Assembly: GCA_913058265.1 (NCBI GenBank)
Contig: CAJXPQ010000004.1
Span: 186,001 to 250,000 of the forward strand
DNA from: an uncultured Oligoflexia bacterium
GTDB lineage: Bacteria > Bdellovibrionota > Bacteriovoracia > Bacteriovoracales > Bacteriovoracaceae
Direction of reading: 5' to 3'
DNA length: 64,000 bases
The translations under genes were made by a program, and so were the position numbers. Each line of letters starts with the position of its first letter. Position 1 is the stretch's first letter. Below, piece by piece: positions 1 through 64,000 of this stretch. The notes under the pieces are model-generated. The model had not been told where the DNA came from. It did not search any database and saw only the letters and a program-made list of their open reading frames with translations.

Positions 1-211
1 GCCATAAAATCTGATCGTTATCACCTTTATATCGCTTAACAAGTTTAAGACGTACAAGGCTCTTGAGTACAGAGTCTAGATCATCCAGAGTGAGTTCAGA
101 GTTAGCGAGCAAAAAGTCTTTATCAAGGTCCAAATATATAAGCTCCATGCTCATGGGCTCATAAAATGAAAGGGTTTTAAGAAGCTCTTGTTCAAGTTTG
201 TTGAGTGCCAT
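1..211 (-). CDS. Hypothetical protein, N-terminal 70 residues (cut by window edge)
   Basis: The frame is open on the minus strand from an ATG at 211 to the window edge, giving 70 residues that begin MALNKLEQELLKTL. The part seen is soluble, leucine-rich and charged, with no signal peptide. The pattern of helices followed by LKSLVRLKLVKRY resembles a winged-helix fold such as those in small regulators, but that is only an impression. It is divergent from the pseudouridine synthase gene, with 68 bases between the two start codons. No clear Shine-Dalgarno is seen upstream. The family is not recognised. Confidence 0.5.
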   Translation of the reverse strand, partial: MALNKLEQELLKTLSFYEPMSMELIYLDLDKDFLLANSELTLDDLDSVLKSLVRLKLVKRYKGDNDQILW

Positions 212-279
212 GAAGTAAGAATAGTGAAAGATTTTACTTCTATCTATACGACATGCAGCATTTTTGGTAGTTAGTGCAT

Positions 280-1095
280 ATGAAAATCCAATTTAAGAAA
301 AAATACGAAGCAACTGAACCCCAATTTATTGTTGACTACCTTGCCGCAAATATAGATCTCTCTAAAATGAAAATCAAGAAAGGGATTGAATTAGGTGGGC
401 TTTGGTTCAAAAAAAATGGGCAGAAGAAGAAAGCTAGAGTTAAGAAAATTAAAACTCTCATACAGCCGAATGACTCTGTGGAGTTTTACTTTGACCCAAA
501 CCTTGTTCCACTCGATACTGATTTAGCTCTGGAAATCTACAAGGGCATGGACTTTGGGATATGGTACAAACCAGTTAATATGCTTTCAGATGGCAGTCCT
601 TTTAGTGATAAGGGAAGTCTTAGTTACGCAATTAAATCCAAATCTAAAAAATGTTTTCTTATTCAAAGACTGGATCGAGAAGTTGGAGGACTTATGTTAG
701 TTGCCTACAGTAAGAGGCAGGCAGCATTTTTCTCTAAAGAGCTTGTAGATAAAAAAATAAAAAAAATGTATCAAGTTGAAGTCATGGGATTTCTCGAAGG
801 ATCCGACTCAATAGATAAAAAAATAGATGGAAAAGACGCTCTTACCCATTATCAGTTCAACTCTAATGGAGAGGGGTCAAGCTTTCTTGATGTTGAGATT
901 GAAACAGGACGCTTCCATCAAATCAGAAGACACTTTGATAGTATAGGGCATGCTGTTATAGGGGATCCTCGTTACGGAGAAGGTAATAAGAATAAAGATG
1001 GATTAAAACTGGTTGCTAATAAAGTAGAGTTTTTTGACCCTCAAAAAAGAGAGAGGGTCTTGGTAAAGCTGGACCAAAAATATTGTCTATTTTAG
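280..1095 (+). CDS. RluA-family RNA pseudouridine synthase
   Basis: This 271-residue protein should isomerise uridine to pseudouridine in rRNA or tRNA in the cytoplasm. An S4-like N-terminal segment (about residues 1-80) precedes the catalytic domain. The catalytic aspartate lies in the motif QRLDREVGGL, matching the HRLDRxTSG motif of RluA enzymes, and the C-terminal motif GRFHQIRRHF matches the RluA-family RxHQIR signature. A GTG at 274 is possible, but the ATG at 280 is preferred because GGTAG lies 9 bases upstream of it. The gene ends exactly where the convergent gene on the other strand ends. The exact target uridine cannot be told from sequence. Confidence 0.85.
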   Translation: MKIQFKKKYEATEPQFIVDYLAANIDLSKMKIKKGIELGGLWFKKNGQKKKARVKKIKTLIQPNDSVEFYFDPNLVPLDTDLALEIYKGMDFGIWYKPVNMLSDGSPFSDKGSLSYAIKSKSKKCFLIQRLDREVGGLMLVAYSKRQAAFFSKELVDKKIKKMYQVEVMGFLEGSDSIDKKIDGKDALTHYQFNSNGEGSSFLDVEIETGRFHQIRRHFDSIGHAVIGDPRYGEGNKNKDGLKLVANKVEFFDPQKRERVLVKLDQKYCLF

Positions 1096-1704
1096 TTAGA
1101 AACTTACTTTGTTATTTTCTAAGTCAATGAATAATCTAAAAGACCCATGTGCCATAACTCTTGAGCCTAACTTAATAGTATCTGTATAAGTTTTAGTTTT
1201 TGTTTTCAAGAATAAAGTTGTGAAGAATTCACCCTTATCCTGTGCATTTGGAAAGAAATTCTTATCTAGGTCTTTCAGTTTTACCTCAAGTAGAGTAAAT
1301 GTAGCTAAATCTACACCTTTAATTTCACTAGATCCAACTTCTTTAAAACTAGTTGAGTAGGCCACAAGATTTTTTTCTAGGTCAACTCGGTATACTGTCG
1401 TATCTTCTCCAGTAACAACATTTGGAAACTTGTACTGAGCACTCATATGATTAGCTATTTGTGTAAAAGAGTACTTACCATCATTAAGGTTACAATCATA
1501 AAACTTAATATCTGCAGTAATAACGACTCCATCATTTGTTTGAAGCATTCTAGGGTTGGTTAGAGTGTATACGTTTGCTCTTTTAGACTTAATAGAATCA
1601 AACTTTGTTTTGCAATAAGCATTTGCACCATCAAACATTCTGATCATATCTGAACTGAAGACCGATGTTGAAATAAGTAATGCTAGTAGTAATGTTGTCT
1701 TCAT
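1096..1704 (-). CDS. Exported protein of unknown function, 202 aa
   Basis: The product starts MKTTLLLALLISTSVFSS, a typical Sec signal peptide with likely cleavage around residue 18, so it should be periplasmic or secreted. The rest is rich in beta-type sequence with two or three cysteines (AYCKTKF, YDCNLNDG). No family is recognised. It lies downstream of a lipoprotein gene on the same strand, separated by 78 bases that hold a strong hairpin covering its ribosome-binding site (GGGAG, 8 bases before the ATG). Its stop codon abuts that of the convergent pseudouridine synthase gene. Confidence 0.7.
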   Translation of the reverse strand: MKTTLLLALLISTSVFSSDMIRMFDGANAYCKTKFDSIKSKRANVYTLTNPRMLQTNDGVVITADIKFYDCNLNDGKYSFTQIANHMSAQYKFPNVVTGEDTTVYRVDLEKNLVAYSTSFKEVGSSEIKGVDLATFTLLEVKLKDLDKNFFPNAQDKGEFFTTLFLKTKTKTYTDTIKLGSRVMAHGSFRLFIDLENNKVSF

Positions 1705-1707
1705 AAA

Positions 1708-1760
1708 AGATCTCCCAAGTATAATGTATAGTTTTCACTATCTTAATACTTGAGAGATCT
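1708..1760 (-). promoter_or_regulatory. Two-tiered leader hairpin that sequesters the SD of the 1096-1704 gene
   Basis: Read on the minus strand, AGATCTCTCAAGTAT (1760-1746) pairs with ATACTTGGGAGATCT (1722-1708) over 15 base pairs with a single G-U wobble. Between the arms is a second perfect 5-bp stem, ATAGT-GAAA-ACTAT, closed by a GNRA-type tetraloop. The 3' arm contains the GGGAG Shine-Dalgarno of the downstream gene and is followed by TTT and the ATG. The structure could block translation, act as a terminator for the upstream lipoprotein gene (weak U-run CUUUUAU), or do both. Confidence 0.65.
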
Positions 1761-1782
1761 CAGTGTGTCTACTAAAGAGCTT

Positions 1783-2631
1783 TTATTTTAAATAAACAGA
1801 ATTATCATCTAGCTCTGATACAAATTCCTCTTTTTGAGCAATTAATGCATCATCATCATCTTGAAATAACGAGATCGGCTCAAAGATAAACTGATCATCT
1901 TCTGCTACCATGGCTCGGTATAAGACTCTACCTTCATCTTCTAGGCGAACTCGTCCAAGCTGGTAACCGATATACTTTGGAGTAGAGATTTCAACTGTAT
2001 AGCTATCAACGATTTGGTAATCGACACCAGCTTCAAATTGCACAAAATCGGATATATTATCTGCACTTAAGCCAACATTTGTTCCGCCTACTTTTTGGAT
2101 AGATATTTTCATCGAGTCTGCTATTAGTGCTTGAGTTACAAAACCAACATCATCAAGGTACTCTTTACAGGTAGATGACATTCCATCTCGATACCAATCA
2201 GTTATATCAATCGCCGACATATACTCAATTGTAATCCCATTGAGTTCTACACTAACTGTATGGGTCTTATTAAGCCCAAGCCCTGCTGAAAATAGTGCTG
2301 AACCAAAAACTGTAAAACCAAGGTTTCCCTGGAATTGATAATTATATGTTCTATTAAAGTTTTGACGATCATAGCTTCTTGGAAGAACGTCATCTGTAAA
2401 GCAAGATTCCGCTGGTGCAATATAGGCAAGTGCTGTAGGCCTTCCTGCGAGCATCGTTCCTGTTCTTGAATCATCAAGTGGGTTCTCGTATCCAATAAAT
2501 CCATACTCCCTAACTAATCCATTTAACGCACTTACAGGATCGTCTGTAATTGGCTTTTCACATCCAGTTAAACCTAAGCTTAGAACTGAGATAATGGATG
2601 TGAAGATAAACTTTTTGTTTGATTTTTTCAT
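1783..2631 (-). CDS. Lipoprotein of unknown function, 282 aa
   Basis: The N-terminus (MKKSNKKF then a hydrophobic stretch ending LGLTGC) is a type II signal peptide with lipobox LTGC and lipidated cysteine at residue 24. The residue after the cysteine is Glu, not Asp, consistent with outer-membrane sorting by E. coli rules. The mature part is acidic and appears beta-rich, with two further cysteines, and ends with a run rich in Asp and Glu. GGAGG sits 6 bases before the ATG at 2631. No domain is recognised. It is probably co-oriented with the 1096-1704 gene, separated by the hairpin. Confidence 0.75.
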   Translation of the reverse strand: MKKSNKKFIFTSIISVLSLGLTGCEKPITDDPVSALNGLVREYGFIGYENPLDDSRTGTMLAGRPTALAYIAPAESCFTDDVLPRSYDRQNFNRTYNYQFQGNLGFTVFGSALFSAGLGLNKTHTVSVELNGITIEYMSAIDITDWYRDGMSSTCKEYLDDVGFVTQALIADSMKISIQKVGGTNVGLSADNISDFVQFEAGVDYQIVDSYTVEISTPKYIGYQLGRVRLEDEGRVLYRAMVAEDDQFIFEPISLFQDDDDALIAQKEEFVSELDDNSVYLK

Positions 2632-2887
2632 GGGAAACCTCCGTGCTTTTAAGAATAAAAAGCAATCGAAAAATGTGGGTGGGGAATTTGTTTCAAGTAC
2701 AATTGAGAAACAAATGAAAAATGAGTTGATGATTGTATTAAAAACTTGAACTCGGTTATTGTAACACCCTTACCTATGGTGCACAAGGTCATTCCTATTC
2801 TTTCTTTGAAATATTAATGATTACCGCTGTGTATGCAAAAATTTCAATGAGCAAGACAGATTGATTCCTAACGCTTAGATATGGTCC

Positions 2888-3595
2888 ATGACAAAACTAA
2901 TCTTAATGATGACACTCCTTTGTAGTCAAGTGGCCTCTGCTTCTTTGACATCACCCTTCCCTTCAACTGTTGAGGGGATTGATATTCCAAATACTCACGC
3001 CCTAAGTGATAATATCATTCGTGGTATGGCGCCACTAGGGAAGATGGGACAACTGGTGGATTACGGTATTACAGATATCTTAATATTTAAAAATCAAACA
3101 AGATCTGAAATAGATCAAGAATACTCTGAACTTAAAGAAGTTTTGGCAGACACAAGTATTGATACTTACCAGTATGACTTTTATTGGCATGATTATCCCT
3201 CTTACAAGGTCGCTTGTGAGCAGACCATTGATGCTTTAAGAGTGATGAGAGCAGTTAATGAGGATAATAATCGAAAGTTATTTTACCACTGTACTGTGGG
3301 TGAGGATCGTACCGGATTTCTATCAGGACTTTGGCGGATGTTGAGTCAGAACTGGAGTAAGAAAAAAGCTTTTTATAAAGAAATGTGTGAGAACGGTTAT
3401 GCCAACGGCAATCCCAATAAACCAGACTATGTTGTAGGTGAGATTAGAGAAGACCTGACACCATTATTTTTATATATGTCAGATAAGATTGAATCCGGAA
3501 AACTAAAACTTAGCAATCTTACTAAGTCGATTTGTAAGGATGAAATTCCTCTAAATATAAAGATCATGTACTGTCGAAGTTCTAGTAAGATTTAG
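2888..3595 (+). CDS. Exported protein-tyrosine/dual-specificity phosphatase-like protein
   Basis: A signal peptide (MTKLILMMTLLCSQVASA) is followed by a domain with the P-loop HCTVGEDRTG, fitting the Cys-x5-Arg signature of cysteine-dependent phosphatases (Cys135, Arg141). The preceding block WHDYPSYK may supply the general-acid Asp loop. Family knowledge predicts hydrolysis of phosphotyrosine or another phospho-substrate such as an inositol phosphate; the export signal puts it in the periplasm or outside the cell, which is unusual. Length (235 residues) fits the family. It is convergent with the permease gene, overlapping it by 4 bases. The start is an ATG with a poor Shine-Dalgarno. Confidence 0.7.
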   Translation: MTKLILMMTLLCSQVASASLTSPFPSTVEGIDIPNTHALSDNIIRGMAPLGKMGQLVDYGITDILIFKNQTRSEIDQEYSELKEVLADTSIDTYQYDFYWHDYPSYKVACEQTIDALRVMRAVNEDNNRKLFYHCTVGEDRTGFLSGLWRMLSQNWSKKKAFYKEMCENGYANGNPNKPDYVVGEIREDLTPLFLYMSDKIESGKLKLSNLTKSICKDEIPLNIKIMYCRSSSKI

Positions 3596-5760
3596 TCATC
3601 ACTTTTAAAAGATGATGCGTGAACGGCAAGAACAGAACAAGAAGCTTTTGCAATAAGCTTATCATCAAAAGTACCTGTAAAAGAATTTAATAATGTGTGA
3701 TCACTACTTCCTAAAATAAGAAGGTCGTAGTCACAACTCTCATCTGTTAAAGCTTTTAATTGATCAGGGCCTTCAACTAGTCTTTCGTCGGTATGGGCTT
3801 TTATTTTTCCAGAGAGTTCTTTCAAAAAATTAATTTCATAATATTTTCTTTCATCGGAATCAGTTGCTTTTATATATCTAACAAGTGTTACATGAGCAAA
3901 AAAGACTTCGGATAGGTGATCTGCTGTATCCAGTACGAGAGTATCATTTTTATCATTATTAATGACAACCATAATTTTTCTAATATAGCGTACACCTGCA
4001 TCTCGAAAAGTTGCTAGATTACAACTAAGATGTGCTTTGAGCCAACCAACAGGGTTGTGTACAGTTAGGGCGCCACGAGTTCGACCACCGTACTCGATAA
4101 TTAGCCACTTACAATGAAGTCTTTGGCTTATTTCATAAATAGTTCTAGAGACATCATGACTGACAACAGGGTCAAAAGTAATAGATTCATTCTTCTCATT
4201 CGCCATGGCAACAATTCTTCTCCTCAGAGATTTCATTTGGGCGGGCTCATCAGTTACATCGTGAAGATCAGTTTGTTCTGGAATTTCTAGAATATGAGCA
4301 ACCTCTATATTAGAATGCTCCGCCATAGCAATTCCCATTTCAATGAGCATCTCAGACGATCTTTCTCTACCAAATAATCCGACAATCACTTGCGCCTCGC
4401 CTTGAACGTCAAAGCTGCAGAATCCTCCAATATCATTCGGATACTCTTGAATTAGATCCATTCTTCTTCCTCTAATTCCTATGACACCTTTTCTGGTGGT
4501 TCTCTTATTAGAGTAGAATACATAAAGTAAGATACCTGGAATACCAATGACAGTTATAGCGACTAAAGAGGTGGTACCCATCGCAAATAATAATCCAACT
4601 CCCGATATAATCCCAAATACTTGAAGAACTGGGTAGAGAGGAGATTTATAGCCTGGCTTGTACCATTGTGCCCTCGACTCTCTTAGCACTATGACAGAAA
4701 TATTTTCTAAAATATAAATCGAAATCATAAATGCAGATGCAAGTTTTGCGACTTTAGTAACATCTACGGTTACAAGTACTGTTCCAATGATAAGACCGGA
4801 TAAAATAATACTTACAACTGGTGTAAGATACTTCTTATGAAGTTTACCTAGGAATGACGGCAGAAGGTTGTCTCTCGCCATGGCAAATGGAAACCTTGAA
4901 CCAGCTAGAACTCCAGCGTTCGCAGTGTTAACCATAGTAAGTGTTGCAACGATCGCAAATATTGCTCCAATGGTCTCCCCGCCAATATCCTTGGCAAGAG
5001 TATAAATAGGATTTAGATTTCCAGAAATTTGTTGGTAAGGGTAAACACCCGCTAAAACAAAGCTAACTAGACAATAAACAATTGTGACCAACACAAGTGA
5101 GGCTATAATTCCTCGCGGAAGGTTTTTCTCCGGATCTTTGACTTCTTCGGCTATCGCCGCAATTTTTGTCACTCCAGCAAATGCTACGAATACTAAAGCT
5201 GTAGAGCCCAAGTAACCCTCTGCTCCTAATGGAAACATAGGACTGAAATGTTGCATTTGAATATCAAAGACAGAGAAGGCACAAAGACCGGCCATACTTA
5301 CAATTGTAATGAGTAAAACAAAAGTTAAAATATTTGATACCTTACCGACACCAAAAATATTAAGAAAGATAATACAGATTAGAAAAACGATACTAATTGC
5401 CAGTGGGTTAAAAGTTGTAAGAACTGATAGGTATGCTTTAAAGCCTATCATGGCAAAAGCTGCCTTTAGAAGAATAGATAGAAATAATCCAAGGCCAGTT
5501 ACCGTTCCGGCCAGTGGGCCAAAAGTCCTTTCTAAATAAACATAAGTTCCACCACTCGTAGGCATAGCAGTTGCTAATTCGGCCTTACTTAAAGCAGCAG
5601 GTAGGATACATATTGCAGAAAGCAAAAATGCTAAATAGACGGAAGGCCCAGTCATAGCAAATGCTATTCCAGGTAACACAAAGATCCCCGAACCGACCAT
5701 GGAACTCATACTAATTGTAATGACCGAAAATAATCCGAGTCTTCTCTCTAGGCTTGCCAT
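3592..5760 (-). CDS. APC-superfamily amino-acid permease fused to universal-stress (Usp) domains
   Basis: The first roughly 420 of 722 residues form about 12 membrane segments of an amino acid-polyamine-organocation transporter, opening with SMSSMVGSGIFVLPG, the typical first-helix GSGIF motif. Residues about 440-720 are cytosolic and hold two Usp-like halves, the second ending LLILGSSDHTLLNSFTGTF then a stretch like the Usp nucleotide-binding loop. Transporters with this C-terminal extension are known in bacteria and archaea; substrate is probably a neutral or cationic amino acid. The gene starts 3 bases after the stop of a 72-codon gene, suggesting translational coupling. Confidence 0.85.
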   Translation of the reverse strand: MASLERRLGLFSVITISMSSMVGSGIFVLPGIAFAMTGPSVYLAFLLSAICILPAALSKAELATAMPTSGGTYVYLERTFGPLAGTVTGLGLFLSILLKAAFAMIGFKAYLSVLTTFNPLAISIVFLICIIFLNIFGVGKVSNILTFVLLITIVSMAGLCAFSVFDIQMQHFSPMFPLGAEGYLGSTALVFVAFAGVTKIAAIAEEVKDPEKNLPRGIIASLVLVTIVYCLVSFVLAGVYPYQQISGNLNPIYTLAKDIGGETIGAIFAIVATLTMVNTANAGVLAGSRFPFAMARDNLLPSFLGKLHKKYLTPVVSIILSGLIIGTVLVTVDVTKVAKLASAFMISIYILENISVIVLRESRAQWYKPGYKSPLYPVLQVFGIISGVGLLFAMGTTSLVAITVIGIPGILLYVFYSNKRTTRKGVIGIRGRRMDLIQEYPNDIGGFCSFDVQGEAQVIVGLFGRERSSEMLIEMGIAMAEHSNIEVAHILEIPEQTDLHDVTDEPAQMKSLRRRIVAMANEKNESITFDPVVSHDVSRTIYEISQRLHCKWLIIEYGGRTRGALTVHNPVGWLKAHLSCNLATFRDAGVRYIRKIMVVINNDKNDTLVLDTADHLSEVFFAHVTLVRYIKATDSDERKYYEINFLKELSGKIKAHTDERLVEGPDQLKALTDESCDYDLLILGSSDHTLLNSFTGTFDDKLIAKASCSVLAVHASSFKSDD

Positions 5761-5763
5761 TAA

Positions 5764-5982
5764 TTATTTCTTTCTGTTAAAAGTAAAAAGTCCGGTTAAT
5801 CGTTGAATAAAACTTGTTTCGGGAACATCATAACCAATATTCTCTCTGTTATTTAGCGCTAAATTAATTGCCTTAATCTTACTCTCATAGTCTGAGTTAT
5901 TAGGCTCAACTGCGTGGAGAGTTGTATAGGCTTCAAGATAATCACGAAGCATATCGTTATTGAGAGTCTTTATTTTAGGCAT
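5764..5982 (-). CDS. Small hypothetical protein coupled to the permease, 72 aa
   Basis: The likely start is the ATG at 5982, since AAGGA lies 6 bases before it; an in-frame TTG at 6009 has no such site. The product (MPKIKTLNNDMLRDYLEAY...) is a short soluble protein with an amphipathic helical N-terminal half and a basic C-terminus ending FTFNRKK. The stop is 3 bases before the permease ATG, so the two are almost surely one transcript. The family is not recognised; a regulatory or accessory role for the permease is only suggested by position. Confidence 0.6.
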   Translation of the reverse strand: MPKIKTLNNDMLRDYLEAYTTLHAVEPNNSDYESKIKAINLALNNRENIGYDVPETSFIQRLTGLFTFNRKK

Positions 5983-6038
5983 TAATATCCTTATTAAGTG
6001 TATAGACAATTATAGGAGGATGGAGGGGGAGTTGTAAA

Positions 6039-7415
6039 TTAATTAGCTAAGATAAATTCGTGCCATTTTGTTGTATGGTTTTTATTTGATGCCCTAGACT
6101 CAGAGGATAGAATAGACTCAACATATCCAAGGTTGCTTAAAGCGTTGTGAGTAGATCTTCTATAAACATAAGATGTTTTATCGGAAAGCAAGTTTCCACC
6201 TCGGTGTTCTATAGATTTTCTAAGCATAAAGATGCGTCTTATGTCCCAATCATCAGGATCTAGCTGTGCGTTAAATTGTTCGTTATAAGTTCTTATGTCT
6301 TTAAATCCTTGAAAAACATGTCCTTCACCGCCGTTATAGGCAGATAGAGCTTTTCTCCAAAGATCTCTTTGGCGCTCCTTAAGACCGAAGAAGGTTTTTG
6401 GTGCAGGACTTTCAGGCATTGTGCCATTTACTGCTTTATACTTATCTCTGAAAACTCTTATGGCTTCATTTAGATTTCCAATTGGACTGTCCAGGCATTC
6501 ATCATCAAAAGCATTATTTATTGTTTCACCGCATTCTTTAAGCTCTGCAGTTCCGGTGTTTATTTGAAATAGTCCAATACTCTTTGTTCCATTTTTTTCG
6601 TAATGAATAGTATCACATTTACCTGCTGACTCTTGAGTCATTGTGGCAAGAAACATGTCTAGGGGAATATCAGCTTTTCTCGTTAGCTCTTTTGCTTCTT
6701 GATAAAAAGTATTAAAGCTAAAGGGGAAACAAGTGCGATTAAAATTGTCTATAATACGTGTGTGAGAACTTCTATTATCATAATCGTCTTGAGATTTAAG
6801 GGTGATATTATCAATCATCGTATTTACAATGTTAAAAGTGTCGTCACTTAGACTACTCCACAATTCTCGCTCATTATAGCTTTGATTTGTAAGACATTGA
6901 TATGTATCTTCGGTGACTTCATTAAATTTAAGTTGGCTGACCAGGAGTTCTGTTCTTTCATTTTCAGCTATAAAACGTCTGAGGGCCACATCATCAATAA
7001 TTGGTGTATCTTCAAGTGTTACAAGCTCTACTCCACCATCTCTGGCAAGTGATCTTAAAGTTACCCATCCTTCTTCCTTTGAACCTTGAACCTCTATGGG
7101 AACAAAAAAATCCTTTCCCGTTTTAACAGAGCCACTTCTTTGAAACGTCCTTAGTGGGAGAGAATGTGCGTGAGTGAGCCATTCAATTATGGCCTTCTCG
7201 TCTTTCTTGTCACCTGTAAAATGTGCATCTATATAATCATCAGGAATTTTGACAATTGTGCCTTCTGGGAGAAACTTGCCTGCAACCAGTACCGAGTTAT
7301 CGAAATTCTTTAAATCTCTCTGACCCTTCAACCTCAAGGTTAAAGATGTAGCAGGAAAGCTAAAGCTAAAAACTAAGCTTCCAATAATAATGTTCTTCGA
7401 TAGATTTTTTAGCAT
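6039..7415 (-). CDS. Exported lytic transglycosylase (SLT domain)
   Basis: The C-terminal third carries the SLT fold: the catalytic glutamate in TMTQESAGKC, then KSIGLFQINTG, and later ALSAYNGGEGHV, matching the ES, GLMQ and AYNGG motifs of family-1 lytic transglycosylases. The enzyme should cleave peptidoglycan to 1,6-anhydromuramyl products in the periplasm. The N-terminus has a hydrophobic signal sequence (IIIGSLVFSFSFPATSL) followed by a segment that could be an SH3-like wall-binding domain (about residues 30-125). ATG at 7415 is preferred to the TTG one codon upstream. It is divergent from the START-domain gene. In a predator it could act on its own or prey wall. Confidence 0.8.
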   Translation of the reverse strand: MLKNLSKNIIIGSLVFSFSFPATSLTLRLKGQRDLKNFDNSVLVAGKFLPEGTIVKIPDDYIDAHFTGDKKDEKAIIEWLTHAHSLPLRTFQRSGSVKTGKDFFVPIEVQGSKEEGWVTLRSLARDGGVELVTLEDTPIIDDVALRRFIAENERTELLVSQLKFNEVTEDTYQCLTNQSYNERELWSSLSDDTFNIVNTMIDNITLKSQDDYDNRSSHTRIIDNFNRTCFPFSFNTFYQEAKELTRKADIPLDMFLATMTQESAGKCDTIHYEKNGTKSIGLFQINTGTAELKECGETINNAFDDECLDSPIGNLNEAIRVFRDKYKAVNGTMPESPAPKTFFGLKERQRDLWRKALSAYNGGEGHVFQGFKDIRTYNEQFNAQLDPDDWDIRRIFMLRKSIEHRGGNLLSDKTSYVYRRSTHNALSNLGYVESILSSESRASNKNHTTKWHEFILAN

Positions 7416-7540
7416 CAAAGGCTTATCGGTTAATTTATTATATACTTGAGCTTTTTTATTTTGGTATTTCTGGGGGTAACTGTTCGATTTTACTTTGAAA
7501 AAAATAGTAGATATATCTTAACTTCTGGTAGAATCATTAT

Positions 7541-8191
7541 ATGAAATTATTGCTTGCTAGTGTTTTGATTTTAGCTTCTTTCCGTTTATTTGCTGGAGAA
7601 TGGGAACTTGTTTCAACGAAAGATGATATTCGAATCTACTCTAAATCGTTGCCTACATCCCAAATTAAGTCCCTTAAGGCGATTGGCGTAGTTAAAGCTT
7701 CTATAGGAAAAGTGACGTCAATTCTAAGAAATGTGGATGCAGCAACAAAATGGATACCTAGACTTAAAGAGAGAAGCCATGTCGAAAATATCTCAGATTC
7801 AGAAGCGATCCTTTTTGAGATAAATGAAATGCCATGGCCTGTTCAGGACAGAGACCTAGTAGTCCACCATAAGTTGGAACTTTCAGAAGATAAAAAATAT
7901 CTAGTTTTGAACTTTAAATCTGTCGACCATACTTCTAAACCTAGATCTAGCGATAGGGTAAGAGCGCAATTTCACCATGGGCGTTTAAAATTTATTCCAT
8001 TCGGAGAGTTTACAAAAATTGAACTAGAAGTGCTTGTTGATCCCATGGGCTCGATTCCAAAGTGGGTGGTGAATATTCTTCAGATATCTATGCCATATGA
8101 ATTTATAAAATCACTTGATGAGTTTGCTGGAAAATCAAGCCTGTCGACACCTCCTGGAATTCAAAAGCTTATAAATCAATTAGAACCCTAG
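7541..8191 (+). CDS. Exported START-domain lipid-binding protein
   Basis: After a signal peptide (MKLLLASVLILASFRLFAG) the protein follows the START pattern: EWELVSTKDDIRIYSK at the beginning, IPRLKERSHVENIS in the middle, and the conserved MPWPVQDRDLVVHH block near residue 100. START domains bind lipids or other hydrophobic ligands in a helix-grip cavity. An exported version of 216 residues is common in Gram-negative bacteria, but the ligand is unknown. It stands alone between the divergent transglycosylase gene and the metalloprotease gene, which is 99 bases downstream on the same strand. Confidence 0.8.
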   Translation: MKLLLASVLILASFRLFAGEWELVSTKDDIRIYSKSLPTSQIKSLKAIGVVKASIGKVTSILRNVDAATKWIPRLKERSHVENISDSEAILFEINEMPWPVQDRDLVVHHKLELSEDKKYLVLNFKSVDHTSKPRSSDRVRAQFHHGRLKFIPFGEFTKIELEVLVDPMGSIPKWVVNILQISMPYEFIKSLDEFAGKSSLSTPPGIQKLINQLEP

Positions 8192-8290
8192 TAAACCACT
8201 GAGAATTCATTCGTTGTTGCAATTTTTACTGACTAATTTGCCTGTATGATTCTCAAAATGTAGTGTTTTATCTCACACTGAGGAGAATTC

Positions 8291-9517
8291 ATGAAGGTTT
8301 TAACTATTTTATTAGCTTTTTCAACTGCCCTATATGCTGGTGTTCCACACTTACCATTAGATCTGACATTTGAAGAATCGCAAAATTTTTATCAATCCAT
8401 AAAGAATAATAAAGATAACTCATTTAAAGACCCTGCAGTAGCGGACGCTATTAGTGGTGGAGAAAAAATGAACTCATGGCTTAAACTTATAAATGAAGGT
8501 CGTACTGCAGGTAATGAAATACGCCTCACAAGTAAAGGTACTCAGCGAGGAATACCAATTGATAGACCTTCAAAGTATGGAGCGAAAACAATTAAGGCAC
8601 AGTTAGATAAAATTAAATTACAAATGCCAACAGTTATGAAAAATATCATCTACGGAAAGTCTACCATTGTCGCAACAGCGCTAGTAAGTGATGAGATCTT
8701 CATTAAGTGGGCACGATTGACTTCAAAGTCTTATCAGACAGCTGTTCGTTACACAGGTCTTTTAAAGAGGCGTTCACAATATGAAGCAAGGGCCGCACGT
8801 GATGTTCGTGGGTATTATAATTTAAAAGCCATTTCTGATCTTGATATATTCTTATCAAACCATAGAGCATTAAACGCTGAAGAAGCTAAAATTTTAAGGC
8901 TTAACTTAAAAGGTTTGTGTATAAACAATTTTGAATCTGATAGTAGATGTGAAAGTGAACTAAATAAAGCTTATAAAAAAAATGACCTGGTTACTTATAA
9001 GAAGAAATTTTGGTCTGGTGCGACTAGAAATTGGGATCGTTTTTTTAAGATTAGTGAGCCAAGAACTGATGTTAAATGGTCACAGAAAGCACCTGGTGTC
9101 ATGGAAGTAACTTTTAAAGACCCGAAGAATCCAGAGATTAGTAACTGGTTAAAAGATAACGTTGAAGACGAATTTAAGTGGACGGATGCAGGCTGGGCGC
9201 TTGAGATGAGATATGTCTCTGGTGGCTGGGGAACGGCTTATCTTGAATTTAAAAAGAATGTTACCCCACATGTGACTGGGGGCAATAAAATTGTTATGGA
9301 TGCCAATACAGATATTCAAGAATACGGTGTTCGTTGGACTATTCGCCATGAATACGGTCATATTTTAAGGCTTCCAGATTGTTACCATGAGTTTTATGAC
9401 AAGAATGAGAAGGTATTTGTAAATTATCAACTAGATACTACTGACCTTATGTGCTCGAGGGCAGGTAAGATGAATAAGCGAATATTTGAAGAATTAAAAA
9501 GAGTCTATCTTAAATAA
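8291..9517 (+). CDS. Exported zinc metalloprotease with HEYGH motif
   Basis: A signal peptide (MKVLTILLAFSTALYAG) starts a 408-residue protein whose C-terminal part has the zinc motif HEYGH (His353, Glu354, His357) followed by LRLPDCYHE, where His366 or a neighbouring acid could be the third ligand. About 30 residues later TTDLMCSRAG resembles a metzincin Met-turn. The first 300 residues match nothing recognised and may form a propeptide or substrate-binding region. GAGGAG lies just before the ATG, and a strong terminator follows the stop. It is a candidate secreted protease for digesting prey protein; the substrate is unknown. Confidence 0.7.
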   Translation: MKVLTILLAFSTALYAGVPHLPLDLTFEESQNFYQSIKNNKDNSFKDPAVADAISGGEKMNSWLKLINEGRTAGNEIRLTSKGTQRGIPIDRPSKYGAKTIKAQLDKIKLQMPTVMKNIIYGKSTIVATALVSDEIFIKWARLTSKSYQTAVRYTGLLKRRSQYEARAARDVRGYYNLKAISDLDIFLSNHRALNAEEAKILRLNLKGLCINNFESDSRCESELNKAYKKNDLVTYKKKFWSGATRNWDRFFKISEPRTDVKWSQKAPGVMEVTFKDPKNPEISNWLKDNVEDEFKWTDAGWALEMRYVSGGWGTAYLEFKKNVTPHVTGGNKIVMDANTDIQEYGVRWTIRHEYGHILRLPDCYHEFYDKNEKVFVNYQLDTTDLMCSRAGKMNKRIFEELKRVYLK

Positions 9518-9523
9518 TCAAAT

Positions 9524-9552
9524 TAGGGCCTTGCAAGGGCCCTTTTTTTTTG
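9524..9552 (+). terminator. Intrinsic terminator after the metalloprotease gene
   Basis: AGGGCC and GGCCCT form a 6-bp GC-rich stem around a 7-base loop, followed by nine or ten T residues. It begins 7 bases after the stop codon at 9517. The T-run ends only 13 bases before the ATG of the next gene, so that gene must be read through this terminator or have a promoter upstream of it. Confidence 0.9.
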
Positions 9553-9564
9553 TACACTCTATCC

Positions 9565-10014
9565 ATGAAAACATCCCACACACTTATAATACTTTCAGTT
9601 CTGGTCGTTACTGTACTTACGGTCGTTATTTATAACGCTTTTAATGCAAAAAGAGAGTTTGTCCTCCTTACTGCTGATAAGTTTGAGATATGTTATCTTC
9701 TCGATACAGGGTATCAGTATGAACTTAATGAGAAGGGATTTCGGTACTGGGGCGGTAAAAACTCTGGGAATGTTATTTTTAAGCAGGGAAGACTAAGCGC
9801 TGACGTTCTACCCATCGAAAACAATGGAATGAATGCAGGCTATAGAAAGCTAATTAACAAACGAATCTTTGAGTATGAAATTGGTGCAGATTATCTGATA
9901 AAGGATACCTTTGTGAATGCAGGACGAATGCCTGTGAACTTGGTTCCTTACTATAAAGTTTGTGATAAATTGAAAGCGAAATTTAAAAAACATTTACCTA
10001 TATTTGGAGACTAA
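9565..10014 (+). CDS. Membrane-anchored hypothetical protein, 149 aa
   Basis: The product begins MKTSHTLIILSVLVVTVLTVVIY, an uncleaved signal anchor, and then has about 125 periplasmic residues with two cysteines (FEICYLL and YKVCDKL) that could pair. No domain is recognised. No Shine-Dalgarno is seen, since the region before the ATG is the T-run of a terminator plus 12 bases; an in-frame TTG at 9550 lies inside the T-run and is less likely. It is followed with one base between stop and start by the cyclophilin gene, so the two are probably coupled. Confidence 0.65.
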   Translation: MKTSHTLIILSVLVVTVLTVVIYNAFNAKREFVLLTADKFEICYLLDTGYQYELNEKGFRYWGGKNSGNVIFKQGRLSADVLPIENNGMNAGYRKLINKRIFEYEIGADYLIKDTFVNAGRMPVNLVPYYKVCDKLKAKFKKHLPIFGD

Positions 10015-10015
10015 T

Positions 10016-10576
10016 ATGAAATCAATTATTTTATTTTTAATATTAACAATGAGTATAAATTTTAGTTATGGAGCAAAGAAAATGACAAAAGTATTAATGA
10101 AAACAAATAAGGGTGACGTTGAAATCGAGCTAAACGCTGAGAAAGCACCTATCTCTGTTAAAAACTTTCTTAGTTATGTAGAAAAAAAATTCTATGATGG
10201 ATTAATCTTTCATAGAGTTATTCCTACTTTTATGATTCAAGGAGGAGGCTTTGACTCTTCAATGACTCAGAAAGCACCAGATGCACCAATTAAGAATGAA
10301 GCTAATAATGGTCTTTCAAACTTAAATGGAACACTTGCAATGGCAAGAACGAATGTTACTGACTCAGCAACTTCACAATTCTTTATCAATGTTAAAGACA
10401 ATACATTTCTTGATTATCAAAGTGATGCTAACTATGGTTATGCTGTTTTTGGTAGCGTAACTAAGGGCATGGACGTAGTTAATACAATTAAGGCAGTTTC
10501 TACAACAAATACTGGTGGACATGGTGATGTTCCAGTTGAAGCCGTTGTTATTGAATCAATTAGAGTGATTGAGTAA
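10016..10576 (+). CDS. Exported cyclophilin-type peptidyl-prolyl isomerase
   Basis: A signal peptide (about residues 1-22) precedes a compact bacterial cyclophilin domain. Hallmarks are GLIFHRVIPTFMIQGG with the catalytic Arg, LAMARTNVTDSATSQFFIN for the substrate pocket, and the YAVFGSVTKGMDVV strand. The length of 186 residues fits PpiA/PpiB-type enzymes. It should catalyse cis-trans proline isomerisation in the periplasm and so help fold exported proteins. GGAGA is 6 bases before the ATG at 10016, which decides the start over the TTG at 10004. Its neighbours are a membrane-anchored protein and a receiver-only regulator. Confidence 0.9.
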   Translation: MKSIILFLILTMSINFSYGAKKMTKVLMKTNKGDVEIELNAEKAPISVKNFLSYVEKKFYDGLIFHRVIPTFMIQGGGFDSSMTQKAPDAPIKNEANNGLSNLNGTLAMARTNVTDSATSQFFINVKDNTFLDYQSDANYGYAVFGSVTKGMDVVNTIKAVSTTNTGGHGDVPVEAVVIESIRVIE

Positions 10577-10581
10577 GATAA

Positions 10582-10893
10582 GTGATCATTCTTATTGATA
10601 ATGACTTATTAATTAGAAAAAGTTGGGAGATGGCCGCTATTCAGGCCTCTCTTAATATCATGACCTTCGGAAATGTCTCTGATTTTTTAATAGTATCCGG
10701 TGATTTCCAAAAGTCATCTACTAAAATATTTATTGATTACGAGTTGGATGATGGACTCTTCGGGACTATTGAGGCCGAAAAGATCTATCTTGAAGGTTTT
10801 GAAGACATTACCCTCGCTACTGGACATCAAGCTGACTCTCTCAATATCCCTTCCTATATTAAAAACGTCATTGGAAAGCGACCTCAGTTCTAA
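10582..10893 (+). CDS. Receiver-only response-regulator-like protein, 103 aa
   Basis: The protein starts with GTG five bases after the cyclophilin stop. The opening IILIDNDLLIRKSW matches beta1 of CheY-like receivers, with acidic Asp6 and Asp8, and Asp52 in KIFIDYELDDG is in place to be the phosphoacceptor. LATGH supplies the conserved Thr and GKRP the conserved Lys near the C-terminus. At 103 residues it is slightly short, with no output domain. It may be a phosphate sink or protein-binding switch. No histidine kinase gene is near, so its partner is unknown. Confidence 0.65.
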   Translation: MIILIDNDLLIRKSWEMAAIQASLNIMTFGNVSDFLIVSGDFQKSSTKIFIDYELDDGLFGTIEAEKIYLEGFEDITLATGHQADSLNIPSYIKNVIGKRPQF

Positions 10894-10897
10894 ATCA

Positions 10898-10912
10898 CTG
10901 TAATTATTACAG
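10898..10912. repeat. 15-bp perfect palindrome between the receiver gene and ygiQ
   Basis: CTGTAATTATTACAG reads the same on both strands apart from its centre base (7-1-7). It lies 5 bases after the receiver stop and 53 bases before the ygiQ start. No T-run follows, so it is not a normal terminator; it could be an operator or a minor RNA hairpin. Confidence 0.5.
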
Positions 10913-10964
10913 GCATCTTTAATAATAATAAGTTAAGTTTTTAACGATGTGCTAAGTCATATCT

Positions 10965-12800
10965 ATGAAAGATTTAAAAGAAACTCCTATAACGGCCTGG
11001 CTTCCTACAACTATGAAAGAGGCACGAAAGCGTGGATGGGAAGATTTTGATATTGTTCTTGTTACAGGTGATGCCTATGTTGATCACCCCGCATTTGGTT
11101 CTGCTGTTATCGGACGTATCTGTGAGAGCTATGGTCTTAAAGTTGCGATTATTTCTCAGCCTAATTGGCAGGATGACTTGCGTGACTTTAAAAAGTTTGG
11201 TGCTCCAAAGCTCTTTTTTGGTGTGACATCGGGTAATATGGATTCAATGGTTAATAAGTATACAGCAGGTAAGAGAATGCGCTCAACTGATGCCTATACA
11301 CCAGGTGGTGATACTAATTTTAGACCAGATTATGCTGCTACAGAGTATACAAAAATTCTCAAAGATTTATATCCAGATACTCCGGTTCTTTTGGGAGGAA
11401 TTGAGGCATCCCTTAGGCGTGTGACTCATTACGATTACTGGAAAGATCAATTGATGCCAAATATTTTATCAAGCTCTGGCGCAGATATGTTGATTTATGG
11501 AATGGGTGAGCAACCTCTAAGAGATATTGTAGAGCTAATGAAAAAAGGTGTTCCATTCTCATCTTTAAAAACGATTCCTCAGACTGCCTTTCTACAACAG
11601 AGAGACACTCCTCTTCCTAAGAATAAGAAATGGGAGAACAAGGCACTCTTCTCACATGAAGATTGTAAGAGCGATAAACTTAAGTTTGCTAAGAATTTTA
11701 AACAAGTTGAGATTGAATCAAATAAGCAATTTGCAAATAGGTTAGTTCAAGATATTGAAGATGAATCTCTTGTGATTAATCCTCCGTATAGAGTTATGAC
11801 GGAAAAGGAGATTGATAACTCTTTTGATTTACCTTTCACTAGACTTCCACATCCAAAATATAAAAACAGAGGTAAAATTCCTGCTTTTGAGATGATTAAA
11901 TTCTCAGTCAATATGCATCGAGGTTGTTTTGGCGGTTGTAGTTTTTGTACTATCTCTGCTCATCAAGGAAAACTTATTGCAAGTAGATCTCAAGAATCTA
12001 TTATGAAGGAAGTTGATGCCATCACTAAGATGCCTGACTTTAAGGGATATCTTTCTGATCTCGGTGGACCTTCTGCAAATATGTATCAGATGAAAGGCAT
12101 TAAACAAGATATCTGTGATAGGTGTTCAGCACCAAGTTGTATCTTTCCTTCAATCTGTGGAAATCTTGACACAAATCCACTTCAAATGATTGAGATTTAT
12201 AAGCAAGTAAATCAGCACCCTGATATTAAGAAAGCCTTTGTGAGTTCAGGACTTCGCTACGACTTAATGTTTGATAAAAGATCGAAACACAAAAAAGAAG
12301 ACGAGGAGTATGTTGAACAATTGGTTACTCATCATGTATCAGGTAGACTGAAAGTTGCTCCTGAACACACTGAGGACCGCGTTCTTAATCTCATGCGAAA
12401 ACCAAAATTTGAACTATTTAATACTTTTAAAGAAAAATTTGAAGAAATATGTGTTCGGAAGGGACTTAAGCAAGAAATCATTCCTTATTTTATATCTAGT
12501 CATCCTGCCTGTGAGCCAGAAGATATGGCAGCACTTGCAGCGAAGACAAAAAAATTAGGGTATAAATTAGAACAGGTGCAAGACTTTACTCCGACACCTA
12601 TGACACTTGCGACAGTGATCTATTACTCTGGCTATCATCCGTATCACCTAAAAAAAGTTAAAACTGCAATTAGTTATAATGATAAATCTAAGCAAAGACA
12701 GTTTTTCTTTTGGTACAAAGCTGAGAATAAAAATCATATAAAAAACTATCTTGCGAAAATCAATCGAACGGATATTTCTACAGATCTTTACGGGCAATAA
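10965..12800 (+). CDS. ygiQ: YgiQ-family radical SAM protein
   Basis: The 611-residue protein matches the YgiQ family (UPF0313) along its length. The N-terminal part begins with TAWLPTTMKEARKRGW and includes a cobalamin-binding-like region with GGIEASLRR. The radical SAM cluster motif is GCFGGCSFCTISAHQG (Cys-x3-Cys-x2-Cys), about residue 325, followed by a second cysteine group ICDRCSAPSCIFPSICGN, which may bind another cluster. The family reaction is not established. The ATG at 10965 gives the family's usual N-terminus. A minus-strand terminator for the following convergent gene lies just after its stop. Confidence 0.9.
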   Translation: MKDLKETPITAWLPTTMKEARKRGWEDFDIVLVTGDAYVDHPAFGSAVIGRICESYGLKVAIISQPNWQDDLRDFKKFGAPKLFFGVTSGNMDSMVNKYTAGKRMRSTDAYTPGGDTNFRPDYAATEYTKILKDLYPDTPVLLGGIEASLRRVTHYDYWKDQLMPNILSSSGADMLIYGMGEQPLRDIVELMKKGVPFSSLKTIPQTAFLQQRDTPLPKNKKWENKALFSHEDCKSDKLKFAKNFKQVEIESNKQFANRLVQDIEDESLVINPPYRVMTEKEIDNSFDLPFTRLPHPKYKNRGKIPAFEMIKFSVNMHRGCFGGCSFCTISAHQGKLIASRSQESIMKEVDAITKMPDFKGYLSDLGGPSANMYQMKGIKQDICDRCSAPSCIFPSICGNLDTNPLQMIEIYKQVNQHPDIKKAFVSSGLRYDLMFDKRSKHKKEDEEYVEQLVTHHVSGRLKVAPEHTEDRVLNLMRKPKFELFNTFKEKFEEICVRKGLKQEIIPYFISSHPACEPEDMAALAAKTKKLGYKLEQVQDFTPTPMTLATVIYYSGYHPYHLKKVKTAISYNDKSKQRQFFFWYKAENKNHIKNYLAKINRTDISTDLYGQ

Positions 12801-12826
12801 AAAAGGCCACGCAAAATGCATGGCCT
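12799..12826 (-). terminator. Intrinsic terminator of the 12852-13634 gene
   Basis: On the minus strand AGGCCATGC pairs with GCGTGGCCT over 9 bp (one G-U pair) around the loop ATTTT, followed by a T-run (plus-strand A-run 12799-12804) that touches the ygiQ stop codon. On the plus strand the hairpin is followed by GGAGAG, so it should act mainly on the minus strand. Confidence 0.85.
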
Positions 12827-12851
12827 GGAGAGAAAGATTTGAAAGAAGAGA

Positions 12852-13634
12852 TTAGTTAGCAAGTTTAATTGCTAGTTTCCCTCTACTTCCAAATAAACTA
12901 TTTGTTGCTGCTGTAACTTTTATATTTTGAATTGGCTTCAAGAGTGCTCTTCTAAGTGCAAAGTTTTTTGTTCGACCCTGCTTAAGTTTACCATTTAGCT
13001 CATCGACTATAATCTCTTGTCCATCCATATATTTAATCTTTACTTCTGTAATACGTACTTTACCTTTTGTTCCTACAAGCTGAATACCTTTAACAATACC
13101 TCTAGCTCTTACTTTTTCTGTGCTCCCTAAAACTTTTCCAGCTTTAAATTCAGCGACTTGTGTGAGTTGTAGGTTTCTAAGGTTCTCGTAATCATATTGT
13201 ACTTGTTTTTTTAGTGAGACACTTACTTTGTTGACCTTAATTTTGCCTCTCGTAAGAATTCTCCAAGGACCTTGAGATGCCCCTCTGTGAGAGTAAGGAG
13301 CATTTAGAGTCACAGTACTGAATCCGCTGTAGTCTGATTCAAAGTTCTCTTCAATTCCAGGAACTGTTTGTGAGAGTGAACTTCTACGATTAACTTCAAG
13401 TGTTGCTTCTGCCATTCCGTGCTTAGACTTAGCACTAAGCACAACTTTAGAAAGCTTATAGCCTTGTAGATCCGCTCTTGACCCTAGTTCTCTAACGACC
13501 ATTCTTTTTAGAGGTAGTTGCTCATGACCTCTAAGTAGAGTTGAGTGCATATTGATATCAACCTTCTGTGTTAGTGCATGTGCACTTGTTGATAGTAGTG
13601 TGATAAGTGTTGCAGTTGTAAGTACAGTTTTCAT
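12852..13634 (-). CDS. Exported protein of unknown function, 260 aa
   Basis: A signal peptide (MKTVLTTATLITLLSTSAHA) is followed by a basic, beta-rich mature protein with no cysteines and repeated short motifs such as KVRITEVKIKYMDG and RGIVKGIQLVGTKG. It looks like a beta-sandwich but no family is recognised. GGGGAAG is 5 bases before the ATG. A good intrinsic terminator follows, so it is probably monocistronic. An 8-bp inverted repeat lies 25 bases upstream of its start. Confidence 0.7.
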   Translation of the reverse strand: MKTVLTTATLITLLSTSAHALTQKVDINMHSTLLRGHEQLPLKRMVVRELGSRADLQGYKLSKVVLSAKSKHGMAEATLEVNRRSSLSQTVPGIEENFESDYSGFSTVTLNAPYSHRGASQGPWRILTRGKIKVNKVSVSLKKQVQYDYENLRNLQLTQVAEFKAGKVLGSTEKVRARGIVKGIQLVGTKGKVRITEVKIKYMDGQEIIVDELNGKLKQGRTKNFALRRALLKPIQNIKVTAATNSLFGSRGKLAIKLAN

Positions 13635-13658
13635 AATCTTCCCCTAAAAGTTTATTAT

Positions 13659-13688
13659 GGATTAGTGTCGTTCTGACAAAACTAATCC
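13659..13688 (-). promoter_or_regulatory. Inverted repeat in the leader or promoter of the 12852-13634 gene
   Basis: GGATTAGT and ACTAATCC are perfect 8-bp inverted arms separated by 14 bases that themselves contain GTC and GAC able to pair. The element ends 25 bases before the minus-strand ATG at 13634. No T-run follows. It could be an operator or an RNA leader hairpin. Confidence 0.45.
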
Positions 13689-13856
13689 TAAGTTTGTGCT
13701 GTATATACTTATATGAGCAATTAGCGTGCCAAAAAATAAGGCGATATTGGTGTTATATGAGTGATTTTGCGCACCTTGCGCGGCGTTAATGGGGTCAATG
13801 TTTCACTTATTATTGAATTCACTTTGCACCCTTATACTCTTTCTATATAAAGACTC

Positions 13857-15002
13857 ATGCTTTCAAGAATATCATTATTATTTCTTCTCTCAGTTCTTGC
13901 CTTTACATCTATAAGTCTTGTTAGGGCGGATGAAGTCATTGTTGCTGATGGATTATTCCAGCAATGGGATCTTCGCGGTGCGGACGGACATAATGGTGTG
14001 GATGGTAAGAATGCTTATGCTCCAGACTGTTCTGGCATAAATATTCTCGCCGGTCGAGATGGTGAAGATGGTAGTGATGGAGAAGAGGGTCGTCATGGAG
14101 CTGATGCTTTTATACTCTTCGATAATTACAAAGATTTAAAAAAAATCACAATTAATCAGGCCGGTGGAGTTGGTGGTAGTCCTGGTCGAGGTGGAGAAGG
14201 CTCTCACGGCTGTAATGGTGGGGAACCTGGTCTAGTAGGACATTCCGGTAGTCCTGGTGGAGATGGTGACTTTGGCCGCATACATTTAATTGATTCAAGC
14301 ACTCCTTTTGTTAAAGATGATCTCTCAACTGTTCTTGTTCTTGGTGAGTTCAAAAATAAACCAATTATATTTCATAAAAATTATTGGCATAAAATAGACG
14401 GTGCTAAAGATTTATTTGCACAAGACTCTAATATTAAAGACCAATATTATACTCTTGATCATCACTCTGAAGTGAAGGTCGTTTTAAAGTGGGAGAGTGA
14501 ACTTCCCATTTACGACTTTTATGAAACCAAGCTTGGTATCGCACTTCAAGGTGATAAGGTTGTTCTTAATAGTATTTCAGGTGCTATTTTTAATTATGTA
14601 ATTTGCTACGAGTCTGATCAAGTTGTTATTGAGATCAGAACTGTCATTTATGAGTATCATTTTAAAAATTTAAGACTTGGTAAAATGCGATCAAGTGGTG
14701 AAAGTTTAAACTTAGAAGTTAAAGAAAAGTACACTCCCACAATTAATATTGAAACGAGTTTCATTGTTACATTATTCGAAATGGATGAAGTTAACCAAAA
14801 AGAAAAAATTATAGGTTATTATAGTATCCCAGAAAGTCTTGTAAAGAAGAGGGGGAAGTCATTTTTTATCGAAATCGGTAGACTAAATTTTCCTTATAAG
14901 TATAAGAAGCTTGGAGCAAAGTTAAAAGTTCATGTTTCTGTTTACCGTAAATCAGGCGGACAGAACCGAATAATCAGTCTTCGAGGACTATTTAAAATAT
15001 AA
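13857..15002 (+). CDS. Exported protein with collagen-like glycine-rich segment, 381 aa
   Basis: The signal peptide (SLLFLLSVLAFTSISLVRA) is followed by two glycine-rich blocks, about residues 40-82 and 100-138, with G-x-x triplets such as DGEDGSDGEEGRHG and GGSPGRGGEGSHG. The remaining 240 residues are a beta-rich C-terminal region with no recognised domain. Gly-x-x blocks of this kind occur in bacterial surface proteins and may form a fibrous or loop-rich structure; the triplets are too broken for a long perfect collagen helix. No Shine-Dalgarno is obvious. TTGCAC and TATAAA with a 16-base spacer would place the RNA start at about the ATG, so the message may be nearly leaderless. Confidence 0.65.
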   Translation: MLSRISLLFLLSVLAFTSISLVRADEVIVADGLFQQWDLRGADGHNGVDGKNAYAPDCSGINILAGRDGEDGSDGEEGRHGADAFILFDNYKDLKKITINQAGGVGGSPGRGGEGSHGCNGGEPGLVGHSGSPGGDGDFGRIHLIDSSTPFVKDDLSTVLVLGEFKNKPIIFHKNYWHKIDGAKDLFAQDSNIKDQYYTLDHHSEVKVVLKWESELPIYDFYETKLGIALQGDKVVLNSISGAIFNYVICYESDQVVIEIRTVIYEYHFKNLRLGKMRSSGESLNLEVKEKYTPTINIETSFIVTLFEMDEVNQKEKIIGYYSIPESLVKKRGKSFFIEIGRLNFPYKYKKLGAKLKVHVSVYRKSGGQNRIISLRGLFKI

Positions 15003-15003
15003 G

Positions 15004-16950
15004 CTAAACTTCTTTTTCCGAAAGATCTGACCACTCACTCATCAAGTTCTCAAGTTTAGTTTCATGTTCTTGGTATTTTGCATTTAATTTTTCTAGATCT
15101 TTCGCAGGGGAGCTTGCATAATCAAAAGAAGATAACTTAAGCTTAACTTTTTCAATTTTTTCTTCAAGACTCGCAATATCACCTTCAATTTCTTTCCAGC
15201 GGAGTTTTTCTTTATAAGACATTAATTCTTTCTTAGACTCGCTCTTTTCAGGAGCTGGTAGTGGAGTCTCTTGAGTGATTTTTGATCCTTTAAGCTTTTT
15301 TTCCATTTCTAATGCATGTAAGTAGGGAGCAACCTGTGAATAACCACCTTCGAACTCTTCAATATCTTTATCATGTAAAAGCCATGTTTTTTTACAGATA
15401 TTATCTAGAAATGCCCGGTCATGACCTATTATAAGAACAGCAGCTTTGTAGTCTGCAAGTTCATTTTCTAAGATTTCAATAGTTTCAATATCAAGGTCAT
15501 TGGTCGGTTCATCAAATACCCAAAGGTCTGCACTTTGTTTCATAAATATCGCCAGTTGAAGTCTGTTCTTTTCTCCACCAGAAAGAGTATGAATGGGGCG
15601 TACGATTTGATCTCTTGGAAAGAGGAATTCCTCAAGGTATGAGCTAACATGTTTTCTCTCACCGTTATCAAAGTGGACAAAGTCCTGTCCTTCTCCAACA
15701 ACTTCAAATGGTGTCTTATCGAGTTCTAGGCTCTCTCGTTTTTGATCGAAGACTACAACTTTTAATTCATCAATAGCTGTTCTCTTACCCTTAGCAATGG
15801 CAATCTGCCCTGCAAGTAATTTTATGAGTGTGGATTTACCTGCGCCGTTTGGACCTATGAGTGCAATTTTATCACCCTTACAAAGTGAGATTGATAAGTC
15901 ATTAAAAAGAACATCATTTTCAAAACCAAATTTAACGTTTTCTAATTCAACCATCTTCTTAGACTTTCGACCAGTATGAGTTAAGTTTAATGAAACAGTT
16001 CTTCTTGATTTATCTTTTAGCGCTTGGATATCAGTATTAATATTATTAAAGCCTTCTACTCTTTTCTTTGACCTTGTACCTCTGGCCTTTACACCTTGTC
16101 TCATCCAAGCTAACTCTCTTCGATGTCTATTTTGTAATTTATCTAAATGCTTTTCGCGCTCTTTTTCTCTCTCAATTATGTACTCTAGGTACTGAAGGTA
16201 GGTGCCTTTGAAGCTATTAATATCTCCACGCTCAATATGTATGATTCTATTTGTCACATGGTTTAGTAGGTACCTGTCATGACTGATAATCATATAGGTT
16301 TTATTTGAACTATTGAGTTCATCTTCAAAGCGCTCAATTGTTTCAATATCTAGATGATTGGTAGGCTCATCCCATAGAATGAGTAGTGCTGGAGTAGAAA
16401 GGCCAATACTTAATGCCATCTTTCTTTGTTCCCCACCACTTAGTCTGATCACAGGTACATCTTTTTCAGATAGGTCAAAATAACTTAAGTAGCTAAGGTA
16501 AGAACTCTCTATTGACCATCCGCCTAGTGACTCAAATTCTTCTAAAAGTTGTTGTTGCTGTTCAAGTAATTTTTCATTCTCATACTCTTCAACCAATCTT
16601 TCAGATAAGACTTCTAGCTTTTTATGTACTTCATATAATTCTGGGTAAAATGAAAGGTAAAAATTATTTATACTGAGTTCAGGGTAAGACTCTACATCGA
16701 GTTCTTGTGGAATTAAGAATGGTTTGAATTTTTCTTTGTTTTTATCGAAAACAAATGATGGCGTAGAAATATCTGGAGTGACCTTATCAACGAGGATGTT
16801 AAATAGGGTGGATTTACCGTACCCATTTAAACCGATAAGACCGATTTGATCTCCCTCATTGATGGTTATCTTAGTATCTTTAAAGATTGTTTTCTGACCG
16901 AAGGCCAGATTAATATTTTGTAGGTTGCATATAATACTCATGAGAGACAT
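15004..16950 (-). CDS. uup: ABC-F ATPase, Uup type
   Basis: Two ABC ATPase domains lie in one chain without membrane segments. The first has Walker A GLNGYGKST (about residue 42), signature LSGGEQRKMAL and Walker B LLILWDEPTNHLD; the second has GPNGAGKST (about residue 360), LSGGEKNRLQL and DLWVFDEPTNDLD. A linker rich in Arg and Glu separates them, and a C-terminal coiled coil (about residues 570-645) is typical of Uup. ABC-F proteins bind the ribosomal E site or, for Uup, branched DNA and ribosomes. The start may be the ATG at 16950 or the one at 16941; no ribosome site decides. The gene is convergent with the collagen-like gene. Confidence 0.85.
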   Translation of the reverse strand: MSLMSIICNLQNINLAFGQKTIFKDTKITINEGDQIGLIGLNGYGKSTLFNILVDKVTPDISTPSFVFDKNKEKFKPFLIPQELDVESYPELSINNFYLSFYPELYEVHKKLEVLSERLVEEYENEKLLEQQQQLLEEFESLGGWSIESSYLSYLSYFDLSEKDVPVIRLSGGEQRKMALSIGLSTPALLILWDEPTNHLDIETIERFEDELNSSNKTYMIISHDRYLLNHVTNRIIHIERGDINSFKGTYLQYLEYIIEREKEREKHLDKLQNRHRRELAWMRQGVKARGTRSKKRVEGFNNINTDIQALKDKSRRTVSLNLTHTGRKSKKMVELENVKFGFENDVLFNDLSISLCKGDKIALIGPNGAGKSTLIKLLAGQIAIAKGKRTAIDELKVVVFDQKRESLELDKTPFEVVGEGQDFVHFDNGERKHVSSYLEEFLFPRDQIVRPIHTLSGGEKNRLQLAIFMKQSADLWVFDEPTNDLDIETIEILENELADYKAAVLIIGHDRAFLDNICKKTWLLHDKDIEEFEGGYSQVAPYLHALEMEKKLKGSKITQETPLPAPEKSESKKELMSYKEKLRWKEIEGDIASLEEKIEKVKLKLSSFDYASSPAKDLEKLNAKYQEHETKLENLMSEWSDLSEKEV

Positions 16951-16985
16951 TTAAGCAGATTTTGAATTAAATGACTAATGATTGG

Positions 16986-17015
16986 TTGCTTTATATACGC
17001 GTTATTCGCTATAAT
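16986..17015 (+). promoter_or_regulatory. Candidate sigma70 promoter for the GreA/GreB-like gene
   Basis: TTGCTT (16986-16991) and a perfect TATAAT (17010-17015) are separated by 18 bases in the divergent gap between the ABC-F and Gre-like genes. The predicted RNA start is about 10 bases upstream of the GAGG ribosome site. Confidence 0.55.
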
Positions 17016-17032
17016 TACTCCAGAGGATATTT

Positions 17033-17503
17033 ATGAAAGAGAAAATTTTATTTGAATTAAGATCAAAAGTTGATACAGAACTTGCTAAAATTAGACAGTC
17101 CTATGAGACAACAAAAAATCTTGTGCAAAATGGAGATCTCAAGTCTGATGGTAAGTATGACACACGCTCTACTGAGGCAAATTACTTAGCAGATGGTCAA
17201 AGACAAAGAATAGCTGACCTTGAGCAAGAACAAGAGTTACTTACAGATATTAATATTAGCAAAAAGCAAAAGTCTGTCTCAATTGGTTCACTTGTGACTC
17301 TTAACTTAAATGACAATATTAGAAAATACTTTATTGCTCCTACAGCAGGTGGCACAATGCTTAATATCGATGGAGAAGCTGTATTAGTTATTTCTGTTTT
17401 TTCTCCAATTGGTGATGCGGCCCTTGGAAATAATGCCGGAGAGACCTTCGAATTAGAGTTAAATGGTCAGTCTCGTGAGTATCAAGTTGTAGACATTTCT
17501 TAA
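17033..17503 (+). CDS. GreA/GreB-like protein, 156 aa
   Basis: The N-terminal half (about residues 1-80) is helical and likely a coiled coil, with the block STEANYLADGQRQRIADLEQE. The C-terminal half resembles the FKBP-like domain of Gre factors, ending in SPIGDAALGNNAGETFEL, which matches the SPIGxAL-GxxxGD motif that contacts RNA polymerase. It may bind the polymerase secondary channel, but the acidic pair at the coiled-coil tip of true GreA is not clearly present, so cleavage activity is uncertain. GAGG lies 7 bases before the ATG. Confidence 0.7.
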   Translation: MKEKILFELRSKVDTELAKIRQSYETTKNLVQNGDLKSDGKYDTRSTEANYLADGQRQRIADLEQEQELLTDINISKKQKSVSIGSLVTLNLNDNIRKYFIAPTAGGTMLNIDGEAVLVISVFSPIGDAALGNNAGETFELELNGQSREYQVVDIS

Positions 17504-17550
17504 TCTTTCTTTTCTTTTGACGCGCTGGAGAGATCTATTGGCTTCATTAC

Positions 17551-17579
17551 TTTACACATCGCTTATCAATTCTTAGAAT
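17551..17579 (+). promoter_or_regulatory. Sigma70-type promoter of the uracil-catabolism operon
   Basis: TTTACA (17551-17556) and TAGAAT (17574-17579) are separated by exactly 17 bases. The predicted RNA start is near 17586, leaving a 24-base leader with CGGAG before the ATG at 17610. Confidence 0.6.
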
Positions 17580-17609
17580 CATTTCTTTTCTAAAAACACG
17601 GAGTTTTAT

Positions 17610-19088
17610 ATGTCAAAAATTGACGCAACGTTGAAAGGCTTGGAAGTCTCAAATTTTATTGGAGGCGAATGGGTTAAAGGTTCAGGAAAATCCTTAGATA
17701 TTATTAGCCCATATACTGGATCCTCATGTGGGACAGTTCATATCGCAAATGCTGAAGATGTGAAATCTGCAGTTACCGCCGCAAAACAAAACCAGAAAGA
17801 GTGGGCGGCACAATCTATGAAATCAAGGGCAGCTATACTTTTTAAATTTAGAGATATTCTATTTCGTGATCAGGATAAGATTTCAAGTATCGTAGCGATT
17901 GAAAATGGAAAAATGATTCCTGAAGCCCGTGCAGGTTTAATGAAAGGGGTAGAGGTTTTAGAATATGCTTTATCTTTACAAAACTCTGATGTTGGCGGGA
18001 AGATGGAAGTTAGCCGCGGAGTTTTCTGTGAATACCGCAGACAGGCCCTCGGCGTTGTCGCATCAATAACGCCATTTAACTTTCCAGCGATGGTGCCTAT
18101 GTGGACTATTCCTATCGCTATTGCAGTTGGAAACGCTTATATTTGGAAGCCTTCTGAGAAAACACCAATAACTTCAAAGTATATTGCTGATGCTTTTGCA
18201 GAGGCAGGGCTTCCGGCCGGTATTCTCACCGTTGTCCAAGGTGAACGAGAAGTTGTTGAAGCGATTATTGATCATAAAGATGTAAAAGCTGTCGCCTTCG
18301 TTGGATCGACTAAAGTTGCAGAGCTTGTTTATAAAAGAGCAACAGGAAACGGTAAGAGAGCACTCTGTCTTGGAGGAGCTAAGAATCATATCGTCTTACT
18401 ACCTGATGCAGATATAGAAGTAACAGGGATGGGAATTTCAGATTCCTTTACAGGTTGTGCAGGTCAAAGATGTATGGCCGCATCTGTACTCTTGGCAGTT
18501 GGTGATGTCACTGCACATATTGATAAAATTAAAGAAAGGGCTGAGTCTCAAGTTCTTGGAGATTCAATGGGAGCGATCATAACAGCGGCTCAACTTGAAT
18601 TTTTAAACGCAGCAATTGAACGTGCAGTTAAAGATGGCGCAACTTTACTTCTTGATGGTAGAAATGCCGAAGCTCCTGTAGAATATAAAAATGGTTTTTG
18701 GTTAGGGCCAACAATATTAGACCATGTCAAAGCCGGCTCAGAAGCAGCAGTAACTGAACTCTTTGGACCCATTCTTGCCATCGTTCGTTGTGAAAATATA
18801 ACTGAAGCTATTAAAATTCAAAACTCAAGTGAATATGGAAATGCTGCAAGTGTTTTTACAAGCTCAGGGCCTATGGCCGAGTATGTAGCGGCAAATACAG
18901 AATGTGGTATGTTTGGTGTTAATATTGGAGTTCCTGTCCCTAGAGAACCTTTTAGTTTTGGTGGTGTGAAATCATCAAAGTTTGGGCATGGGGATATTAC
19001 TGGAGATCAGTCACTGGACTTTTGGACAGACGTAAAGAAAGTAACGACAAAGTGGGAAAATCAAAAAGACCACAACTGGATGTCATAA
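17610..19088 (+). CDS. mmsA: CoA-acylating (methyl)malonate-semialdehyde dehydrogenase, MmsA family
   Basis: The 492-residue aldehyde dehydrogenase has the MmsA version of the family motifs: ITPFNFPAMVPMW in the cofactor region, KPSEKTP, FVGSTKVAE, LGGAKNH and the catalytic cysteine block GCAGQRCMA. Family knowledge predicts oxidation of malonate semialdehyde or methylmalonate semialdehyde to acetyl-CoA or propionyl-CoA with NAD+ and CoA. It is the first gene of an operon with URC1, URC4 and uracil phosphoribosyltransferase genes. The URC route yields a C3 product at the level of malonate semialdehyde or 3-hydroxypropionate, so this enzyme may send that carbon to acetyl-CoA. CGGAG precedes the ATG. 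Confidence 0.85.
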   Translation: MSKIDATLKGLEVSNFIGGEWVKGSGKSLDIISPYTGSSCGTVHIANAEDVKSAVTAAKQNQKEWAAQSMKSRAAILFKFRDILFRDQDKISSIVAIENGKMIPEARAGLMKGVEVLEYALSLQNSDVGGKMEVSRGVFCEYRRQALGVVASITPFNFPAMVPMWTIPIAIAVGNAYIWKPSEKTPITSKYIADAFAEAGLPAGILTVVQGEREVVEAIIDHKDVKAVAFVGSTKVAELVYKRATGNGKRALCLGGAKNHIVLLPDADIEVTGMGISDSFTGCAGQRCMAASVLLAVGDVTAHIDKIKERAESQVLGDSMGAIITAAQLEFLNAAIERAVKDGATLLLDGRNAEAPVEYKNGFWLGPTILDHVKAGSEAAVTELFGPILAIVRCENITEAIKIQNSSEYGNAASVFTSSGPMAEYVAANTECGMFGVNIGVPVPREPFSFGGVKSSKFGHGDITGDQSLDFWTDVKKVTTKWENQKDHNWMS

Positions 19089-19106
19089 ATAACAAAAGAG
19101 AATTAT

Positions 19107-20375
19107 ATGAATTTAAAAGACAAGAAATTTACACGAACATCACATGTTGCTTTGACTTCACATTCAAATCAAATTTTTAAAGATACACCTAAAATTGTTT
19201 GGGGCGAGAGTGATCCTGAGAAACGTGGACCTATTATAGCTACAATTTCGGAAAAAGAAAACCGTAATGCTATTGGTTCTCATTCGGGCTCATACACTGT
19301 TTACCGTGCACTATCTATTGCGTCAGGTGATTTTCCAAAAGATCATAAACCAGAGCTTGATAATACTCAAGGTACTTACGCTGTAAAGCCGAGTCCTTCT
19401 TGGTTCGATGCAGAGAAAATTGTGACTATCGATCCTTTCGGTGCTGATATTAATTTACATTTTCCGAAACTTTTAAAAGAAGGATATAATATAAAGCCTT
19501 CTATTGCTGTAACTCAAGCTCATCTACATATTCCTGAGGTTCAGGCTGCAGTTAAAGCTGGAAAGCTTAAAGTCGATGGGAAAGTTGTAAAAGAAGATGG
19601 ATCTGTTAAGTGTACTAAAGTTGCACTTGAGCCTGTTTGGAACTTACCAGGTATGGCCAAAAGATTGAATATTGACGAGGGTGAACTTCGAAAGATTTTA
19701 TTTCAAGAAACAGGTGGAATGTTTCCTGAACTTGTAACAAGACCAGACCTTAAAGTTTTATTACCACCAATTGGAAGTACTACCGCCTATATTTTTGGAA
19801 ACCCAGATGATCTACAAAATCCTGAGATTGAATTAACTTGTAGAGTTCACGATGAGTGTAATGGCTCAGACGTTTTTGGATCTGATATTTGTACTTGTAG
19901 ACCTTACCTTACTTGGGGAATAGAAGATGCGGCCAGGACTGCTCAGAATGGTGGTGTAGGCCTTATTGTTTATTTTAGAAAAGAAGGACGAGCACTTGGT
20001 GAAGTGACAAAGTTCTTAGTTTATAATGCAAGAAAAAGACAAGAAGGCGGAGACTCTGCAAAAACATACTTTCATAGAACTGAGTGTGTTGCCGGTGTTC
20101 AAGATGCTCGTTTCCAAGAGTTTATGCCTGATACTCTAAATTATTTAGGTGTTAAAAAAATCCATAACCTACATTCAATGAGTAATATGAAATACGATGC
20201 CATTGTTGCTGCAGGTATTGAAGTTGTGAATAGATTATCAATTCCGGATGAACTTATTCCTGCAGATGCACAGGTTGAAATGGAAGCTAAAAAAGCTGCT
20301 GGTTACTTTACTGAAGGTAATATCAAAGACGAAGAGGAGCTTAAAAAAGTTCAGGGTAGGGATTTAGATGAGTAG
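19107..20375 (+). CDS. urc1: URC1-type uracil catabolism enzyme (GTP cyclohydrolase II homologue)
   Basis: The C-terminal half is a RibA-like domain. Its zinc site is intact: VHDECNGSD, then Cys-Thr-Cys ten residues after the first cysteine, the same spacing as E. coli RibA, and KEGRALGE replaces the RibA GRGIGL block. The 200-residue N-terminal extension and the run YFHRTECVAGVQDARFQ, with no fused 3,4-DHBP synthase, point to the URC1 group rather than riboflavin synthesis. URC1 proteins are thought to open the pyrimidine ring of a uracil nucleotide in the URC pathway of yeasts and some bacteria. The operon with URC4 and Upp homologues supports this strongly. It overlaps URC4 by 8 bases. Confidence 0.85.
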   Translation: MNLKDKKFTRTSHVALTSHSNQIFKDTPKIVWGESDPEKRGPIIATISEKENRNAIGSHSGSYTVYRALSIASGDFPKDHKPELDNTQGTYAVKPSPSWFDAEKIVTIDPFGADINLHFPKLLKEGYNIKPSIAVTQAHLHIPEVQAAVKAGKLKVDGKVVKEDGSVKCTKVALEPVWNLPGMAKRLNIDEGELRKILFQETGGMFPELVTRPDLKVLLPPIGSTTAYIFGNPDDLQNPEIELTCRVHDECNGSDVFGSDICTCRPYLTWGIEDAARTAQNGGVGLIVYFRKEGRALGEVTKFLVYNARKRQEGGDSAKTYFHRTECVAGVQDARFQEFMPDTLNYLGVKKIHNLHSMSNMKYDAIVAAGIEVVNRLSIPDELIPADAQVEMEAKKAAGYFTEGNIKDEEELKKVQGRDLDE

Positions 20376-21579
20376 TATTTCTCTAACTGATATTGATTAT
20401 CTCTTAACACCAAAAGCGATTAGGGATACGACTTATAGAATATATAATATGGCCTTAGACGGTGAAACTCATTTCTCTGTGGATGAGTCAAAAGTTGATG
20501 CTTGTGCTGATTATGTTCTTGATGTGATTAATAAAAATTATCCGACACATAATATACCTTTTCATTCTAGATGGGGTCATTTTAAAGTCGGAGAAATCGA
20601 TAGAGAAGCTCTCTTTGATGAAAAACTTGTAGATCTTGATCCTATTGATAAGGCACGAACGAAATTAGACCTCGTTATTACTTCTGTTCTTCTTGATGCC
20701 GGAGCTGGAAAAATTTGGAAGTATAAAGAAGGTGATAACTTCTTTAATCGTTCTGAGGGACTTGCAGTTGCTAGTTACTATATGTTTCTTGACGGTTCTT
20801 TTTCTTCTGATAAGTCACTGGTAGCAGATGGTAAAGGGTTACAAGAACTTTCAAAGTCATCACTAGAGAAGGCTTTTCAAGTTTCAGATGATAACCCTCT
20901 TGTTGGAGTTGAAGGAAGATTAAATCTTTTAAAGTCACTCGGTAAAACAGTAGAGAGTAATAAAGAGATTTTTCCAAAGGGGAGACCGGGCTCTTTAATA
21001 GATTATCTTATAACTAAACATGGTACGACTTTTGAGGTCTCAGATATATTGAATGCTGTTCTTTTAGGGCTTGGACCTATTTGGCCTGGTCGTATTGATG
21101 CTCATGGAGTGAACCTTGGTGACGTTTGGCACTATGGGCCTTTTGGTGATGATATAACAGTTGATACTGTTGTCTGCTTTCATAAACTATCACAATGGTT
21201 AACTTACTCTTTAGTAACGCCAATGATTGATGCTGGACTAACTATTACTGGAGCAGAAAAACTTACTGGTTTGTGTGAGTATAGAAACGGTGGTTTATTT
21301 CTAGACTTTGGAGTTATAAGTTTAAGAGATACTGATCATTATAATCATTCTCATAGGCCAGGTTCTGATTTAATTATTGAGTGGCGTGCTCTTACATTGC
21401 AACTTCTTGATAGTGTCGGAGAACTTATACAGAACAAGCTTAATAAGTCACCATCAGACTTTCCTTTAGCGAAAGTTTTAGAAGGTGGTACATGGTGGGC
21501 CGGAAGAAAAATAGCTAAAGAGAAAAGAGAAGATGGAAGTTCACCTCTCACTCTCGACTCAGACGGAACAGTTTTTTAA
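20368..21579 (+). CDS. urc4: URC4/DUF1688 uracil catabolism protein
   Basis: The 403-residue protein matches the DUF1688/URC4 family: it opens with YLLTPKAIRDTTYRIY, has FHSRWGHFKVGEIDR, then LLDAGAGKIWKYKEGD, and closes with WWAGRKIAKEKREDGSSP. No signal peptide or membrane segment is present. In Lachancea kluyveri URC4 is needed, with URC1 and a uracil phosphoribosyltransferase, to use uracil as nitrogen source; its reaction is not settled. The ATG lies within the URC1 coding end (8-base overlap), so translation is probably coupled. The uracil phosphoribosyltransferase gene follows 14 bases later. Confidence 0.88.
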   Translation: MSSISLTDIDYLLTPKAIRDTTYRIYNMALDGETHFSVDESKVDACADYVLDVINKNYPTHNIPFHSRWGHFKVGEIDREALFDEKLVDLDPIDKARTKLDLVITSVLLDAGAGKIWKYKEGDNFFNRSEGLAVASYYMFLDGSFSSDKSLVADGKGLQELSKSSLEKAFQVSDDNPLVGVEGRLNLLKSLGKTVESNKEIFPKGRPGSLIDYLITKHGTTFEVSDILNAVLLGLGPIWPGRIDAHGVNLGDVWHYGPFGDDITVDTVVCFHKLSQWLTYSLVTPMIDAGLTITGAEKLTGLCEYRNGGLFLDFGVISLRDTDHYNHSHRPGSDLIIEWRALTLQLLDSVGELIQNKLNKSPSDFPLAKVLEGGTWWAGRKIAKEKREDGSSPLTLDSDGTVF

Positions 21580-21593
21580 TTAAAGGAAAATAT

Positions 21594-22223
21594 ATGACTG
21601 CAAAATTAACCGAAATAAAACATCCAATAATACAACATAAGTTAGCTTTTTTAAGAGATAAGAATACTGATAGTGCCGAGTTTAGACGAATAATTATCGA
21701 ACTCACAAAATTTTTAGCTTTTGAGGCAACCAAAGACTTATCCCTTGAAAGTAGTGAAATTGAAACACCAATAACTAAGGCCACTGTTCAAAAAATTGTT
21801 GATCCACCAGTTGTGGTTTCAATAATGCGAGCTGGGAACGGAATGATTGACTCTATGTTAACGCTACTTCCTTTTTGTCCTGCTGGGCATATTGGGATTT
21901 ATAGAGATAAGTTTATTAATAATACCGTTGAGTATTACTTTAAGCTTCCGGATAACGTTCAAGGAAAGAATATTCTCCTTGTGGATCCTTTACTTGCTAC
22001 TGGTGATACCGCCATTGCCAGTATTGACCGTCTTAAGCAATACGAAGTTGGTAGTATAAAATTACTTACAATCTTAACTTGCCCTCAAGGTATAGAAAGA
22101 CTTCAGCACTTCCACCCTGATGTTGAGATTTTTACTCTAAGCTCTAGTGAAGATTTGAATGAAAAAGGCTACCTTGTCCCTGGATTAGGGGATGCTGGAG
22201 ATAGACTTTTTCATACCAAATAG
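21594..22223 (+). CDS. upp: Uracil phosphoribosyltransferase
   Basis: The 209-residue protein has the type I phosphoribosyltransferase PRPP loop LLVDPLLATGDTA and the upstream MRAGNGMIDSM and uracil-binding C-terminal GYLVPGLGDAGDR. It makes UMP from uracil and PRPP in the cytoplasm. AAAGGA lies 7 bases before the ATG. It is the last gene of the operon with mmsA, urc1 and urc4. In the URC pathway the phosphoribosyltransferase (FUR1/URC6 in yeast) supplies the nucleotide that is degraded, so here it may serve catabolism as well as salvage. Confidence 0.92.
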   Translation: MTAKLTEIKHPIIQHKLAFLRDKNTDSAEFRRIIIELTKFLAFEATKDLSLESSEIETPITKATVQKIVDPPVVVSIMRAGNGMIDSMLTLLPFCPAGHIGIYRDKFINNTVEYYFKLPDNVQGKNILLVDPLLATGDTAIASIDRLKQYEVGSIKLLTILTCPQGIERLQHFHPDVEIFTLSSSEDLNEKGYLVPGLGDAGDRLFHTK

Positions 22224-22310
22224 CTGTTTTTTCAATAAAAGAATGTAATCTTTTCATCTTAGTTGCGCTCTGCGGCTAGTTTCTGTATATCCTGTTCATT
22301 GGGGAATATT

Positions 22311-23180
22311 ATGGGAAAATTAGTAGCGCTTTTATTATCTATGACATCACTGCATGTATTTGCATTTCATGCACAAATTGGGAGCTATAATAAAGTTCCC
22401 CACTATAAAGTCTATCAGCAGACACCCAACCCTCACTTAGATACACTCATCCTAAACACAGTCATGATTATAAATGAGTCGGGAAGAAGCCCTTCGAGAG
22501 GAACTGGTTTTTATATTGGGAAGCATAATGACAATCATATCTTTGTGACTAACGCACATGTTATGGGCCGAAAAGATTGTCACAAATCAAAGGTAACTTT
22601 TCTCACAGATAGTTTAACAGAAAGGCGAGTGGATTGTGAAAAGATTCTTTTTAGTAAATTTAAAAATGATAAATTAGATATAACCGTCTTCACAATTAAG
22701 GCAAGAAATCTCTCATCGATGGCGGGAGTTGGACTTGACGTGAATTGGAACTTTAAACCGGTCCCTGCAATGAAATTAGCTCAGGCGGGATTTGGTATAA
22801 AAAGATTAAGACGTGGTCGAACAGGGAAAAATCAAATAACCGAATATAAAATGAATTTAAACTTTGATAGTGACTGCGTTGTTGTTTCTGAGAAAGATAA
22901 ACTTTATAACCTATCCAATATGAAAACATCATTCACTTTCTTCACTGGTTGCGACGTTGTTGGAGGAGACTCTGGTAGTGCCGTTATAGACAGAGAGAGT
23001 GGGGAAGTTGTTGGTTTAGCATGGGGATCCGGTGACACTAAAGGCTCTCTCTCTTCTGAAGCTCTTTGGGGTGAACTTATTGGAACTAAAGATCCAAAAC
23101 TATTAAGTTACTCTTCTTTTGCTATTTCAATGAAATCTGTGAAAAAATATTTTAAAGAGATTGGTGTTTCAATCGACTAA
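22311..23180 (+). CDS. Exported trypsin-like serine protease
   Basis: The start is placed at the ATG at 22311, which has GGGGAA just before it and opens a signal peptide (MGKLVALLLSMTSLHVFA); the frame is open further upstream to 22263 without such a site. The catalytic triad of the chymotrypsin fold is visible: His in TNAHVMG, Asp in KLDITVF and Ser in GGDSGSAVID. Four or five cysteines could form disulfides (for example DCHKS with RRVDCEK). At 289 residues it is a single protease domain with no PDZ domain, so it is not DegP. It is probably secreted for protein digestion. It overlaps the convergent MipA-like gene by 12 bases. Confidence 0.8.
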   Translation: MGKLVALLLSMTSLHVFAFHAQIGSYNKVPHYKVYQQTPNPHLDTLILNTVMIINESGRSPSRGTGFYIGKHNDNHIFVTNAHVMGRKDCHKSKVTFLTDSLTERRVDCEKILFSKFKNDKLDITVFTIKARNLSSMAGVGLDVNWNFKPVPAMKLAQAGFGIKRLRRGRTGKNQITEYKMNLNFDSDCVVVSEKDKLYNLSNMKTSFTFFTGCDVVGGDSGSAVIDRESGEVVGLAWGSGDTKGSLSSEALWGELIGTKDPKLLSYSSFAISMKSVKKYFKEIGVSID

Positions 23181-23966
23181 TTCTTTGGATTTAAAGAAAA
23201 AATAATTGAATGCTATATAAAGGGAAGTTGAGTTTTCACTTTTAAATAATGGGCTATTTTTATTAGATGAATTATTATAAGTTGCATAAGTCGCACCAAC
23301 GATAACAAACAGATCATCCTTACTAAAGATTAAATTACCAGATGTGGAATTACTAACATATCCCGCCTTGGCATTGTAAGACTCTCGCTCAGCAGTCACA
23401 TCTTTCTTTTCAACTTGATAAAAATAATCATTAAGAACTTCAGATCCATAGTTTAGCTTAAAGCTAAAGCTATAACTAAAATAAGGATGGAATTTATTTC
23501 TATAATCAATTTGAGGAGTAATGTGTTGACCTCTTTCTCGGGTAAACTGACCGTTTGTAGATGTGACAAATCTAAAGGGAAGTTCAAACTCTACAAATGA
23601 GTTATCTGTTTTATATATTGTATAATTAACCCGAGGGCCTATTTCAATTAACCAGTCTAAATCCTCCATGCCTTCTCTTGCATCATTATTTTTAGAGTTT
23701 GCATTAAAAGCAGCACCAAAGCTTAAATCTATATCTATTGAATCATTTTTAAATAATCTAGCGCGACTACCTTTTCTATCTTGCCTAAAAATTTCTCCTC
23801 GATAAAGAAATGTCGGCAAAGCTATACTTCTGTTTTTACTTTGATCTGAAGCAGGGTAGTCAGGCACTCCACCTGTTCCAGCAGCAAAGCCTATTTCATA
23901 TAAAGGTTTTTTTGCTTGAGTCGTAATAGGAATTAGGCACAACATGACCAGTAATAGAAAATTCAT
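23169..23966 (-). CDS. MipA/OmpV-family outer-membrane protein
   Basis: A signal peptide (MNFLLLVMLCLIPITTQA) precedes an amphipathic beta-strand protein of 265 residues. The family marks are EIGFAAGTGGVPDYPASDQ at the mature N-terminus and the FLYRGEIFRQDRKG block, and it ends in strand-like NSTSLYIAFNYFFF followed by a short tail. MipA/OmpV proteins form small outer-membrane barrels; MipA binds MltA and PBP1B in E. coli, but other members have unclear roles. It is divergent from the rhodanese gene, with only 23 bases between the start codons. Confidence 0.75.
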   Translation of the reverse strand: MNFLLLVMLCLIPITTQAKKPLYEIGFAAGTGGVPDYPASDQSKNRSIALPTFLYRGEIFRQDRKGSRARLFKNDSIDIDLSFGAAFNANSKNNDAREGMEDLDWLIEIGPRVNYTIYKTDNSFVEFELPFRFVTSTNGQFTRERGQHITPQIDYRNKFHPYFSYSFSFKLNYGSEVLNDYFYQVEKKDVTAERESYNAKAGYVSNSTSGNLIFSKDDLFVIVGATYATYNNSSNKNSPLFKSENSTSLYIAFNYFFFKSKELVD

Positions 23967-23989
23967 AGATATCAGGATACAATTATTCT

Positions 23990-24316
23990 ATGACGATGCA
24001 TATGCCGGAAGTTACTGTTCAAGAGCTAGAAATTCTGCTTGAAGATAACAGCGATTTACTTTTAATAGATGTTCGATCCTATGGGGAATTCGAGCTTGTG
24101 AATATTGGTGGAGTCCATATCCCTCTAGATGAGCTAGAGCACAGACTTCCTGAGATCGATAAGAGCAAAGACATATATTGCCTTTGTCACCACGGGGTAC
24201 GCTCACAGTATGCTCAGTCCATTCTTCTCAAGTCAGGTGCGATGAAAGTCTATAATATTATTGGAGGGATTGACGCGTGGTCAATTCATATTGATGACTC
24301 TGTTTCAACCTATTAA
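23990..24316 (+). CDS. Rhodanese-domain protein, 108 aa
   Basis: This is a single rhodanese domain without signal peptide. It has the DVRSYGEFE block of the CH2A motif and a persulfide-forming active-site loop CHHGVRS, followed by VYNIIGGIDAWS. It should carry sulfur or act in thiol redox chemistry in the cytoplasm; the donor and acceptor are unknown. Three in-frame ATGs lie at the start (23990, 23996, 24002) and none has a good ribosome site, so the precise start is uncertain. It is followed by 147 bases without a gene before the endonuclease. Confidence 0.8.
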   Translation: MTMHMPEVTVQELEILLEDNSDLLLIDVRSYGEFELVNIGGVHIPLDELEHRLPEIDKSKDIYCLCHHGVRSQYAQSILLKSGAMKVYNIIGGIDAWSIHIDDSVSTY

Positions 24317-24463
24317 CGCTACGCAGGTACTGGAAATACTGATTTTAAACATTAGTATTTCTAATAAAATGTATAAATAATACTTTTAATATGAAAACGT
24401 TATGTATACATTATTACTATATTAATTAGACATCGATTTAACAGTTCATAAAAGAGAGATAAT

Positions 24464-25189
24464 ATGTTCAGAAAAATTTCCTTAGTTCTTAGTTTAATAG
24501 TTAGTGTTTCCGCCCAAGCGACCTTCGTTGAGATGGGAGATTTTAGAGATGATCTTAAGGAAATGGCAGAAAAAAATCACCAACCACTTCAAAGTTACTC
24601 AGGTGCACGAAAAAAAATCATGCAAATTGTACACCTCGAGCAAGATAACTCAGGATATTTTGTCCAAGACGTTTACTGTAAAGTTAAATTTAGAAATAAA
24701 GTTGGGCCTCGCAAGATGCCAGACCACACAAAAATTAATATCGAGCACACTTGGCCAAAAAGTCGTTTTGGAGTAAAGAAGGGAAGTGCTAAATATAGAG
24801 TAAGAGTTTCAGATCTTCACCACTTATACCCAAGTGACTCAAGAACAAATTCAATCAGAGGAAATTATATCTTTACTCAATTTAAGAGTGACGAGAGAAT
24901 CTCTGAATGTCCTACATCTCAATTTGGTTATGTAAGTTCGATTGGTAGAGATGCCTTTGAACCACCTACAGATCACAAAGGAAATGTTGCAAGAGCATTA
25001 TTTTACTTTGCTGTTAAATATGACCTAAGTATTTCAGCTCATGAGGAATTCTTCTTGAGACAATGGAATATTATGGACCCAGTTGATTCTGAAGAGATGG
25101 CCCGCAATGATGCAGTTGAAAGAATTCAAGGAAATAGAAATCCATTTATTGATGATGCTGGTTATGCAGAGATGATTCTAGACTTCTAA
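24464..25189 (+). CDS. Exported endonuclease I (EndA/NucM family)
   Basis: The signal peptide (SLVLSLIVSVSAQA) is followed by the endonuclease I domain: INIEHTWPKSRFG with the catalytic His, then SDLHHLYPSDSRTNSIRGNYIF carrying the metal-binding Asn region, and ending ARALFYFAVKYDL. Such enzymes cut DNA and sometimes RNA non-specifically in the periplasm or outside the cell. The gene has AGAGAGA before its ATG and its own upstream gap of 147 bases. In a predatory bacterium it is a likely tool for digesting prey nucleic acid, which would also feed the uracil operon nearby; the link is inference. Confidence 0.88.
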   Translation: MFRKISLVLSLIVSVSAQATFVEMGDFRDDLKEMAEKNHQPLQSYSGARKKIMQIVHLEQDNSGYFVQDVYCKVKFRNKVGPRKMPDHTKINIEHTWPKSRFGVKKGSAKYRVRVSDLHHLYPSDSRTNSIRGNYIFTQFKSDERISECPTSQFGYVSSIGRDAFEPPTDHKGNVARALFYFAVKYDLSISAHEEFFLRQWNIMDPVDSEEMARNDAVERIQGNRNPFIDDAGYAEMILDF

Positions 25190-25194
25190 AGATC

Positions 25195-25740
25195 TTAGAA
25201 GCTAGAGTTCGGTCCTTTTAGAAAATCAATTTCTTCATTCGTAGAAACTCTCTTTAGTATTTTATTTCTATGTGGATATCTTTCGAATTGATCAATAATG
25301 GCCTTATGTTTTAATTCAAATTCCAAGTTTTCTTTTTGTCCAAGTTTTTCATATAGTTGCACTGCTTGTTTATGAATAAGCTTTGATTCACTATGCATAA
25401 ACGGTAAATACGCAAATGACCTTTGTAATGGAGAAAGGGACATATCTTGTCCTGAAGCCACCATATTCTGCGCAAGAACTAGAGCAAGAGAATCACTTGC
25501 AAATGAATCCACGGTATCTCTGTACATATTCCTTGAAAATTGGTCCAGTACAATAATCTCAGCGAGAGAGCCTTCTGCGCTCTTACGCCATGAGGAGAGC
25601 TCTCCTGCAATTGCTTGTTTATGCAAGCTTTCAAAGCGGTTTTTAATCAACTGATCTAAGTTGCTGTTTTTTACCCACCAATCTTTTGGTTTTAGCTCTG
25701 TGAACCAAAAGTGTATGATCTTTGTATAGTAATTATTCAT
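25195..25740 (-). CDS. DUF924-family protein
   Basis: The 181-residue soluble protein matches DUF924: an early [15 protein letters not shown], the block [26 protein letters not shown], then [16 protein letters not shown] and [11 protein letters not shown]. The family is all-helical with TPR-like repeats and no assigned function. GGAGA is 5 bases upstream of the ATG at 25740, which is preferred over the TTG one codon earlier. The gene is convergent with the endonuclease and divergent from msrAB. Confidence 0.85.
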
Positions 25741-25785
25741 CAATTTCTCCCTTTTATGGTTTATAATAACATAAAAGGATTTACT

Positions 25786-26817
25786 ATGATTAGACTATTA
25801 CTCACATTACTACTTACATTAACAACTACTGCTTACAGCTCTGAGGTTAAGCTTGCGACTTTCGCTGGTGGATGTTTCTGGTGCATGGAAAAGCCTTTTG
25901 AAGATCTTGTAGGGGTAAGTAAAGTCATCTCAGGCTATGCAGGTGGGAAGAAAGTAAATCCCACCTATAAAGAAGTTTCATCAGGAGCGACACAGCACAG
26001 AGAAGTAGTCCAAGTAACATATAATCCAGGTTTAGTTTCTTATGAAAGACTTCTTGAGGTCTTTTGGATGAATATTGATCCTACTGACTCTAAGGGACAA
26101 TTTGTTGATAAAGGATTTCAATACACCTCAGCTATTTTTACCCATGATGAAGAGCAAAAGAACCTTGCACAAATCTCAATAGAGCTATTGAAAAAATCTA
26201 AGAAATTTGAATCTGTTGTTACTCCAATAATTAACTATACAAATTTTTATGCTGCTGAAGAATACCACCAAGATTTTTATAAAAAGAATCTTGTTTCAAA
26301 AACTAAGTATAAGTATTATCGAAATGCCTCAGGTAGGGATGAGTTTATTGACAAGTATTGGCAAGCTAATGAGGTCTTTACATGGAATGATAAATACAAA
26401 AAGCCTTCAGTAGACATAATCAAAAAGCAATTAACAAAAATTCAATTTGAAGTAACCCAAGAAGACGCAACTGAAAGACCATTTAAAAACCCTCTTTGGG
26501 ACAATAAGAAAGATGGAATCTACGTGGATATTGTGTCAAAAGAGCCTTTGTTTAGTTCAAAAGATAAGTATAAGTCTGGAACTGGCTGGCCTTCTTTTAC
26601 AAAACCTATAAAACCATTTTTTGTACTTGAAAGGAAAGATTCTAAACTCTTTACAGAAAGAGTTGAAGTTCGCTCACGCTACGGGAACTCACATTTAGGA
26701 CATGTTTTTAACGACGGACCTGCACCAACATTTCAACGTTATTGTATTAATTCAGCTTCTTTAGAATTTATTCCGCGGGAAAACTTAAAGGCTAGAGGTT
26801 ACTCAGAAGATCTTTGA
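25786..26817 (+). CDS. msrAB: Exported methionine sulfoxide reductase MsrA-MsrB fusion
   Basis: After a signal peptide ([18 protein letters not shown]) comes an MsrA domain (about residues 20-180) with the catalytic [14 protein letters not shown] motif, and then an MsrB domain (about residues 215-340) with [23 protein letters not shown] and the catalytic Cys in [11 protein letters not shown]. The pair would reduce both S and R methionine sulfoxides in exported proteins. AAGGA precedes the ATG at 25786. Only one of the MsrB zinc Cys-x2-Cys pairs can be expected; here these cysteines are absent, as in many fused forms. It overlaps the 3' end of the convergent DUF1499 gene by 26 bases. Confidence 0.9.
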
Positions 26818-27259
26818 TCTTGTTAACTCGTTTTTCATTTGCTCCAAGATCTGAGTGGCCCACTCTTGAGGCTGAACGAAAATGTAATGTTTTCTTATCA
26901 ACTGAATAAAGTAACTCTAGATCATCTGTGAATTTAAAAAAATTGGATACACATTCAAAGTGAAGATAGTTATCATCATTAGTTTTTGCTTGGCAGCCAA
27001 TTGATTCAATCGCCTTAATAATAGGCTCTTTATTGAATACTTGCATTGTTAACGGTGCAATATAGTGAGAATCTGATGGGGCAACAAATGAACTAACACA
27101 ATTCGGTTTGTCTGGACAGTCTGCAAGTGAGTTCGGATCCTGAAAACGATTGAAAACCATCTTTTGGCTTTTATTTCCTTTGTGTGAGAAAACTCCCATT
27201 CCTAAAATAATAATTAACCCTAAAATTTGCATACTACGTTTCCATATTTTTTTATTCAT
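26792..27259 (-). CDS. DUF1499-family membrane-anchored protein
   Basis: The protein has a basic N-terminus ([10 protein letters not shown]), one membrane segment ([12 protein letters not shown]) and a periplasmic DUF1499 domain with the marks [15 protein letters not shown] and [19 protein letters not shown]. The family function is not known. The start could be the ATG at 27277, but the one at 27259 gives a normal positively charged signal anchor and is preferred; neither has a clear ribosome site. It is divergent from the HIT gene. Confidence 0.75.
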
Positions 27260-27305
27260 GTAGAATAGTATAGTCATATAATATTTAATTTGCGAGTAGA
27301 AAAAA

Positions 27306-27695
27306 ATGAAAATTAATGAACGTATTGAGCAAGATTCTTGGTTTATAAAAGATCTTGAATTGTGTCAGCTTAGACTAATCAAGGATGAGCTTGTTTGGTT
27401 TGTTTTGATTCCAAAAATCGAGGAAGCTGTTGAGCTTACAGATTTGAGTATTGAAGATCAGCAGCAAGTTCTTAAAGAAGTAAATTTTGTGGCCTCAAAG
27501 CTTAAGCTTCATCATACCTATGATAAGCTGAATGTTGCCAGTATTGGTAATATTGTATCTCAACTCCATATTCATATTGTAGCAAGACTCAAAACAGATA
27601 GAGTATGGCCTGGTGTTATCTGGGGAAATAAATCACAATCACAATCACTATTGTCTAATGATGATGTTCAAAAATGGATAGAAATTTTTAAATAA
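27306..27695 (+). CDS. HIT-family protein
   Basis: The 129-residue protein follows the HIT pattern: FVLIPKIEEAVELTDLS, a middle LNVASIGNIVSQ and the nucleotide-binding histidine motif QLHIHIVAR. Family members hydrolyse or transfer nucleoside monophosphates from substrates such as Ap4A or AMP-lysine. One histidine of the usual HxHxH set is replaced by Gln (QLHIHI), as in several bacterial HIT proteins of this subgroup. It is cytoplasmic and stands alone, 66 bases before the porin operon. Confidence 0.85.
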   Translation: MKINERIEQDSWFIKDLELCQLRLIKDELVWFVLIPKIEEAVELTDLSIEDQQQVLKEVNFVASKLKLHHTYDKLNVASIGNIVSQLHIHIVARLKTDRVWPGVIWGNKSQSQSLLSNDDVQKWIEIFK

Positions 27696-27761
27696 ATCTC
27701 TATTTAACTTGTCATATCTCAAGTTGTTAAGTATTGTTTGGTGTATCAAACAAAAGGACAT

Positions 27762-28916
27762 GACTTGAAACTTCAAATAGTATCAATTTTATTACTTTCA
27801 TTCTCACTCAGTATATCAGCTCAAACCAATCGAGAGATTAATGATAAGTTAAACAATCTTGCAATGGAATTACAAAGTTTAAAGCAGCAACAAGCAGGAC
27901 CAACTGTTAACTTCGGCGGATACGGAGAAATAGTTTATACAAAAACGGAAAAAGGAGAGGAGGAATCAGATTCCAGTACTCCAGAGTTCGATAATAAACG
28001 TTTTATTCTTTTTGTAGGATATGACTTCTCTTCTAAGTGGCGATTAGTTTCTGAGATAGAAGTGGAACATGCAAATGAGATTTATATTGAGCAGGGGTAT
28101 ATTGATTACCTGCATAGTGACACATTTTCAGTTCAATTCGGAACTTTTTTACTTCCAGTTGGGATATTGAACCTTGTTCATGAGCCGACTACCTTTTTAG
28201 GTGTTCAAAGATCTCAAAGTGAAACACGAATTATTCCTTCAACATGGCGTGAAAATGGGATTCAAACTTTACTGCAAAAGGACGGTCAATCCTTCTACGC
28301 ATATGCAACTTCAGGATTAAAAGCAACCGCTGATTTTAATTCTTCAGGAATTAGGAAAGGAAGACAAAAAGCTTCAAAGACGAATGCGCAAGATTTGGCA
28401 TTAGGAGTTAGGTACGACTATACATTCAAAAATAATTCAATACTTGGATTTTCATATTATAGCGCTGCGATGACTTACGCTGATGGAGAAGCTCCAGCAC
28501 AGCATACAATTTATGACATTCATTACGGCGGACAGATAAAAGCTATTCAATTTAAATTCATGTGGGTGATTAGTAATCTTACAGATACGGACAAGCTAAA
28601 TACATCTCTTGGATTAAGTTCTGATGTTGTTGCTGAGCAAATGGAAGGAAGTTATTTTGAACTTGGTTATGATTTAAACTATGGTAACTCAAAATCTCAA
28701 ATCATACCTTTTATCAGGTATGAAGATATAAATACACAGAGGCAGGTGAGTGAAATTTTTGAAGCAGATGATGCTCAGGATGAAACTTACTTAACTTTTG
28801 GTGTAAACTATAAACCTCTAAGTAATATTGTCTTCAAAATAGATTACACGCAATCAAAAAATGAAGCCAAAAGCGGTGCCAATATCTGGAATACAGGAGT
28901 TGGATGGAATTTTTAA
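27762..28916 (+). CDS. Porin-like outer-membrane protein
   Basis: The start is best placed at the TTG at 27762, with AAAGGA 6 bases upstream, giving MKLQIVSILLLSFSLSISA as signal peptide; an in-frame GTG at 27738 lacks a ribosome site. A short coiled-coil segment (NREINDKLNNLAMELQSLKQQ) precedes a beta-barrel with alternating strands, the block FGGYGEIVYT and TFGVNYKPLSNIVFKIDY, and a C-terminal aromatic residue (GVGWNF), as barrels recognised by BAM have. This arrangement is like OprP/OprO-type or related porins. It overlaps the FMN-binding protein gene by 13 bases, so the two are translated together. Confidence 0.75.
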   Translation, partial: DLKLQIVSILLLSFSLSISAQTNREINDKLNNLAMELQSLKQQQAGPTVNFGGYGEIVYTKTEKGEEESDSSTPEFDNKRFILFVGYDFSSKWRLVSEIEVEHANEIYIEQGYIDYLHSDTFSVQFGTFLLPVGILNLVHEPTTFLGVQRSQSETRIIPSTWRENGIQTLLQKDGQSFYAYATSGLKATADFNSSGIRKGRQKASKTNAQDLALGVRYDYTFKNNSILGFSYYSAAMTYADGEAPAQHTIYDIHYGGQIKAIQFKFMWVISNLTDTDKLNTSLGLSSDVVAEQMEGSYFELGYDLNYGNSKSQIIPFIRYEDINTQRQVSEIFEADDAQDETYLTFGVNYKPLSNIVFKIDYTQSKNEAKSGANIWNTGVGWNF

Positions 28917-29380
28917 AGTTCTTCATATTTTTTCTCATATTTAATATGAGTATGGCCATTGCAGCTTCAGACATTGTTCTTCCAAGTCCTTATGATAAGT
29001 GTGACAAGAAAATGGATGTAGTGATATTGAGTTCAAAAGAAAAGAAAGAGCTAGCACAAATAATGGATGAAAATATAACTCAGTCTATTGTTCATATCGC
29101 TGATCTCAACTGTAATGGAAGAATTCTAAAAGGTTTTATTTTAAGCGATAAGATTAGAACTCATTTTCAAACACTACTAGTACTTTTCGAAAAAAAGAAA
29201 CTTGCAGACATTAGTGTATTAAAGTTCAGTGAACCGGTTAGATATAAAGCTCCTAAAGCTTGGCTGGCACAATTTAGACATAGAAAGAATGACCATGTGG
29301 ATGCGCTTTCTGGTGCTACCATGACTCGAGAATCAACAATATCCATTATTAAACAAGCGATATATCTTGAGAAAAAGTAA
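28904..29380 (+). CDS. Exported FMN-binding-domain protein (flavinylated)
   Basis: A signal peptide (MEFLKFFIFFLIFNMSMAIA) leads into a small FMN-binding domain ending with DALSGATMTRES, the [S/T]GA[S/T]x[S/T] motif found in NqrC/RnfG, in which FMN is joined through phosphoester to the last threonine (here Thr141). It should carry electrons in the periplasm. AGGAG precedes the ATG inside the porin gene. The next gene encodes a small membrane protein with several histidines. Together they resemble flavinylated extracytosolic electron-transfer units. No ApbE flavin transferase gene lies in the window. Confidence 0.8.
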   Translation: MEFLKFFIFFLIFNMSMAIAASDIVLPSPYDKCDKKMDVVILSSKEKKELAQIMDENITQSIVHIADLNCNGRILKGFILSDKIRTHFQTLLVLFEKKKLADISVLKFSEPVRYKAPKAWLAQFRHRKNDHVDALSGATMTRESTISIIKQAIYLEKK

Positions 29381-29783
29381 TCGCTTGCTTCTATTACTTT
29401 CTTTTTTCTTGATGTCTTCAACAGGGATTGCTCTTTACTTACTACATCATTACGGACAAGTAGAAACACCTTATGGTCTTAGGGCAAATTCTTGGGGCGA
29501 TAGTGTTAAACTTCTTCATAATATGAGTAATTTTATTTTTATATTTTCTATTGGTCTTATCTTTAATGAACATATTTATATGGGTCTCAAAGGCAGAAAA
29601 ATTGGAAATAAGTTTTCTGGTTACTTTATCACTTTGACTGTTCTTATATTGGTGATCACAGGGACTTTATTATTATATTTAAGCTCTGTAGATTTTAGAA
29701 CACTTGTTTCTGATGTACATTCCTACGTAGGGTTTGGAATGAGCATTGGGATGATATTACATGTATTTAAAAAGTTCACTTAA
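29367..29783 (+). CDS. Four-helix membrane protein, probable b-type haem carrier
   Basis: The gene most likely starts with TTG at 29367, overlapping the FMN-protein gene by 14 bases. The 138-residue product has about four membrane helices with histidines in positions that suggest haem binding: KLLHNMSNF, FNEHIYMG, DVHSYVGFG and GMILHVF. This pattern resembles DUF4405 or cytochrome b561-like proteins that reduce partner proteins across the membrane. It would pass quinone electrons to the FMN protein, by inference from position. The start is uncertain because no strong ribosome site is seen. Confidence 0.6.
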   Translation: MRKSNRLLLLLSFFLMSSTGIALYLLHHYGQVETPYGLRANSWGDSVKLLHNMSNFIFIFSIGLIFNEHIYMGLKGRKIGNKFSGYFITLTVLILVITGTLLLYLSSVDFRTLVSDVHSYVGFGMSIGMILHVFKKFT

Positions 29784-32700
29784 TATAACTAATACTCTCT
29801 AGGTTATAGGTTGATGTTAAAAGCTGACCTGACTCTCTTGCAAGGTCCTCTGCTTGATCATTTGCTTTTTCTATCGCCATCTTAGCGTATGACTCAATTC
29901 TTTCGAGATCCCCTGGTGTTAGATCTTGCTGAGATGCCACCATAATCTTGACCTTACCCTTTCCAACCGTCTTAGGCATCTTTACTGCAACGGTAATATC
30001 CTTACCAAGTAGTACAGGCAATTCATTGTTTGAAGTCCCAAAGGTGAGCTTTCTTATACCTTTTTCTATGAGTTCTCCGTGAGTTCCGAGTTGAGATCTT
30101 GCATTTGAACTCGCACCAGGTGGAATGAAGCTTAGTCTTAATCCATCAGGAGCACTCATACGGTTTACTGAAAGTAGAATGTTTTTTTCAATTTTTTGTA
30201 GTTCATTAGGTGCTAATCCTTTTAGAGGATAGGCGATACAATCATCACCGGAGCAAACTTGCTCAATAGGTACATTAGAATCTTTAAAAGCCTGTTCGAT
30301 AATATCGTTAAAATCTTTTTTCTTTTTATTAAAAAATGAGGTGACTGTTTGTTCACCTTTTCTCAGATTAGATACTAGATCATCTATTGATCCCTTATGT
30401 CCTGATATATCTTTGGCTATTTGTTCAATATTATATGAGCCCATTCCTGTGAAATCAGCACTGAAACCGCCATGTTTGGCCTCTTTAAGACTCGCAACCT
30501 TTCTCGTTTCTACCCATAGACCTGGCTCGAACCTTTTTAAATTATTTATATATCCTGTTAAATCAAAAATCACTTCATCTGATAGATCAACTCCAAATTT
30601 TTGATTAATTAATTTTCCAATATCAGTAGAGCTAAGATCAAGATTTTTTCTAATAACTTCTATTAGATCAACTGAGGGAATAAAGTCATCATTAAACTTA
30701 GTCAGAAGTGGAGGAACAGTAATGATACCTCTTAGTTTATCTACAATATCAGCTTGACCTAATTTAACATTTCCTAGGTGTTTATTTAAATTTTGTATTA
30801 ATGTTTGATTGGCGTAATCACTTAATTTGATATCACACAGGACATCAGTTCTACATCTTGCTGACCTAGAGGCAAGACCTGCTTGATCTGCTGACTTTCC
30901 AAAGCCACCAGAGAACCATAGGTGAGGCAACTCACCAGGAGGAAAATTAAAGGTTCCAAGCGCTGTCATTTCTTTTACAAATGCATCCATTGATCCAATG
31001 GTATCTCTAAACATAAGAGTTAGATCCTGTTTCATCGCTTCAGAGACATCTCCGGTAAGAGCAAATCGCATAGACTTAAAGTCCGAATACGTATCAACTT
31101 TAACTCCGGGATATTTGATTTCAAACTCTTTAATTTTATCAAGCATTAATTTTTTATGCATATTTGTGAGTGAAGTGACTACTTCTTTATCACCTAAGTC
31201 ATTAAGACGCTTTAATCTACCATTTTCGATTTCTAGAAAAACATCTGCATTATTATTTTTAGCCTTATCTATCCAGATGCCTCTTAGGCCGTCACCTGTA
31301 ATTGGCGGTTCTGCAATATCAAAATTTTCCAACTCTTTTACAAATTGATCTCTACCGCCTACACCTCGAGCAATTTCTCTGAACTTTTGAATTGATTCTG
31401 GACCTTGCTTATTGAGTGAAACAATATCGACTTGATCTGGTTTTATAGGAGTCGGTGTCGAAGTAAATGCTTTTATATTTGATTTACCAAGTCTGTAAGC
31501 CGTCTTCGTCACCACAGCAAAATCTCCACCAGCACCTAAAAACTCCAAGGGAAGGAAGAGGTAAGCGGTTGATTCATTCTCTTTTGCTAGTTCAAGCCTT
31601 TTCAATTGCTCTAAATAGTCTTCTTGATAGTCAGATACAGCACTAATCGCCCTTGTTTGAGCAATGGTACGGTTTGTATTATCTATAGTTGTATTGAAGT
31701 CACTTATGCCTAGACTCATGCCTGCAATACCTGCAACAGCTGCAACTGCACAAAGAGGAGCAAAGGCAACACAACCAATTGCTGTCCCAATTGTTCCAGC
31801 AGCAATACCTAGGTGAACCATAGTGCCAAATGTCTCATCTTCCTTTTCAATTTCACAATCACAAATAAATTTCTGTAAGCTCGTCTTTGCATTTTCATCA
31901 ACAACTTTACTAACGATTTTTCCAATCTGATCAGGTATGAGTTTAAATGACTCGCAACTATTATCATCACAGAGTTTCTCAATTCCTTTAAAGCTTCCCT
32001 GTACTGCAGATAGTGCGTAATCGTTAATTTTTGTATCTACCCAATGATTTGTTTTATTATCGCACTGAAAATAGTGGTGAATATATTCATAGGCATGAAT
32101 TCGATATGATTTACCTGAAGAATCTACCTTCCTTCCGTCATTACAATCAATCTCTTGATTCAAGATAGGTTCATCATGTATTTTTATTCTTCTTTTTGTA
32201 TCTGTGTTAGTTGGCTCTGTACGCGTGTTAATGAAATGGGTACTAGGCAATCTAAGAATTTGATTAATATTTTGGTGGGTGAAGTAGGGATTAAAGGCCA
32301 TATCTTCTTGTACCCTTCCACCTTTAATAACAGCAAGGTCACTATTTACCAGGTCGGTCATTCTGTTTCCATTTTCACTCACATGGGCGAGGATAGGATA
32401 GAACTGGTAAAGAGTAAGTAAGTCTTTTCTTAGACCAAGTATAGTTTCACTATCATCTGGTTTATTTTTTTCGTATTCTTTGAGTAAAGTACTGATACGA
32501 TGATGCTCAATCATTGCAGCTCTTATTCTTTTTTTATATTCGTGTCTCAGCTTACTTAGATTCTTTAATTCGGATTTATCAAACTGTGAATCTTTTGGAA
32601 GTGCATTAGCGAACTCCTTAAGTTTAGGTTTTAGCTCGCTTGATAGCCCACAATTTTGAGGTAAGGCATTTATCTGATCATCTATTCCATTTAAATTAAC

Positions 32701-33009
32701 ACCTAGTCCATGAGCAATGATCAAATTTTGCTTATATGAGTTTAGGATATTATTTTGAAAGTGTTTGTTAAGAGCATTCTTTAAGTCGTTAACAGATGAA
32801 TATGTCTCCAGATTTTCGGAAGCATTAATTAATTCGCTAATGGCGGAAGATTCATAGAACTGTAAGCTCTTAATACAAGTCATATTCTCAACACTAGATT
32901 GATGAGATAAATTCTGACATATTTCAGATTGATATTTAAGACTTGTACCCTTTGCCAAAGGAGTAAGTAATATGCTAAGGAATAGGAATAAACTTAAAAA
33001 GTATTTCAC
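29776..33009 (-). CDS. Large exported protein of unknown function, 1077 aa
   Basis: A signal peptide (MKYFLSLFLFLSILLTPLAKG) is followed by a helical, Asn/Leu-rich region to about residue 390 with several cysteines. Residues about 396-434 form a long Ala/Gly-rich hydrophobic stretch (GTIGTAIGCVAFAPLCAVAA) of the kind seen in pore-forming or glycine-zipper proteins. The rest (about 450-1077) is soluble, with a Cys pair near GDDCIAYPL, and matches no recognised domain. A role as a prey-directed toxin or envelope factor is possible but not shown. It is convergent with the haem-protein gene, overlapping by 8 bases. A gene of similar style lies at 56345-58606. Confidence 0.7.
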   Translation of the reverse strand: MKYFLSLFLFLSILLTPLAKGTSLKYQSEICQNLSHQSSVENMTCIKSLQFYESSAISELINASENLETYSSVNDLKNALNKHFQNNILNSYKQNLIIAHGLGVNLNGIDDQINALPQNCGLSSELKPKLKEFANALPKDSQFDKSELKNLSKLRHEYKKRIRAAMIEHHRISTLLKEYEKNKPDDSETILGLRKDLLTLYQFYPILAHVSENGNRMTDLVNSDLAVIKGGRVQEDMAFNPYFTHQNINQILRLPSTHFINTRTEPTNTDTKRRIKIHDEPILNQEIDCNDGRKVDSSGKSYRIHAYEYIHHYFQCDNKTNHWVDTKINDYALSAVQGSFKGIEKLCDDNSCESFKLIPDQIGKIVSKVVDENAKTSLQKFICDCEIEKEDETFGTMVHLGIAAGTIGTAIGCVAFAPLCAVAAVAGIAGMSLGISDFNTTIDNTNRTIAQTRAISAVSDYQEDYLEQLKRLELAKENESTAYLFLPLEFLGAGGDFAVVTKTAYRLGKSNIKAFTSTPTPIKPDQVDIVSLNKQGPESIQKFREIARGVGGRDQFVKELENFDIAEPPITGDGLRGIWIDKAKNNNADVFLEIENGRLKRLNDLGDKEVVTSLTNMHKKLMLDKIKEFEIKYPGVKVDTYSDFKSMRFALTGDVSEAMKQDLTLMFRDTIGSMDAFVKEMTALGTFNFPPGELPHLWFSGGFGKSADQAGLASRSARCRTDVLCDIKLSDYANQTLIQNLNKHLGNVKLGQADIVDKLRGIITVPPLLTKFNDDFIPSVDLIEVIRKNLDLSSTDIGKLINQKFGVDLSDEVIFDLTGYINNLKRFEPGLWVETRKVASLKEAKHGGFSADFTGMGSYNIEQIAKDISGHKGSIDDLVSNLRKGEQTVTSFFNKKKKDFNDIIEQAFKDSNVPIEQVCSGDDCIAYPLKGLAPNELQKIEKNILLSVNRMSAPDGLRLSFIPPGASSNARSQLGTHGELIEKGIRKLTFGTSNNELPVLLGKDITVAVKMPKTVGKGKVKIMVASQQDLTPGDLERIESYAKMAIEKANDQAEDLARESGQLLTSTYNLESISYIK

Positions 33010-33082
33010 AACTACTTAACGGAATATCAATAGGATATGTTAAGAGAGTGTTGTACTCAACTAACTATAAGTGATTGTTTTT

Positions 33083-33379
33083 ATGAATGAAGAATTGAAG
33101 GAAAAATTTAAAACTGAAGTCGAGCAGGCCGATTGGGATATGCTAGCTCCTCACCATGAAAAAGGGGCGGTATTTATTCTGGGTTCTGGACTTGATTTAC
33201 TCGATGTTGGGGTGGCACTTGCAAAAGATGACTCGGATCAAGTAAAGATTTGGCTCGATAATAAACAATTATTAAAGCCAAGTGATAAGCAGGTGGAAGA
33301 CTTTACAAAAAATCCTTATGAAAAAATTTGTAAGTTCTTAATCATACAACCTTTTGTTCTTGTGAAGTTAATGGACTAA
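33083..33379 (+). CDS. DUF2288-family protein, 98 aa
   Basis: The sequence MNEELKEKFKTEVEQADWDMLAPHHEKGAVF and the block LDLLDVGVALAKDD match DUF2288, a small helical cytoplasmic family of unknown function. The ATG at 33083 agrees with the usual family start; a GTG at 33071 would add four residues. No clear ribosome site is seen for either. The gene overlaps the convergent exported-protein gene by 4 bases and faces away from the 1077-residue protein gene. Confidence 0.8.
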   Translation: MNEELKEKFKTEVEQADWDMLAPHHEKGAVFILGSGLDLLDVGVALAKDDSDQVKIWLDNKQLLKPSDKQVEDFTKNPYEKICKFLIIQPFVLVKLMD

Positions 33380-34107
33380 GGACAGCTCCAAGCAACCTGG
33401 ATAGTTTTTAATTTATCAGTGTCTATATCGTAGATTTTGTGACAATAGGTTTTTACAAAATAATCATTATCAAATTCCATTTTATCAGGGCACTTAGTGT
33501 CTTTAACATTTTTATTTAAAGCATTCTTTATTAAACTATATGGAAAGTTTTCAATTGATATCTTACCTGTGGGAGAAACACCTAGCTGATAGTATGTATC
33601 ATCATAGTCTTCAGTCATAATTAACTTATTATTTTGTATCAAGACAGGGTAACTATTCTGGGGGATATTATAGCTGAGTATCTCTCCCTCATCATAAAGA
33701 TTGAGCTTCTTGAATACCATGTCCTTATTATCCGGGATACTTTTTAGAAACTGTATTGATTTATAAATATTCTTGTTTGGGTTTCTGGGATTGTGTAACT
33801 TGCATCTTGAATTCCACATTACGGGATCTAGCGATTCCTTAGTAGTTTTTTTACTTAAAAATTCGATTGGTATTCCTTTGTCTTTTAAGTAACTTTTTAG
33901 GACTTTTACTTTGGTTTTCTCAGTTACTTTTGCAAGAGTCGACTCCCAGTCTGCTATTCTCATACCCATGGACTTTGAGCAAATTGAATTAATAGGACAG
34001 CCAACGTTTGGGTGTAATGACTCTTTACTAAAGGTGCCCGGATCGGAGACGTCAGTTGCAAAGGCCAATTCACTAAAATAAATACAAAACACTATCAATC
34101 TTCTCAT
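33376..34107 (-). CDS. Exported cysteine-containing protein of unknown function
   Basis: After a short signal peptide (MRRLIVFCIYFSELAFA) the mature protein of about 225 residues has cysteines at GCPINSIC, NSRCKL, DTKCPD, KTYCHK and AWSCP, probably paired as disulfides outside the cytoplasm. No family is recognised. The frame has GTG-ATG at the start; the ATG at 34107 is preferred. Upstream lies the 360-base gap that holds the nrdJ regulatory region on the other strand. Confidence 0.65.
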   Translation of the reverse strand: MRRLIVFCIYFSELAFATDVSDPGTFSKESLHPNVGCPINSICSKSMGMRIADWESTLAKVTEKTKVKVLKSYLKDKGIPIEFLSKKTTKESLDPVMWNSRCKLHNPRNPNKNIYKSIQFLKSIPDNKDMVFKKLNLYDEGEILSYNIPQNSYPVLIQNNKLIMTEDYDDTYYQLGVSPTGKISIENFPYSLIKNALNKNVKDTKCPDKMEFDNDYFVKTYCHKIYDIDTDKLKTIQVAWSCP

Positions 34108-34209
34108 CACCCATAATTATAGCAAAAAAGGATATTGAATGTTGAAAATCGGAAATAAACGAAAGATTAGGCACTTAAGGCTTGTAGCTGACAAAATAAC
34201 TTTGGTAAA

Positions 34210-34265
34210 TACTCTATGTTGTGTGTTTGTGAATTGTTAATATCAAAAATACACTACATTTAGTA
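34210..34265 (+). promoter_or_regulatory. Distal pair of NrdR-box-like sites upstream of nrdJ
   Basis: TACTCTATGTTGTG (34210-34223) and CACTACATTTAGTA (34252-34265) both resemble the NrdR box, whose consensus is close to ACACWATATATWGTGT, and their centres are 42 bases apart, about four helical turns. They lie some 200 bases before the nrdJ start. Confidence 0.5.
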
Positions 34266-34351
34266 AAATAAAAAACCATACAATGAGATTTGACGGCACT
34301 TTATGATTTCGGTGGTTTATGTTTTATCTATTGACCTAAAAAAGATTGCAC

Positions 34352-34407
34352 CACTACATGTTGTGCTTGTCATAAAGTTGACGATTATTTGTTACAAGAT
34401 ATTGTGT
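34352..34407 (+). promoter_or_regulatory. Proximal pair of NrdR-box-like sites at the nrdJ promoter
   Basis: CACTACATGTTGTG (34352-34365) and ACAAGATATTGTGT (34394-34407) are near-palindromes close to the NrdR-box consensus. Their centres are 41 bases apart. The second touches the first base of the -35 element, so binding should block polymerase. NrdR is the usual repressor of ribonucleotide reductase genes, responding to ATP/dATP. Confidence 0.65.
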
Positions 34408-34434
34408 TGACACCATTCCAGCTTTGCATAGAAT
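34407..34434 (+). promoter_or_regulatory. Sigma70-type promoter of nrdJ
   Basis: TTGACA (34407-34412) is separated by 16 bases from TAGAAT (34429-34434). The predicted RNA start near 34441 leaves a 27-base leader with AAGGAG before the GTG start at 34468. Confidence 0.7.
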
Positions 34435-34467
34435 TAATATATCAATTAAATCTATGAAGGAGTTAAA

Positions 34468-37400
34468 GTGAAAATTAAAAGATTGTTTACTAGGAAGGGT
34501 CAATCGCCATTTGCAGGAATGAAGTTTGAAGCAAGAACAAGTGAAGTCAGAAGTGTTGATGGATCAAGTTCCCATGGTATGGACGTAACTGTCCCTGATT
34601 CATGGTCTCAGGTTGCAACAGATATCATTGCACAAAAATATTTTAGAAAATCAGGAGTTCCTCAAACAGACCTTGAGGGAAAACAGATATTAGATAAGAA
34701 AGGTAATCCGCTATTAGGTAGCGAAACAGATGCTCGTCAGGTTTTTGGTAGACTTGCTGGATGTTGGAGAAAGTGGGGAGAAGATTACAAGTACTTTGAT
34801 AAAAAAGAAGATGCAGATGCTTTTGAAGCAGAACTATCTTTTATGCTTGCTAATCAAATGGCCGCACCGAATTCACCCCAGTGGTTTAATACTGGATTAC
34901 ACACTTCGTATGGAATAGCTGGTTCACCTCAAGGTCATAAGTTTGTAGATCCAGACACTGGTAAAATTAAGAATTCAACTTCTGCTTATGAGAGGCCTCA
35001 ACCTCATGCATGTTTCATTCAATCCGTTAATGATGACCTTGTTAACGAGGGTGGAATTATGGATCTATGGTCAAGAGAGGCCAGGCTGTTTAAGTACGGT
35101 TCAGGTACAGGAACAAACTTTTCCAATATTAGAGGAATAGGGGAGACATTATCTGGCGGAGGTCAATCATCAGGCTTAATGTCATTTCTTAAAATTGGAG
35201 ATAGAGCTGCAGGTGCAATTAAATCTGGTGGAACTACACGTCGGGCCGCAAAAATGGTTTGTATCGATTTAGATCATCCAGATATTGTGGATTTTATTCA
35301 ATGGAAAGTTAAAGAAGAAAGAAAAGTTGCAAGTCTTGTTACTGGTTCAAAAGTTTGTAAAAAACATTTAGAAAGTATCTTTGAAACACTAAATTCAAGT
35401 GATCTTAAAGGTGATGATAAGTTTTCTGGAAAAACGAATAAGGCTTTAGGGAAAGCAATTCGTGAAGCAAACAAAGACCTTGTTCCTATGAACTATATTT
35501 CAAGATGTGTTGACCTTGCTAAGCAAGGTTATACAAACATCGAGTTTGAAGTTTATGATACAGACTGGAACTCAGAAGCTTACGCTACTGTAAGTGGCCA
35601 AAACTCAAATAACTCTATTCGAATTCCTAACAAATTTTTTGAAGCACTTGATAGAAACGATGAATGGGAGTTAATCTCTAGAACTTCAGGCGAAACCATC
35701 CGAACAATTAAAGCGGTAGAGCTTTGGGAAATGGTAAATGAAGCCGCTTGGCAATGTGCTGACCCAGGAGTTCAGTTTGATGACACTATTAATGAGTGGC
35801 ATACATGTCCTGAAGATGGACGCATAAATGCTTCGAACCCTTGTTCTGAATATATGTTTCTAGATGATACTGCTTGTAACTTAGCTTCTTTAAACCTTGT
35901 GAAGTTTCTAGACCCAGTAACTCAAATGTTTGATGTAAATGCTTATATCCATGCTTGTGAAGTGTGGACAGTAGTATTAGAAATATCTGTTCTTATGGCA
36001 CAGTTTCCGTCAAAAGAAATTGCACTGAGATCATACCAATACAGAACATTAGGTCTTGGATTTGCAAATATCGGTGCATTATTAATGCGTCTTGGTCTTG
36101 CTTATGATTCGGAAGAGGGAAGAAATATCGCAGCAGCACTTACTGCAATTATGGGGGGAACGACTTATAAAGTTTCGGCTTTAATGGCAAAAGAGCATGG
36201 TGCCTTTGAAAGATATGAAGCAAATAAAGAGCATATGCTTAAAGTTATTCGTAACCATAGAAGAGCTGTTTACGCAGATACTGGTTATGAAGGCCTAACA
36301 GTTGAGCCACAACCATTAAACACAAAACATGTTGAGAAATTTTTAGTTGATGCTGCTCGTACAGCTTGGGATGAAGCCCTTGAGTTGGGTGAGAAGTATG
36401 GTTATCGAAATGCACAGACTACGGTTATCGCTCCTACGGGAACAATTGGTCTTGTTATGGACTGTGATACAACTGGTATTGAGCCTGATTTTGCTCTTGT
36501 GAAGTTTAAGAAATTAGCGGGAGGCGGCTACTTTAAAATTATTAATCAGTCAGTTCCTTCAGCACTAGAAACTTTAGGTTATTCTAAGGATCAAGTCCTA
36601 GAGATTGAAAAGCATGCAGTTGGAAATGGAACATTGAGCGGCTGTCCTACAATTGATCACACAAAACTTAGAAGTCTTGGTTTTACAGATGAAATTATAT
36701 CAAAAGTTGAAGCTTCATTAGAGTCTGCTTTTGAAGTTGGCTTTGCCTTTAATAAATACGTTCTTGGTGAAGACTTCATAAGTGATACCTTAAAAATTAG
36801 CTTAGATAAGTTAGATAACCCTGAATTTAATCTTTTAAAGGAGATTGGTTTTTCTGATGAAGAGATTAGAATTGCTAACGACTATGTTTGTGGGACAATG
36901 TCTATTGAGGGAGCTCCGCATATTAGTGATGAGCATCTATCTGTATTTGACTGTGCTAATAAATGTGGAAGATATGGTAAAAGATTAATTGCCTGGGAAG
37001 GTCATATCAGAATGATGGCAGCATGTCAGCCGTATTTATCTGGCGCCATTTCTAAAACAATTAATATGGCCAATGAAGCAAGTGTTAAAGACATTGCTGA
37101 AGCTTATCGTTTATCATGGTCCCTTATGACCAAAGCAAATGCTATTTATAGAGATGGATCAAAACTTTCTCAACCACTAAATGCATCGACCTTTGAAGAT
37201 CTTGGACTCTTAGAGAACTATGATGAAGTTCCAACAAATGAGAAAATTACTCATGTTGCAGAAAAGATTGTTGAAAAAATTATCTACAAAGAGCTATCAG
37301 ATAAGAGGCATTTACCAAATAGAAGAATTGGTTATACTCAAAAAGCAACGGTTGGTGGCCATAAAGTTTACTTAAGAACTGGTCAGTATGACGATGGTGC

Positions 37401-37959
37401 TCTGGGTGAGATCTTTATCGATATGCATAAAGAAGGAGCAGCTTATAGATCTTTAATGAACTGCTTCTCAATCGCAATTTCAATGGGGCTTCAATACGGA
37501 GTTCCTCTAGAGAAGTTTGTTGATGCTTTTACTTTCACAAAATTTGAACCTAACGGAATGGTTATGGGACACGACAATTTAAAAATGGCGACATCAGTTA
37601 TAGACTATGTTTTCAGAGACCTAGCTTGTAAGTACTTAGGTCGTCATGATCTTGTACATGTTAAACCAACAGATCTTGAGAGTGATAAGATTTCTGGTGA
37701 AGCCGTTGCTGAGGAACCATTATTAAAAATTATTGAGAAGACTGAAGATGTTATGCATGCTGATGGAACTGTGACTCAGCAAAAAGTATTTACTAAAGAG
37801 CGAGATGCTCAAATGTTTTCCCAAGCAAAAAAAATGACTGAAGCCCGTATGAAAGGTTACGAGGGAGAAGCTTGTCCATCATGCCAATCCTTTACTTTAC
37901 TTCGAAACGGAAGTTGCATGAAGTGTGACTCTTGTGGAGAGACTACTGGCTGTAGTTAG
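34468..37959 (+). CDS. nrdJ: Class II (adenosylcobalamin-dependent) ribonucleoside-diphosphate reductase
   Basis: The 1163-residue protein makes deoxyribonucleotides, using B12 to form the thiyl radical and so working with or without oxygen. Early [15 protein letters not shown], active-site [11 protein letters not shown] (about residue 457), [14 protein letters not shown] (about 655) and a cysteine-rich tail (CPSCQSF then [13 protein letters not shown]) are the marks of long NrdJ proteins; the tail carries the redox cysteines. The GTG start has AAGGAG 5 bases upstream. No intein is present. Four NrdR-box-like sites and a good promoter lie upstream and a strong terminator follows, so it is monocistronic and probably dNTP-regulated. 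No cobalamin riboswitch is seen. Confidence 0.95.
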
Positions 37960-38049
37960 TTAAAACTTCTTTTCGGCTTGCATCTTTGCCAACACACACA
38001 CAAAAGTGAAGGTATTTAATGCAAGGTTATCCTGCATATTAAACATAAA

Positions 38050-38078
38050 AACGCACCCGAATGGGTGCGTTCTTATTT
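38050..38078 (+). terminator. Intrinsic terminator of nrdJ
   Basis: AACGCACCC and GGGTGCGTT form a perfect 9-bp stem around a GAAT loop, followed by CTTATTT. It lies 91 bases after the nrdJ stop. Confidence 0.85.
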
Positions 38079-38365
38079 GTCATTTTAATAGAACACTTTG
38101 TTATTGAAGAAAGTTGATCGTATAACTCGGATTATGAGCACTCTGTATGATCTCGTTGGTTTTGATGAATGAGATATTTTCACTAATTTTGGAGAGTTTC
38201 AAACAGTAAGTCTTTCGATCAGAAATATTATAAAGACCGATAGTACCCAACTAATAAACTCGTTTAACATTTTCTTACAATGATCTTTCATTCTGCATTG
38301 TACTAATTTAATTCTAGTCAATCTGTTTTCAATCTTTGTATTATTACAGAGTAAAGCTCAGAGAT
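38079..38365 (+). other. Intergenic region before the gliding-type operon
   Basis: This AT-rich stretch has no open frame with a believable start and ribosome site. Loose inverted arms ACAATG...CATTGT occur near 38277-38302. I could not pick out a convincing -35/-10 pair, although the promoter of the 38407-50277 operon must be here or just upstream. An alternative sigma factor or activator is possible. Confidence 0.4.
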
Positions 38366-38390
38366 AGCAATTTGGATTGCTTATTTTTTT
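38366..38390 (+). promoter_or_regulatory. Terminator-like hairpin just before the operon's first ribosome site
   Basis: AGCAAT-TTGG-ATTGCT forms a 6-bp stem with a tetraloop, followed by TATTTTTTT. The GGAGG ribosome site of the first gene starts only a few bases later. The stem is AT-rich and therefore weak; it may act as an attenuator. Confidence 0.45.
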
Positions 38391-38406
38391 AATATGGAGG
38401 TTGAGG

Positions 38407-39114
38407 ATGAGTTTATTAGATCAGTTCCACGCTGGTGGATTTTTCATGTATTTTATTTTGTTATTTGGACTACTAACGATAGGATTTATTGTTGAGCGAG
38501 GAATTGCTTTATATAAGAATTACCGAGAAGTACCTGCTGACTTTAGAAGAAACGTACTTGCATTTATTGCATCTGGTGATTTTAAAGGTGCGAAAGAGTA
38601 TGTAGAGACAACAGCTGGTAATACTTCTGTTGGAAAAGTGGCTTTGACCGGAATTAAACTCAGAATGAGTGCAGCTGGTGATGAGGCGCTTCAGGCAAGA
38701 ATGGATGAGCAATTATCAAGAGAAATTTCATACTTTGATAAACGAACAGGCTTTTTAGCTATGTTTGGTAACGTTGCTACATTATTTGGTTTATTAGGTA
38801 CTGTTACAGGTTTGATTAGCTCATTTGCCGGTGTTGCAAGTGCTTCTCCTGTAGAAAGAGCAAACTTATTATCACAAGGGATCTCTGAAGCTTTAAACTC
38901 AACAGCTTTTGGACTAGTTGCCGCTATACCTGCACTTGTTGCTTTCGCAATATTTCAAAACAGAACTGAGCAAATTGTTTCAAAAATTACTGAATCTTGT
39001 AGTGAGCTTTATCACGACCTTCTTTTCTACACTGAAAATGAAAAAGAAGAATCAACTACAGAACTTTTGCCTAAGGCAAATGAAGTAGAAGCTGTAAGTA
39101 CAAGTAGAAACTAA
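38407..39114 (+). CDS. MotA/TolQ/ExbB-type proton channel protein (AglR-like)
   Basis: The ATG at 38407 follows GGAGG with a spacing of about 7 and is preferred over the frame's earlier ATG. The 235-residue product has one N-terminal membrane helix (FFMYFILLFGLLTIGFIVERG), a cytosolic domain with the typical ARMDEQLSREI, and two later helices in the block FGNVATLFGLLGTVTGLISSF and FGLVAAIPALVAFAIF, the signature of the ExbB/TolQ/MotA family. With the two ExbD-like proteins encoded next it should form a proton-driven inner-membrane motor. In this operon the best comparison is AglR of the Myxococcus gliding machine rather than a TonB or Tol system. Confidence 0.9.
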   Translation: MSLLDQFHAGGFFMYFILLFGLLTIGFIVERGIALYKNYREVPADFRRNVLAFIASGDFKGAKEYVETTAGNTSVGKVALTGIKLRMSAAGDEALQARMDEQLSREISYFDKRTGFLAMFGNVATLFGLLGTVTGLISSFAGVASASPVERANLLSQGISEALNSTAFGLVAAIPALVAFAIFQNRTEQIVSKITESCSELYHDLLFYTENEKEESTTELLPKANEVEAVSTSRN

Positions 39115-39140
39115 TAAATTAATTTATTTCAGGATGAAAT

Positions 39141-39623
39141 ATGAGAAAGAAAGTAGGATTAGGTTCAAAGAAAGATTTAAATGCAGATTTAAATTTAACT
39201 CCTTTTATTGACCTATTATCAACATGTGTTTGTTTTTTATTAATGACAGCTGTGTGGATTGAAGTTGGTAGTGTGGAAATAAAGCAAAGCCACGGTACAG
39301 AAGCTGCGGCTTCTAAGAAAATTTCATATGACTTAGATTTGGTCTATAAAACTCCGACCCAATTAAGCCTCAACCTTAAGAAAAATGGGCGGAGAGTAAG
39401 ATCGTTGAAAGTCAAAGCTGAAACTGCGGAAGGTTTTCAAATAAAGCTTAACCAGGTGATTAGCGAAAAAATCTTAACGATCAAAAATAAGGCGATTGAA
39501 ATAGCCACAGCAACAATCACACCTAGAACAACTGTTAATTATGGTCAGCTAATTGAAACTCTAGATACATTAAGAAAGAACAATATTACAAATATTGGTG
39601 TTCTTTCAGCGGGAGGAAGATAA
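39141..39623 (+). CDS. ExbD/TolR-type motor protein 1
   Basis: The 160-residue protein has a short basic cytosolic start, one membrane helix with the conserved proton-carrying aspartate (LTPFIDLLSTCVCFLLM) and a periplasmic domain ending in GVLSAGGR. Length and layout are those of ExbD, TolR and AglQ/AglS. Its stop overlaps the start of a second ExbD-like gene by one base (TAATG), so the two are coupled and may form a mixed pair in the motor, as AglQ and AglS do in Myxococcus. Confidence 0.88.
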   Translation: MRKKVGLGSKKDLNADLNLTPFIDLLSTCVCFLLMTAVWIEVGSVEIKQSHGTEAAASKKISYDLDLVYKTPTQLSLNLKKNGRRVRSLKVKAETAEGFQIKLNQVISEKILTIKNKAIEIATATITPRTTVNYGQLIETLDTLRKNNITNIGVLSAGGR

Positions 39624-40141
39624 TGAGATTAAATTCTACTCTTGTTGCATCTGATGCATTTGAAAAACATTTAATAAATCGAAAAAGAAAAAATTCTTGG
39701 GGAAAAAAAGCTGCTGTTTATGCGCTTATGTTAACCTCAATGGTTGATATGTTTTCAATGCTTGTTGTGTTTCTTTTACAGACTTTTTCTACATCTCCAG
39801 AAATACTTATTAATAAGGGACTCGTTCTTCCTAATTCAATTACTGCTTCACAAGTTCAAGAAGCTCCAGTTCTTTCAATAAATAAGGACGGCAATCTTTA
39901 CTTGGACCAAAAACTAGTTGGTTTAACAAAAAAGATACTTAAACAGCCTAATGGGTTGATGAAAGAATTAAATGTCATAAAGAACTCTTGGGCCGATCAC
40001 CATGCTGGACTTGCTTTTCCTGGTGAAATAAACCTCCAAGCTGATAAAGAAATTTCTAGTACAGTTGTCTCTCAGGTCATGGGAGTACTCACATCTGGAC
40101 AGTTTCAATCTATTCAACTTGCCGTCATAGGTTTAAGATGA
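39623..40141 (+). CDS. ExbD/TolR-type motor protein 2
   Basis: This 172-residue paralogue has a longer basic N-terminus (residues 1-35), a membrane helix with aspartate in LTSMVDMFSMLVVFLLQTF and a periplasmic domain of about 110 residues. The aspartate is kept, so it should carry protons too. It is clearly different in sequence from the first ExbD, which suggests distinct roles rather than recent duplication. It overlaps the preceding gene by 1 base and the following one by 4 (ATGA). Confidence 0.85.
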   Translation: MRLNSTLVASDAFEKHLINRKRKNSWGKKAAVYALMLTSMVDMFSMLVVFLLQTFSTSPEILINKGLVLPNSITASQVQEAPVLSINKDGNLYLDQKLVGLTKKILKQPNGLMKELNVIKNSWADHHAGLAFPGEINLQADKEISSTVVSQVMGVLTSGQFQSIQLAVIGLR

Positions 40142-42936
40142 TGAAAAACTGGGTTCTATTAACTTTATTATGTTTAAGCTCGACTCAGCTGTTTGCTGAT
40201 GAGTACTTAATACAAGAAATGGAATCACTTAAAAGCTCTCTTGCTCAAAATGATCCAGACAGGACAGAACTGAGTTTGCGCTTAGCTGACCTTTACTTTG
40301 ATGTCTCTATTCAGGAAGGTGATGGCAACCTTATTGAGAAACGTGAGAAATCATTGTTATTATATACCCATGTTCTTGAGGGGAAAGACGGACTTATTGC
40401 ACCCAAAGGTGAAAAAGCAACTCTAATCAAGTATCAGATGGCAAGAGTACTAAATAAGTTAAATCGCTTTGATAGAGCTCGAGACTTTTATAAGGCGGTC
40501 TACGATACAGATAAAGTTTCTAAGAAACTAAAACGTGAAGCTGCTTTCTCACTTGCAGAGTATTATGAGGAAAAGGTTAACTTCAATAAATCAAATCATT
40601 TTTATAAATCTGCAATCAACCTCTGTGAAACAATAGAATCATGTAACTATGCTCACTATAAAAGAGCTTGGCTTCTTTATAAAGAGGTTAAGTTAGAACT
40701 GGCCATTGCAGAATTAAAGCTATCACTTTGGGATAAAAACGGATCAGCTAGAGATAAGGTTATTAAAGATCTGCTGTTATTCTTCTCTGCAAATATGACC
40801 AATGGTGAGCCTGAGCTTGCGTATATTAAAGAGCTTCGCCAGAAAACGGGTAAAAAGAACTTAGTTAGAGATCTTGTTGAATCATTTTATGCTACTGGAA
40901 ATCGTATTGCTGGTTCAGTTGTTCTAGAGCAGTTAAATGCTGAAGAGCCCGATGCATTTTATGAAATGCGTTTAGTGGAAGAGTTTTATGGCTTTAGAGA
41001 AATGGATCGAGTTAAGAAATATTTATCTGCTCTTGATAAAAGATCTCAAAGAGATATTCCAACCGAAAAAGAAGAAGCTAAAGAATTTAAGGCCATGCTG
41101 AAAAGAATTGTTGTTCAACTTGACTCAGAAGTTGAACAGGATAAAAGCTTTACGCCAGTTCTTCTTAATGTCATTGATAGGTATTTAGTTTTTTATCCAA
41201 ATGATGATATGAGAAAGAAATTACAACAAGGCTGGCTTAAGGTTCAAACGGATAGACTCAAGAAAATTGATCGTTTAGCACTTTGGATCGATGAAGATAT
41301 AAAATTTGGTTTCAAGTCAGAAGAGATACGTAAGCTTAGACAAACTAGGCTTGCTTTAGCACAAAAAGAAAAACTAAATGAGATCGTTATATTAGAATCC
41401 TTAGCAATTGCGAGTATTTTAAAAGGAACTCCTGAAGCGCGTGAATTTAATTACACCGCCGCTCGTGAGTACTATAAAGACAAGAGATATGATGAGGCTC
41501 TTGAGCTATTTATTCCTTTAGCAAAAATTGAAAGCTTCACTACCAGTGATAAGTTTTCTTTACTCTCACAAAATCTCGCTTTGGATATTTATAATATTAA
41601 AAAAGATTATGCATCAATCTTAGCTCAGACTAACTCATGGCTTAGTATTGAAGGGGAGAAAGCCCCTAAAAGTATCAAAAAAGAATTAAAACAAATGAAG
41701 CTTGTTAATATTCAGGCCGAATTTGAGCAAACAGCTGCTCTGGGTGAGACTAAAGAAGCTCTAGATAAATTCTTTAGCTATTGTTATTCAAATGTATTCA
41801 TAGAAAAATCTTGTTCTAACGCTAAAATATTATCAGTAAAGCTACAGGATCAAGCAAAGCTAGTTACTCTACTTGAAAGTTCTCCGGTGAAGTCACTAAG
41901 GGATGAGAAAGCCCTTATGGTAGAATATGAACTGATGGGACGATTTACTGACTCTGCTCGTATTCAAGAGAAGTATAATCTCAATAAAAATGCAGATATC
42001 CCTACATATCTTAAATTAGCTGTTCTTTATGAAATTGATGCTGACTTCAAAAACAGAAATAGAATTCTCAAGAAGATGATGGCAAAATTAAAGCGAGACA
42101 AAAGGATTGAGCCTTCTTATGAAGCCGCCATTCTCAAGACTCTATCTGATGCTGATTTAATTAATACTCAAAGTCTTGTACTTCCTTGGTCTGTTGATAA
42201 TAAGTTAGCAATCGCAAGAAGATTAAGTTCTCAAAAAACAAACTCTAAACTTGATAAAATAATAATGTCACAAATGGAGTACTCTGGATCCAGATGGTCT
42301 AAAATTGTACTTTCTAAGATTGAAAAGCAATACAAAAGAATTTCAAAACTAACTTTTCATGGTCGTAACTCTGAACGTCGATTTAAGCGTAAGGTGAAAG
42401 CAATAGAAAAGCTCATTACTCTTGCTAAGCCTTACTTAGATGGAGCAAATGCTGAGACAAGAATATACTTGTTAGACATGATGAAGCTTTCTTATCAAAA
42501 CTTAGGTGCAGAAATACTTAATACTCCACTACCAGATGGTCTGACTGAAGATGTACTTATGCAAGTTCAAGCAAAGCTAACGACTATGGCGACACCATAC
42601 TCAACTGTGGCAGCTGACTATGAAAACCTACAGTCTGAACAATTCGTAGCACTAAGTGAAGAGATAAGAGCAGCTATTTCGAACAATATTTCTACCACGC
42701 CAATGACATATTCGAACTTTATTAAAGACGATGAATTTAAAGATTTTAATACCTCTGGAATGAGTGTAAGTGCGATCGATTTTAAAGGGCTTGAAGAAGC
42801 GAAAGCAGAGTTACTACAGACTCCAGGGTCTGTTACCACACTGGCAAAAATGGAGAGTTTTTTTAAAGAACAGAATAGTGAAAGAATAGCATTATATTTT
42901 ACAGGACGTATAAATAGCTTAAAGGAAAAACAATGA
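40138..42936 (+). CDS. Exported TPR-repeat protein, 932 aa
   Basis: A signal peptide (VLLTLLCLSSTQLFA) starts a long helical protein. TPR-like helix pairs appear throughout, for example KYQMARVLNKLNRFDRARDFYKAV and EYYKDKRYDEALELFIPLA, and the N-terminus reads as an early TPR array. It should be a periplasmic scaffold. The Myxococcus Glt machine includes large TPR proteins in the periplasm and outer membrane (GltD/E/I group), and this one lies in the matching operon position. It starts with ATG overlapping the ExbD stop by 4 bases and ends overlapping the next gene by 4. Confidence 0.8.
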   Translation: MMKNWVLLTLLCLSSTQLFADEYLIQEMESLKSSLAQNDPDRTELSLRLADLYFDVSIQEGDGNLIEKREKSLLLYTHVLEGKDGLIAPKGEKATLIKYQMARVLNKLNRFDRARDFYKAVYDTDKVSKKLKREAAFSLAEYYEEKVNFNKSNHFYKSAINLCETIESCNYAHYKRAWLLYKEVKLELAIAELKLSLWDKNGSARDKVIKDLLLFFSANMTNGEPELAYIKELRQKTGKKNLVRDLVESFYATGNRIAGSVVLEQLNAEEPDAFYEMRLVEEFYGFREMDRVKKYLSALDKRSQRDIPTEKEEAKEFKAMLKRIVVQLDSEVEQDKSFTPVLLNVIDRYLVFYPNDDMRKKLQQGWLKVQTDRLKKIDRLALWIDEDIKFGFKSEEIRKLRQTRLALAQKEKLNEIVILESLAIASILKGTPEAREFNYTAAREYYKDKRYDEALELFIPLAKIESFTTSDKFSLLSQNLALDIYNIKKDYASILAQTNSWLSIEGEKAPKSIKKELKQMKLVNIQAEFEQTAALGETKEALDKFFSYCYSNVFIEKSCSNAKILSVKLQDQAKLVTLLESSPVKSLRDEKALMVEYELMGRFTDSARIQEKYNLNKNADIPTYLKLAVLYEIDADFKNRNRILKKMMAKLKRDKRIEPSYEAAILKTLSDADLINTQSLVLPWSVDNKLAIARRLSSQKTNSKLDKIIMSQMEYSGSRWSKIVLSKIEKQYKRISKLTFHGRNSERRFKRKVKAIEKLITLAKPYLDGANAETRIYLLDMMKLSYQNLGAEILNTPLPDGLTEDVLMQVQAKLTTMATPYSTVAADYENLQSEQFVALSEEIRAAISNNISTTPMTYSNFIKDDEFKDFNTSGMSVSAIDFKGLEEAKAELLQTPGSVTTLAKMESFFKEQNSERIALYFTGRINSLKEKQ

Positions 42937-43193
42937 TTAGGATTATCACAGTTATTTCAATTCTTGTTTTTTTTAGCTTTAGTGAAGTGACATTTGCTAA
43001 AGATAAAAAAAATGTAAAGTTTCGCCAAGGTAAGCGAATTGATTTTGCCTCTCTCTTGATTGAGGGACAAAAAAAGAAAGCCGATTACTCTGTTGTTACA
43101 GGGAACTTAGGTGAGATCGATATGGGATTATTAAAGTTAAGAGAAGACTTTAATGACCTGATGGCAAATGACTTACAGGAGGAAATTCAATGA
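42933..43193 (+). CDS. Small exported protein, 86 aa
   Basis: The product has a signal peptide (MIRIITVISILVFFSFSEVTFA) and a 64-residue basic-to-acidic mature part beginning KDKKNVKFRQGKRIDFASL. No domain is recognised. It overlaps both flanking genes by 4 bases (ATGA at each end), so it is tightly coupled to the TPR protein and the TonB-like protein and is probably a fixed part of the complex. Its position is like that of the small GltF gene in Myxococcus, but similarity in sequence is not claimed. Confidence 0.75.
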   Translation: MIRIITVISILVFFSFSEVTFAKDKKNVKFRQGKRIDFASLLIEGQKKKADYSVVTGNLGEIDMGLLKLREDFNDLMANDLQEEIQ

Positions 43194-44392
43194 TAGCTAT
43201 TGAAACCATGGATGGTGAACTTGTAAAAATAATCAAAAATACTAAGGAAGCAACTTTTGGCTTCCATAAATTATTTGGTCTTACAAGCCTGGATAAAGCT
43301 ACCAAAAGAGCAGAAATAAGAAAAAGACAAGGCTTTGAGTTTACTTCAACGGATTGGCATTGCCAGTTTAAGATCACTCAAAAGGAAAATGGTCTTAGTA
43401 TTTCTGGAATGAATGACTGTGAAGTAAAAGCGATTGATAAATCAATATGGTCTTTAGTGACACCTCTTGGGGACTTTAAAATTTCAAATATGTCTACTGC
43501 CGTTATATCAGATGATCTTTTCACTGAGATTGATGAAAACTCATGGATGGGAAGATGGACGGAACTAATTATCTTAGGGGTTTTTATTCTTATTCCAATT
43601 CTTTACTTTATGCAGCCATCAGAAGTTATTGATGAAAAGAAAGAAGAGAAAAAGAAAGAACCTATAACAGTAACACTTGTTAAACAGGTTAAGACAGTTC
43701 AGATTGCTCAAAAGAAGCCTTCTATAAAAGTTAAGCCTTTAACCGATTCTCAAATCTCTAAGCGTGCAGTTAAGAGAAATCTTGGATTCTTAGGTCTTGT
43801 TGGTTCTAAGGATCTTTCAAAAGCAGTTGGTGGTGTTCCTCAGAAGCTGAAAAAAGCAACAGCAGGAGCTGGTAAGGGCGGAGACGCTGGATCTGGTGGA
43901 GAAGTTCTTACTGGTCTTGGAAAAGGCCTTAAAAAAACGACTGTTGGGAATACTGGAGTGGCCGGGCTTGGTGGAATTGGTACTAAAGGCGCCGGCGGCG
44001 GGGCCGGAGGTTATGGAAATACAATGGTTGCTTCAGGTGAGGGGAAAGGAATTTCTGCTATCTCTGTTGCAAGTAACGATATGGTTCTTGATGGTGGTTT
44101 AAGTCGCTATGCGATTAATGCAACTATTGCAAAATATCTAAGCCAAGTAAGAAGATGTTACGAAGCTCAATTAAATAAAAAGCCAGGTTTGGAAGGACTT
44201 GTAACAGTTAGCTTTCAAATTAATGGGGCCGGTAGGTTAGATTTCTCAAGAGTATTGAACTCAACTCTTGGAAATGCAGCTGCTGAGAAATGTATAACAA
44301 CTAAGATGATGGGATGGCAGTTTCCAAAGCCTAAGGGTGGCGTGAAAGTACCTGTCAAATATCCATTTATGCTTAGGCCAGTTGGGACTTAA
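43190..44392 (+). CDS. Trans-envelope AgmX/PglI-domain protein (GltG/GltJ-like, TonB-type)
   Basis: Residues 1-120 are cytosolic and beta-rich, residues about 125-142 form one membrane helix (LIILGVFILIPILYF), then come a charged stretch, a Gly-rich flexible linker (about 220-300) and a C-terminal AgmX/PglI domain (about 306-400) with RRCYEAQLNK and AEKCITTKM. This architecture, cytosolic module, one helix, flexible arm, TonB-like tip, is that of GltG and GltJ, which link the motor to the outer membrane in Myxococcus gliding. AGGAGG precedes the ATG, the strongest ribosome site in the operon. The two cysteines of the tip may pair. Confidence 0.8.
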   Translation: MIAIETMDGELVKIIKNTKEATFGFHKLFGLTSLDKATKRAEIRKRQGFEFTSTDWHCQFKITQKENGLSISGMNDCEVKAIDKSIWSLVTPLGDFKISNMSTAVISDDLFTEIDENSWMGRWTELIILGVFILIPILYFMQPSEVIDEKKEEKKKEPITVTLVKQVKTVQIAQKKPSIKVKPLTDSQISKRAVKRNLGFLGLVGSKDLSKAVGGVPQKLKKATAGAGKGGDAGSGGEVLTGLGKGLKKTTVGNTGVAGLGGIGTKGAGGGAGGYGNTMVASGEGKGISAISVASNDMVLDGGLSRYAINATIAKYLSQVRRCYEAQLNKKPGLEGLVTVSFQINGAGRLDFSRVLNSTLGNAAAEKCITTKMMGWQFPKPKGGVKVPVKYPFMLRPVGT

Positions 44393-44407
44393 TTAGGAGT
44401 ATATATA

Positions 44408-46438
44408 ATGCGTCTTTTAGCACTTTTATCTTTATTTATTTTTATCTCTTGTGAGCAAGATCCTTACCCTGAGGGTGGTAAACGACTTACACCTCGTACT
44501 GATCTTCAGGAGAAACCAGGTCTTTCAATGATTGTTTCTCCTCTCGTAGAACTTACTGAGGGAAGAAAGAGTGTTGTTAAGATTCAAGTCTCTGTTCCGC
44601 CTCCAGGACTTCCTGAAGTTAGAGTTGAAGGATTACCATTAGGGGCCACCTTTGATGCTGATCGATTAGAGATTAATTGGACTCCAGGCTTTTTCGACGG
44701 AAATGATGTAGAAAACCCTACAATTAAAACGAGAAGTTATCCTATAACAGTTTTCTTAGCATCATCTGAGGCACCAAAGGATAATATTTCAGAGAACACA
44801 GTATTAAAGGTTAATGATAAGCCTAGAGAGTTTACTGTAGATGGTTATAGTTCATTTAGTGCAAATGAAGGTCAACCATTTGAATACCGTTTTAAGTTAA
44901 GTAATAAAGATTATCCTCGCGGACCTTTCCAGGTTAGTATTAGTGGGATGCCAGCGAACACAATCGTTGAGCAAATCTCTGAAGTTGAATATAAAATTTC
45001 AGGTGAAGCTGATCATCACCATGTTCGTATTAATGAAACGAATTCTTGTTCAGGAAGAAATTGTCTAGGGTATAAAGGTCAGATTACGGCGTTTAATCCA
45101 GCAAATCATAAAACAACAAAAGACATTGATATTAAAGTTCAGGATAAGCGCTTAGATGTTACTTTGGTTGCACCAGAGGATATGGAGCAAGGTTTAGATA
45201 TAACATTTCAGGTTTCTGCTTATGACTTGAACGGTGAAGTTGCACCTCAAATAGAGCTATCTTCTGATGAACCAGAGTTTGGAGAATTTTCAACAAAGAT
45301 TGTCAAAGACCAAGAGAATAATTCTTCTGTTTTAAATGTAACTTGGAAGGATATTCCACCAACTTACAATAACACGAAACGATTTTTTAGCTTCAAAGCT
45401 TGTGTGCTAGATACCAGTAGAAGGTATAGAAACTGTAACCAAGAAACCACAGATGTAAAAATTGTTGTAAAAGAAAGAAAGCCACCTACATTCGATAGGT
45501 CTAATTGGGCGGCCGGAGTTATTAAATACTTAAAGCATAAAGAGTACGATACAGAATATATTTATATTCAAGATGGTGATTCATTACAGGACATAACAAA
45601 CGTAAAAATTATGCCAGAGTCTATGAGAAAGTATGTCTCTTGGAACAATGATAAATTAACATTAAAGAATTTTGATAAAGAAGGAATTTATCAATTCTCA
45701 CTTGTTGCAAAATCTGAATACAATATGTCTACTGCAGAAAGCTTTGTTGTAGAGGTCTTCTCTAAAAATAGAAGCAAAACTCTGTATTTTACCGACTCAA
45801 CAAGAGATAATGAAGCAAAGTTCTACAGAGATACTCTTAAGAATATTGAACTCATGAATCCAATGCTACAAATTCTTAATGAGAGAAACCTCTCTGGCCG
45901 TGAAATCCTTGTTATTGGAACTTCAATGTTAAGTGATGACTCAATGAGTACTGAGATCACTAGGGCGATGGATAAGATTAAGAACATTATTGTGGCAACA
46001 CCATTAATTGAAAATATGCCAAAGAAATTTTTAGATAAACTTAAAATTGAAAATAAAGTCGCAATCATTGGACGCTATACTGATCTTCCGGATACTCCAG
46101 ATCTTAGTACTATGAACTTCGTTTACAGAAAGGACTTTGATATTCCAAGTATGGATATCGGACTTCAGTTAAAGGCAACAGTAGAATCAGATGATCCTAT
46201 TATATTCTCAACAGGTGTTGATACTAATAATTGTGCTGATGTATTAGAGCTTACTGATGCACAGAAGCTAACGAGATACAAAATCGGCGTTATATGTAAA
46301 AGAGAGAACGGCGGAAGACTTGCTGTCTTAGGAACTGAGTTTGCTGACCTTAAAGCAAGTTTAGCAGATAAAGATATACCATCAAAATGGTTTCAAAAGA
46401 TGCTCTCTACGAAAATCTTCATCGGAAGGAATAAATAA
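44408..46438 (+). CDS. Lipoprotein with Ig-like repeats, 676 aa
   Basis: The signal peptide ends FIFISC with the lipidated cysteine at residue 15; the next residue is Glu, suggesting outer-membrane sorting. The mature protein shows repeated beta-sandwich-like units of roughly 100 residues, with PLGATFDADRLEINWTPG typical of cadherin-like or Ig-like domains in bacterial surface proteins. The last 200 residues are a different, alpha/beta region. In the operon it occupies the place of an outer-membrane lipoprotein such as GltK. AGGAG precedes the ATG. The gene overlaps the barrel gene by 1 base. Confidence 0.75.
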   Translation: MRLLALLSLFIFISCEQDPYPEGGKRLTPRTDLQEKPGLSMIVSPLVELTEGRKSVVKIQVSVPPPGLPEVRVEGLPLGATFDADRLEINWTPGFFDGNDVENPTIKTRSYPITVFLASSEAPKDNISENTVLKVNDKPREFTVDGYSSFSANEGQPFEYRFKLSNKDYPRGPFQVSISGMPANTIVEQISEVEYKISGEADHHHVRINETNSCSGRNCLGYKGQITAFNPANHKTTKDIDIKVQDKRLDVTLVAPEDMEQGLDITFQVSAYDLNGEVAPQIELSSDEPEFGEFSTKIVKDQENNSSVLNVTWKDIPPTYNNTKRFFSFKACVLDTSRRYRNCNQETTDVKIVVKERKPPTFDRSNWAAGVIKYLKHKEYDTEYIYIQDGDSLQDITNVKIMPESMRKYVSWNNDKLTLKNFDKEGIYQFSLVAKSEYNMSTAESFVVEVFSKNRSKTLYFTDSTRDNEAKFYRDTLKNIELMNPMLQILNERNLSGREILVIGTSMLSDDSMSTEITRAMDKIKNIIVATPLIENMPKKFLDKLKIENKVAIIGRYTDLPDTPDLSTMNFVYRKDFDIPSMDIGLQLKATVESDDPIIFSTGVDTNNCADVLELTDAQKLTRYKIGVICKRENGGRLAVLGTEFADLKASLADKDIPSKWFQKMLSTKIFIGRNK

Positions 46439-47136
46439 TGAAAAGATTATTACCTGTTTTATTAGTTTTAAGCCTAAGTGCATTTGCTGCTGAAGATGAA
46501 GCCAAGTCAGAACTTTCTCAAAAACTTGATAGTCTCAATATTCCTTCGGATAAAGTGACACCTGTTTTATCTCAAGACAAACTCTACGCAGTTAATACGA
46601 GATACTCTTCACTTAATAAGAGACATGAGATTACAATCTCAGGGGCAAATAACTTTACCTCTGATAGTCACCTGACTACCAGGAATAGTGGTGCTACTTA
46701 TAGATTTCATATCAATTCGAAGTGGTCTATCGGGATGAGATACTCTCATTACTTTAATGAGCTTAGTGGAGCTGGAGAAAAGCTATTTGAAAGTAAGGAG
46801 CTCTTGCCGGACTCTGATTATGCTTTAAAAAGTACTGAAGGCTTTGTTAATTTTAATACAGTGTATGGAAAACTACGTTTAACAAGAGATACGATTGTTT
46901 ATTTTGATCAGTATATATCTCTTGGTTATGGTGATATTGCTCTCTCTAGGGGAGAGACAAAAATGGCGACAGTCGATCTAGGCTTTGCTTTTTGGCTAGG
47001 TAAGCATGCATCCTCTAGAATTGGTCTGCGTAATGAATTTTATGAGCAGGAAAAAATAAACGGTCCTGAGAATGTTCAGAATGCTTTAGGCTATGTTGAA
47101 TTTGGATACTTATTCGGTGAGGGAGCTCGCATATGA
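46438..47136 (+). CDS. Outer-membrane beta-barrel protein (OMP_myx_plus/GltA-B-like)
   Basis: A signal peptide (MKRLLPVLLVLSLSAFA) is followed by a plug-like segment and then amphipathic strands ending with GYVEFGYLFG and a short tail. It resembles the outer-membrane beta-barrel family seen mainly in myxobacteria and relatives, with strand blocks such as HEITISGANNFTSDSH and GATYRFHINSKWSIGMRYSHYF. GltA and GltB, barrels of the Myxococcus gliding complex, are the natural comparison. It overlaps its neighbours by 1 and 4 bases, so it is made together with the lipoprotein and the second TPR protein. Confidence 0.78.
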   Translation: MKRLLPVLLVLSLSAFAAEDEAKSELSQKLDSLNIPSDKVTPVLSQDKLYAVNTRYSSLNKRHEITISGANNFTSDSHLTTRNSGATYRFHINSKWSIGMRYSHYFNELSGAGEKLFESKELLPDSDYALKSTEGFVNFNTVYGKLRLTRDTIVYFDQYISLGYGDIALSRGETKMATVDLGFAFWLGKHASSRIGLRNEFYEQEKINGPENVQNALGYVEFGYLFGEGARI

Positions 47137-48650
47137 AATATTGGCTTTTGGCCATTATTAGTGTTCAAGTTATGGCCGCTGATGGGACTTCTAAACTTCT
47201 TGCAACAGGTGAGAGTAACCTTGAATTAGATAAGGCGATTCAAGTTCAAAAACAACTCACACTTAATGATGTTTTTGCTGTCCAAGCATATGGACAGATG
47301 AGAGCCTTAGGAGTTAATGATAAAGATATTAATAAATTCTTTGATCATGTTTTTGCCGAAGACTTTAAGGCTGCCTTAGCTGTATTTCCTTCGGATACAA
47401 AAAATACCAAATTAAATAGGCTTTTATCTGCCACAAAAATATATCTCTTTTGGAAGCTTGATCTCTCTCAAAACTTTGTTCACTCATGGGTAAATGAAGC
47501 AAGTAGCTATCCATTTTTAAATTCAGAACTTGGTATAGCACTTGATCAGTTAATCTCTAAGGATGCTTCTGCATGGTTAATCAAGAAAGCGATTGTCCTA
47601 GATAAAAAGGATAAAGCTTATATAGATGCAATTGCGCACTATCAATCAAAATTTAATTACTCTTTACAAGCTTATAGAAATCTTAGAAAGGGTTCAAAAT
47701 CTCTAGAGTGGATTAAGTTTTTACCAAAGTTAGATCCTTTAAGAATAAAGCTTAGTGAGAGTGTCATCTTACAATTTGCTAAAGAAGGCAAGCTTGCAGA
47801 TGCTGCAAAAGTTTTAAAAGAAGTTGTTGAGCCTGCACTTAAAAATGAAAAAGATATTGAGAAAATCGCTAACCATCATCTAATGCTTGCAAGACTACTT
47901 TACCAAGCGGCTGCATATGATGCTTCTTTAGAATACTACTCATTAATTCCAGATGAATCTAGAAGATACCTTAACTCACAAGTTGAGTCATTATGGATTG
48001 AGCTTAGACAAAATAACCTTCCCCGAATAAAAGGAAAACTTGCTTCGCTAGAATTGGATGTTTTCAATGACACCTTTAACCCAGAAGTTTATCTTGTGAG
48101 TGCAATGGCCAGTTTGAAATTATGTCAGTTCAAAGATATTGATGCTGCCTTTAAGTCCTTTGTTCGTGTTAATCAAAAATTTATTAAGGAAATTGATGTA
48201 AATCTAGCAAGTGATACTCCAAAAGTTGTAAGTACAAAGGATTTTTATATTAGACTATTAACTCGAGCTAAGATTCTCCGTCTTAAAGAAATAGCAACTT
48301 TATCCAAGCTTAATAGAGATAATGATATTGATATTTTAAATTCTTATATTACTTCTGCAGCAAATTTCAAGGTTTCAGAGGCAAAACGTTCATGGTCAAA
48401 TAGAAAGAAAGTTTTAGAGGCTACAATTAGACGCCTTAGATTTGTAAAAGTTGAATACTTATCAAAAATGAGACGACTACGAAATAAAATGGCGATATTA
48501 CAACCCAAAGGTACTGACTCTGTTAAGACTATCAGCTCAGGGTTAGATAAAACGGATAAACTTGAGTTCCCTCACGAAGGAATTCTTTTCTCTGATGAGC
48601 TCTTTAATTTGGATGCTGATGTTATGAAACTATGTGTGGAAGGAAAATAA
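47133..48650 (+). CDS. Exported helical-repeat (TPR-like) protein, 505 aa
   Basis: The N-terminal signal peptide (MKYWLLAIISVQVMAAD) is followed by an all-helical protein with TPR-like pairs in the middle, for example MLARLLYQAAAYDASLEYYSLIPD, and a basic coiled-coil-like segment near residue 420-470. It should be periplasmic. In Myxococcus the gltK-gltB-gltA-gltC order ends with a periplasmic TPR protein (GltC) behind barrel genes, and the order lipoprotein-barrel-TPR here matches. The ATG overlaps the barrel gene by 4 bases; the stop is one base before the VWA gene start. Confidence 0.75.
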   Translation: MKYWLLAIISVQVMAADGTSKLLATGESNLELDKAIQVQKQLTLNDVFAVQAYGQMRALGVNDKDINKFFDHVFAEDFKAALAVFPSDTKNTKLNRLLSATKIYLFWKLDLSQNFVHSWVNEASSYPFLNSELGIALDQLISKDASAWLIKKAIVLDKKDKAYIDAIAHYQSKFNYSLQAYRNLRKGSKSLEWIKFLPKLDPLRIKLSESVILQFAKEGKLADAAKVLKEVVEPALKNEKDIEKIANHHLMLARLLYQAAAYDASLEYYSLIPDESRRYLNSQVESLWIELRQNNLPRIKGKLASLELDVFNDTFNPEVYLVSAMASLKLCQFKDIDAAFKSFVRVNQKFIKEIDVNLASDTPKVVSTKDFYIRLLTRAKILRLKEIATLSKLNRDNDIDILNSYITSAANFKVSEAKRSWSNRKKVLEATIRRLRFVKVEYLSKMRRLRNKMAILQPKGTDSVKTISSGLDKTDKLEFPHEGILFSDELFNLDADVMKLCVEGK

Positions 48651-48651
48651 A

Positions 48652-49683
48652 ATGAAAATATTATTACTTTTAACCTATATCTTCTCATTTTCTGGTTGTA
48701 ATAAAGCAGATGACTATGTCTACCTAAACACACCACCAAGGCAGGAAAAAAGAGATGATGTTCTAAAGGTGAGGACACTTCTTCGTAATGCTGAAATTGA
48801 TATCGTATGGGTTGTAGATAACTCTGGATCTATGTCAACGATTCAAAACAATATCATAGCCAATTCTAGTCTCTTTATGGAAAGTTTTGTGAAAAATAAC
48901 TTTATGAAGTGGAGAATGGCAGTAGTTTCAACTGATAGTAATCAGCCACCTTTTTTAGGAATGCCATATAACTCAACAGACCCACAATACTTTGATAATA
49001 ACTCTCTTGATCCTGTTCCTACATTTTCACAGGCGATTAGAAACCTTGGAACAAACGGATCTGCCTCTGAGTATGTTTTTTATAACTCATTTCGATTTAT
49101 GATTGACCAAACTTATAATCATTTCTTTAGGCCTGATGCTCACCTTGCAGTCATTATGGTTACAGATGAAGAAGAGCAAAGTGAAAGAAAATACGGTGAT
49201 CAATTTAAAGCAACGAATCTCATAAGTACTGTGAGTGCCTTAAAGAATCCAGGTACGATCATTCGTTATTATGGGGCATTCGACTTCAAAGATTTACAAG
49301 ATTGTGATAGTTGGGAGCCATACGCCAATTCTCCTTTCGAAGAAATCATTGATGCTACTGGTGGAATTCATATGTCTGCTTGTACTGCCGACTTCGGTAA
49401 GGATCTTGCTGAAATAGGTAAGGATATTATTAGTCTTGTTGATGCACCTGCAGTTCTATTGGCAGAAAGACCTAAGGTCGACACGATCAAAGTCTTTTAT
49501 GGTGATGAAGAGGTTCCAGGTGGTAGACAAACTGACGGGGCATTTTGGTACTATAATCAATATTATAATACTTTAAACTTTTATAACCTTGATTTTATTC
49601 CTGCTGATGATGAAGATGCTGCTATTAGAGTGGCCTATGACGTGGACGATGGAATAGATCGATCTGAAGATGATGAGGACTAA
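48652..49683 (+). CDS. von Willebrand A-domain lipoprotein (CglB-like candidate adhesin)
   Basis: The signal peptide ends FSGC (lipidated Cys16) and residue 17 is Asn. Residues about 50-240 form a VWA domain with the MIDAS motif VVDNSGSMS (Asp56, Ser58, Ser60) and the later VTDEEEQSE acidic loop, so a metal-dependent binding site is intact. A short beta-rich tail follows and the C-terminus is very acidic (DDEDAAIRVAYDVDDG). In Myxococcus CglB, a VWA outer-membrane lipoprotein, is the adhesin coupled to the gliding motor; here the VWA lipoprotein is encoded inside the motor operon, which is unusual. The ATG at 48652 has GGAAAA 4 bases upstream. Confidence 0.8.
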   Translation: MKILLLLTYIFSFSGCNKADDYVYLNTPPRQEKRDDVLKVRTLLRNAEIDIVWVVDNSGSMSTIQNNIIANSSLFMESFVKNNFMKWRMAVVSTDSNQPPFLGMPYNSTDPQYFDNNSLDPVPTFSQAIRNLGTNGSASEYVFYNSFRFMIDQTYNHFFRPDAHLAVIMVTDEEEQSERKYGDQFKATNLISTVSALKNPGTIIRYYGAFDFKDLQDCDSWEPYANSPFEEIIDATGGIHMSACTADFGKDLAEIGKDIISLVDAPAVLLAERPKVDTIKVFYGDEEVPGGRQTDGAFWYYNQYYNTLNFYNLDFIPADDEDAAIRVAYDVDDGIDRSEDDED

Positions 49684-49686
49684 AAA

Positions 49687-50277
49687 ATGAAATTATTTAC
49701 TCTCTTAATCTTACTATCTTTTAATACTTATGCCTTAAATCCAGGTGACAAAGCTCCTGACTTTAACTTAATTGATCAGAATGGGAAGAACTTTAAGCTA
49801 TCTAGTCTGAAAAATCAATTCGTTGTTCTTGAATGGTTTAATCATGGCTGTCCTTATGTAAAAAAACATTATGGAAGCAATCATATGCAAACTATCCAAG
49901 CACTCTATGGGCATAGCGATCTTGTTACTTGGGTAACAATTCTTTCATCTGCTAAAGGAAAGCAAGGTTATCTTGGGTCGGATGAAGAGGTGATCTCAAA
50001 GATGAACGAGCTAGGTATCAAATCTAAATACTTCCTTCGTGATACAGATGGTAAGGTTGGACAGCTTTACGGTGCAAAAACAACACCTCATATGTATATC
50101 ATTGATGCTAAGATGAAGCTTCGTTATGTAGGGGCGATTGATTCTGTTGTATCTACTAATACTAGTGATATTAAAGGTGCTACTAACTATGTGACTAGTG
50201 CCTTAAGTAAGCTAATGCTTAATGAAGAGCCAAGTCCGGCCAAAACTAAGCCATATGGTTGCTCTGTTAAGTACTAG
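49687..50277 (+). CDS. Exported redoxin (AhpC/TSA-like), 196 aa
   Basis: The protein has a signal peptide (MKLFTLLILLSFNTYA) and a thioredoxin-fold domain starting NPGDKAPDFNLIDQNGK. The active site reads HGCPYVKKHY, with a single cysteine, where peroxiredoxin-like proteins have theirs; the other cysteine is in the tail (PYGCSVKY). This subgroup is often annotated as thioredoxin family or alkyl hydroperoxide reductase-like. It should act in the periplasm, perhaps on disulfides or peroxides. It is the last gene of the operon, 3 bases after the VWA stop, and faces a cysteine-rich giant lipoprotein. Confidence 0.78.
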   Translation: MKLFTLLILLSFNTYALNPGDKAPDFNLIDQNGKNFKLSSLKNQFVVLEWFNHGCPYVKKHYGSNHMQTIQALYGHSDLVTWVTILSSAKGKQGYLGSDEEVISKMNELGIKSKYFLRDTDGKVGQLYGAKTTPHMYIIDAKMKLRYVGAIDSVVSTNTSDIKGATNYVTSALSKLMLNEEPSPAKTKPYGCSVKY

Positions 50278-50279
50278 AG

Positions 50280-50768
50280 TTATTTATTGAGCTTTGCTCC
50301 AAGTTCTTTTCCGTGTTTTACACGTGCCTTGGCATTTTCAAATCTACGTTTATCATCTTCGGTTATAGGCTCAACTTTAGGTACAGCAACAGGCTTACCA
50401 AATTCGTCGATGGCAACAAATGTTAAATAGGCTTTGGTCGTCATTCTTGAGACACCAGTAATGGGATTCTCACTCTCAACTTTTACACCAATAATCATAC
50501 TTGTATTTCCAGCATAATTTATTGAAGCGTGAATAATCACATGTGATCCTATATTAATAGGGGACCTAAATTCAATATCATCAATATGAACAGTTACAAC
50601 TGGGTTATTGCAATGTCTAGCGGCACACATGGCAGCTGCAATATCAATCCAACTCATAACTTTTCCACCAAAAATTGTCCCATGTGCATTGGTATCACTA
50701 GGCATAACCATTTCACGCATAATGACTTCACTTTCTCTTGGTGTTTTAGACTTCTTAATCATATTCAT
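50280..50768 (-). CDS. Hotdog-fold acyl-CoA thioesterase (YciA/BFIT type)
   Basis: The 162-residue protein has the acyl-CoA thioesterase signature: PSDTNAHGTIFGGKVMSWID, then AARHCNNPVVTVHIDDIEF. It should hydrolyse acyl-CoA esters in the cytoplasm. AAGGA lies just before the ATG at 50768, and the next-upstream gene on the same strand (the giant lipoprotein) ends 8 bases before, so they may share a transcript. It is convergent with the redoxin gene, 2 bases apart. Confidence 0.88.
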   Translation of the reverse strand: MNMIKKSKTPRESEVIMREMVMPSDTNAHGTIFGGKVMSWIDIAAAMCAARHCNNPVVTVHIDDIEFRSPINIGSHVIIHASINYAGNTSMIIGVKVESENPITGVSRMTTKAYLTFVAIDEFGKPVAVPKVEPITEDDKRRFENAKARVKHGKELGAKLNK

Positions 50769-50776
50769 ATAGTTCC

Positions 50777-53700
50777 TTATTCATCTGCACAATAGATATG
50801 GTGATTCCATCTGACTCCACTGGTAAACTTTGCATAACCAGCTTCTTCGTTATTACCACTTGTCCCTTGATCGCCAACTTCATCAACTATAGAGTTAAGT
50901 CCACCATTGCCATTACGGAAAGGGTGTTGTGGGCTAGCTTTAAATACTCCAAATGCTCCGCCCCTTACAGTTGATCCAGATGAGCAGTATTCATTTCCTA
51001 TTGCCTGAATTTTTTGTAGTACTTCTGTGCTAGTAAGTGGTTCACCAGTTACAGTGTCGAAATCAGATACTTCTAGACCTTGAATCTCATCATTACTTTC
51101 AAGACCTTCTCCAGATATAAATTTATTTAAATAAACATTTAAATCTGTTCTCGCTGGTAGCTTACAAATTTTATTTCCTTCTTCACTGTCGTCATCGATT
51201 GCAAGTCCTGAACAACAAAGACTATTGCTATCGTTCTTACCAATTGTGGCACCAAGCTCTCTACAACATTTAAATTGATTGTCTGAGAATATTTGATTGT
51301 GATCTACAAGCTCTTGTGTTGCCGTTAGATTTATATTTAAATCGTTTGCAGCGAAAGGCGCACCTGCAGTATCAAAAGCAAATGGTGGATCAACATTTGG
51401 ATTGATAAAGGTCTTTGAGTGATTAATAAAATCCATCACAGTTTTTAAGGCTTCACCACCTTCACTTTCTTTGAAAATGCCAGGTACCATTTTTTGATAG
51501 ATATCGTTACAGTAAAGAGGTTCGTAGGCCATTTGCGGTACTCCCAGATACTCGAACTTTGCAAGTTTCTTAAGGTAGTACATAGCATTTCCTGGGGCAG
51601 CAGATCTTCTGTGATCCAGAATACTAGCATTATCTACTGAGAGCCCTCCTGGGTTTTTAATTATTTCCCAAGCAAGTGTTCCAACAGGAACCCACTTTAT
51701 TTGAAGACCTAAGTCATCTTTTTCAAAGTTCGCTGCAACTCTTGAATCATTTGAATATCCAACTCTAATAGACCTAGTATCTTTATCATATGAGTAGCAA
51801 CATTTATTATTTGCTGCTCCATCACAAACTCCACTAGTCCATGAGTCTAGCGGGCCACAAATCCCACCATGTCCTGCGGCGGTACAATCAAAGTTTGTAT
51901 TAGCAGCACTATTATTAACACATTCTATAACAGCACCTGGAGAAGTTAAGCTGGGTAATTCCACTCTTAAAAATGTGAAGATGTCACCATCAGCAGTTGT
52001 ACCTGTTAAATCAGGATCAAATGTCATATAGCTTGGTAGTCTTGTTATAAGGTTTTTCTTTTCAATATCATTATCTTCATTTGACCAATCAAGTACAAAG
52101 GTATCTGTGGCAACAGAGTTTTCGCCCGTATACGGAATTAAAATATCATAAGAATATAAGTTAGTCGTCCAGAGGTCATCCATGATTGAAGAGTCAGAGT
52201 TAAATAGGGTAAAGCCAAGAAATGTTCTATTAAGTCTTGGTCTTTCAACAAAAAAATCTTCAATTGCCGTTATGCCCTGTTGAATACATCCACCTTCTTC
52301 TAAGCTTCCTGCACGACACATAAAAGGTTTATCAAAATCTAGTTGCGCTTGTGTTAAGTTATATGCTTCAGCGTTCTCAGAGAGATATATGCCTGAACGG
52401 TAGTTTAGACATTTTAAATCATTTGGATCAATATTTAGTCTGTTGCGTGACCAATCATTAGTACCATCTTCAAATTCTCTGACCCAGTTTGAACCACAAC
52501 AAGTTTTTGCTGCCGTATCATGAACTGTTTTCCATTGAAGGATATCCGTAATATTAGGGGAGTTATCAAGAGTCTTATCCCCACCATTATCAGCATTTGC
52601 ACTAGGTCGCGTAAGATTTGATGCACCTGTCACAAGATTAATACTCGAATCTACAGTAGAGTACCTAGAGTAACGTGTAGGTTCAGTAGGGTTGAGACCA
52701 CCGAAAATATGAGTGCTTAATCCTGTGGATTCTGTCGCATTTGGAGAGTCCTCAGTGTACATAGTTAAACTTTTGCCAACTTCTCTACAGCAACGATTAT
52801 TTCCAAGGTTGTATTCAAAATATTTAGCTTCATCATTTATACTCGGTTCTGCTTCTCCTTGACTACAAACGAGATATTCTTCGTAATAAGATTTTTCAGC
52901 AAGGTTTCCAAAGAATGATAGAGGTGCAAGGTCAGCATTGTCGGCCATTAATTTATTAGGTGAACAATCTAGGTCTGAGTGACAAACAGCGCCTGCTTTT
53001 CTCAGACAAGCTTCACCGGCCAGAGTAGGTTCAATTTGTACATTATCTGTACTTAGACTTTCCCCTTCTATGGTTTTAAAAGCTGAGAATGGGTGCAGTT
53101 CATCAAATACAACAGTAGTAGATAATAGAGGAGCAGCATCATTAGAAAGTGATTCTAGACCACAAGAATTTTGGGCAAAACCAAGCCTTTCGGCCACTTC
53201 TGCTTTCGAAAGAGTTCCGGAGACGCCATCTATAGTAAAGTTTGAATTTAGAAAGTCATCTTGAGTGTGAACATAGTTTCCATCAATATCTAGCATTGGA
53301 CATGAGCTATATCTTAGCTGGGTGAATAGAGTGGGGTTACATCCCCCTATTTGTGAAATATAATCGGTTCTAAATTTTGGATCAGCAGACTGATGTTGAA
53401 CATCAGGTTCCCAGTCCTTAGTTGTCGTTCCTGTTTGATAATCAGGTAGAAGTTTACCTGGGCGACAAAGACCTACTTTTCCAGCAGCTGAAGAATCAAA
53501 AGTTAAAACACTTTCCTCTATGGCCGTTTGTACGGATTCAGGTAGTTGGGTCAAGTTGCTGCCAGTGTTCATATAATGTTTAGGGCGTCCAAGAACGTCA
53601 GCATCCATTCCAAAAAAATGATTATTGCTTACAATTAATTCATCTAAGGGTTTACCAAAACGTGCCACTTCATCATTGAAAGCGGCGGTATTAGATAGAC

Positions 53701-56224
53701 TTGCACAGTAAAAATTCGGTGCACAGGTTAATGATTTTCTAGTTCCTTCATCTGTGATACTAGCAAAGTCGACTCTACATGGTGCGCCGGCACCTCTATA
53801 TATACATCTCTTATTTGAACTACCTGGAGGTAGAGTTCCTTGTTGTAAAATTTCAACAATAGTTTTAGTTGTACTTTCATTGGCAACTTCACTACTTCCA
53901 ATAGGTTCAAAATTAGGCCATTTCGTTTTAGTGCCAGTGACATCTCCACAAGAGTATTCCCATCCTAATTTTGTTATACAGTCAGAGTCAGCTTCACACT
54001 GATGGAATTTTTGACATGAACCAGCTTCATTTTGCGCTGAGGCATTTATTTCTAAGCTTGGATCAAAATCGTAGACAGCACCTGATGAAGAAAAATCGTA
54101 CTCTTGAACACTGACGAGATGATTTGTTGGATTAGCGAGATCTGCAAATGGTGCATTTATCGCAAGAAAGAGCTTACTACTTGTCGATTTAACTATTCTT
54201 CCTTTACCAACTGCAAACCAAGTCACACCGTCAAAGGATCCAATCAGGGCACCACGGTTAAATCCAAACCAATCCCTTTGGTAGCCATTCATAAATAATG
54301 CGGCCTGTGCTTTTAAACGATTTTCTCTTTGAGTTTGAACATTTGAATTTTCACTATGTCCAAAAGGAATCATTGTGGGAGGAAGAAAACAAGCTCTTCC
54401 GAACTTTGTATCTCCATAGTTACCAAGTGAGAGGTTAGTACTATATGTATCCCTATTTGTTGTATAGCCAATTGCTTGAAGACCGACACCAAAGTTCGCA
54501 GTAGGGAAACTTGAGAAATTTGGAAACCAAGAATCTTTTCCACAACTAGGACAGCCTTGATAGAGGCCTGTACGAGTGGCGATTAGGTATTGTTTATCAA
54601 AGTCTAGATCTATTACTTTTGCAGGATATGCAAAGTTAAGTTCCGTGGTCATTTGTCCTAAAATGGAATTCATATTAAATGAGCCATTATTTGGAAAAAT
54701 CTTAAAGTCATCTAGATAGGCGAAGTCAGTTCCTTCTTGAAGGCCAGTGGCCCCATCCGGTAGAGACTGAAAAGGATCAATTTCAATATTTGCAGTATCA
54801 AAGAATCTATGAGGAGCTGACTTTGAATTAATATTAACTTCCATATCTTGAAAAGGTAGTGGTGTTTGTTCAGCTGGTGGAGCATAACAATTTAATGTCA
54901 GTATCTCGTCTGTTTCTGTTCCACTATCATCTGTTTTAAAGATAGGTCTATATTCATAGCTTGGACATGTTCTAACCATTTCATCTAAATCGTTTTTTTC
55001 AGCACAACCACAATTTTGATAAAGGCGTTCCATCACTGTCTTATAGAAATTTTCTGCATCTTCATCATCCATTTCACAAAGAGTATAGCTACCAGAATCG
55101 TTCTTTGGGTTTCTATGATAAGGATCGCTAATTGAGTTAGCTTTCAACTCTTCAGTACAATTATAATCACTGAGAAGTTCATTATATCTATCGTCAGCCT
55201 CTCCTTCAGGATCTTCAGGATCTGTATTTGTATCCGTCTCATCAATAGGGGGAGACTCAAGACATATATAATAAAACTGTGGATATTTTTTATACCAATT
55301 TGCATCTGTATATTTTTCCTGTTCCGCAGCTCCAAAACCTATTGGATCATTGGCAAGGCCAGCGGACTTAGTACTTTTTTCATTTACACATTGTCCTTCA
55401 ATACAACAATCAAAACCTTCTGAAGCACAACTCACATCACTACAAGAGCTTTGGCCATTATCTGATGCGCCGTTCATATCAATTCTTAGAGAGAGATTTT
55501 GATAATCGAGCTCACTGATTTCTGTTGTAACAAGATGAATGTCATCATCATCTATGTCAGTATCATTATTAATATCTACAGTTGATGTGTATTTAAATAT
55601 AGTAACGTTGTTTGATGTTAAAAAATTAATACAAGTTGGACATACTTCTGAAGGATGATTGACTATTGAAACGTCATTAACATCACCCGTGGCACCATTT
55701 AAATTTGAGTCACCAGATTCAAAGTATTGGAAAACTCCATTTTTAAAAACTTTTGTTTTTACATTACAAAAATCATTTCCATATTTAGAATTTAAATTCA
55801 CTCGCATAAACCTAGTCACAGTTCCTGCTTGGAAATTATTTGAAAATGCGGGAACCGCCTTTACTCGAATAGTCTTTGGCTTTTGTGAAGTAGACTGATT
55901 GAAAGTCGCTTCAATACAATATGTTGCTGCGAAATTATCTTGATTCAATAAGAAATTATGGAGCTGATCACCAACGAGATAAATCGTTTTTGTATTATCG
56001 GCATTAATAGTAAGTGTGTTGCTGGTCAGAATGGAATTCATCCAGGTAATTTCTGTACCAAAGAATGCATCATCTGAAATTTCATCTGAATCTGTTTCAG
56101 AATCTGTATCCGTGATATCACCTGTACTGGTATCATTTACTGTTTGTACTTCGCCTTCAGGTAAACAACCTGAAAGAGTGATCAGTGCCAAGACGATGAA
56201 TATGGTTTTTGTTAAATATTTCAT
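50777..56224 (-). CDS. Giant cysteine-rich lipoprotein, 1815 aa
   Basis: The start at ATG 56224 gives a type II signal peptide ending TLSGC (lipidated Cys20) followed by Leu-Pro, then an acidic Ser/Thr/Asp-rich linker. The mature protein is about 1795 residues, acidic, with dozens of cysteines, including six adjacent Cys-Cys pairs (FDCCIEG, NRCCREV, KTCCGSN, NKCCYSY, FKCCREL, SLCCSGL) and several DxDC or NFDC motifs like those in myxobacterial cysteine-rich surface proteins. The CCRE(V/L)G motif occurs twice, suggesting diverged repeats. It is likely anchored in the outer membrane and exposed. Codon use looks like its neighbours. Function unknown; an adhesin or prey-contact protein is possible. 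Confidence 0.75.
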   Translation of the reverse strand: MKYLTKTIFIVLALITLSGCLPEGEVQTVNDTSTGDITDTDSETDSDEISDDAFFGTEITWMNSILTSNTLTINADNTKTIYLVGDQLHNFLLNQDNFAATYCIEATFNQSTSQKPKTIRVKAVPAFSNNFQAGTVTRFMRVNLNSKYGNDFCNVKTKVFKNGVFQYFESGDSNLNGATGDVNDVSIVNHPSEVCPTCINFLTSNNVTIFKYTSTVDINNDTDIDDDDIHLVTTEISELDYQNLSLRIDMNGASDNGQSSCSDVSCASEGFDCCIEGQCVNEKSTKSAGLANDPIGFGAAEQEKYTDANWYKKYPQFYYICLESPPIDETDTNTDPEDPEGEADDRYNELLSDYNCTEELKANSISDPYHRNPKNDSGSYTLCEMDDEDAENFYKTVMERLYQNCGCAEKNDLDEMVRTCPSYEYRPIFKTDDSGTETDEILTLNCYAPPAEQTPLPFQDMEVNINSKSAPHRFFDTANIEIDPFQSLPDGATGLQEGTDFAYLDDFKIFPNNGSFNMNSILGQMTTELNFAYPAKVIDLDFDKQYLIATRTGLYQGCPSCGKDSWFPNFSSFPTANFGVGLQAIGYTTNRDTYSTNLSLGNYGDTKFGRACFLPPTMIPFGHSENSNVQTQRENRLKAQAALFMNGYQRDWFGFNRGALIGSFDGVTWFAVGKGRIVKSTSSKLFLAINAPFADLANPTNHLVSVQEYDFSSSGAVYDFDPSLEINASAQNEAGSCQKFHQCEADSDCITKLGWEYSCGDVTGTKTKWPNFEPIGSSEVANESTTKTIVEILQQGTLPPGSSNKRCIYRGAGAPCRVDFASITDEGTRKSLTCAPNFYCASLSNTAAFNDEVARFGKPLDELIVSNNHFFGMDADVLGRPKHYMNTGSNLTQLPESVQTAIEESVLTFDSSAAGKVGLCRPGKLLPDYQTGTTTKDWEPDVQHQSADPKFRTDYISQIGGCNPTLFTQLRYSSCPMLDIDGNYVHTQDDFLNSNFTIDGVSGTLSKAEVAERLGFAQNSCGLESLSNDAAPLLSTTVVFDELHPFSAFKTIEGESLSTDNVQIEPTLAGEACLRKAGAVCHSDLDCSPNKLMADNADLAPLSFFGNLAEKSYYEEYLVCSQGEAEPSINDEAKYFEYNLGNNRCCREVGKSLTMYTEDSPNATESTGLSTHIFGGLNPTEPTRYSRYSTVDSSINLVTGASNLTRPSANADNGGDKTLDNSPNITDILQWKTVHDTAAKTCCGSNWVREFEDGTNDWSRNRLNIDPNDLKCLNYRSGIYLSENAEAYNLTQAQLDFDKPFMCRAGSLEEGGCIQQGITAIEDFFVERPRLNRTFLGFTLFNSDSSIMDDLWTTNLYSYDILIPYTGENSVATDTFVLDWSNEDNDIEKKNLITRLPSYMTFDPDLTGTTADGDIFTFLRVELPSLTSPGAVIECVNNSAANTNFDCTAAGHGGICGPLDSWTSGVCDGAANNKCCYSYDKDTRSIRVGYSNDSRVAANFEKDDLGLQIKWVPVGTLAWEIIKNPGGLSVDNASILDHRRSAAPGNAMYYLKKLAKFEYLGVPQMAYEPLYCNDIYQKMVPGIFKESEGGEALKTVMDFINHSKTFINPNVDPPFAFDTAGAPFAANDLNINLTATQELVDHNQIFSDNQFKCCRELGATIGKNDSNSLCCSGLAIDDDSEEGNKICKLPARTDLNVYLNKFISGEGLESNDEIQGLEVSDFDTVTGEPLTSTEVLQKIQAIGNEYCSSGSTVRGGAFGVFKASPQHPFRNGNGGLNSIVDEVGDQGTSGNNEEAGYAKFTSGVRWNHHIYCADE

Positions 56225-56344
56225 TCCCAATTACTTATCGGTAATATTGCCCATGATTTTAAAGGGTTAAGTTTATTAGCAGATGGTAGGAATATTTGTT
56301 CAGATTACCGAATTATAACTTCTAAGTGCTTGATAGTTAGTTGT

Positions 56345-58606
56345 CTAAAATGAGAAACCAAAGGTATTTGGTGTGGTATTACTCGGTGAGCTTGTAGGAC
56401 TTGCCACCGGAGATACAGGGCTACTAAATCCAGTTGTTGTGGGAATAGGGGTATAGTTGAAGCTTGTAGTATCAAATTGATTGTAAACTAAGCCTGTATT
56501 ATTACCCTGAAAGTTTGCTTGATCAGTCACATTACTTCCAATGAAAGGTAAGCCTGAATTGGTATATAGAAAATTACTTGTAGGAGGATTGTCAATATAA
56601 CCCTGAAGGTAGTTATTTCTCGCCATGAACCACTCGTCATAGCCAGCAATTTGATTGCGTATAAACTTAGTCTGAGTTTTCGTATTTGTGTATTCAGCGT
56701 ATGCAGGGACACCTTTCGCGATTCCTTCATAAGCAAACGTTGTTCCAAAATTCTTTAGAAAAATACCAGCATAGTTTGTATCATCATAGCCTTGATTAAG
56801 TTGTAGGAAACGATCGTTAATTTCTACCTCAATCTCTCTATCCCTTGTGGCAATTCTGTCTCTGTGTTCATTTTTTTCTTTATAAAAATAACAAAGGTTT
56901 TGTAGCTCTCGATCTAGTTCTGAAGGATTTTTACATGATTCTAAAAAAGCCCTTTGATTTGAATCTTTCTGGGCCTGTGAGTGATTATCATTAACAAGAT
57001 TAATTAATTCATTATTATTCATTTGTATCAGAATTTCTTCTCCATTCTGACCTAAGTTTAATAGTGTTGAATCAACAAGAGAGTAGGATATATCTTTACA
57101 CTTGATGATATCTGACCGATCACTCTCTAGGCAACGCTGAGTCTTTAGTGCATCCAATGCAAGTGCCTTTCTTAGATTTAATGTTGTGAAAGGTTGTGCA
57201 CTGTTTTGATTAATCATTTTTCTTTCTAGCTCTGCAACACCACGTTTTAATTCTCCAAGAAGGGAGCCGTTATCTGCTTTTAATGTATCGTACTGATAAT
57301 TAGAATGATTTTGTAAACATGCTTTTTTAGACTCTAGATTTCCAGTTTCAAGACATGATTGGGCATCAGTTAATCCAGAGAGATTACTTTGATGTCTTTT
57401 AAAATTAACTACTTTTTGTAACTCAGCGTCTAGGCCATATGATGAATCAACTTGGCATGATGTACTTGTCTCATCCGCTCCACATATATTCAAAAGACAT
57501 GCAGAATCATACTTTCCACCACAACGTGACGCTACAGTTTTGCCATCAATTTCTAATGTTCTTATATCTTTAAGCTGATTGTTTATGTCATTATCTAATT
57601 GAGCCTCATAGCGTTTAAGGTGGGAACTGGTTTGTCCAAGAGACTTTGAAAATGATTCCTGGATCGGCTCTGTAAGAAGGAGATTAGGAACATTTAACCT
57701 ATCATAATTTTTTGTAACGGCATTTTCTATTTGAGCTAACACCGGTGCGGTACTGTCGTTTTCTGTGGGTGAATTTCCATTATAATTTACTTCTATATCA
57801 TCTAGCTGCTTTGCTAGTGAGATGATTTTTTCTTTTTGTTCCTGGTTACCTCTATCGAAGGTGTTAAGCTCTAACTCTAGAGCCGCCAGTTTCTTTATAT
57901 AGTACGGAGAGTTTTTAAAGGCTGAAGGTGTTAGGTATCCTTCAGTATCATCTTTTTTTATTTCTAATTTTTTTCGATACTCTACAAATGATTGTGCGCG
58001 ATTTTCACTTCGCTCACGAATACCTGGCTCGTTATTATCGTCAGCAACAAGAATACCGTTAATTGTCGTTAGGTAATCTTGATACTTTTCATTGTCATTG
58101 GCCTTAAGATCTTTTAGATTTTGGCATAGTGATTTGTCAGCGTAACTCGCCTCTGGCATAAAACAGTATTCATGTAGATAGACTTCAAGATTTTGCTTAT
58201 TATCACCAGCGTAATTATTAAAATAAACACTTTGATTTCCAACAACCATCAAGGCTTCATCGAGCATAACTGCTTTATCAAGAGACCTATTAAAATTATA
58301 CATATAGTTTTTTGCTTTTCGCACTTTGCTTGTGGTTAAGTCGGCCATGGCATTATGATTACCTTCGATAGTTTGGCCGATACTAAATAATCCTTGAGCA
58401 ATGACAAGTTCTGCCAACGCTTTATTATACTCTTTTTCAAGTTGTAGTTTCGTTTTACAGTCTGAACATTGATTATTTTTTGAAGATAAAAGTTCGTGTT
58501 CAATAAAGATTAAGTTATCTCTAAGGTCACTACAAGAGGCGGAGATAGCACTCTGACTGCTTGAGATAACTATTAAAGTGAATAGAGTAAAAATATTATA
58601 TTTCAT
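56345..58606 (-). CDS. Large exported helical protein with Ser/Thr/Pro tail, 753 aa
   Basis: A signal peptide (FTLFTLIVISSSQSAISA) precedes about 700 residues of strongly helical, charged sequence with many Asn and Gln and scattered cysteines (CSDCKTKL, CGGKYDSACLLNICG). The C-terminal 45 residues are rich in Pro, Ser and Thr and end in FGFSF. No family is recognised. A second unknown giant exported protein (29776-33009) has a similar style. It may be an envelope or secreted factor. It lies upstream of the giant lipoprotein on the same strand, 120 bases away, and could be in the same operon. Confidence 0.65.
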   Translation of the reverse strand: MKYNIFTLFTLIVISSSQSAISASCSDLRDNLIFIEHELLSSKNNQCSDCKTKLQLEKEYNKALAELVIAQGLFSIGQTIEGNHNAMADLTTSKVRKAKNYMYNFNRSLDKAVMLDEALMVVGNQSVYFNNYAGDNKQNLEVYLHEYCFMPEASYADKSLCQNLKDLKANDNEKYQDYLTTINGILVADDNNEPGIRERSENRAQSFVEYRKKLEIKKDDTEGYLTPSAFKNSPYYIKKLAALELELNTFDRGNQEQKEKIISLAKQLDDIEVNYNGNSPTENDSTAPVLAQIENAVTKNYDRLNVPNLLLTEPIQESFSKSLGQTSSHLKRYEAQLDNDINNQLKDIRTLEIDGKTVASRCGGKYDSACLLNICGADETSTSCQVDSSYGLDAELQKVVNFKRHQSNLSGLTDAQSCLETGNLESKKACLQNHSNYQYDTLKADNGSLLGELKRGVAELERKMINQNSAQPFTTLNLRKALALDALKTQRCLESDRSDIIKCKDISYSLVDSTLLNLGQNGEEILIQMNNNELINLVNDNHSQAQKDSNQRAFLESCKNPSELDRELQNLCYFYKEKNEHRDRIATRDREIEVEINDRFLQLNQGYDDTNYAGIFLKNFGTTFAYEGIAKGVPAYAEYTNTKTQTKFIRNQIAGYDEWFMARNNYLQGYIDNPPTSNFLYTNSGLPFIGSNVTDQANFQGNNTGLVYNQFDTTSFNYTPIPTTTGFSSPVSPVASPTSSPSNTTPNTFGFSF

Positions 58607-58686
58607 TAATGAGTTTATCGGTACAAATAGATAATACTTTAGTGTAATACTCGGTTGAATGTGAAATCAGTACTTTATCTTGTCAG

Positions 58687-59712
58687 CTATCCGTGACCAG
58701 AGTTCATGAAGACTTCATCGTAATTTATTTTTTTGGGGGAGTTTCCAAGGCCAGTGTAATAGGCCTGGGCAATTTTCATGGTCTCTTCAATATCTTGAGA
58801 GGCAAACATAGAGCCTCTAAATTTTGCACAACCAGGAAAGCCTGCCGCAAACCACACAAGAAGCTTTCTTAGTTGTACGAGTATTGTACGCTCACGCTCA
58901 TAAGTTTCACAGGTGTATTGATAAAGTCTGTCTATGGCCTCAAAGTAATCATCACCAGTAAAAAGTGAATTTTGTGATTGAGCACCATCCTTAAAGGACT
59001 CTAAGAAAATAAACGGATTTCTAAGTGCACCTCTGGCTATCATTAACGCCTTACAGTTTGTGGCGTCCATACGTGCACGTGCTTGGTGTGCCTGATGAAG
59101 ATCCCCGTTTCCAATTATGGGCAAAGTTGCATTTTGGGCAAACTCTTCAATATAATCCCAGTTGGCGAGACCTGTATATTGTTGTGCTCTAGTTCTTCCG
59201 TGTATTGCTACCCACTCAACGCCCTCGTTCAGAGCAATCTTTTCAATCTTATCCGCATTTACATCATCCGCATCCCATCCAGTTCTAATTTTTATAGTGA
59301 GGGGAACATCAATCGCCGCTTTAACATTGCTGAAAAAAGGAGCAAGCTCTTCAATATTTTTCATTAAGGCAGAGCCACCACCTTTGGTTACAACCTTTCT
59401 CACGGGGCAACCCATATTTATATCAATAAACTTTGGATTCGATCGTAAGGCGACTTTAGCTGCTTTTGCCATTGACTCACCATCTTCACCAAAGAGTTGA
59501 ATGCCCACTCGATTTTCTCGCTCATCAATCTTAAGCATATCCATGGTCTTTTGATTTTCGTAATTGATTCCATGACAAGAGATGAGTTCGCTCACAGTTC
59601 CACCAGCACCAAGATCCTCCATGAGAAGTCTAAAGTTTGGTGTACAAATTCCGGCCATGGGAGCAAGAATCAAAGGAGATCCAAAATCAATTTGGCCAAG
59701 GCTGGTAGGATT
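58687..59712 (-). CDS. dus: tRNA-dihydrouridine synthase (DusB-like)
   Basis: The enzyme reduces uridines in the tRNA D-loop with FMN and NADPH. Its barrel shows LAPMAGICTPNFR at the first strand, QLFGEDGES, INMGCPVRKVVTKGGGSALM with the catalytic cysteine, IKIRTGWD, IHGRTRAQQYTG and IGNGDLHQ. The frame is open to 59847, but the start at ATG 59712 (MNPTSLGQIDFG) places the first strand where DusB has it, for 341 residues; ATG 59775 is also possible. Neither has a good ribosome site. It is divergent from the HAD gene. Confidence 0.9.
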   Translation of the reverse strand, partial: NPTSLGQIDFGSPLILAPMAGICTPNFRLLMEDLGAGGTVSELISCHGINYENQKTMDMLKIDERENRVGIQLFGEDGESMAKAAKVALRSNPKFIDINMGCPVRKVVTKGGGSALMKNIEELAPFFSNVKAAIDVPLTIKIRTGWDADDVNADKIEKIALNEGVEWVAIHGRTRAQQYTGLANWDYIEEFAQNATLPIIGNGDLHQAHQARARMDATNCKALMIARGALRNPFIFLESFKDGAQSQNSLFTGDDYFEAIDRLYQYTCETYERERTILVQLRKLLVWFAAGFPGCAKFRGSMFASQDIEETMKIAQAYYTGLGNSPKKINYDEVFMNSGHG

Positions 59713-59827
59713 CATATTCTTTAAACAAGAATCAATCTTACTTTGTAATTGTGGTGAAAATGCTTTATTATGCATGGCAAATGATTTACAACGATTAGCA
59801 GCAATCTGTAAACAAGAAAGGCCGGTT

Positions 59828-60316
59828 TTGAAAAATATCAAGTACATTGTATTCGATCACGATGGAACTTTAGTCGATACAGCATCATATCCAACAAGAT
59901 TATACCCTGGCATGAAAGACCTGATTAATGATATTTCTGATCTAGACTGTGAATTATTTGTTTGGACTGCAAGAAATAGAAACTCGACTATTGAAATTTT
60001 AGATTCCCTTGGTATCATCTCTGAGTTTAAAGATCTGTCCTGTGTTGGCTCAAGTGAAGCCGCTCAAAAGCCAAGTCCTGAGGGAATTCAGAATATGCTT
60101 CTGCATGCTGAATCTAGGGATGAGGTCATTGTCATTGGAGACTCTTTAGGTGATATGATCGGCGGGAAAAGGTATGGTGCTCACACTATCGGAGCGCTTT
60201 GGTCACATGGAAATATGGATTCACAGCAGACATATATCGATCACGGTGCGGATATTTGTTTTACTGATATTAATGAATGTAGAAACTATTTAATAAAAAA
60301 GATAAGAGGTAAGTAA
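59828..60316 (+). CDS. HAD-superfamily hydrolase, 162 aa
   Basis: The best start is the TTG at 59828, with AGAAAGG 6 bases upstream, giving MKNIKYIVFDHDGTLVDTAS; the frame is open further upstream but overlaps the divergent gene. The HAD motifs are FDHDGTLVD with the nucleophile and acid Asp, VWTARNR, a Lys in QKPSPEG and VIVIGDSLGDMIGG. It is probably a small cytoplasmic phosphatase with a short cap; the substrate is unknown. The stop overlaps the ffh start by one base (TAATG), so the two genes are linked. Confidence 0.8.
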   Translation: MKNIKYIVFDHDGTLVDTASYPTRLYPGMKDLINDISDLDCELFVWTARNRNSTIEILDSLGIISEFKDLSCVGSSEAAQKPSPEGIQNMLLHAESRDEVIVIGDSLGDMIGGKRYGAHTIGALWSHGNMDSQQTYIDHGADICFTDINECRNYLIKKIRGK

Positions 60317-61737
60317 TGTTTGATAATTTAAGCGACAAATTCTCGGACGCGTTTAAGAATCTAAGTGGTAAAGGGAAGATCTCTGAATCAAATATCGAGG
60401 ATACTCTAAAGCAAGTTCGTACCGCTTTACTTGAAGCAGATGTAAATTTTAAAGTTGTAAAAGAATTCATAAACAAAGTTAAAGAGAAAGCTTTGGGGGA
60501 GAAAGTTCTTCGTGGCGTAAATCCTGGAGAGCAATTTGTTAAGGTCATGCATGATGAGCTTACATCTCTTATGGGAGATGAAAATACAGGTCTTGATCTT
60601 AATCGTCCTTTAAGTCCCATTTTAATTGTAGGACTCAACGGTGCAGGTAAGACTACCTTTACTGGAAAACTGGCCTTATTTCTAAAGGGTAAAGATAAGA
60701 AAGATGTCTATCTTATTCCGGCAGATAATTTTAGACCAGCGGCCAAGGATCAATTACTTAAACATGCTAAAAGTATGTCCATTGATTATTTTGATTCTGA
60801 CTTATCAATGCTTCCTAAAGATATCGTTAAAGCTGGTATGGCCGAGGCTAAGAAGCTAGGAAAAGATGTCGTTATTATCGATACGGCGGGACGGCTGCAA
60901 GTTGATGATGAACTCATGGGACAACTTGTTGATGTTAAGAATGAACTAATCGATCCAGAAGTTCTTCTGGTTGCTGATGCAATGACAGGTCAGGAAGCAG
61001 TTAATGTTGCACAAGTTTTTCATGAGAAAATAGGTTTAACTGGAACAGTTCTATCGAAGATGGATTCTGATGCAAGAGGTGGTGCTGCTTTATCCATTAA
61101 GCATGTAACAGGTGTGCCTATTAGATATATCTCAGTTGGTGAGAAGATGAGTGAGCTTGAACTCTTTCATCCAGACCGCCTTGCTAAGAGAATCCTTGAT
61201 ATGGGAGATGTTGTCTCACTAGTTGAGAAAGCTCAAGAAGTTGTAGATGAGAAAGAAGCTGAACGGATGATGAACCGTTTAGAGAAGAAACAGTTTTCGA
61301 TTGATGACTTCATGAAGCAGATGGATCAAATCAATAAACTTGGCTCAATGCAAAATATCCTGAAAATGATCCCAGGAATGGGTGGAATGCTTAGACAAGT
61401 GGGGGACCTTAGTCCTGCCGAAGACGATATGAAGAAAATGAGGATTATGATCAATTCTATGACTCAAAAAGAGAGAGATAACCATAAGCTTATAAATGAA
61501 TCAAGAATCTCAAGAATTGCGAGAGGATCTGGTACAAATGATGAAGATGTTAAGGGATTTATAAAGAAATTTGAGCAAATGCAGGAAATGATGATCAATA
61601 TGATGGGAATGATGAAGGGCGGAGGGATGCCAAATATCCCAGGAATGCCTGCTATGCCCGGGTATAGACAGACCGGTGGCCAGAAAAAGAAGAAAAGTGG
61701 CAAGAAGAAAGGCCAATTTGGAAGTAAGTTCTTCTAG
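60316..61737 (+). CDS. ffh: Signal recognition particle protein Ffh (SRP54)
   Basis: The 473-residue GTPase binds signal sequences of membrane proteins on the ribosome and hands them to FtsY. Domains run N (about 1-90), G (about 90-290) with GLNGAGKTTFTGKLA and DTAGRLQ, and the methionine-rich M domain (about 320-450) that binds SRP RNA, with SMQNILKMIPGMGGM and SRISRIARGSG. The tail is basic and Gly/Lys-rich (KKKKSGKKKG). AGAGGTAAG precedes the ATG. It is followed by rpsP, khpA, rimM and trmD, a common gene order in bacteria. Confidence 0.97.
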   Translation: MFDNLSDKFSDAFKNLSGKGKISESNIEDTLKQVRTALLEADVNFKVVKEFINKVKEKALGEKVLRGVNPGEQFVKVMHDELTSLMGDENTGLDLNRPLSPILIVGLNGAGKTTFTGKLALFLKGKDKKDVYLIPADNFRPAAKDQLLKHAKSMSIDYFDSDLSMLPKDIVKAGMAEAKKLGKDVVIIDTAGRLQVDDELMGQLVDVKNELIDPEVLLVADAMTGQEAVNVAQVFHEKIGLTGTVLSKMDSDARGGAALSIKHVTGVPIRYISVGEKMSELELFHPDRLAKRILDMGDVVSLVEKAQEVVDEKEAERMMNRLEKKQFSIDDFMKQMDQINKLGSMQNILKMIPGMGGMLRQVGDLSPAEDDMKKMRIMINSMTQKERDNHKLINESRISRIARGSGTNDEDVKGFIKKFEQMQEMMINMMGMMKGGGMPNIPGMPAMPGYRQTGGQKKKKSGKKKGQFGSKFF

Positions 61738-61775
61738 CAAAGCTTGACATAAATGATGTAATGAATTAAAAATAC

Positions 61776-61795
61776 AATCTTTTGAAACAAAGATT
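61776..61795 (+). promoter_or_regulatory. Leader hairpin before rpsP
   Basis: AATCTTT-TGAAAC-AAAGATT gives a 7-bp stem with a 6-base loop, just before the AGGAG ribosome site of rpsP. TTGACA at 61744-61749 could be a -35 element for a promoter in this gap, but a good -10 at normal spacing is not seen. The stem may affect rpsP expression; support is modest. Confidence 0.35.
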
Positions 61796-61810
61796 ATTAG
61801 GAGATATATA

Positions 61811-62053
61811 ATGGTTAAGATTAGATTACAACGTGGCGGAAGAACACATAGACCTGTTTATACAATTGTAGCAGCAAACTCAAGAGCAGCTAGAGATGGT
61901 AAATTCTTAGAGAAATTAGGTCAATATGATCCAAATGCTACTGAAGTTCTTAAAGATATTAAGCTAGAAGAAATTAAGGCTTGGGTTGGTAAAGGTGCAC
62001 AATTAACTGATACAGTTAAATCACTTTTTAAGAAGCAAGGCGTTAAGCTGTAA
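61811..62053 (+). CDS. rpsP: 30S ribosomal protein S16
   Basis: The 80-residue protein begins MVKIRLQRGGRTHRPVYTIV and contains the S16 block RAARDGKFLEKLGQYDP and the closing KAWVGKGAQLTDTVKSLFKK. It is a primary binding protein of the small subunit, needed for its assembly. AGGAG lies 7 bases before the ATG. It sits between ffh and khpA in the usual ffh-rpsP-rimM-trmD order. Confidence 0.97.
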   Translation: MVKIRLQRGGRTHRPVYTIVAANSRAARDGKFLEKLGQYDPNATEVLKDIKLEEIKAWVGKGAQLTDTVKSLFKKQGVKL

Positions 62054-62056
62054 TAA

Positions 62057-62081
62057 TTAATACAAAAAATTTTTGTATTAA
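62057..62081. repeat. 25-bp perfect AT-only palindrome between rpsP and khpA
   Basis: TTAATACAAAA (62057-62067) and TTTTGTATTAA (62071-62081) are perfect inverted arms around the three-base centre AAT. It lies 3 bases after the rpsP stop. The stem has only AT pairs except two, and no separate U-run follows, so it may be an RNA processing or stability hairpin, or a bidirectional weak terminator. Confidence 0.5.
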
Positions 62082-62142
62082 CTGATTTACTGTGTAAAAT
62101 AACAGAGTCTAAGCTAATAAAAATTTAAACCAAGTAGGTATT

Positions 62143-62382
62143 ATGAGCGAACTTAGAGACTTAATAGAAATTATCAGTAAATCATTAGTAGACATGCCAG
62201 AAAAAGTTAACGTTAGAGAAGTTGAAGGCGAGCAAACAACTGTAATAGAGTTGGATGTAGACGAATCTGATCGCGGTAAAGTTATTGGGAAGCAGGGTAA
62301 AACTGCTAGAGCTTTGAGAACTATTCTAAATGCTGCCTCTACTAAGCTGAAAAAAAGATCCCATTTAGAGATTATAGAATAA
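62143..62382 (+). CDS. khpA: KH-domain RNA-binding protein KhpA
   Basis: The 79-residue protein holds one KH domain with the RNA-gripping loop VIGKQGKTARALR, followed by KKRSHLEIIE. Proteins of this type (KhpA/YlqC) bind RNA with KhpB and influence cell size and division in Gram-positive bacteria; its position between rpsP and rimM is the standard one. The ATG is preceded by AAGTAGGT. A large hairpin follows the stop by 24 bases. Confidence 0.92.
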   Translation: MSELRDLIEIISKSLVDMPEKVNVREVEGEQTTVIELDVDESDRGKVIGKQGKTARALRTILNAASTKLKKRSHLEIIE

Positions 62383-62406
62383 GCTAGAAAAATTTACTTT
62401 ATATTG

Positions 62407-62459
62407 AACCAATGTAGTGATAAATCAACTTAAGACTTACACCCTACATTGGTTTTTTT
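62407..62459 (+). terminator. Intrinsic terminator or attenuator abutting the rimM start codon
   Basis: AACCAATGTAG (62407-62417) pairs perfectly with CTACATTGGTT (62444-62454) over 11 bp around a 26-base loop, and is followed by a run of seven T (62453-62459). The base after the run is the A of the rimM ATG. It lies 24 bases after the khpA stop. It could end most khpA transcripts or control rimM-trmD expression. Confidence 0.75.
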
Positions 62460-62987
62460 ATGTCAAAAATTGAAGATTATATAAAATTAGGCGAATGCAA
62501 GAAACCTCACGGTATTAAGGGGGGCTTCTTATTTCAACTCGTAAACCCTGAAGATAGTATCCTGCTTAAGAAATCAAAAATAAAATTAATCCCTCTAAAT
62601 GAAAGTAGCTCCATAAATAAAAATGGTGAAGAGTTTGTTATAGACTCCATTCACTTTGGTAATAAAACCGTGTGTTATTTTGGGGGCATTAAAGATCGTA
62701 ATATTGTTGAGGCGATGCTGCCATTTGAAATACTTTATCCTAGGTCTTTATTTCCAGAGCTTGATAATGATGAATGGTATATCTCAGACATCGTTGGGCT
62801 AAAAGTTATGGATCCTGACGGGAAAGAAGTTGGTATTGTTGATTCGTATTTTGATAATGGTGCACAAATCTGCTTAAAGGTAATAACTGAAAACAATAAA
62901 TATGAATTACCCTTTGTAGAGGCCTTCTTTCCAAAAGTAGATATGGAAAATAAAACTATTGTTATGATTGAGCCGGAGTATGATTAA
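62460..62987 (+). CDS. rimM: Ribosome maturation factor RimM
   Basis: The 175-residue protein aids 30S assembly by binding S19. The N-terminal RimM domain has LGECKKPHGIKGGFLFQ, and the C-terminal PRC-barrel includes DEWYISDIVGLKVMD and PFVEAFFPKVDMENKTI. The start must be the ATG at 62460, since no other start lies before the conserved LGxxxKPHGIKG block. There is no ribosome-binding site: the start follows directly on the terminator T-run. It overlaps trmD by 1 base (TAATGG). Confidence 0.95.
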   Translation: MSKIEDYIKLGECKKPHGIKGGFLFQLVNPEDSILLKKSKIKLIPLNESSSINKNGEEFVIDSIHFGNKTVCYFGGIKDRNIVEAMLPFEILYPRSLFPELDNDEWYISDIVGLKVMDPDGKEVGIVDSYFDNGAQICLKVITENNKYELPFVEAFFPKVDMENKTIVMIEPEYD

Positions 62988-63724
62988 TGGTTAAGAATAT
63001 CTGGGTTCTAAGTATGTTTGATTCCTACTTTGATCAATTTACAGAGTTCGGTGTTATAGGTCAGCTCTTTAGAGGGGATCGGGGCGGTGATATCGACTTT
63101 AAATTTCATGCAGTCTCTATTGCTCAATTTAATAAGAAAGGTTTTAAAGGTGTTGATGATTCCCCTTACGGTGGCGGTGTGGGAATGATCATTAGACCGG
63201 ATATACTGAAAGAAGTGTTAATAGAAGGTGTGGTGAAGCCTGGTGGCTATAAGAGCATTAAGGATGACTTGCATATTGTATGCCCAGCACCTAGAGGGAA
63301 GACATGGACACAAGAACTTGCAATGGACTTTGCTGAAAGAAATTTATCAAAAAAATCAAAAGATCTTGTCTTTATTTGTGGCAGGTATGAAGGCATAGAT
63401 GAGCGGTTTCTTGAAAACTATGTTAATGAATATATCTCTTTAGGTGACTATATCTTAACTGGTGGTGAGCTTGCGACAATGGTTATACTTGACTCTGCTT
63501 TACGGTTTTCATCTGGAGTCCTTGGTAATAAGCTATCGGCCACAGAAGAATCCTTTTTTAATAATAAACTTGAACACGCGTTATACACAAAACCATTCTC
63601 CTTTGAAGATAAAGAGGTGCCCGAAGCACTTAAGTCTGGACATCACCAAAAAATTCTAGAGTTTCGAGAGGAATCATCCGAAAAGATCACTATAAAATAT
63701 AGGCCAGACTTAAAAGATAAGTGA
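62987..63724 (+). CDS. trmD: tRNA (guanine-N1-)-methyltransferase
   Basis: The 245-residue enzyme methylates G37 of tRNAs with SAM and so guards the reading frame. The deep trefoil knot is visible: ICGRYEGIDERF, YISLGDYILTGGELATM for SAM, and the early DDSPYGGGVGMIIRPD. The ending GHHQKILEFREESS is the usual TrmD tail for tRNA contact. It overlaps rimM by 1 base and is followed 4 bases later by a membrane-protein gene; the rplS gene often found here is not next. Confidence 0.96.
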   Translation: MVKNIWVLSMFDSYFDQFTEFGVIGQLFRGDRGGDIDFKFHAVSIAQFNKKGFKGVDDSPYGGGVGMIIRPDILKEVLIEGVVKPGGYKSIKDDLHIVCPAPRGKTWTQELAMDFAERNLSKKSKDLVFICGRYEGIDERFLENYVNEYISLGDYILTGGELATMVILDSALRFSSGVLGNKLSATEESFFNNKLEHALYTKPFSFEDKEVPEALKSGHHQKILEFREESSEKITIKYRPDLKDK

Positions 63725-63728
63725 TTTA

Positions 63729-64000
63729 ATGGAATTAAAAGAAAAGTATTTTAAAGACTTAAACAGAGTAAGAGTTGAGACGCTCTACAGTGATGTTTAT
63801 GTATCCGTGTTAACTGGGACCATCGTTTCTATTGCTTTCTCTATTATTGTTTATTGTTGCCGCTGATATTCCTAGGCACATTCTTTTGACCTGGTTCTTT
63901 TTTATATTAATTGGTGGTGCCTATAGAATTTTTTTAAGATATCGATTCCATGCAACACGTTTTGAACTCTCAGATAAAGAATGGCTACAAAAGTTTCATT
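63729..64000 (+). pseudogene. Membrane protein gene interrupted by a frameshift (start of a probable sensor-type protein)
   Basis: The ATG at 63729 opens a frame for 45 residues (MELKEKYFKDLNRVRVETL, then a hydrophobic segment) that stops at TGA 63864-63866. The +1 frame is open from 63814 to the window edge and continues the same pattern: hydrophobic FIVAADIPRHILLTWFFFIL, then ARG/TYR-rich RIFLRYRFHATRF. Joined near 63826-63863, the two give a normal two-helix N-terminus like that of some bacterial sensor kinases and GGDEF proteins. It may be a true frameshift, a sequence error or programmed shifting. The gene runs beyond the window. Confidence 0.5.

Follow-up and report, generated by a model that had tools for sequence, protein, structure and literature searches.

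The Agl-Glt gliding machine of Myxococcus xanthus is encoded at three loci, the G1, G2 and M1 clusters, and GltH-K are reported to be essential for its gliding (PMC3169522). Core genes are found in one region in Geobacter and also in non-Deltaproteobacteria (PMC3169522). Several myxobacterial Glt-like clusters serve no motility, and nfs acts in spore-coat assembly (PMC3169522; PMC3858216). Bdellovibrio bacteriovorus HD100 carries four operons of this kind, published in 2010–2011 as tonB/agl 'gliding' operons (PMC2797640; PMC3169522), and these paralogous operons differ in expression (PMC2797640). A 2025 proteome found Bd2368-2377 proteins up at prey exit and Bd0411-0421 proteins rising early in the bdelloplast (PMC12546842), and the AglS of a sister operon, Bd0838, is needed for prey attachment (PMC6561027). 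For Bdellovibrio gliding, a 2026 review describes motor, adhesin and force path alike as unidentified (PMC13104615).

Here we describe a related operon in a 64,000-nucleotide stretch of DNA from an uncultured Oligoflexia bacterium (hereafter, the window). The machine it encodes spans both cell membranes and is kin to the Myxococcus and Bdellovibrio gliding motors. Homologues of the Myxococcus proteins AglR, AglQ, AglS, GltD, GltF and GltC and of the GltG tail lie in a single operon rather than in three loci. This operon contains neither GltE nor GltH-K, and its GltG has no FHA domain. An earlier note on this DNA, made from the sequence alone, had seen in it the logic of the Agl-Glt machine; the proteins do match Agl and Glt families, but the whole machine is not present. 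The same note had singled out the packing into one operon. This novelty fails because four such operons had already been published for B. bacteriovorus HD100, and Geobacter has a single region (PMC2797640; PMC3169522).

Organisation of the operon

ORF calls on the window place 11 co-directional ORFs, all on the plus strand, at positions 38407–50277, in the order AglR-AglQ-AglS-GltD-GltF-GltG-Ig lipoprotein-barrel-GltC-VWA, followed by a redoxin gene. Six gene pairs overlap, either by 1 base (AglQ/AglS and Ig lipoprotein/barrel) or by 4 bases (AglS/GltD, GltD/GltF, GltF/GltG and barrel/GltC). At its 5′ border the unit is set apart from the upstream gene, for ribonucleotide reductase, by that gene's intrinsic terminator (38050–38071, plus strand; a 9-bp stem with 6 G-C pairs, then the short T-rich tail CTTATTT); the downstream neighbour is a convergent thioesterase gene (50280–50768). 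These coordinates agree gene by gene with the eleven co-directional genes and six 1- or 4-base overlaps of the earlier note. Its gene kinds are borne out as well, in that profiles give AglR, AglQ, AglS, GltD, a weak GltF/CglF, GltG, an Ig-like lipoprotein without a family name, the barrel, GltC, a MIDAS VWA protein and the redoxin. The cluster is confirmed as real and conserved, with ten genes and one local extra.

Motor subunits

The first gene (38407–39114) encodes an AglR-type MotA/TolQ/ExbB proton channel subunit of 235 residues (PF01618, E = 1.9e-27) that scores under the equivalog cut-offs of both TolQ (84 versus 221 bits) and ExbB (70 versus 206 bits). In the AglR tree it lies inside the Agl/Glt clade, apart from TolQ/ExbB, with support of 98/95. 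The proposal of the earlier note, which had been made contingent on the ExbB/ExbD proteins not grouping with Tol-Pal or TonB proteins, therefore survives for the ExbB-like protein. The channel Glu and both Thr residues align with those of E. coli ExbB/TolQ. Two ExbD/TolR proteins follow, an AglQ type (39141–39623; 160 residues; PF02472, E = 3.6e-14), in which the transmembrane Asp aligns with E. coli ExbD/TolR and Myxococcus AglQ, and an AglS type (39623–40141; 172 residues; PF02472, E = 9.7e-14), in which the transmembrane Asp is also present. With AglR in the Agl clade, two adjoining ExbD-type genes and the key residues kept, the motor is of the broad Agl-Glt class. Elsewhere in this genome, on contig C8, another ExbB/TolQ-like gene groups loosely with TolQ/ExbB.

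Periplasmic scaffold and GltG

The GltD homologue (40138–42936; 932 residues) is an exported periplasmic TPR-like scaffold protein, assigned by a signal peptide identified by inspection and by its family profile, which matches the GltD-position ORFs of a Myxococcus-type G1 cluster (E = 5e-48) and of Bd0828-0838 (2e-64). The small exported GltF/CglF homologue (42933–43193; 86 residues), whose gene always lies between those of GltD and GltG, has a match to NF033764 CglF that is weak alone (E = 0.0033); its family profile matches the CglF-position ORFs of Bd0828-0838 (5e-9) and Myxococcus G1 (4e-11). The exported helical-repeat protein encoded at 47133–48650 (505 residues) is a GltC homologue that matches the NCBIfam model under its equivalog cut-off (NF033756, E = 1.1e-8), and its HD100 counterpart gives 3e-12. 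By these profile matches, GltD and GltC provide the periplasmic scaffold of the Agl-Glt class.

The GltG homologue (43190–44392; 400 residues) matches NF033760 over 148–399 only (E = 2e-41) and NF033768 with E = 3e-27 (94 bits versus a cut-off of 40). It consists of a small cytoplasmic N-terminal domain, a single membrane helix (118–141), a Gly-rich linker and an AgmX/PglI (TonB-like) C-terminal domain, the predicted fold of which is TonB (TMt up to 0.72). Searches of Pfam and NCBIfam and the fold search found no FHA domain in this GltG, and the NF033760 match begins at profile position 395 of 650; the N-terminal domain gave weak PH-like matches only in the fold search. An FHA domain is present in the GltG at contig C2 of the same genome. 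Across the genome, myxo_SS_tail gives only three matches over its cut-off, all in AglRQS clusters.

Outer-membrane barrel, lipoproteins and redoxin

The outer-membrane β-barrel (46438–47136; 232 residues) belongs to the TIGR04565 family (E = 1.2e-20, over its cut-off). The Ig-like lipoprotein encoded just upstream (44408–46438; 676 residues; lipobox FISC; AlphaFold pLDDT 88) has tandem β-sandwich domains followed by an α/β domain of ~225 residues (about 450–676) that is seen in the window lineage only; the HD100 counterpart has 386 residues and lacks this last domain. Foldseek retrieved cadherin arrays, Ig arrays and an RTX adhesin for this lipoprotein, and left the extra C-terminal domain unclassified, as the Ig array outweighs it in the search.

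The VWA lipoprotein (48652–49683; 343 residues; lipobox FSGC; PF00092, E = 0.003) carries a MIDAS motif and is a candidate surface adhesin. Its start is taken as the ATG at 48652, a GTG at 48634 being likewise open. The MIDAS residues D56, S58, S60 and D172 are invariant across 27 aligned proteins, and the protein matches NF052240, a Bdellovibrio MIDAS adhesin model (E = 1.2e-8). An identification as CglD was rejected, since NF033765 matches the VWA core only, with 34 bits versus a cut-off of 400, and no model named CglB is among the NCBIfam matches. The VWA ORF L260 of Myxococcus, about 418 residues long, was considered as CglB but has no NCBIfam name, and its link to CglB was therefore dropped.

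The last gene (49687–50277) encodes an exported redoxin of the AhpC/TSA family (196 residues; PF00578, E = 7.8e-12). A redoxin gene stands at the operon end in three loci only (L047, L232 and L233), two sharing a genus and the third from a related one; it is therefore a local addition outside the conserved machine.

Conservation and lineages

Of 28 related loci, 25 show the first ten genes in the same order; in 23 of these all ten families are recognised, and in two an unassigned ORF occupies the position of the Ig lipoprotein. The remaining three loci are interrupted by contig ends. The synteny that the earlier note had proposed as a check is thus conserved beyond chance. GltG of this operon type was found in 140 of 369 genomes of the phylum versus none of 195 myxobacterial-phylum genomes, and the ten-gene operon is confined to the phylum in the genomes searched, with a patchy distribution within families. 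No match to GltE was found in the window operon or in 16 other loci of this type that were searched; GltE is present in HD100 Bd0828-0838 and in the two further Glt clusters that this genome carries. With gltE missing, the operon does not hold the complete Group B core (gltC, gltD, gltE, gltG, aglR, aglQ and aglS; Luciano et al. 2011), nor does it contain a gene for GltH, GltI, GltJ or GltK. The Nfs spore-coat system of Myxococcus has the same scaffold set in a single cluster and is driven by the Agl motor; in the cluster of nfs-like layout examined (L228), GltE is present, and VWA and Ig-like lipoprotein genes were not recognised.

The ten-gene order of the window operon recurs at two places in HD100, at 2.27 Mb and at 0.39 Mb, which by position correspond to the published operons Bd2368-2377 and Bd0412-0420. 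Both resemble the window operon in having the ten genes in identical order with GltE absent, and the published signal-peptide flags on Bd2369, 2370, 2373 and 2374 fit GltC, the barrel, GltF and GltD (PMC12546842). Compared with Bd2368-2377, however, the window operon has a different kind of GltG N-terminal domain and ends with a redoxin gene. The AU test rejects one-to-one orthology with Bd2368-2377, and a single clade of the window lineage and Bd2368 is rejected with p = 1.8e-5. The operon Bd0828-Bd0838 was tried first as the ortholog because it likewise has 11 genes. It shares the AglR, AglQ, AglS, GltD, GltF, GltG, GltC and barrel genes but differs in having GltE, a 707-residue GltG and two barrels; a VWA gene was not recognised there, and its AglR type falls with that of Myxococcus. 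One-to-one orthology is ruled out by gene content and position.

The operon is a branch of the Bdellovibrionota operon type without GltE, within which it appears to be a third, separate and modified lineage. New here are the operon type, which has no gltE and no FHA domain in its GltG, and the third lineage with its extra Ig-lipoprotein domain; no earlier description of this separate modified branch was found in the literature searched.

Proposed function

On balance, we lean towards the operon encoding a proton-driven machine of the Agl-Glt class, likely for slow surface traction, either gliding or moving against prey remnants. We read it as Agl-Glt class because GltG, GltC and the TIGR04565 barrel are matched at family level and CglF weakly so, because the GltD profile supports it (E = 5e-48), and because AglR lies inside the Agl clade with conserved motor residues. 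In the proposed mechanism, AglR, AglQ and AglS would form an inner-membrane ion channel, both ExbD-type proteins retaining the membrane aspartate. Proton flow would move GltG, whose TonB-like tail would extend into the periplasm, and force would pass from GltG through GltD, GltF and GltC to the outer-membrane barrel and the Ig-like and VWA/MIDAS lipoproteins. These lipoproteins, the VWA protein presumably at the cell surface, may serve to grip a surface or a prey envelope. Further points in favour of this reading are the ten-gene order in HD100, the proteome of Bd2368-2377 and Bd0411-0421, the Bd0838 AglS and the MglA present in this genome (64% identity). Counting against it are the absence of GltE, the lack of GltH-K genes in the operon, the restriction of the CglD match to the VWA core and the several myxobacterial Glt-like clusters that are not for motility. 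No published gliding phenotype from deletion of this operon type was found in the literature searched.

What a trans-envelope motor of the same class moves could instead be a surface polymer or cargo of the envelope and not the cell itself, in the manner of Agl-Nfs in spore-coat assembly. The GltG-family profile gives 4e-54 for the nfs-like Myxococcus cluster L228 and a slightly poorer 1e-45 for the gliding cluster G1, Nfs employs the Agl motor for the spore coat (PMC3858216), and HD100 has several such paralogous operons with different expression (PMC2797640). Against this, the operon contains an adhesin-like MIDAS VWA protein and a large Ig-like lipoprotein and no polysaccharide genes, and we consider cargo transport rather unlikely.

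Lambert and colleagues left TonB-like transport open for these operons (PMC2797640), and the predicted TonB-like fold of the GltG C terminus would suit an energised uptake or secretion system resembling TonB-ExbBD, for growth inside prey or on surfaces. Such a system is improbable here given that AglR does not group with ExbB/TolQ, that the operon encodes no TonB-dependent receptor, its 232-residue barrel being far too small to be one, and that TonB systems have nothing equivalent to the GltD/GltC/GltF scaffold. The motor superfamily is also common to envelope-stability systems of the Tol-Pal kind, but the operon is without TolB, Pal and TolA, and AglR, at 84 bits versus the TolQ cut-off of 221, falls outside TolQ in the tree, which leaves this explanation with very little probability. 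AglR thus groups apart from both systems.

We tentatively suggest, with more doubt than conviction, that the operon represents a Bdellovibrionota-specific Agl-Glt subtype, one without GltE and the FHA control domain and with a built-in MIDAS VWA adhesin and Ig-like lipoprotein, the latter having gained an α/β domain in the window's family. Such a subtype may have arisen independently of the gliding machine of myxobacteria, as an adhesive traction motor complete in itself and possibly used to move on or inside prey. An operon with its own motor and candidate adhesins, confined to the phylum in the genomes searched, offers a short parts list for deletion, and the split into three lineages guides which HD100 results may transfer to relatives and which may not.

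Gene content and borders of the operon

Inspection of open reading frames placed eleven plus-strand genes at 38407–50277, and six of their junctions overlap by 1 or 4 bases, both as the earlier note had described. A terminator at 38050–38071 ends the upstream ribonucleotide reductase gene, the gene directly downstream (a thioesterase) is convergent, and a scan of the operon found no strong terminator inside it, consensus promoter and terminator matches being weak evidence.

Pfam identifies the motor genes as one MotA_ExbB and two ExbD proteins. GltG (43190–44392, +) matches its NCBIfam profile with E = 2e-41, and the AgmX/PglI tail exceeds the NCBIfam cut-off; the GltG match begins only at profile position 395, so the FHA part is missing. 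NCBIfam also recognizes GltC (47133–48650, +; E = 1e-8), a TIGR04565 barrel (E = 1e-20, over its cut-off) and, weakly, CglF in the 86-residue protein (E = 0.003). For the VWA lipoprotein (48652–49683, +), the NCBIfam matches are to CglD or Bdellovibrio MIDAS adhesins and are confined to parts of the VWA domain. No family name attaches to the 932-residue protein. A profile of its relatives matches the ORFs in the GltD position of a Myxococcus-type cluster, G1 (E = 5e-48), and of Bd0828-0838 in HD100 (E = 2e-64), which identifies it as the GltD homologue. Lipoboxes (FISC, FSGC) and signal peptides of the operon proteins were assigned by eye.

Past the thioesterase gene lies a minus-strand gene (50777–56230) for a 1817-residue cysteine-rich lipoprotein without a hit in Pfam or NCBIfam. 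Relatives keep the equivalent place in three loci belonging to the genus and to a near one (L047, L232, L233), and a link with the operon is therefore possible. Two other minus-strand proteins, of 753 aa (56345–58606) and 1077 aa (29776–33009), likewise lack Pfam and NCBIfam matches.

Phylogeny of the motor proteins

A tree was built from 52 MotA/ExbB-type proteins of the window's own genome, a same-genus genome, HD100, other phylum members, Myxococcus sp. CA023 and E. coli; Myxococcus AglR was identified by gene order and by lengths agreeing with the published table (PMC3169522). The alternative raised in the earlier note, that the ExbB-like protein belongs with TonB-dependent transport or Tol-Pal proteins, is not borne out: AglR falls inside the Agl/Glt clade (support 98/95), and TolQ and ExbB fall elsewhere. 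Within this clade the window lineage, the Bd0412 type and the Bd2368 type group together (84/80) and then join Myxococcus AglR and the Bd0828 type (80/82), both inner supports being modest. In an alignment with the E. coli counterparts, from which row HD_2376 (wrong ORF) is left out, AglR has its channel glutamate and two threonines at matching positions, and each of the two ExbD-type proteins has its membrane aspartate there as well.

Relation to the published Bdellovibrio operons

One genome, G072, carries four GltG-like genes at 0.39, 0.79, 1.40 and 2.28 Mb, positions that fit the published operons Bd0412-0420, Bd0828-0838, Bd1473-1483 and Bd2368-2377 (PMC2797640), and we infer that it is B. 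bacteriovorus HD100. In the kind of synteny comparison that the earlier note had suggested for Bdellovibrionota, the 2.28-Mb and 0.39-Mb loci hold ten genes identical in kind and order to those of the window operon. Operons of this type were thus already published in 2010 (PMC2797640, PMC3169522). Provided that gene numbers follow the chromosome, the VWA protein corresponds to Bd2368 and AglR to Bd2377, which places the signal-peptide flags published for Bd2369, 2370, 2373 and 2374 (PMC12546842) on GltC, the barrel, GltF and GltD, as expected.

A 2025 proteome reports that Bd2368-2377 proteins increase at prey exit and Bd0411-0421 proteins early in the bdelloplast (PMC12546842). A tree of eight joined proteins and a smaller tree under a mixture model both resolve three groups: the Bd0412 type, the Bd2368 type and a fully supported lineage on a long stem, whose 15 loci were all found in the window's family, a family of Bdellovibrionota other than that of HD100. 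An AU test rejects a clade that joins the window lineage to the Bd2368 type (p-AU 1.8e-5), and the Bd2368-2377 expression data should therefore be transferred only with care.

In the window lineage, full-length Ig lipoproteins have an added alpha/beta domain that HD100 lacks. A confident structure model (pLDDT 88) has as its best fold matches cadherin and Ig arrays and one bacterial RTX adhesin, which would fit an extended stalk, though the fold is common. Only loci of the window's genus and of a single related genus were seen to carry the terminal redoxin.

Window-type GltG occurs in 140 of 369 phylum genomes (E ≤ 1e-80) and in none of 195 drawn from a myxobacterium's phylum (E ≤ 1e-70; no positive control inside that group). 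Window-type GltC is present in about 30 of the 115 genomes of the window's family.

Differences from other Glt systems

Searches for GltE gave no hit in this operon or in 16 further loci of its type, whereas homologues were found in Bd0828-0838, in the Myxococcus clusters and in the two remaining Glt clusters of the window's own genome. No FHA domain was found in window-type GltG, unlike the GltG on contig C2 of the same genome. A VWA lipoprotein gene is present in every operon-type locus that extends far enough; 26 of 28 loci have a recognizable Ig-like lipoprotein, and in the other two an ORF of about 400–500 aa lacking family assignment occupies its slot. The absence of GltE and FHA, together with the VWA and Ig lipoproteins, distinguishes operons of this type from Bd0828-0838 and from the Myxococcus machine.

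The two further Glt-like clusters, both with GltE, lie on contigs C2 (L063, about 194–205 kb) and C5 (L064, about 130–141 kb); on C5, AglRQS are divergent from the scaffold genes. Most members of the family have a GltC resembling that of these two clusters. Adjoining the C2 cluster at about 204 kb is a second VWA lipoprotein gene (L256, 407 aa), with one TAA counted within the matched stretch.

Proposed mechanism

MglA is present in the window's genome (contig C6, L248) and in HD100 (about 3.61 Mb, L250), genomes of the two families, at 64–65% identity to Myxococcus MglA; any part that it plays in gliding beyond Myxococcus is putative. The Myxococcus sequence that served as a probe was confirmed by a 100% match. 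A genome titled Comamonas sp. KCTC 72670 (G292) has, on BNCN01000011.1, an MglA 99% identical to that of Myxococcus and a complete GltG (1083 bits); its label is therefore probably wrong, and we treated it as a myxobacterium.

Following the published Agl-Glt model, in which AglR contacts GltG in Myxococcus by two-hybrid (PMC3169522), protons would flow through AglR-Q-S and GltG would transmit the stroke via its TonB-like tail. GltD, GltF and GltC would relay it to the barrel and, in a presumed final step, to the VWA or Ig lipoprotein, and these two lipoproteins would grip a surface.
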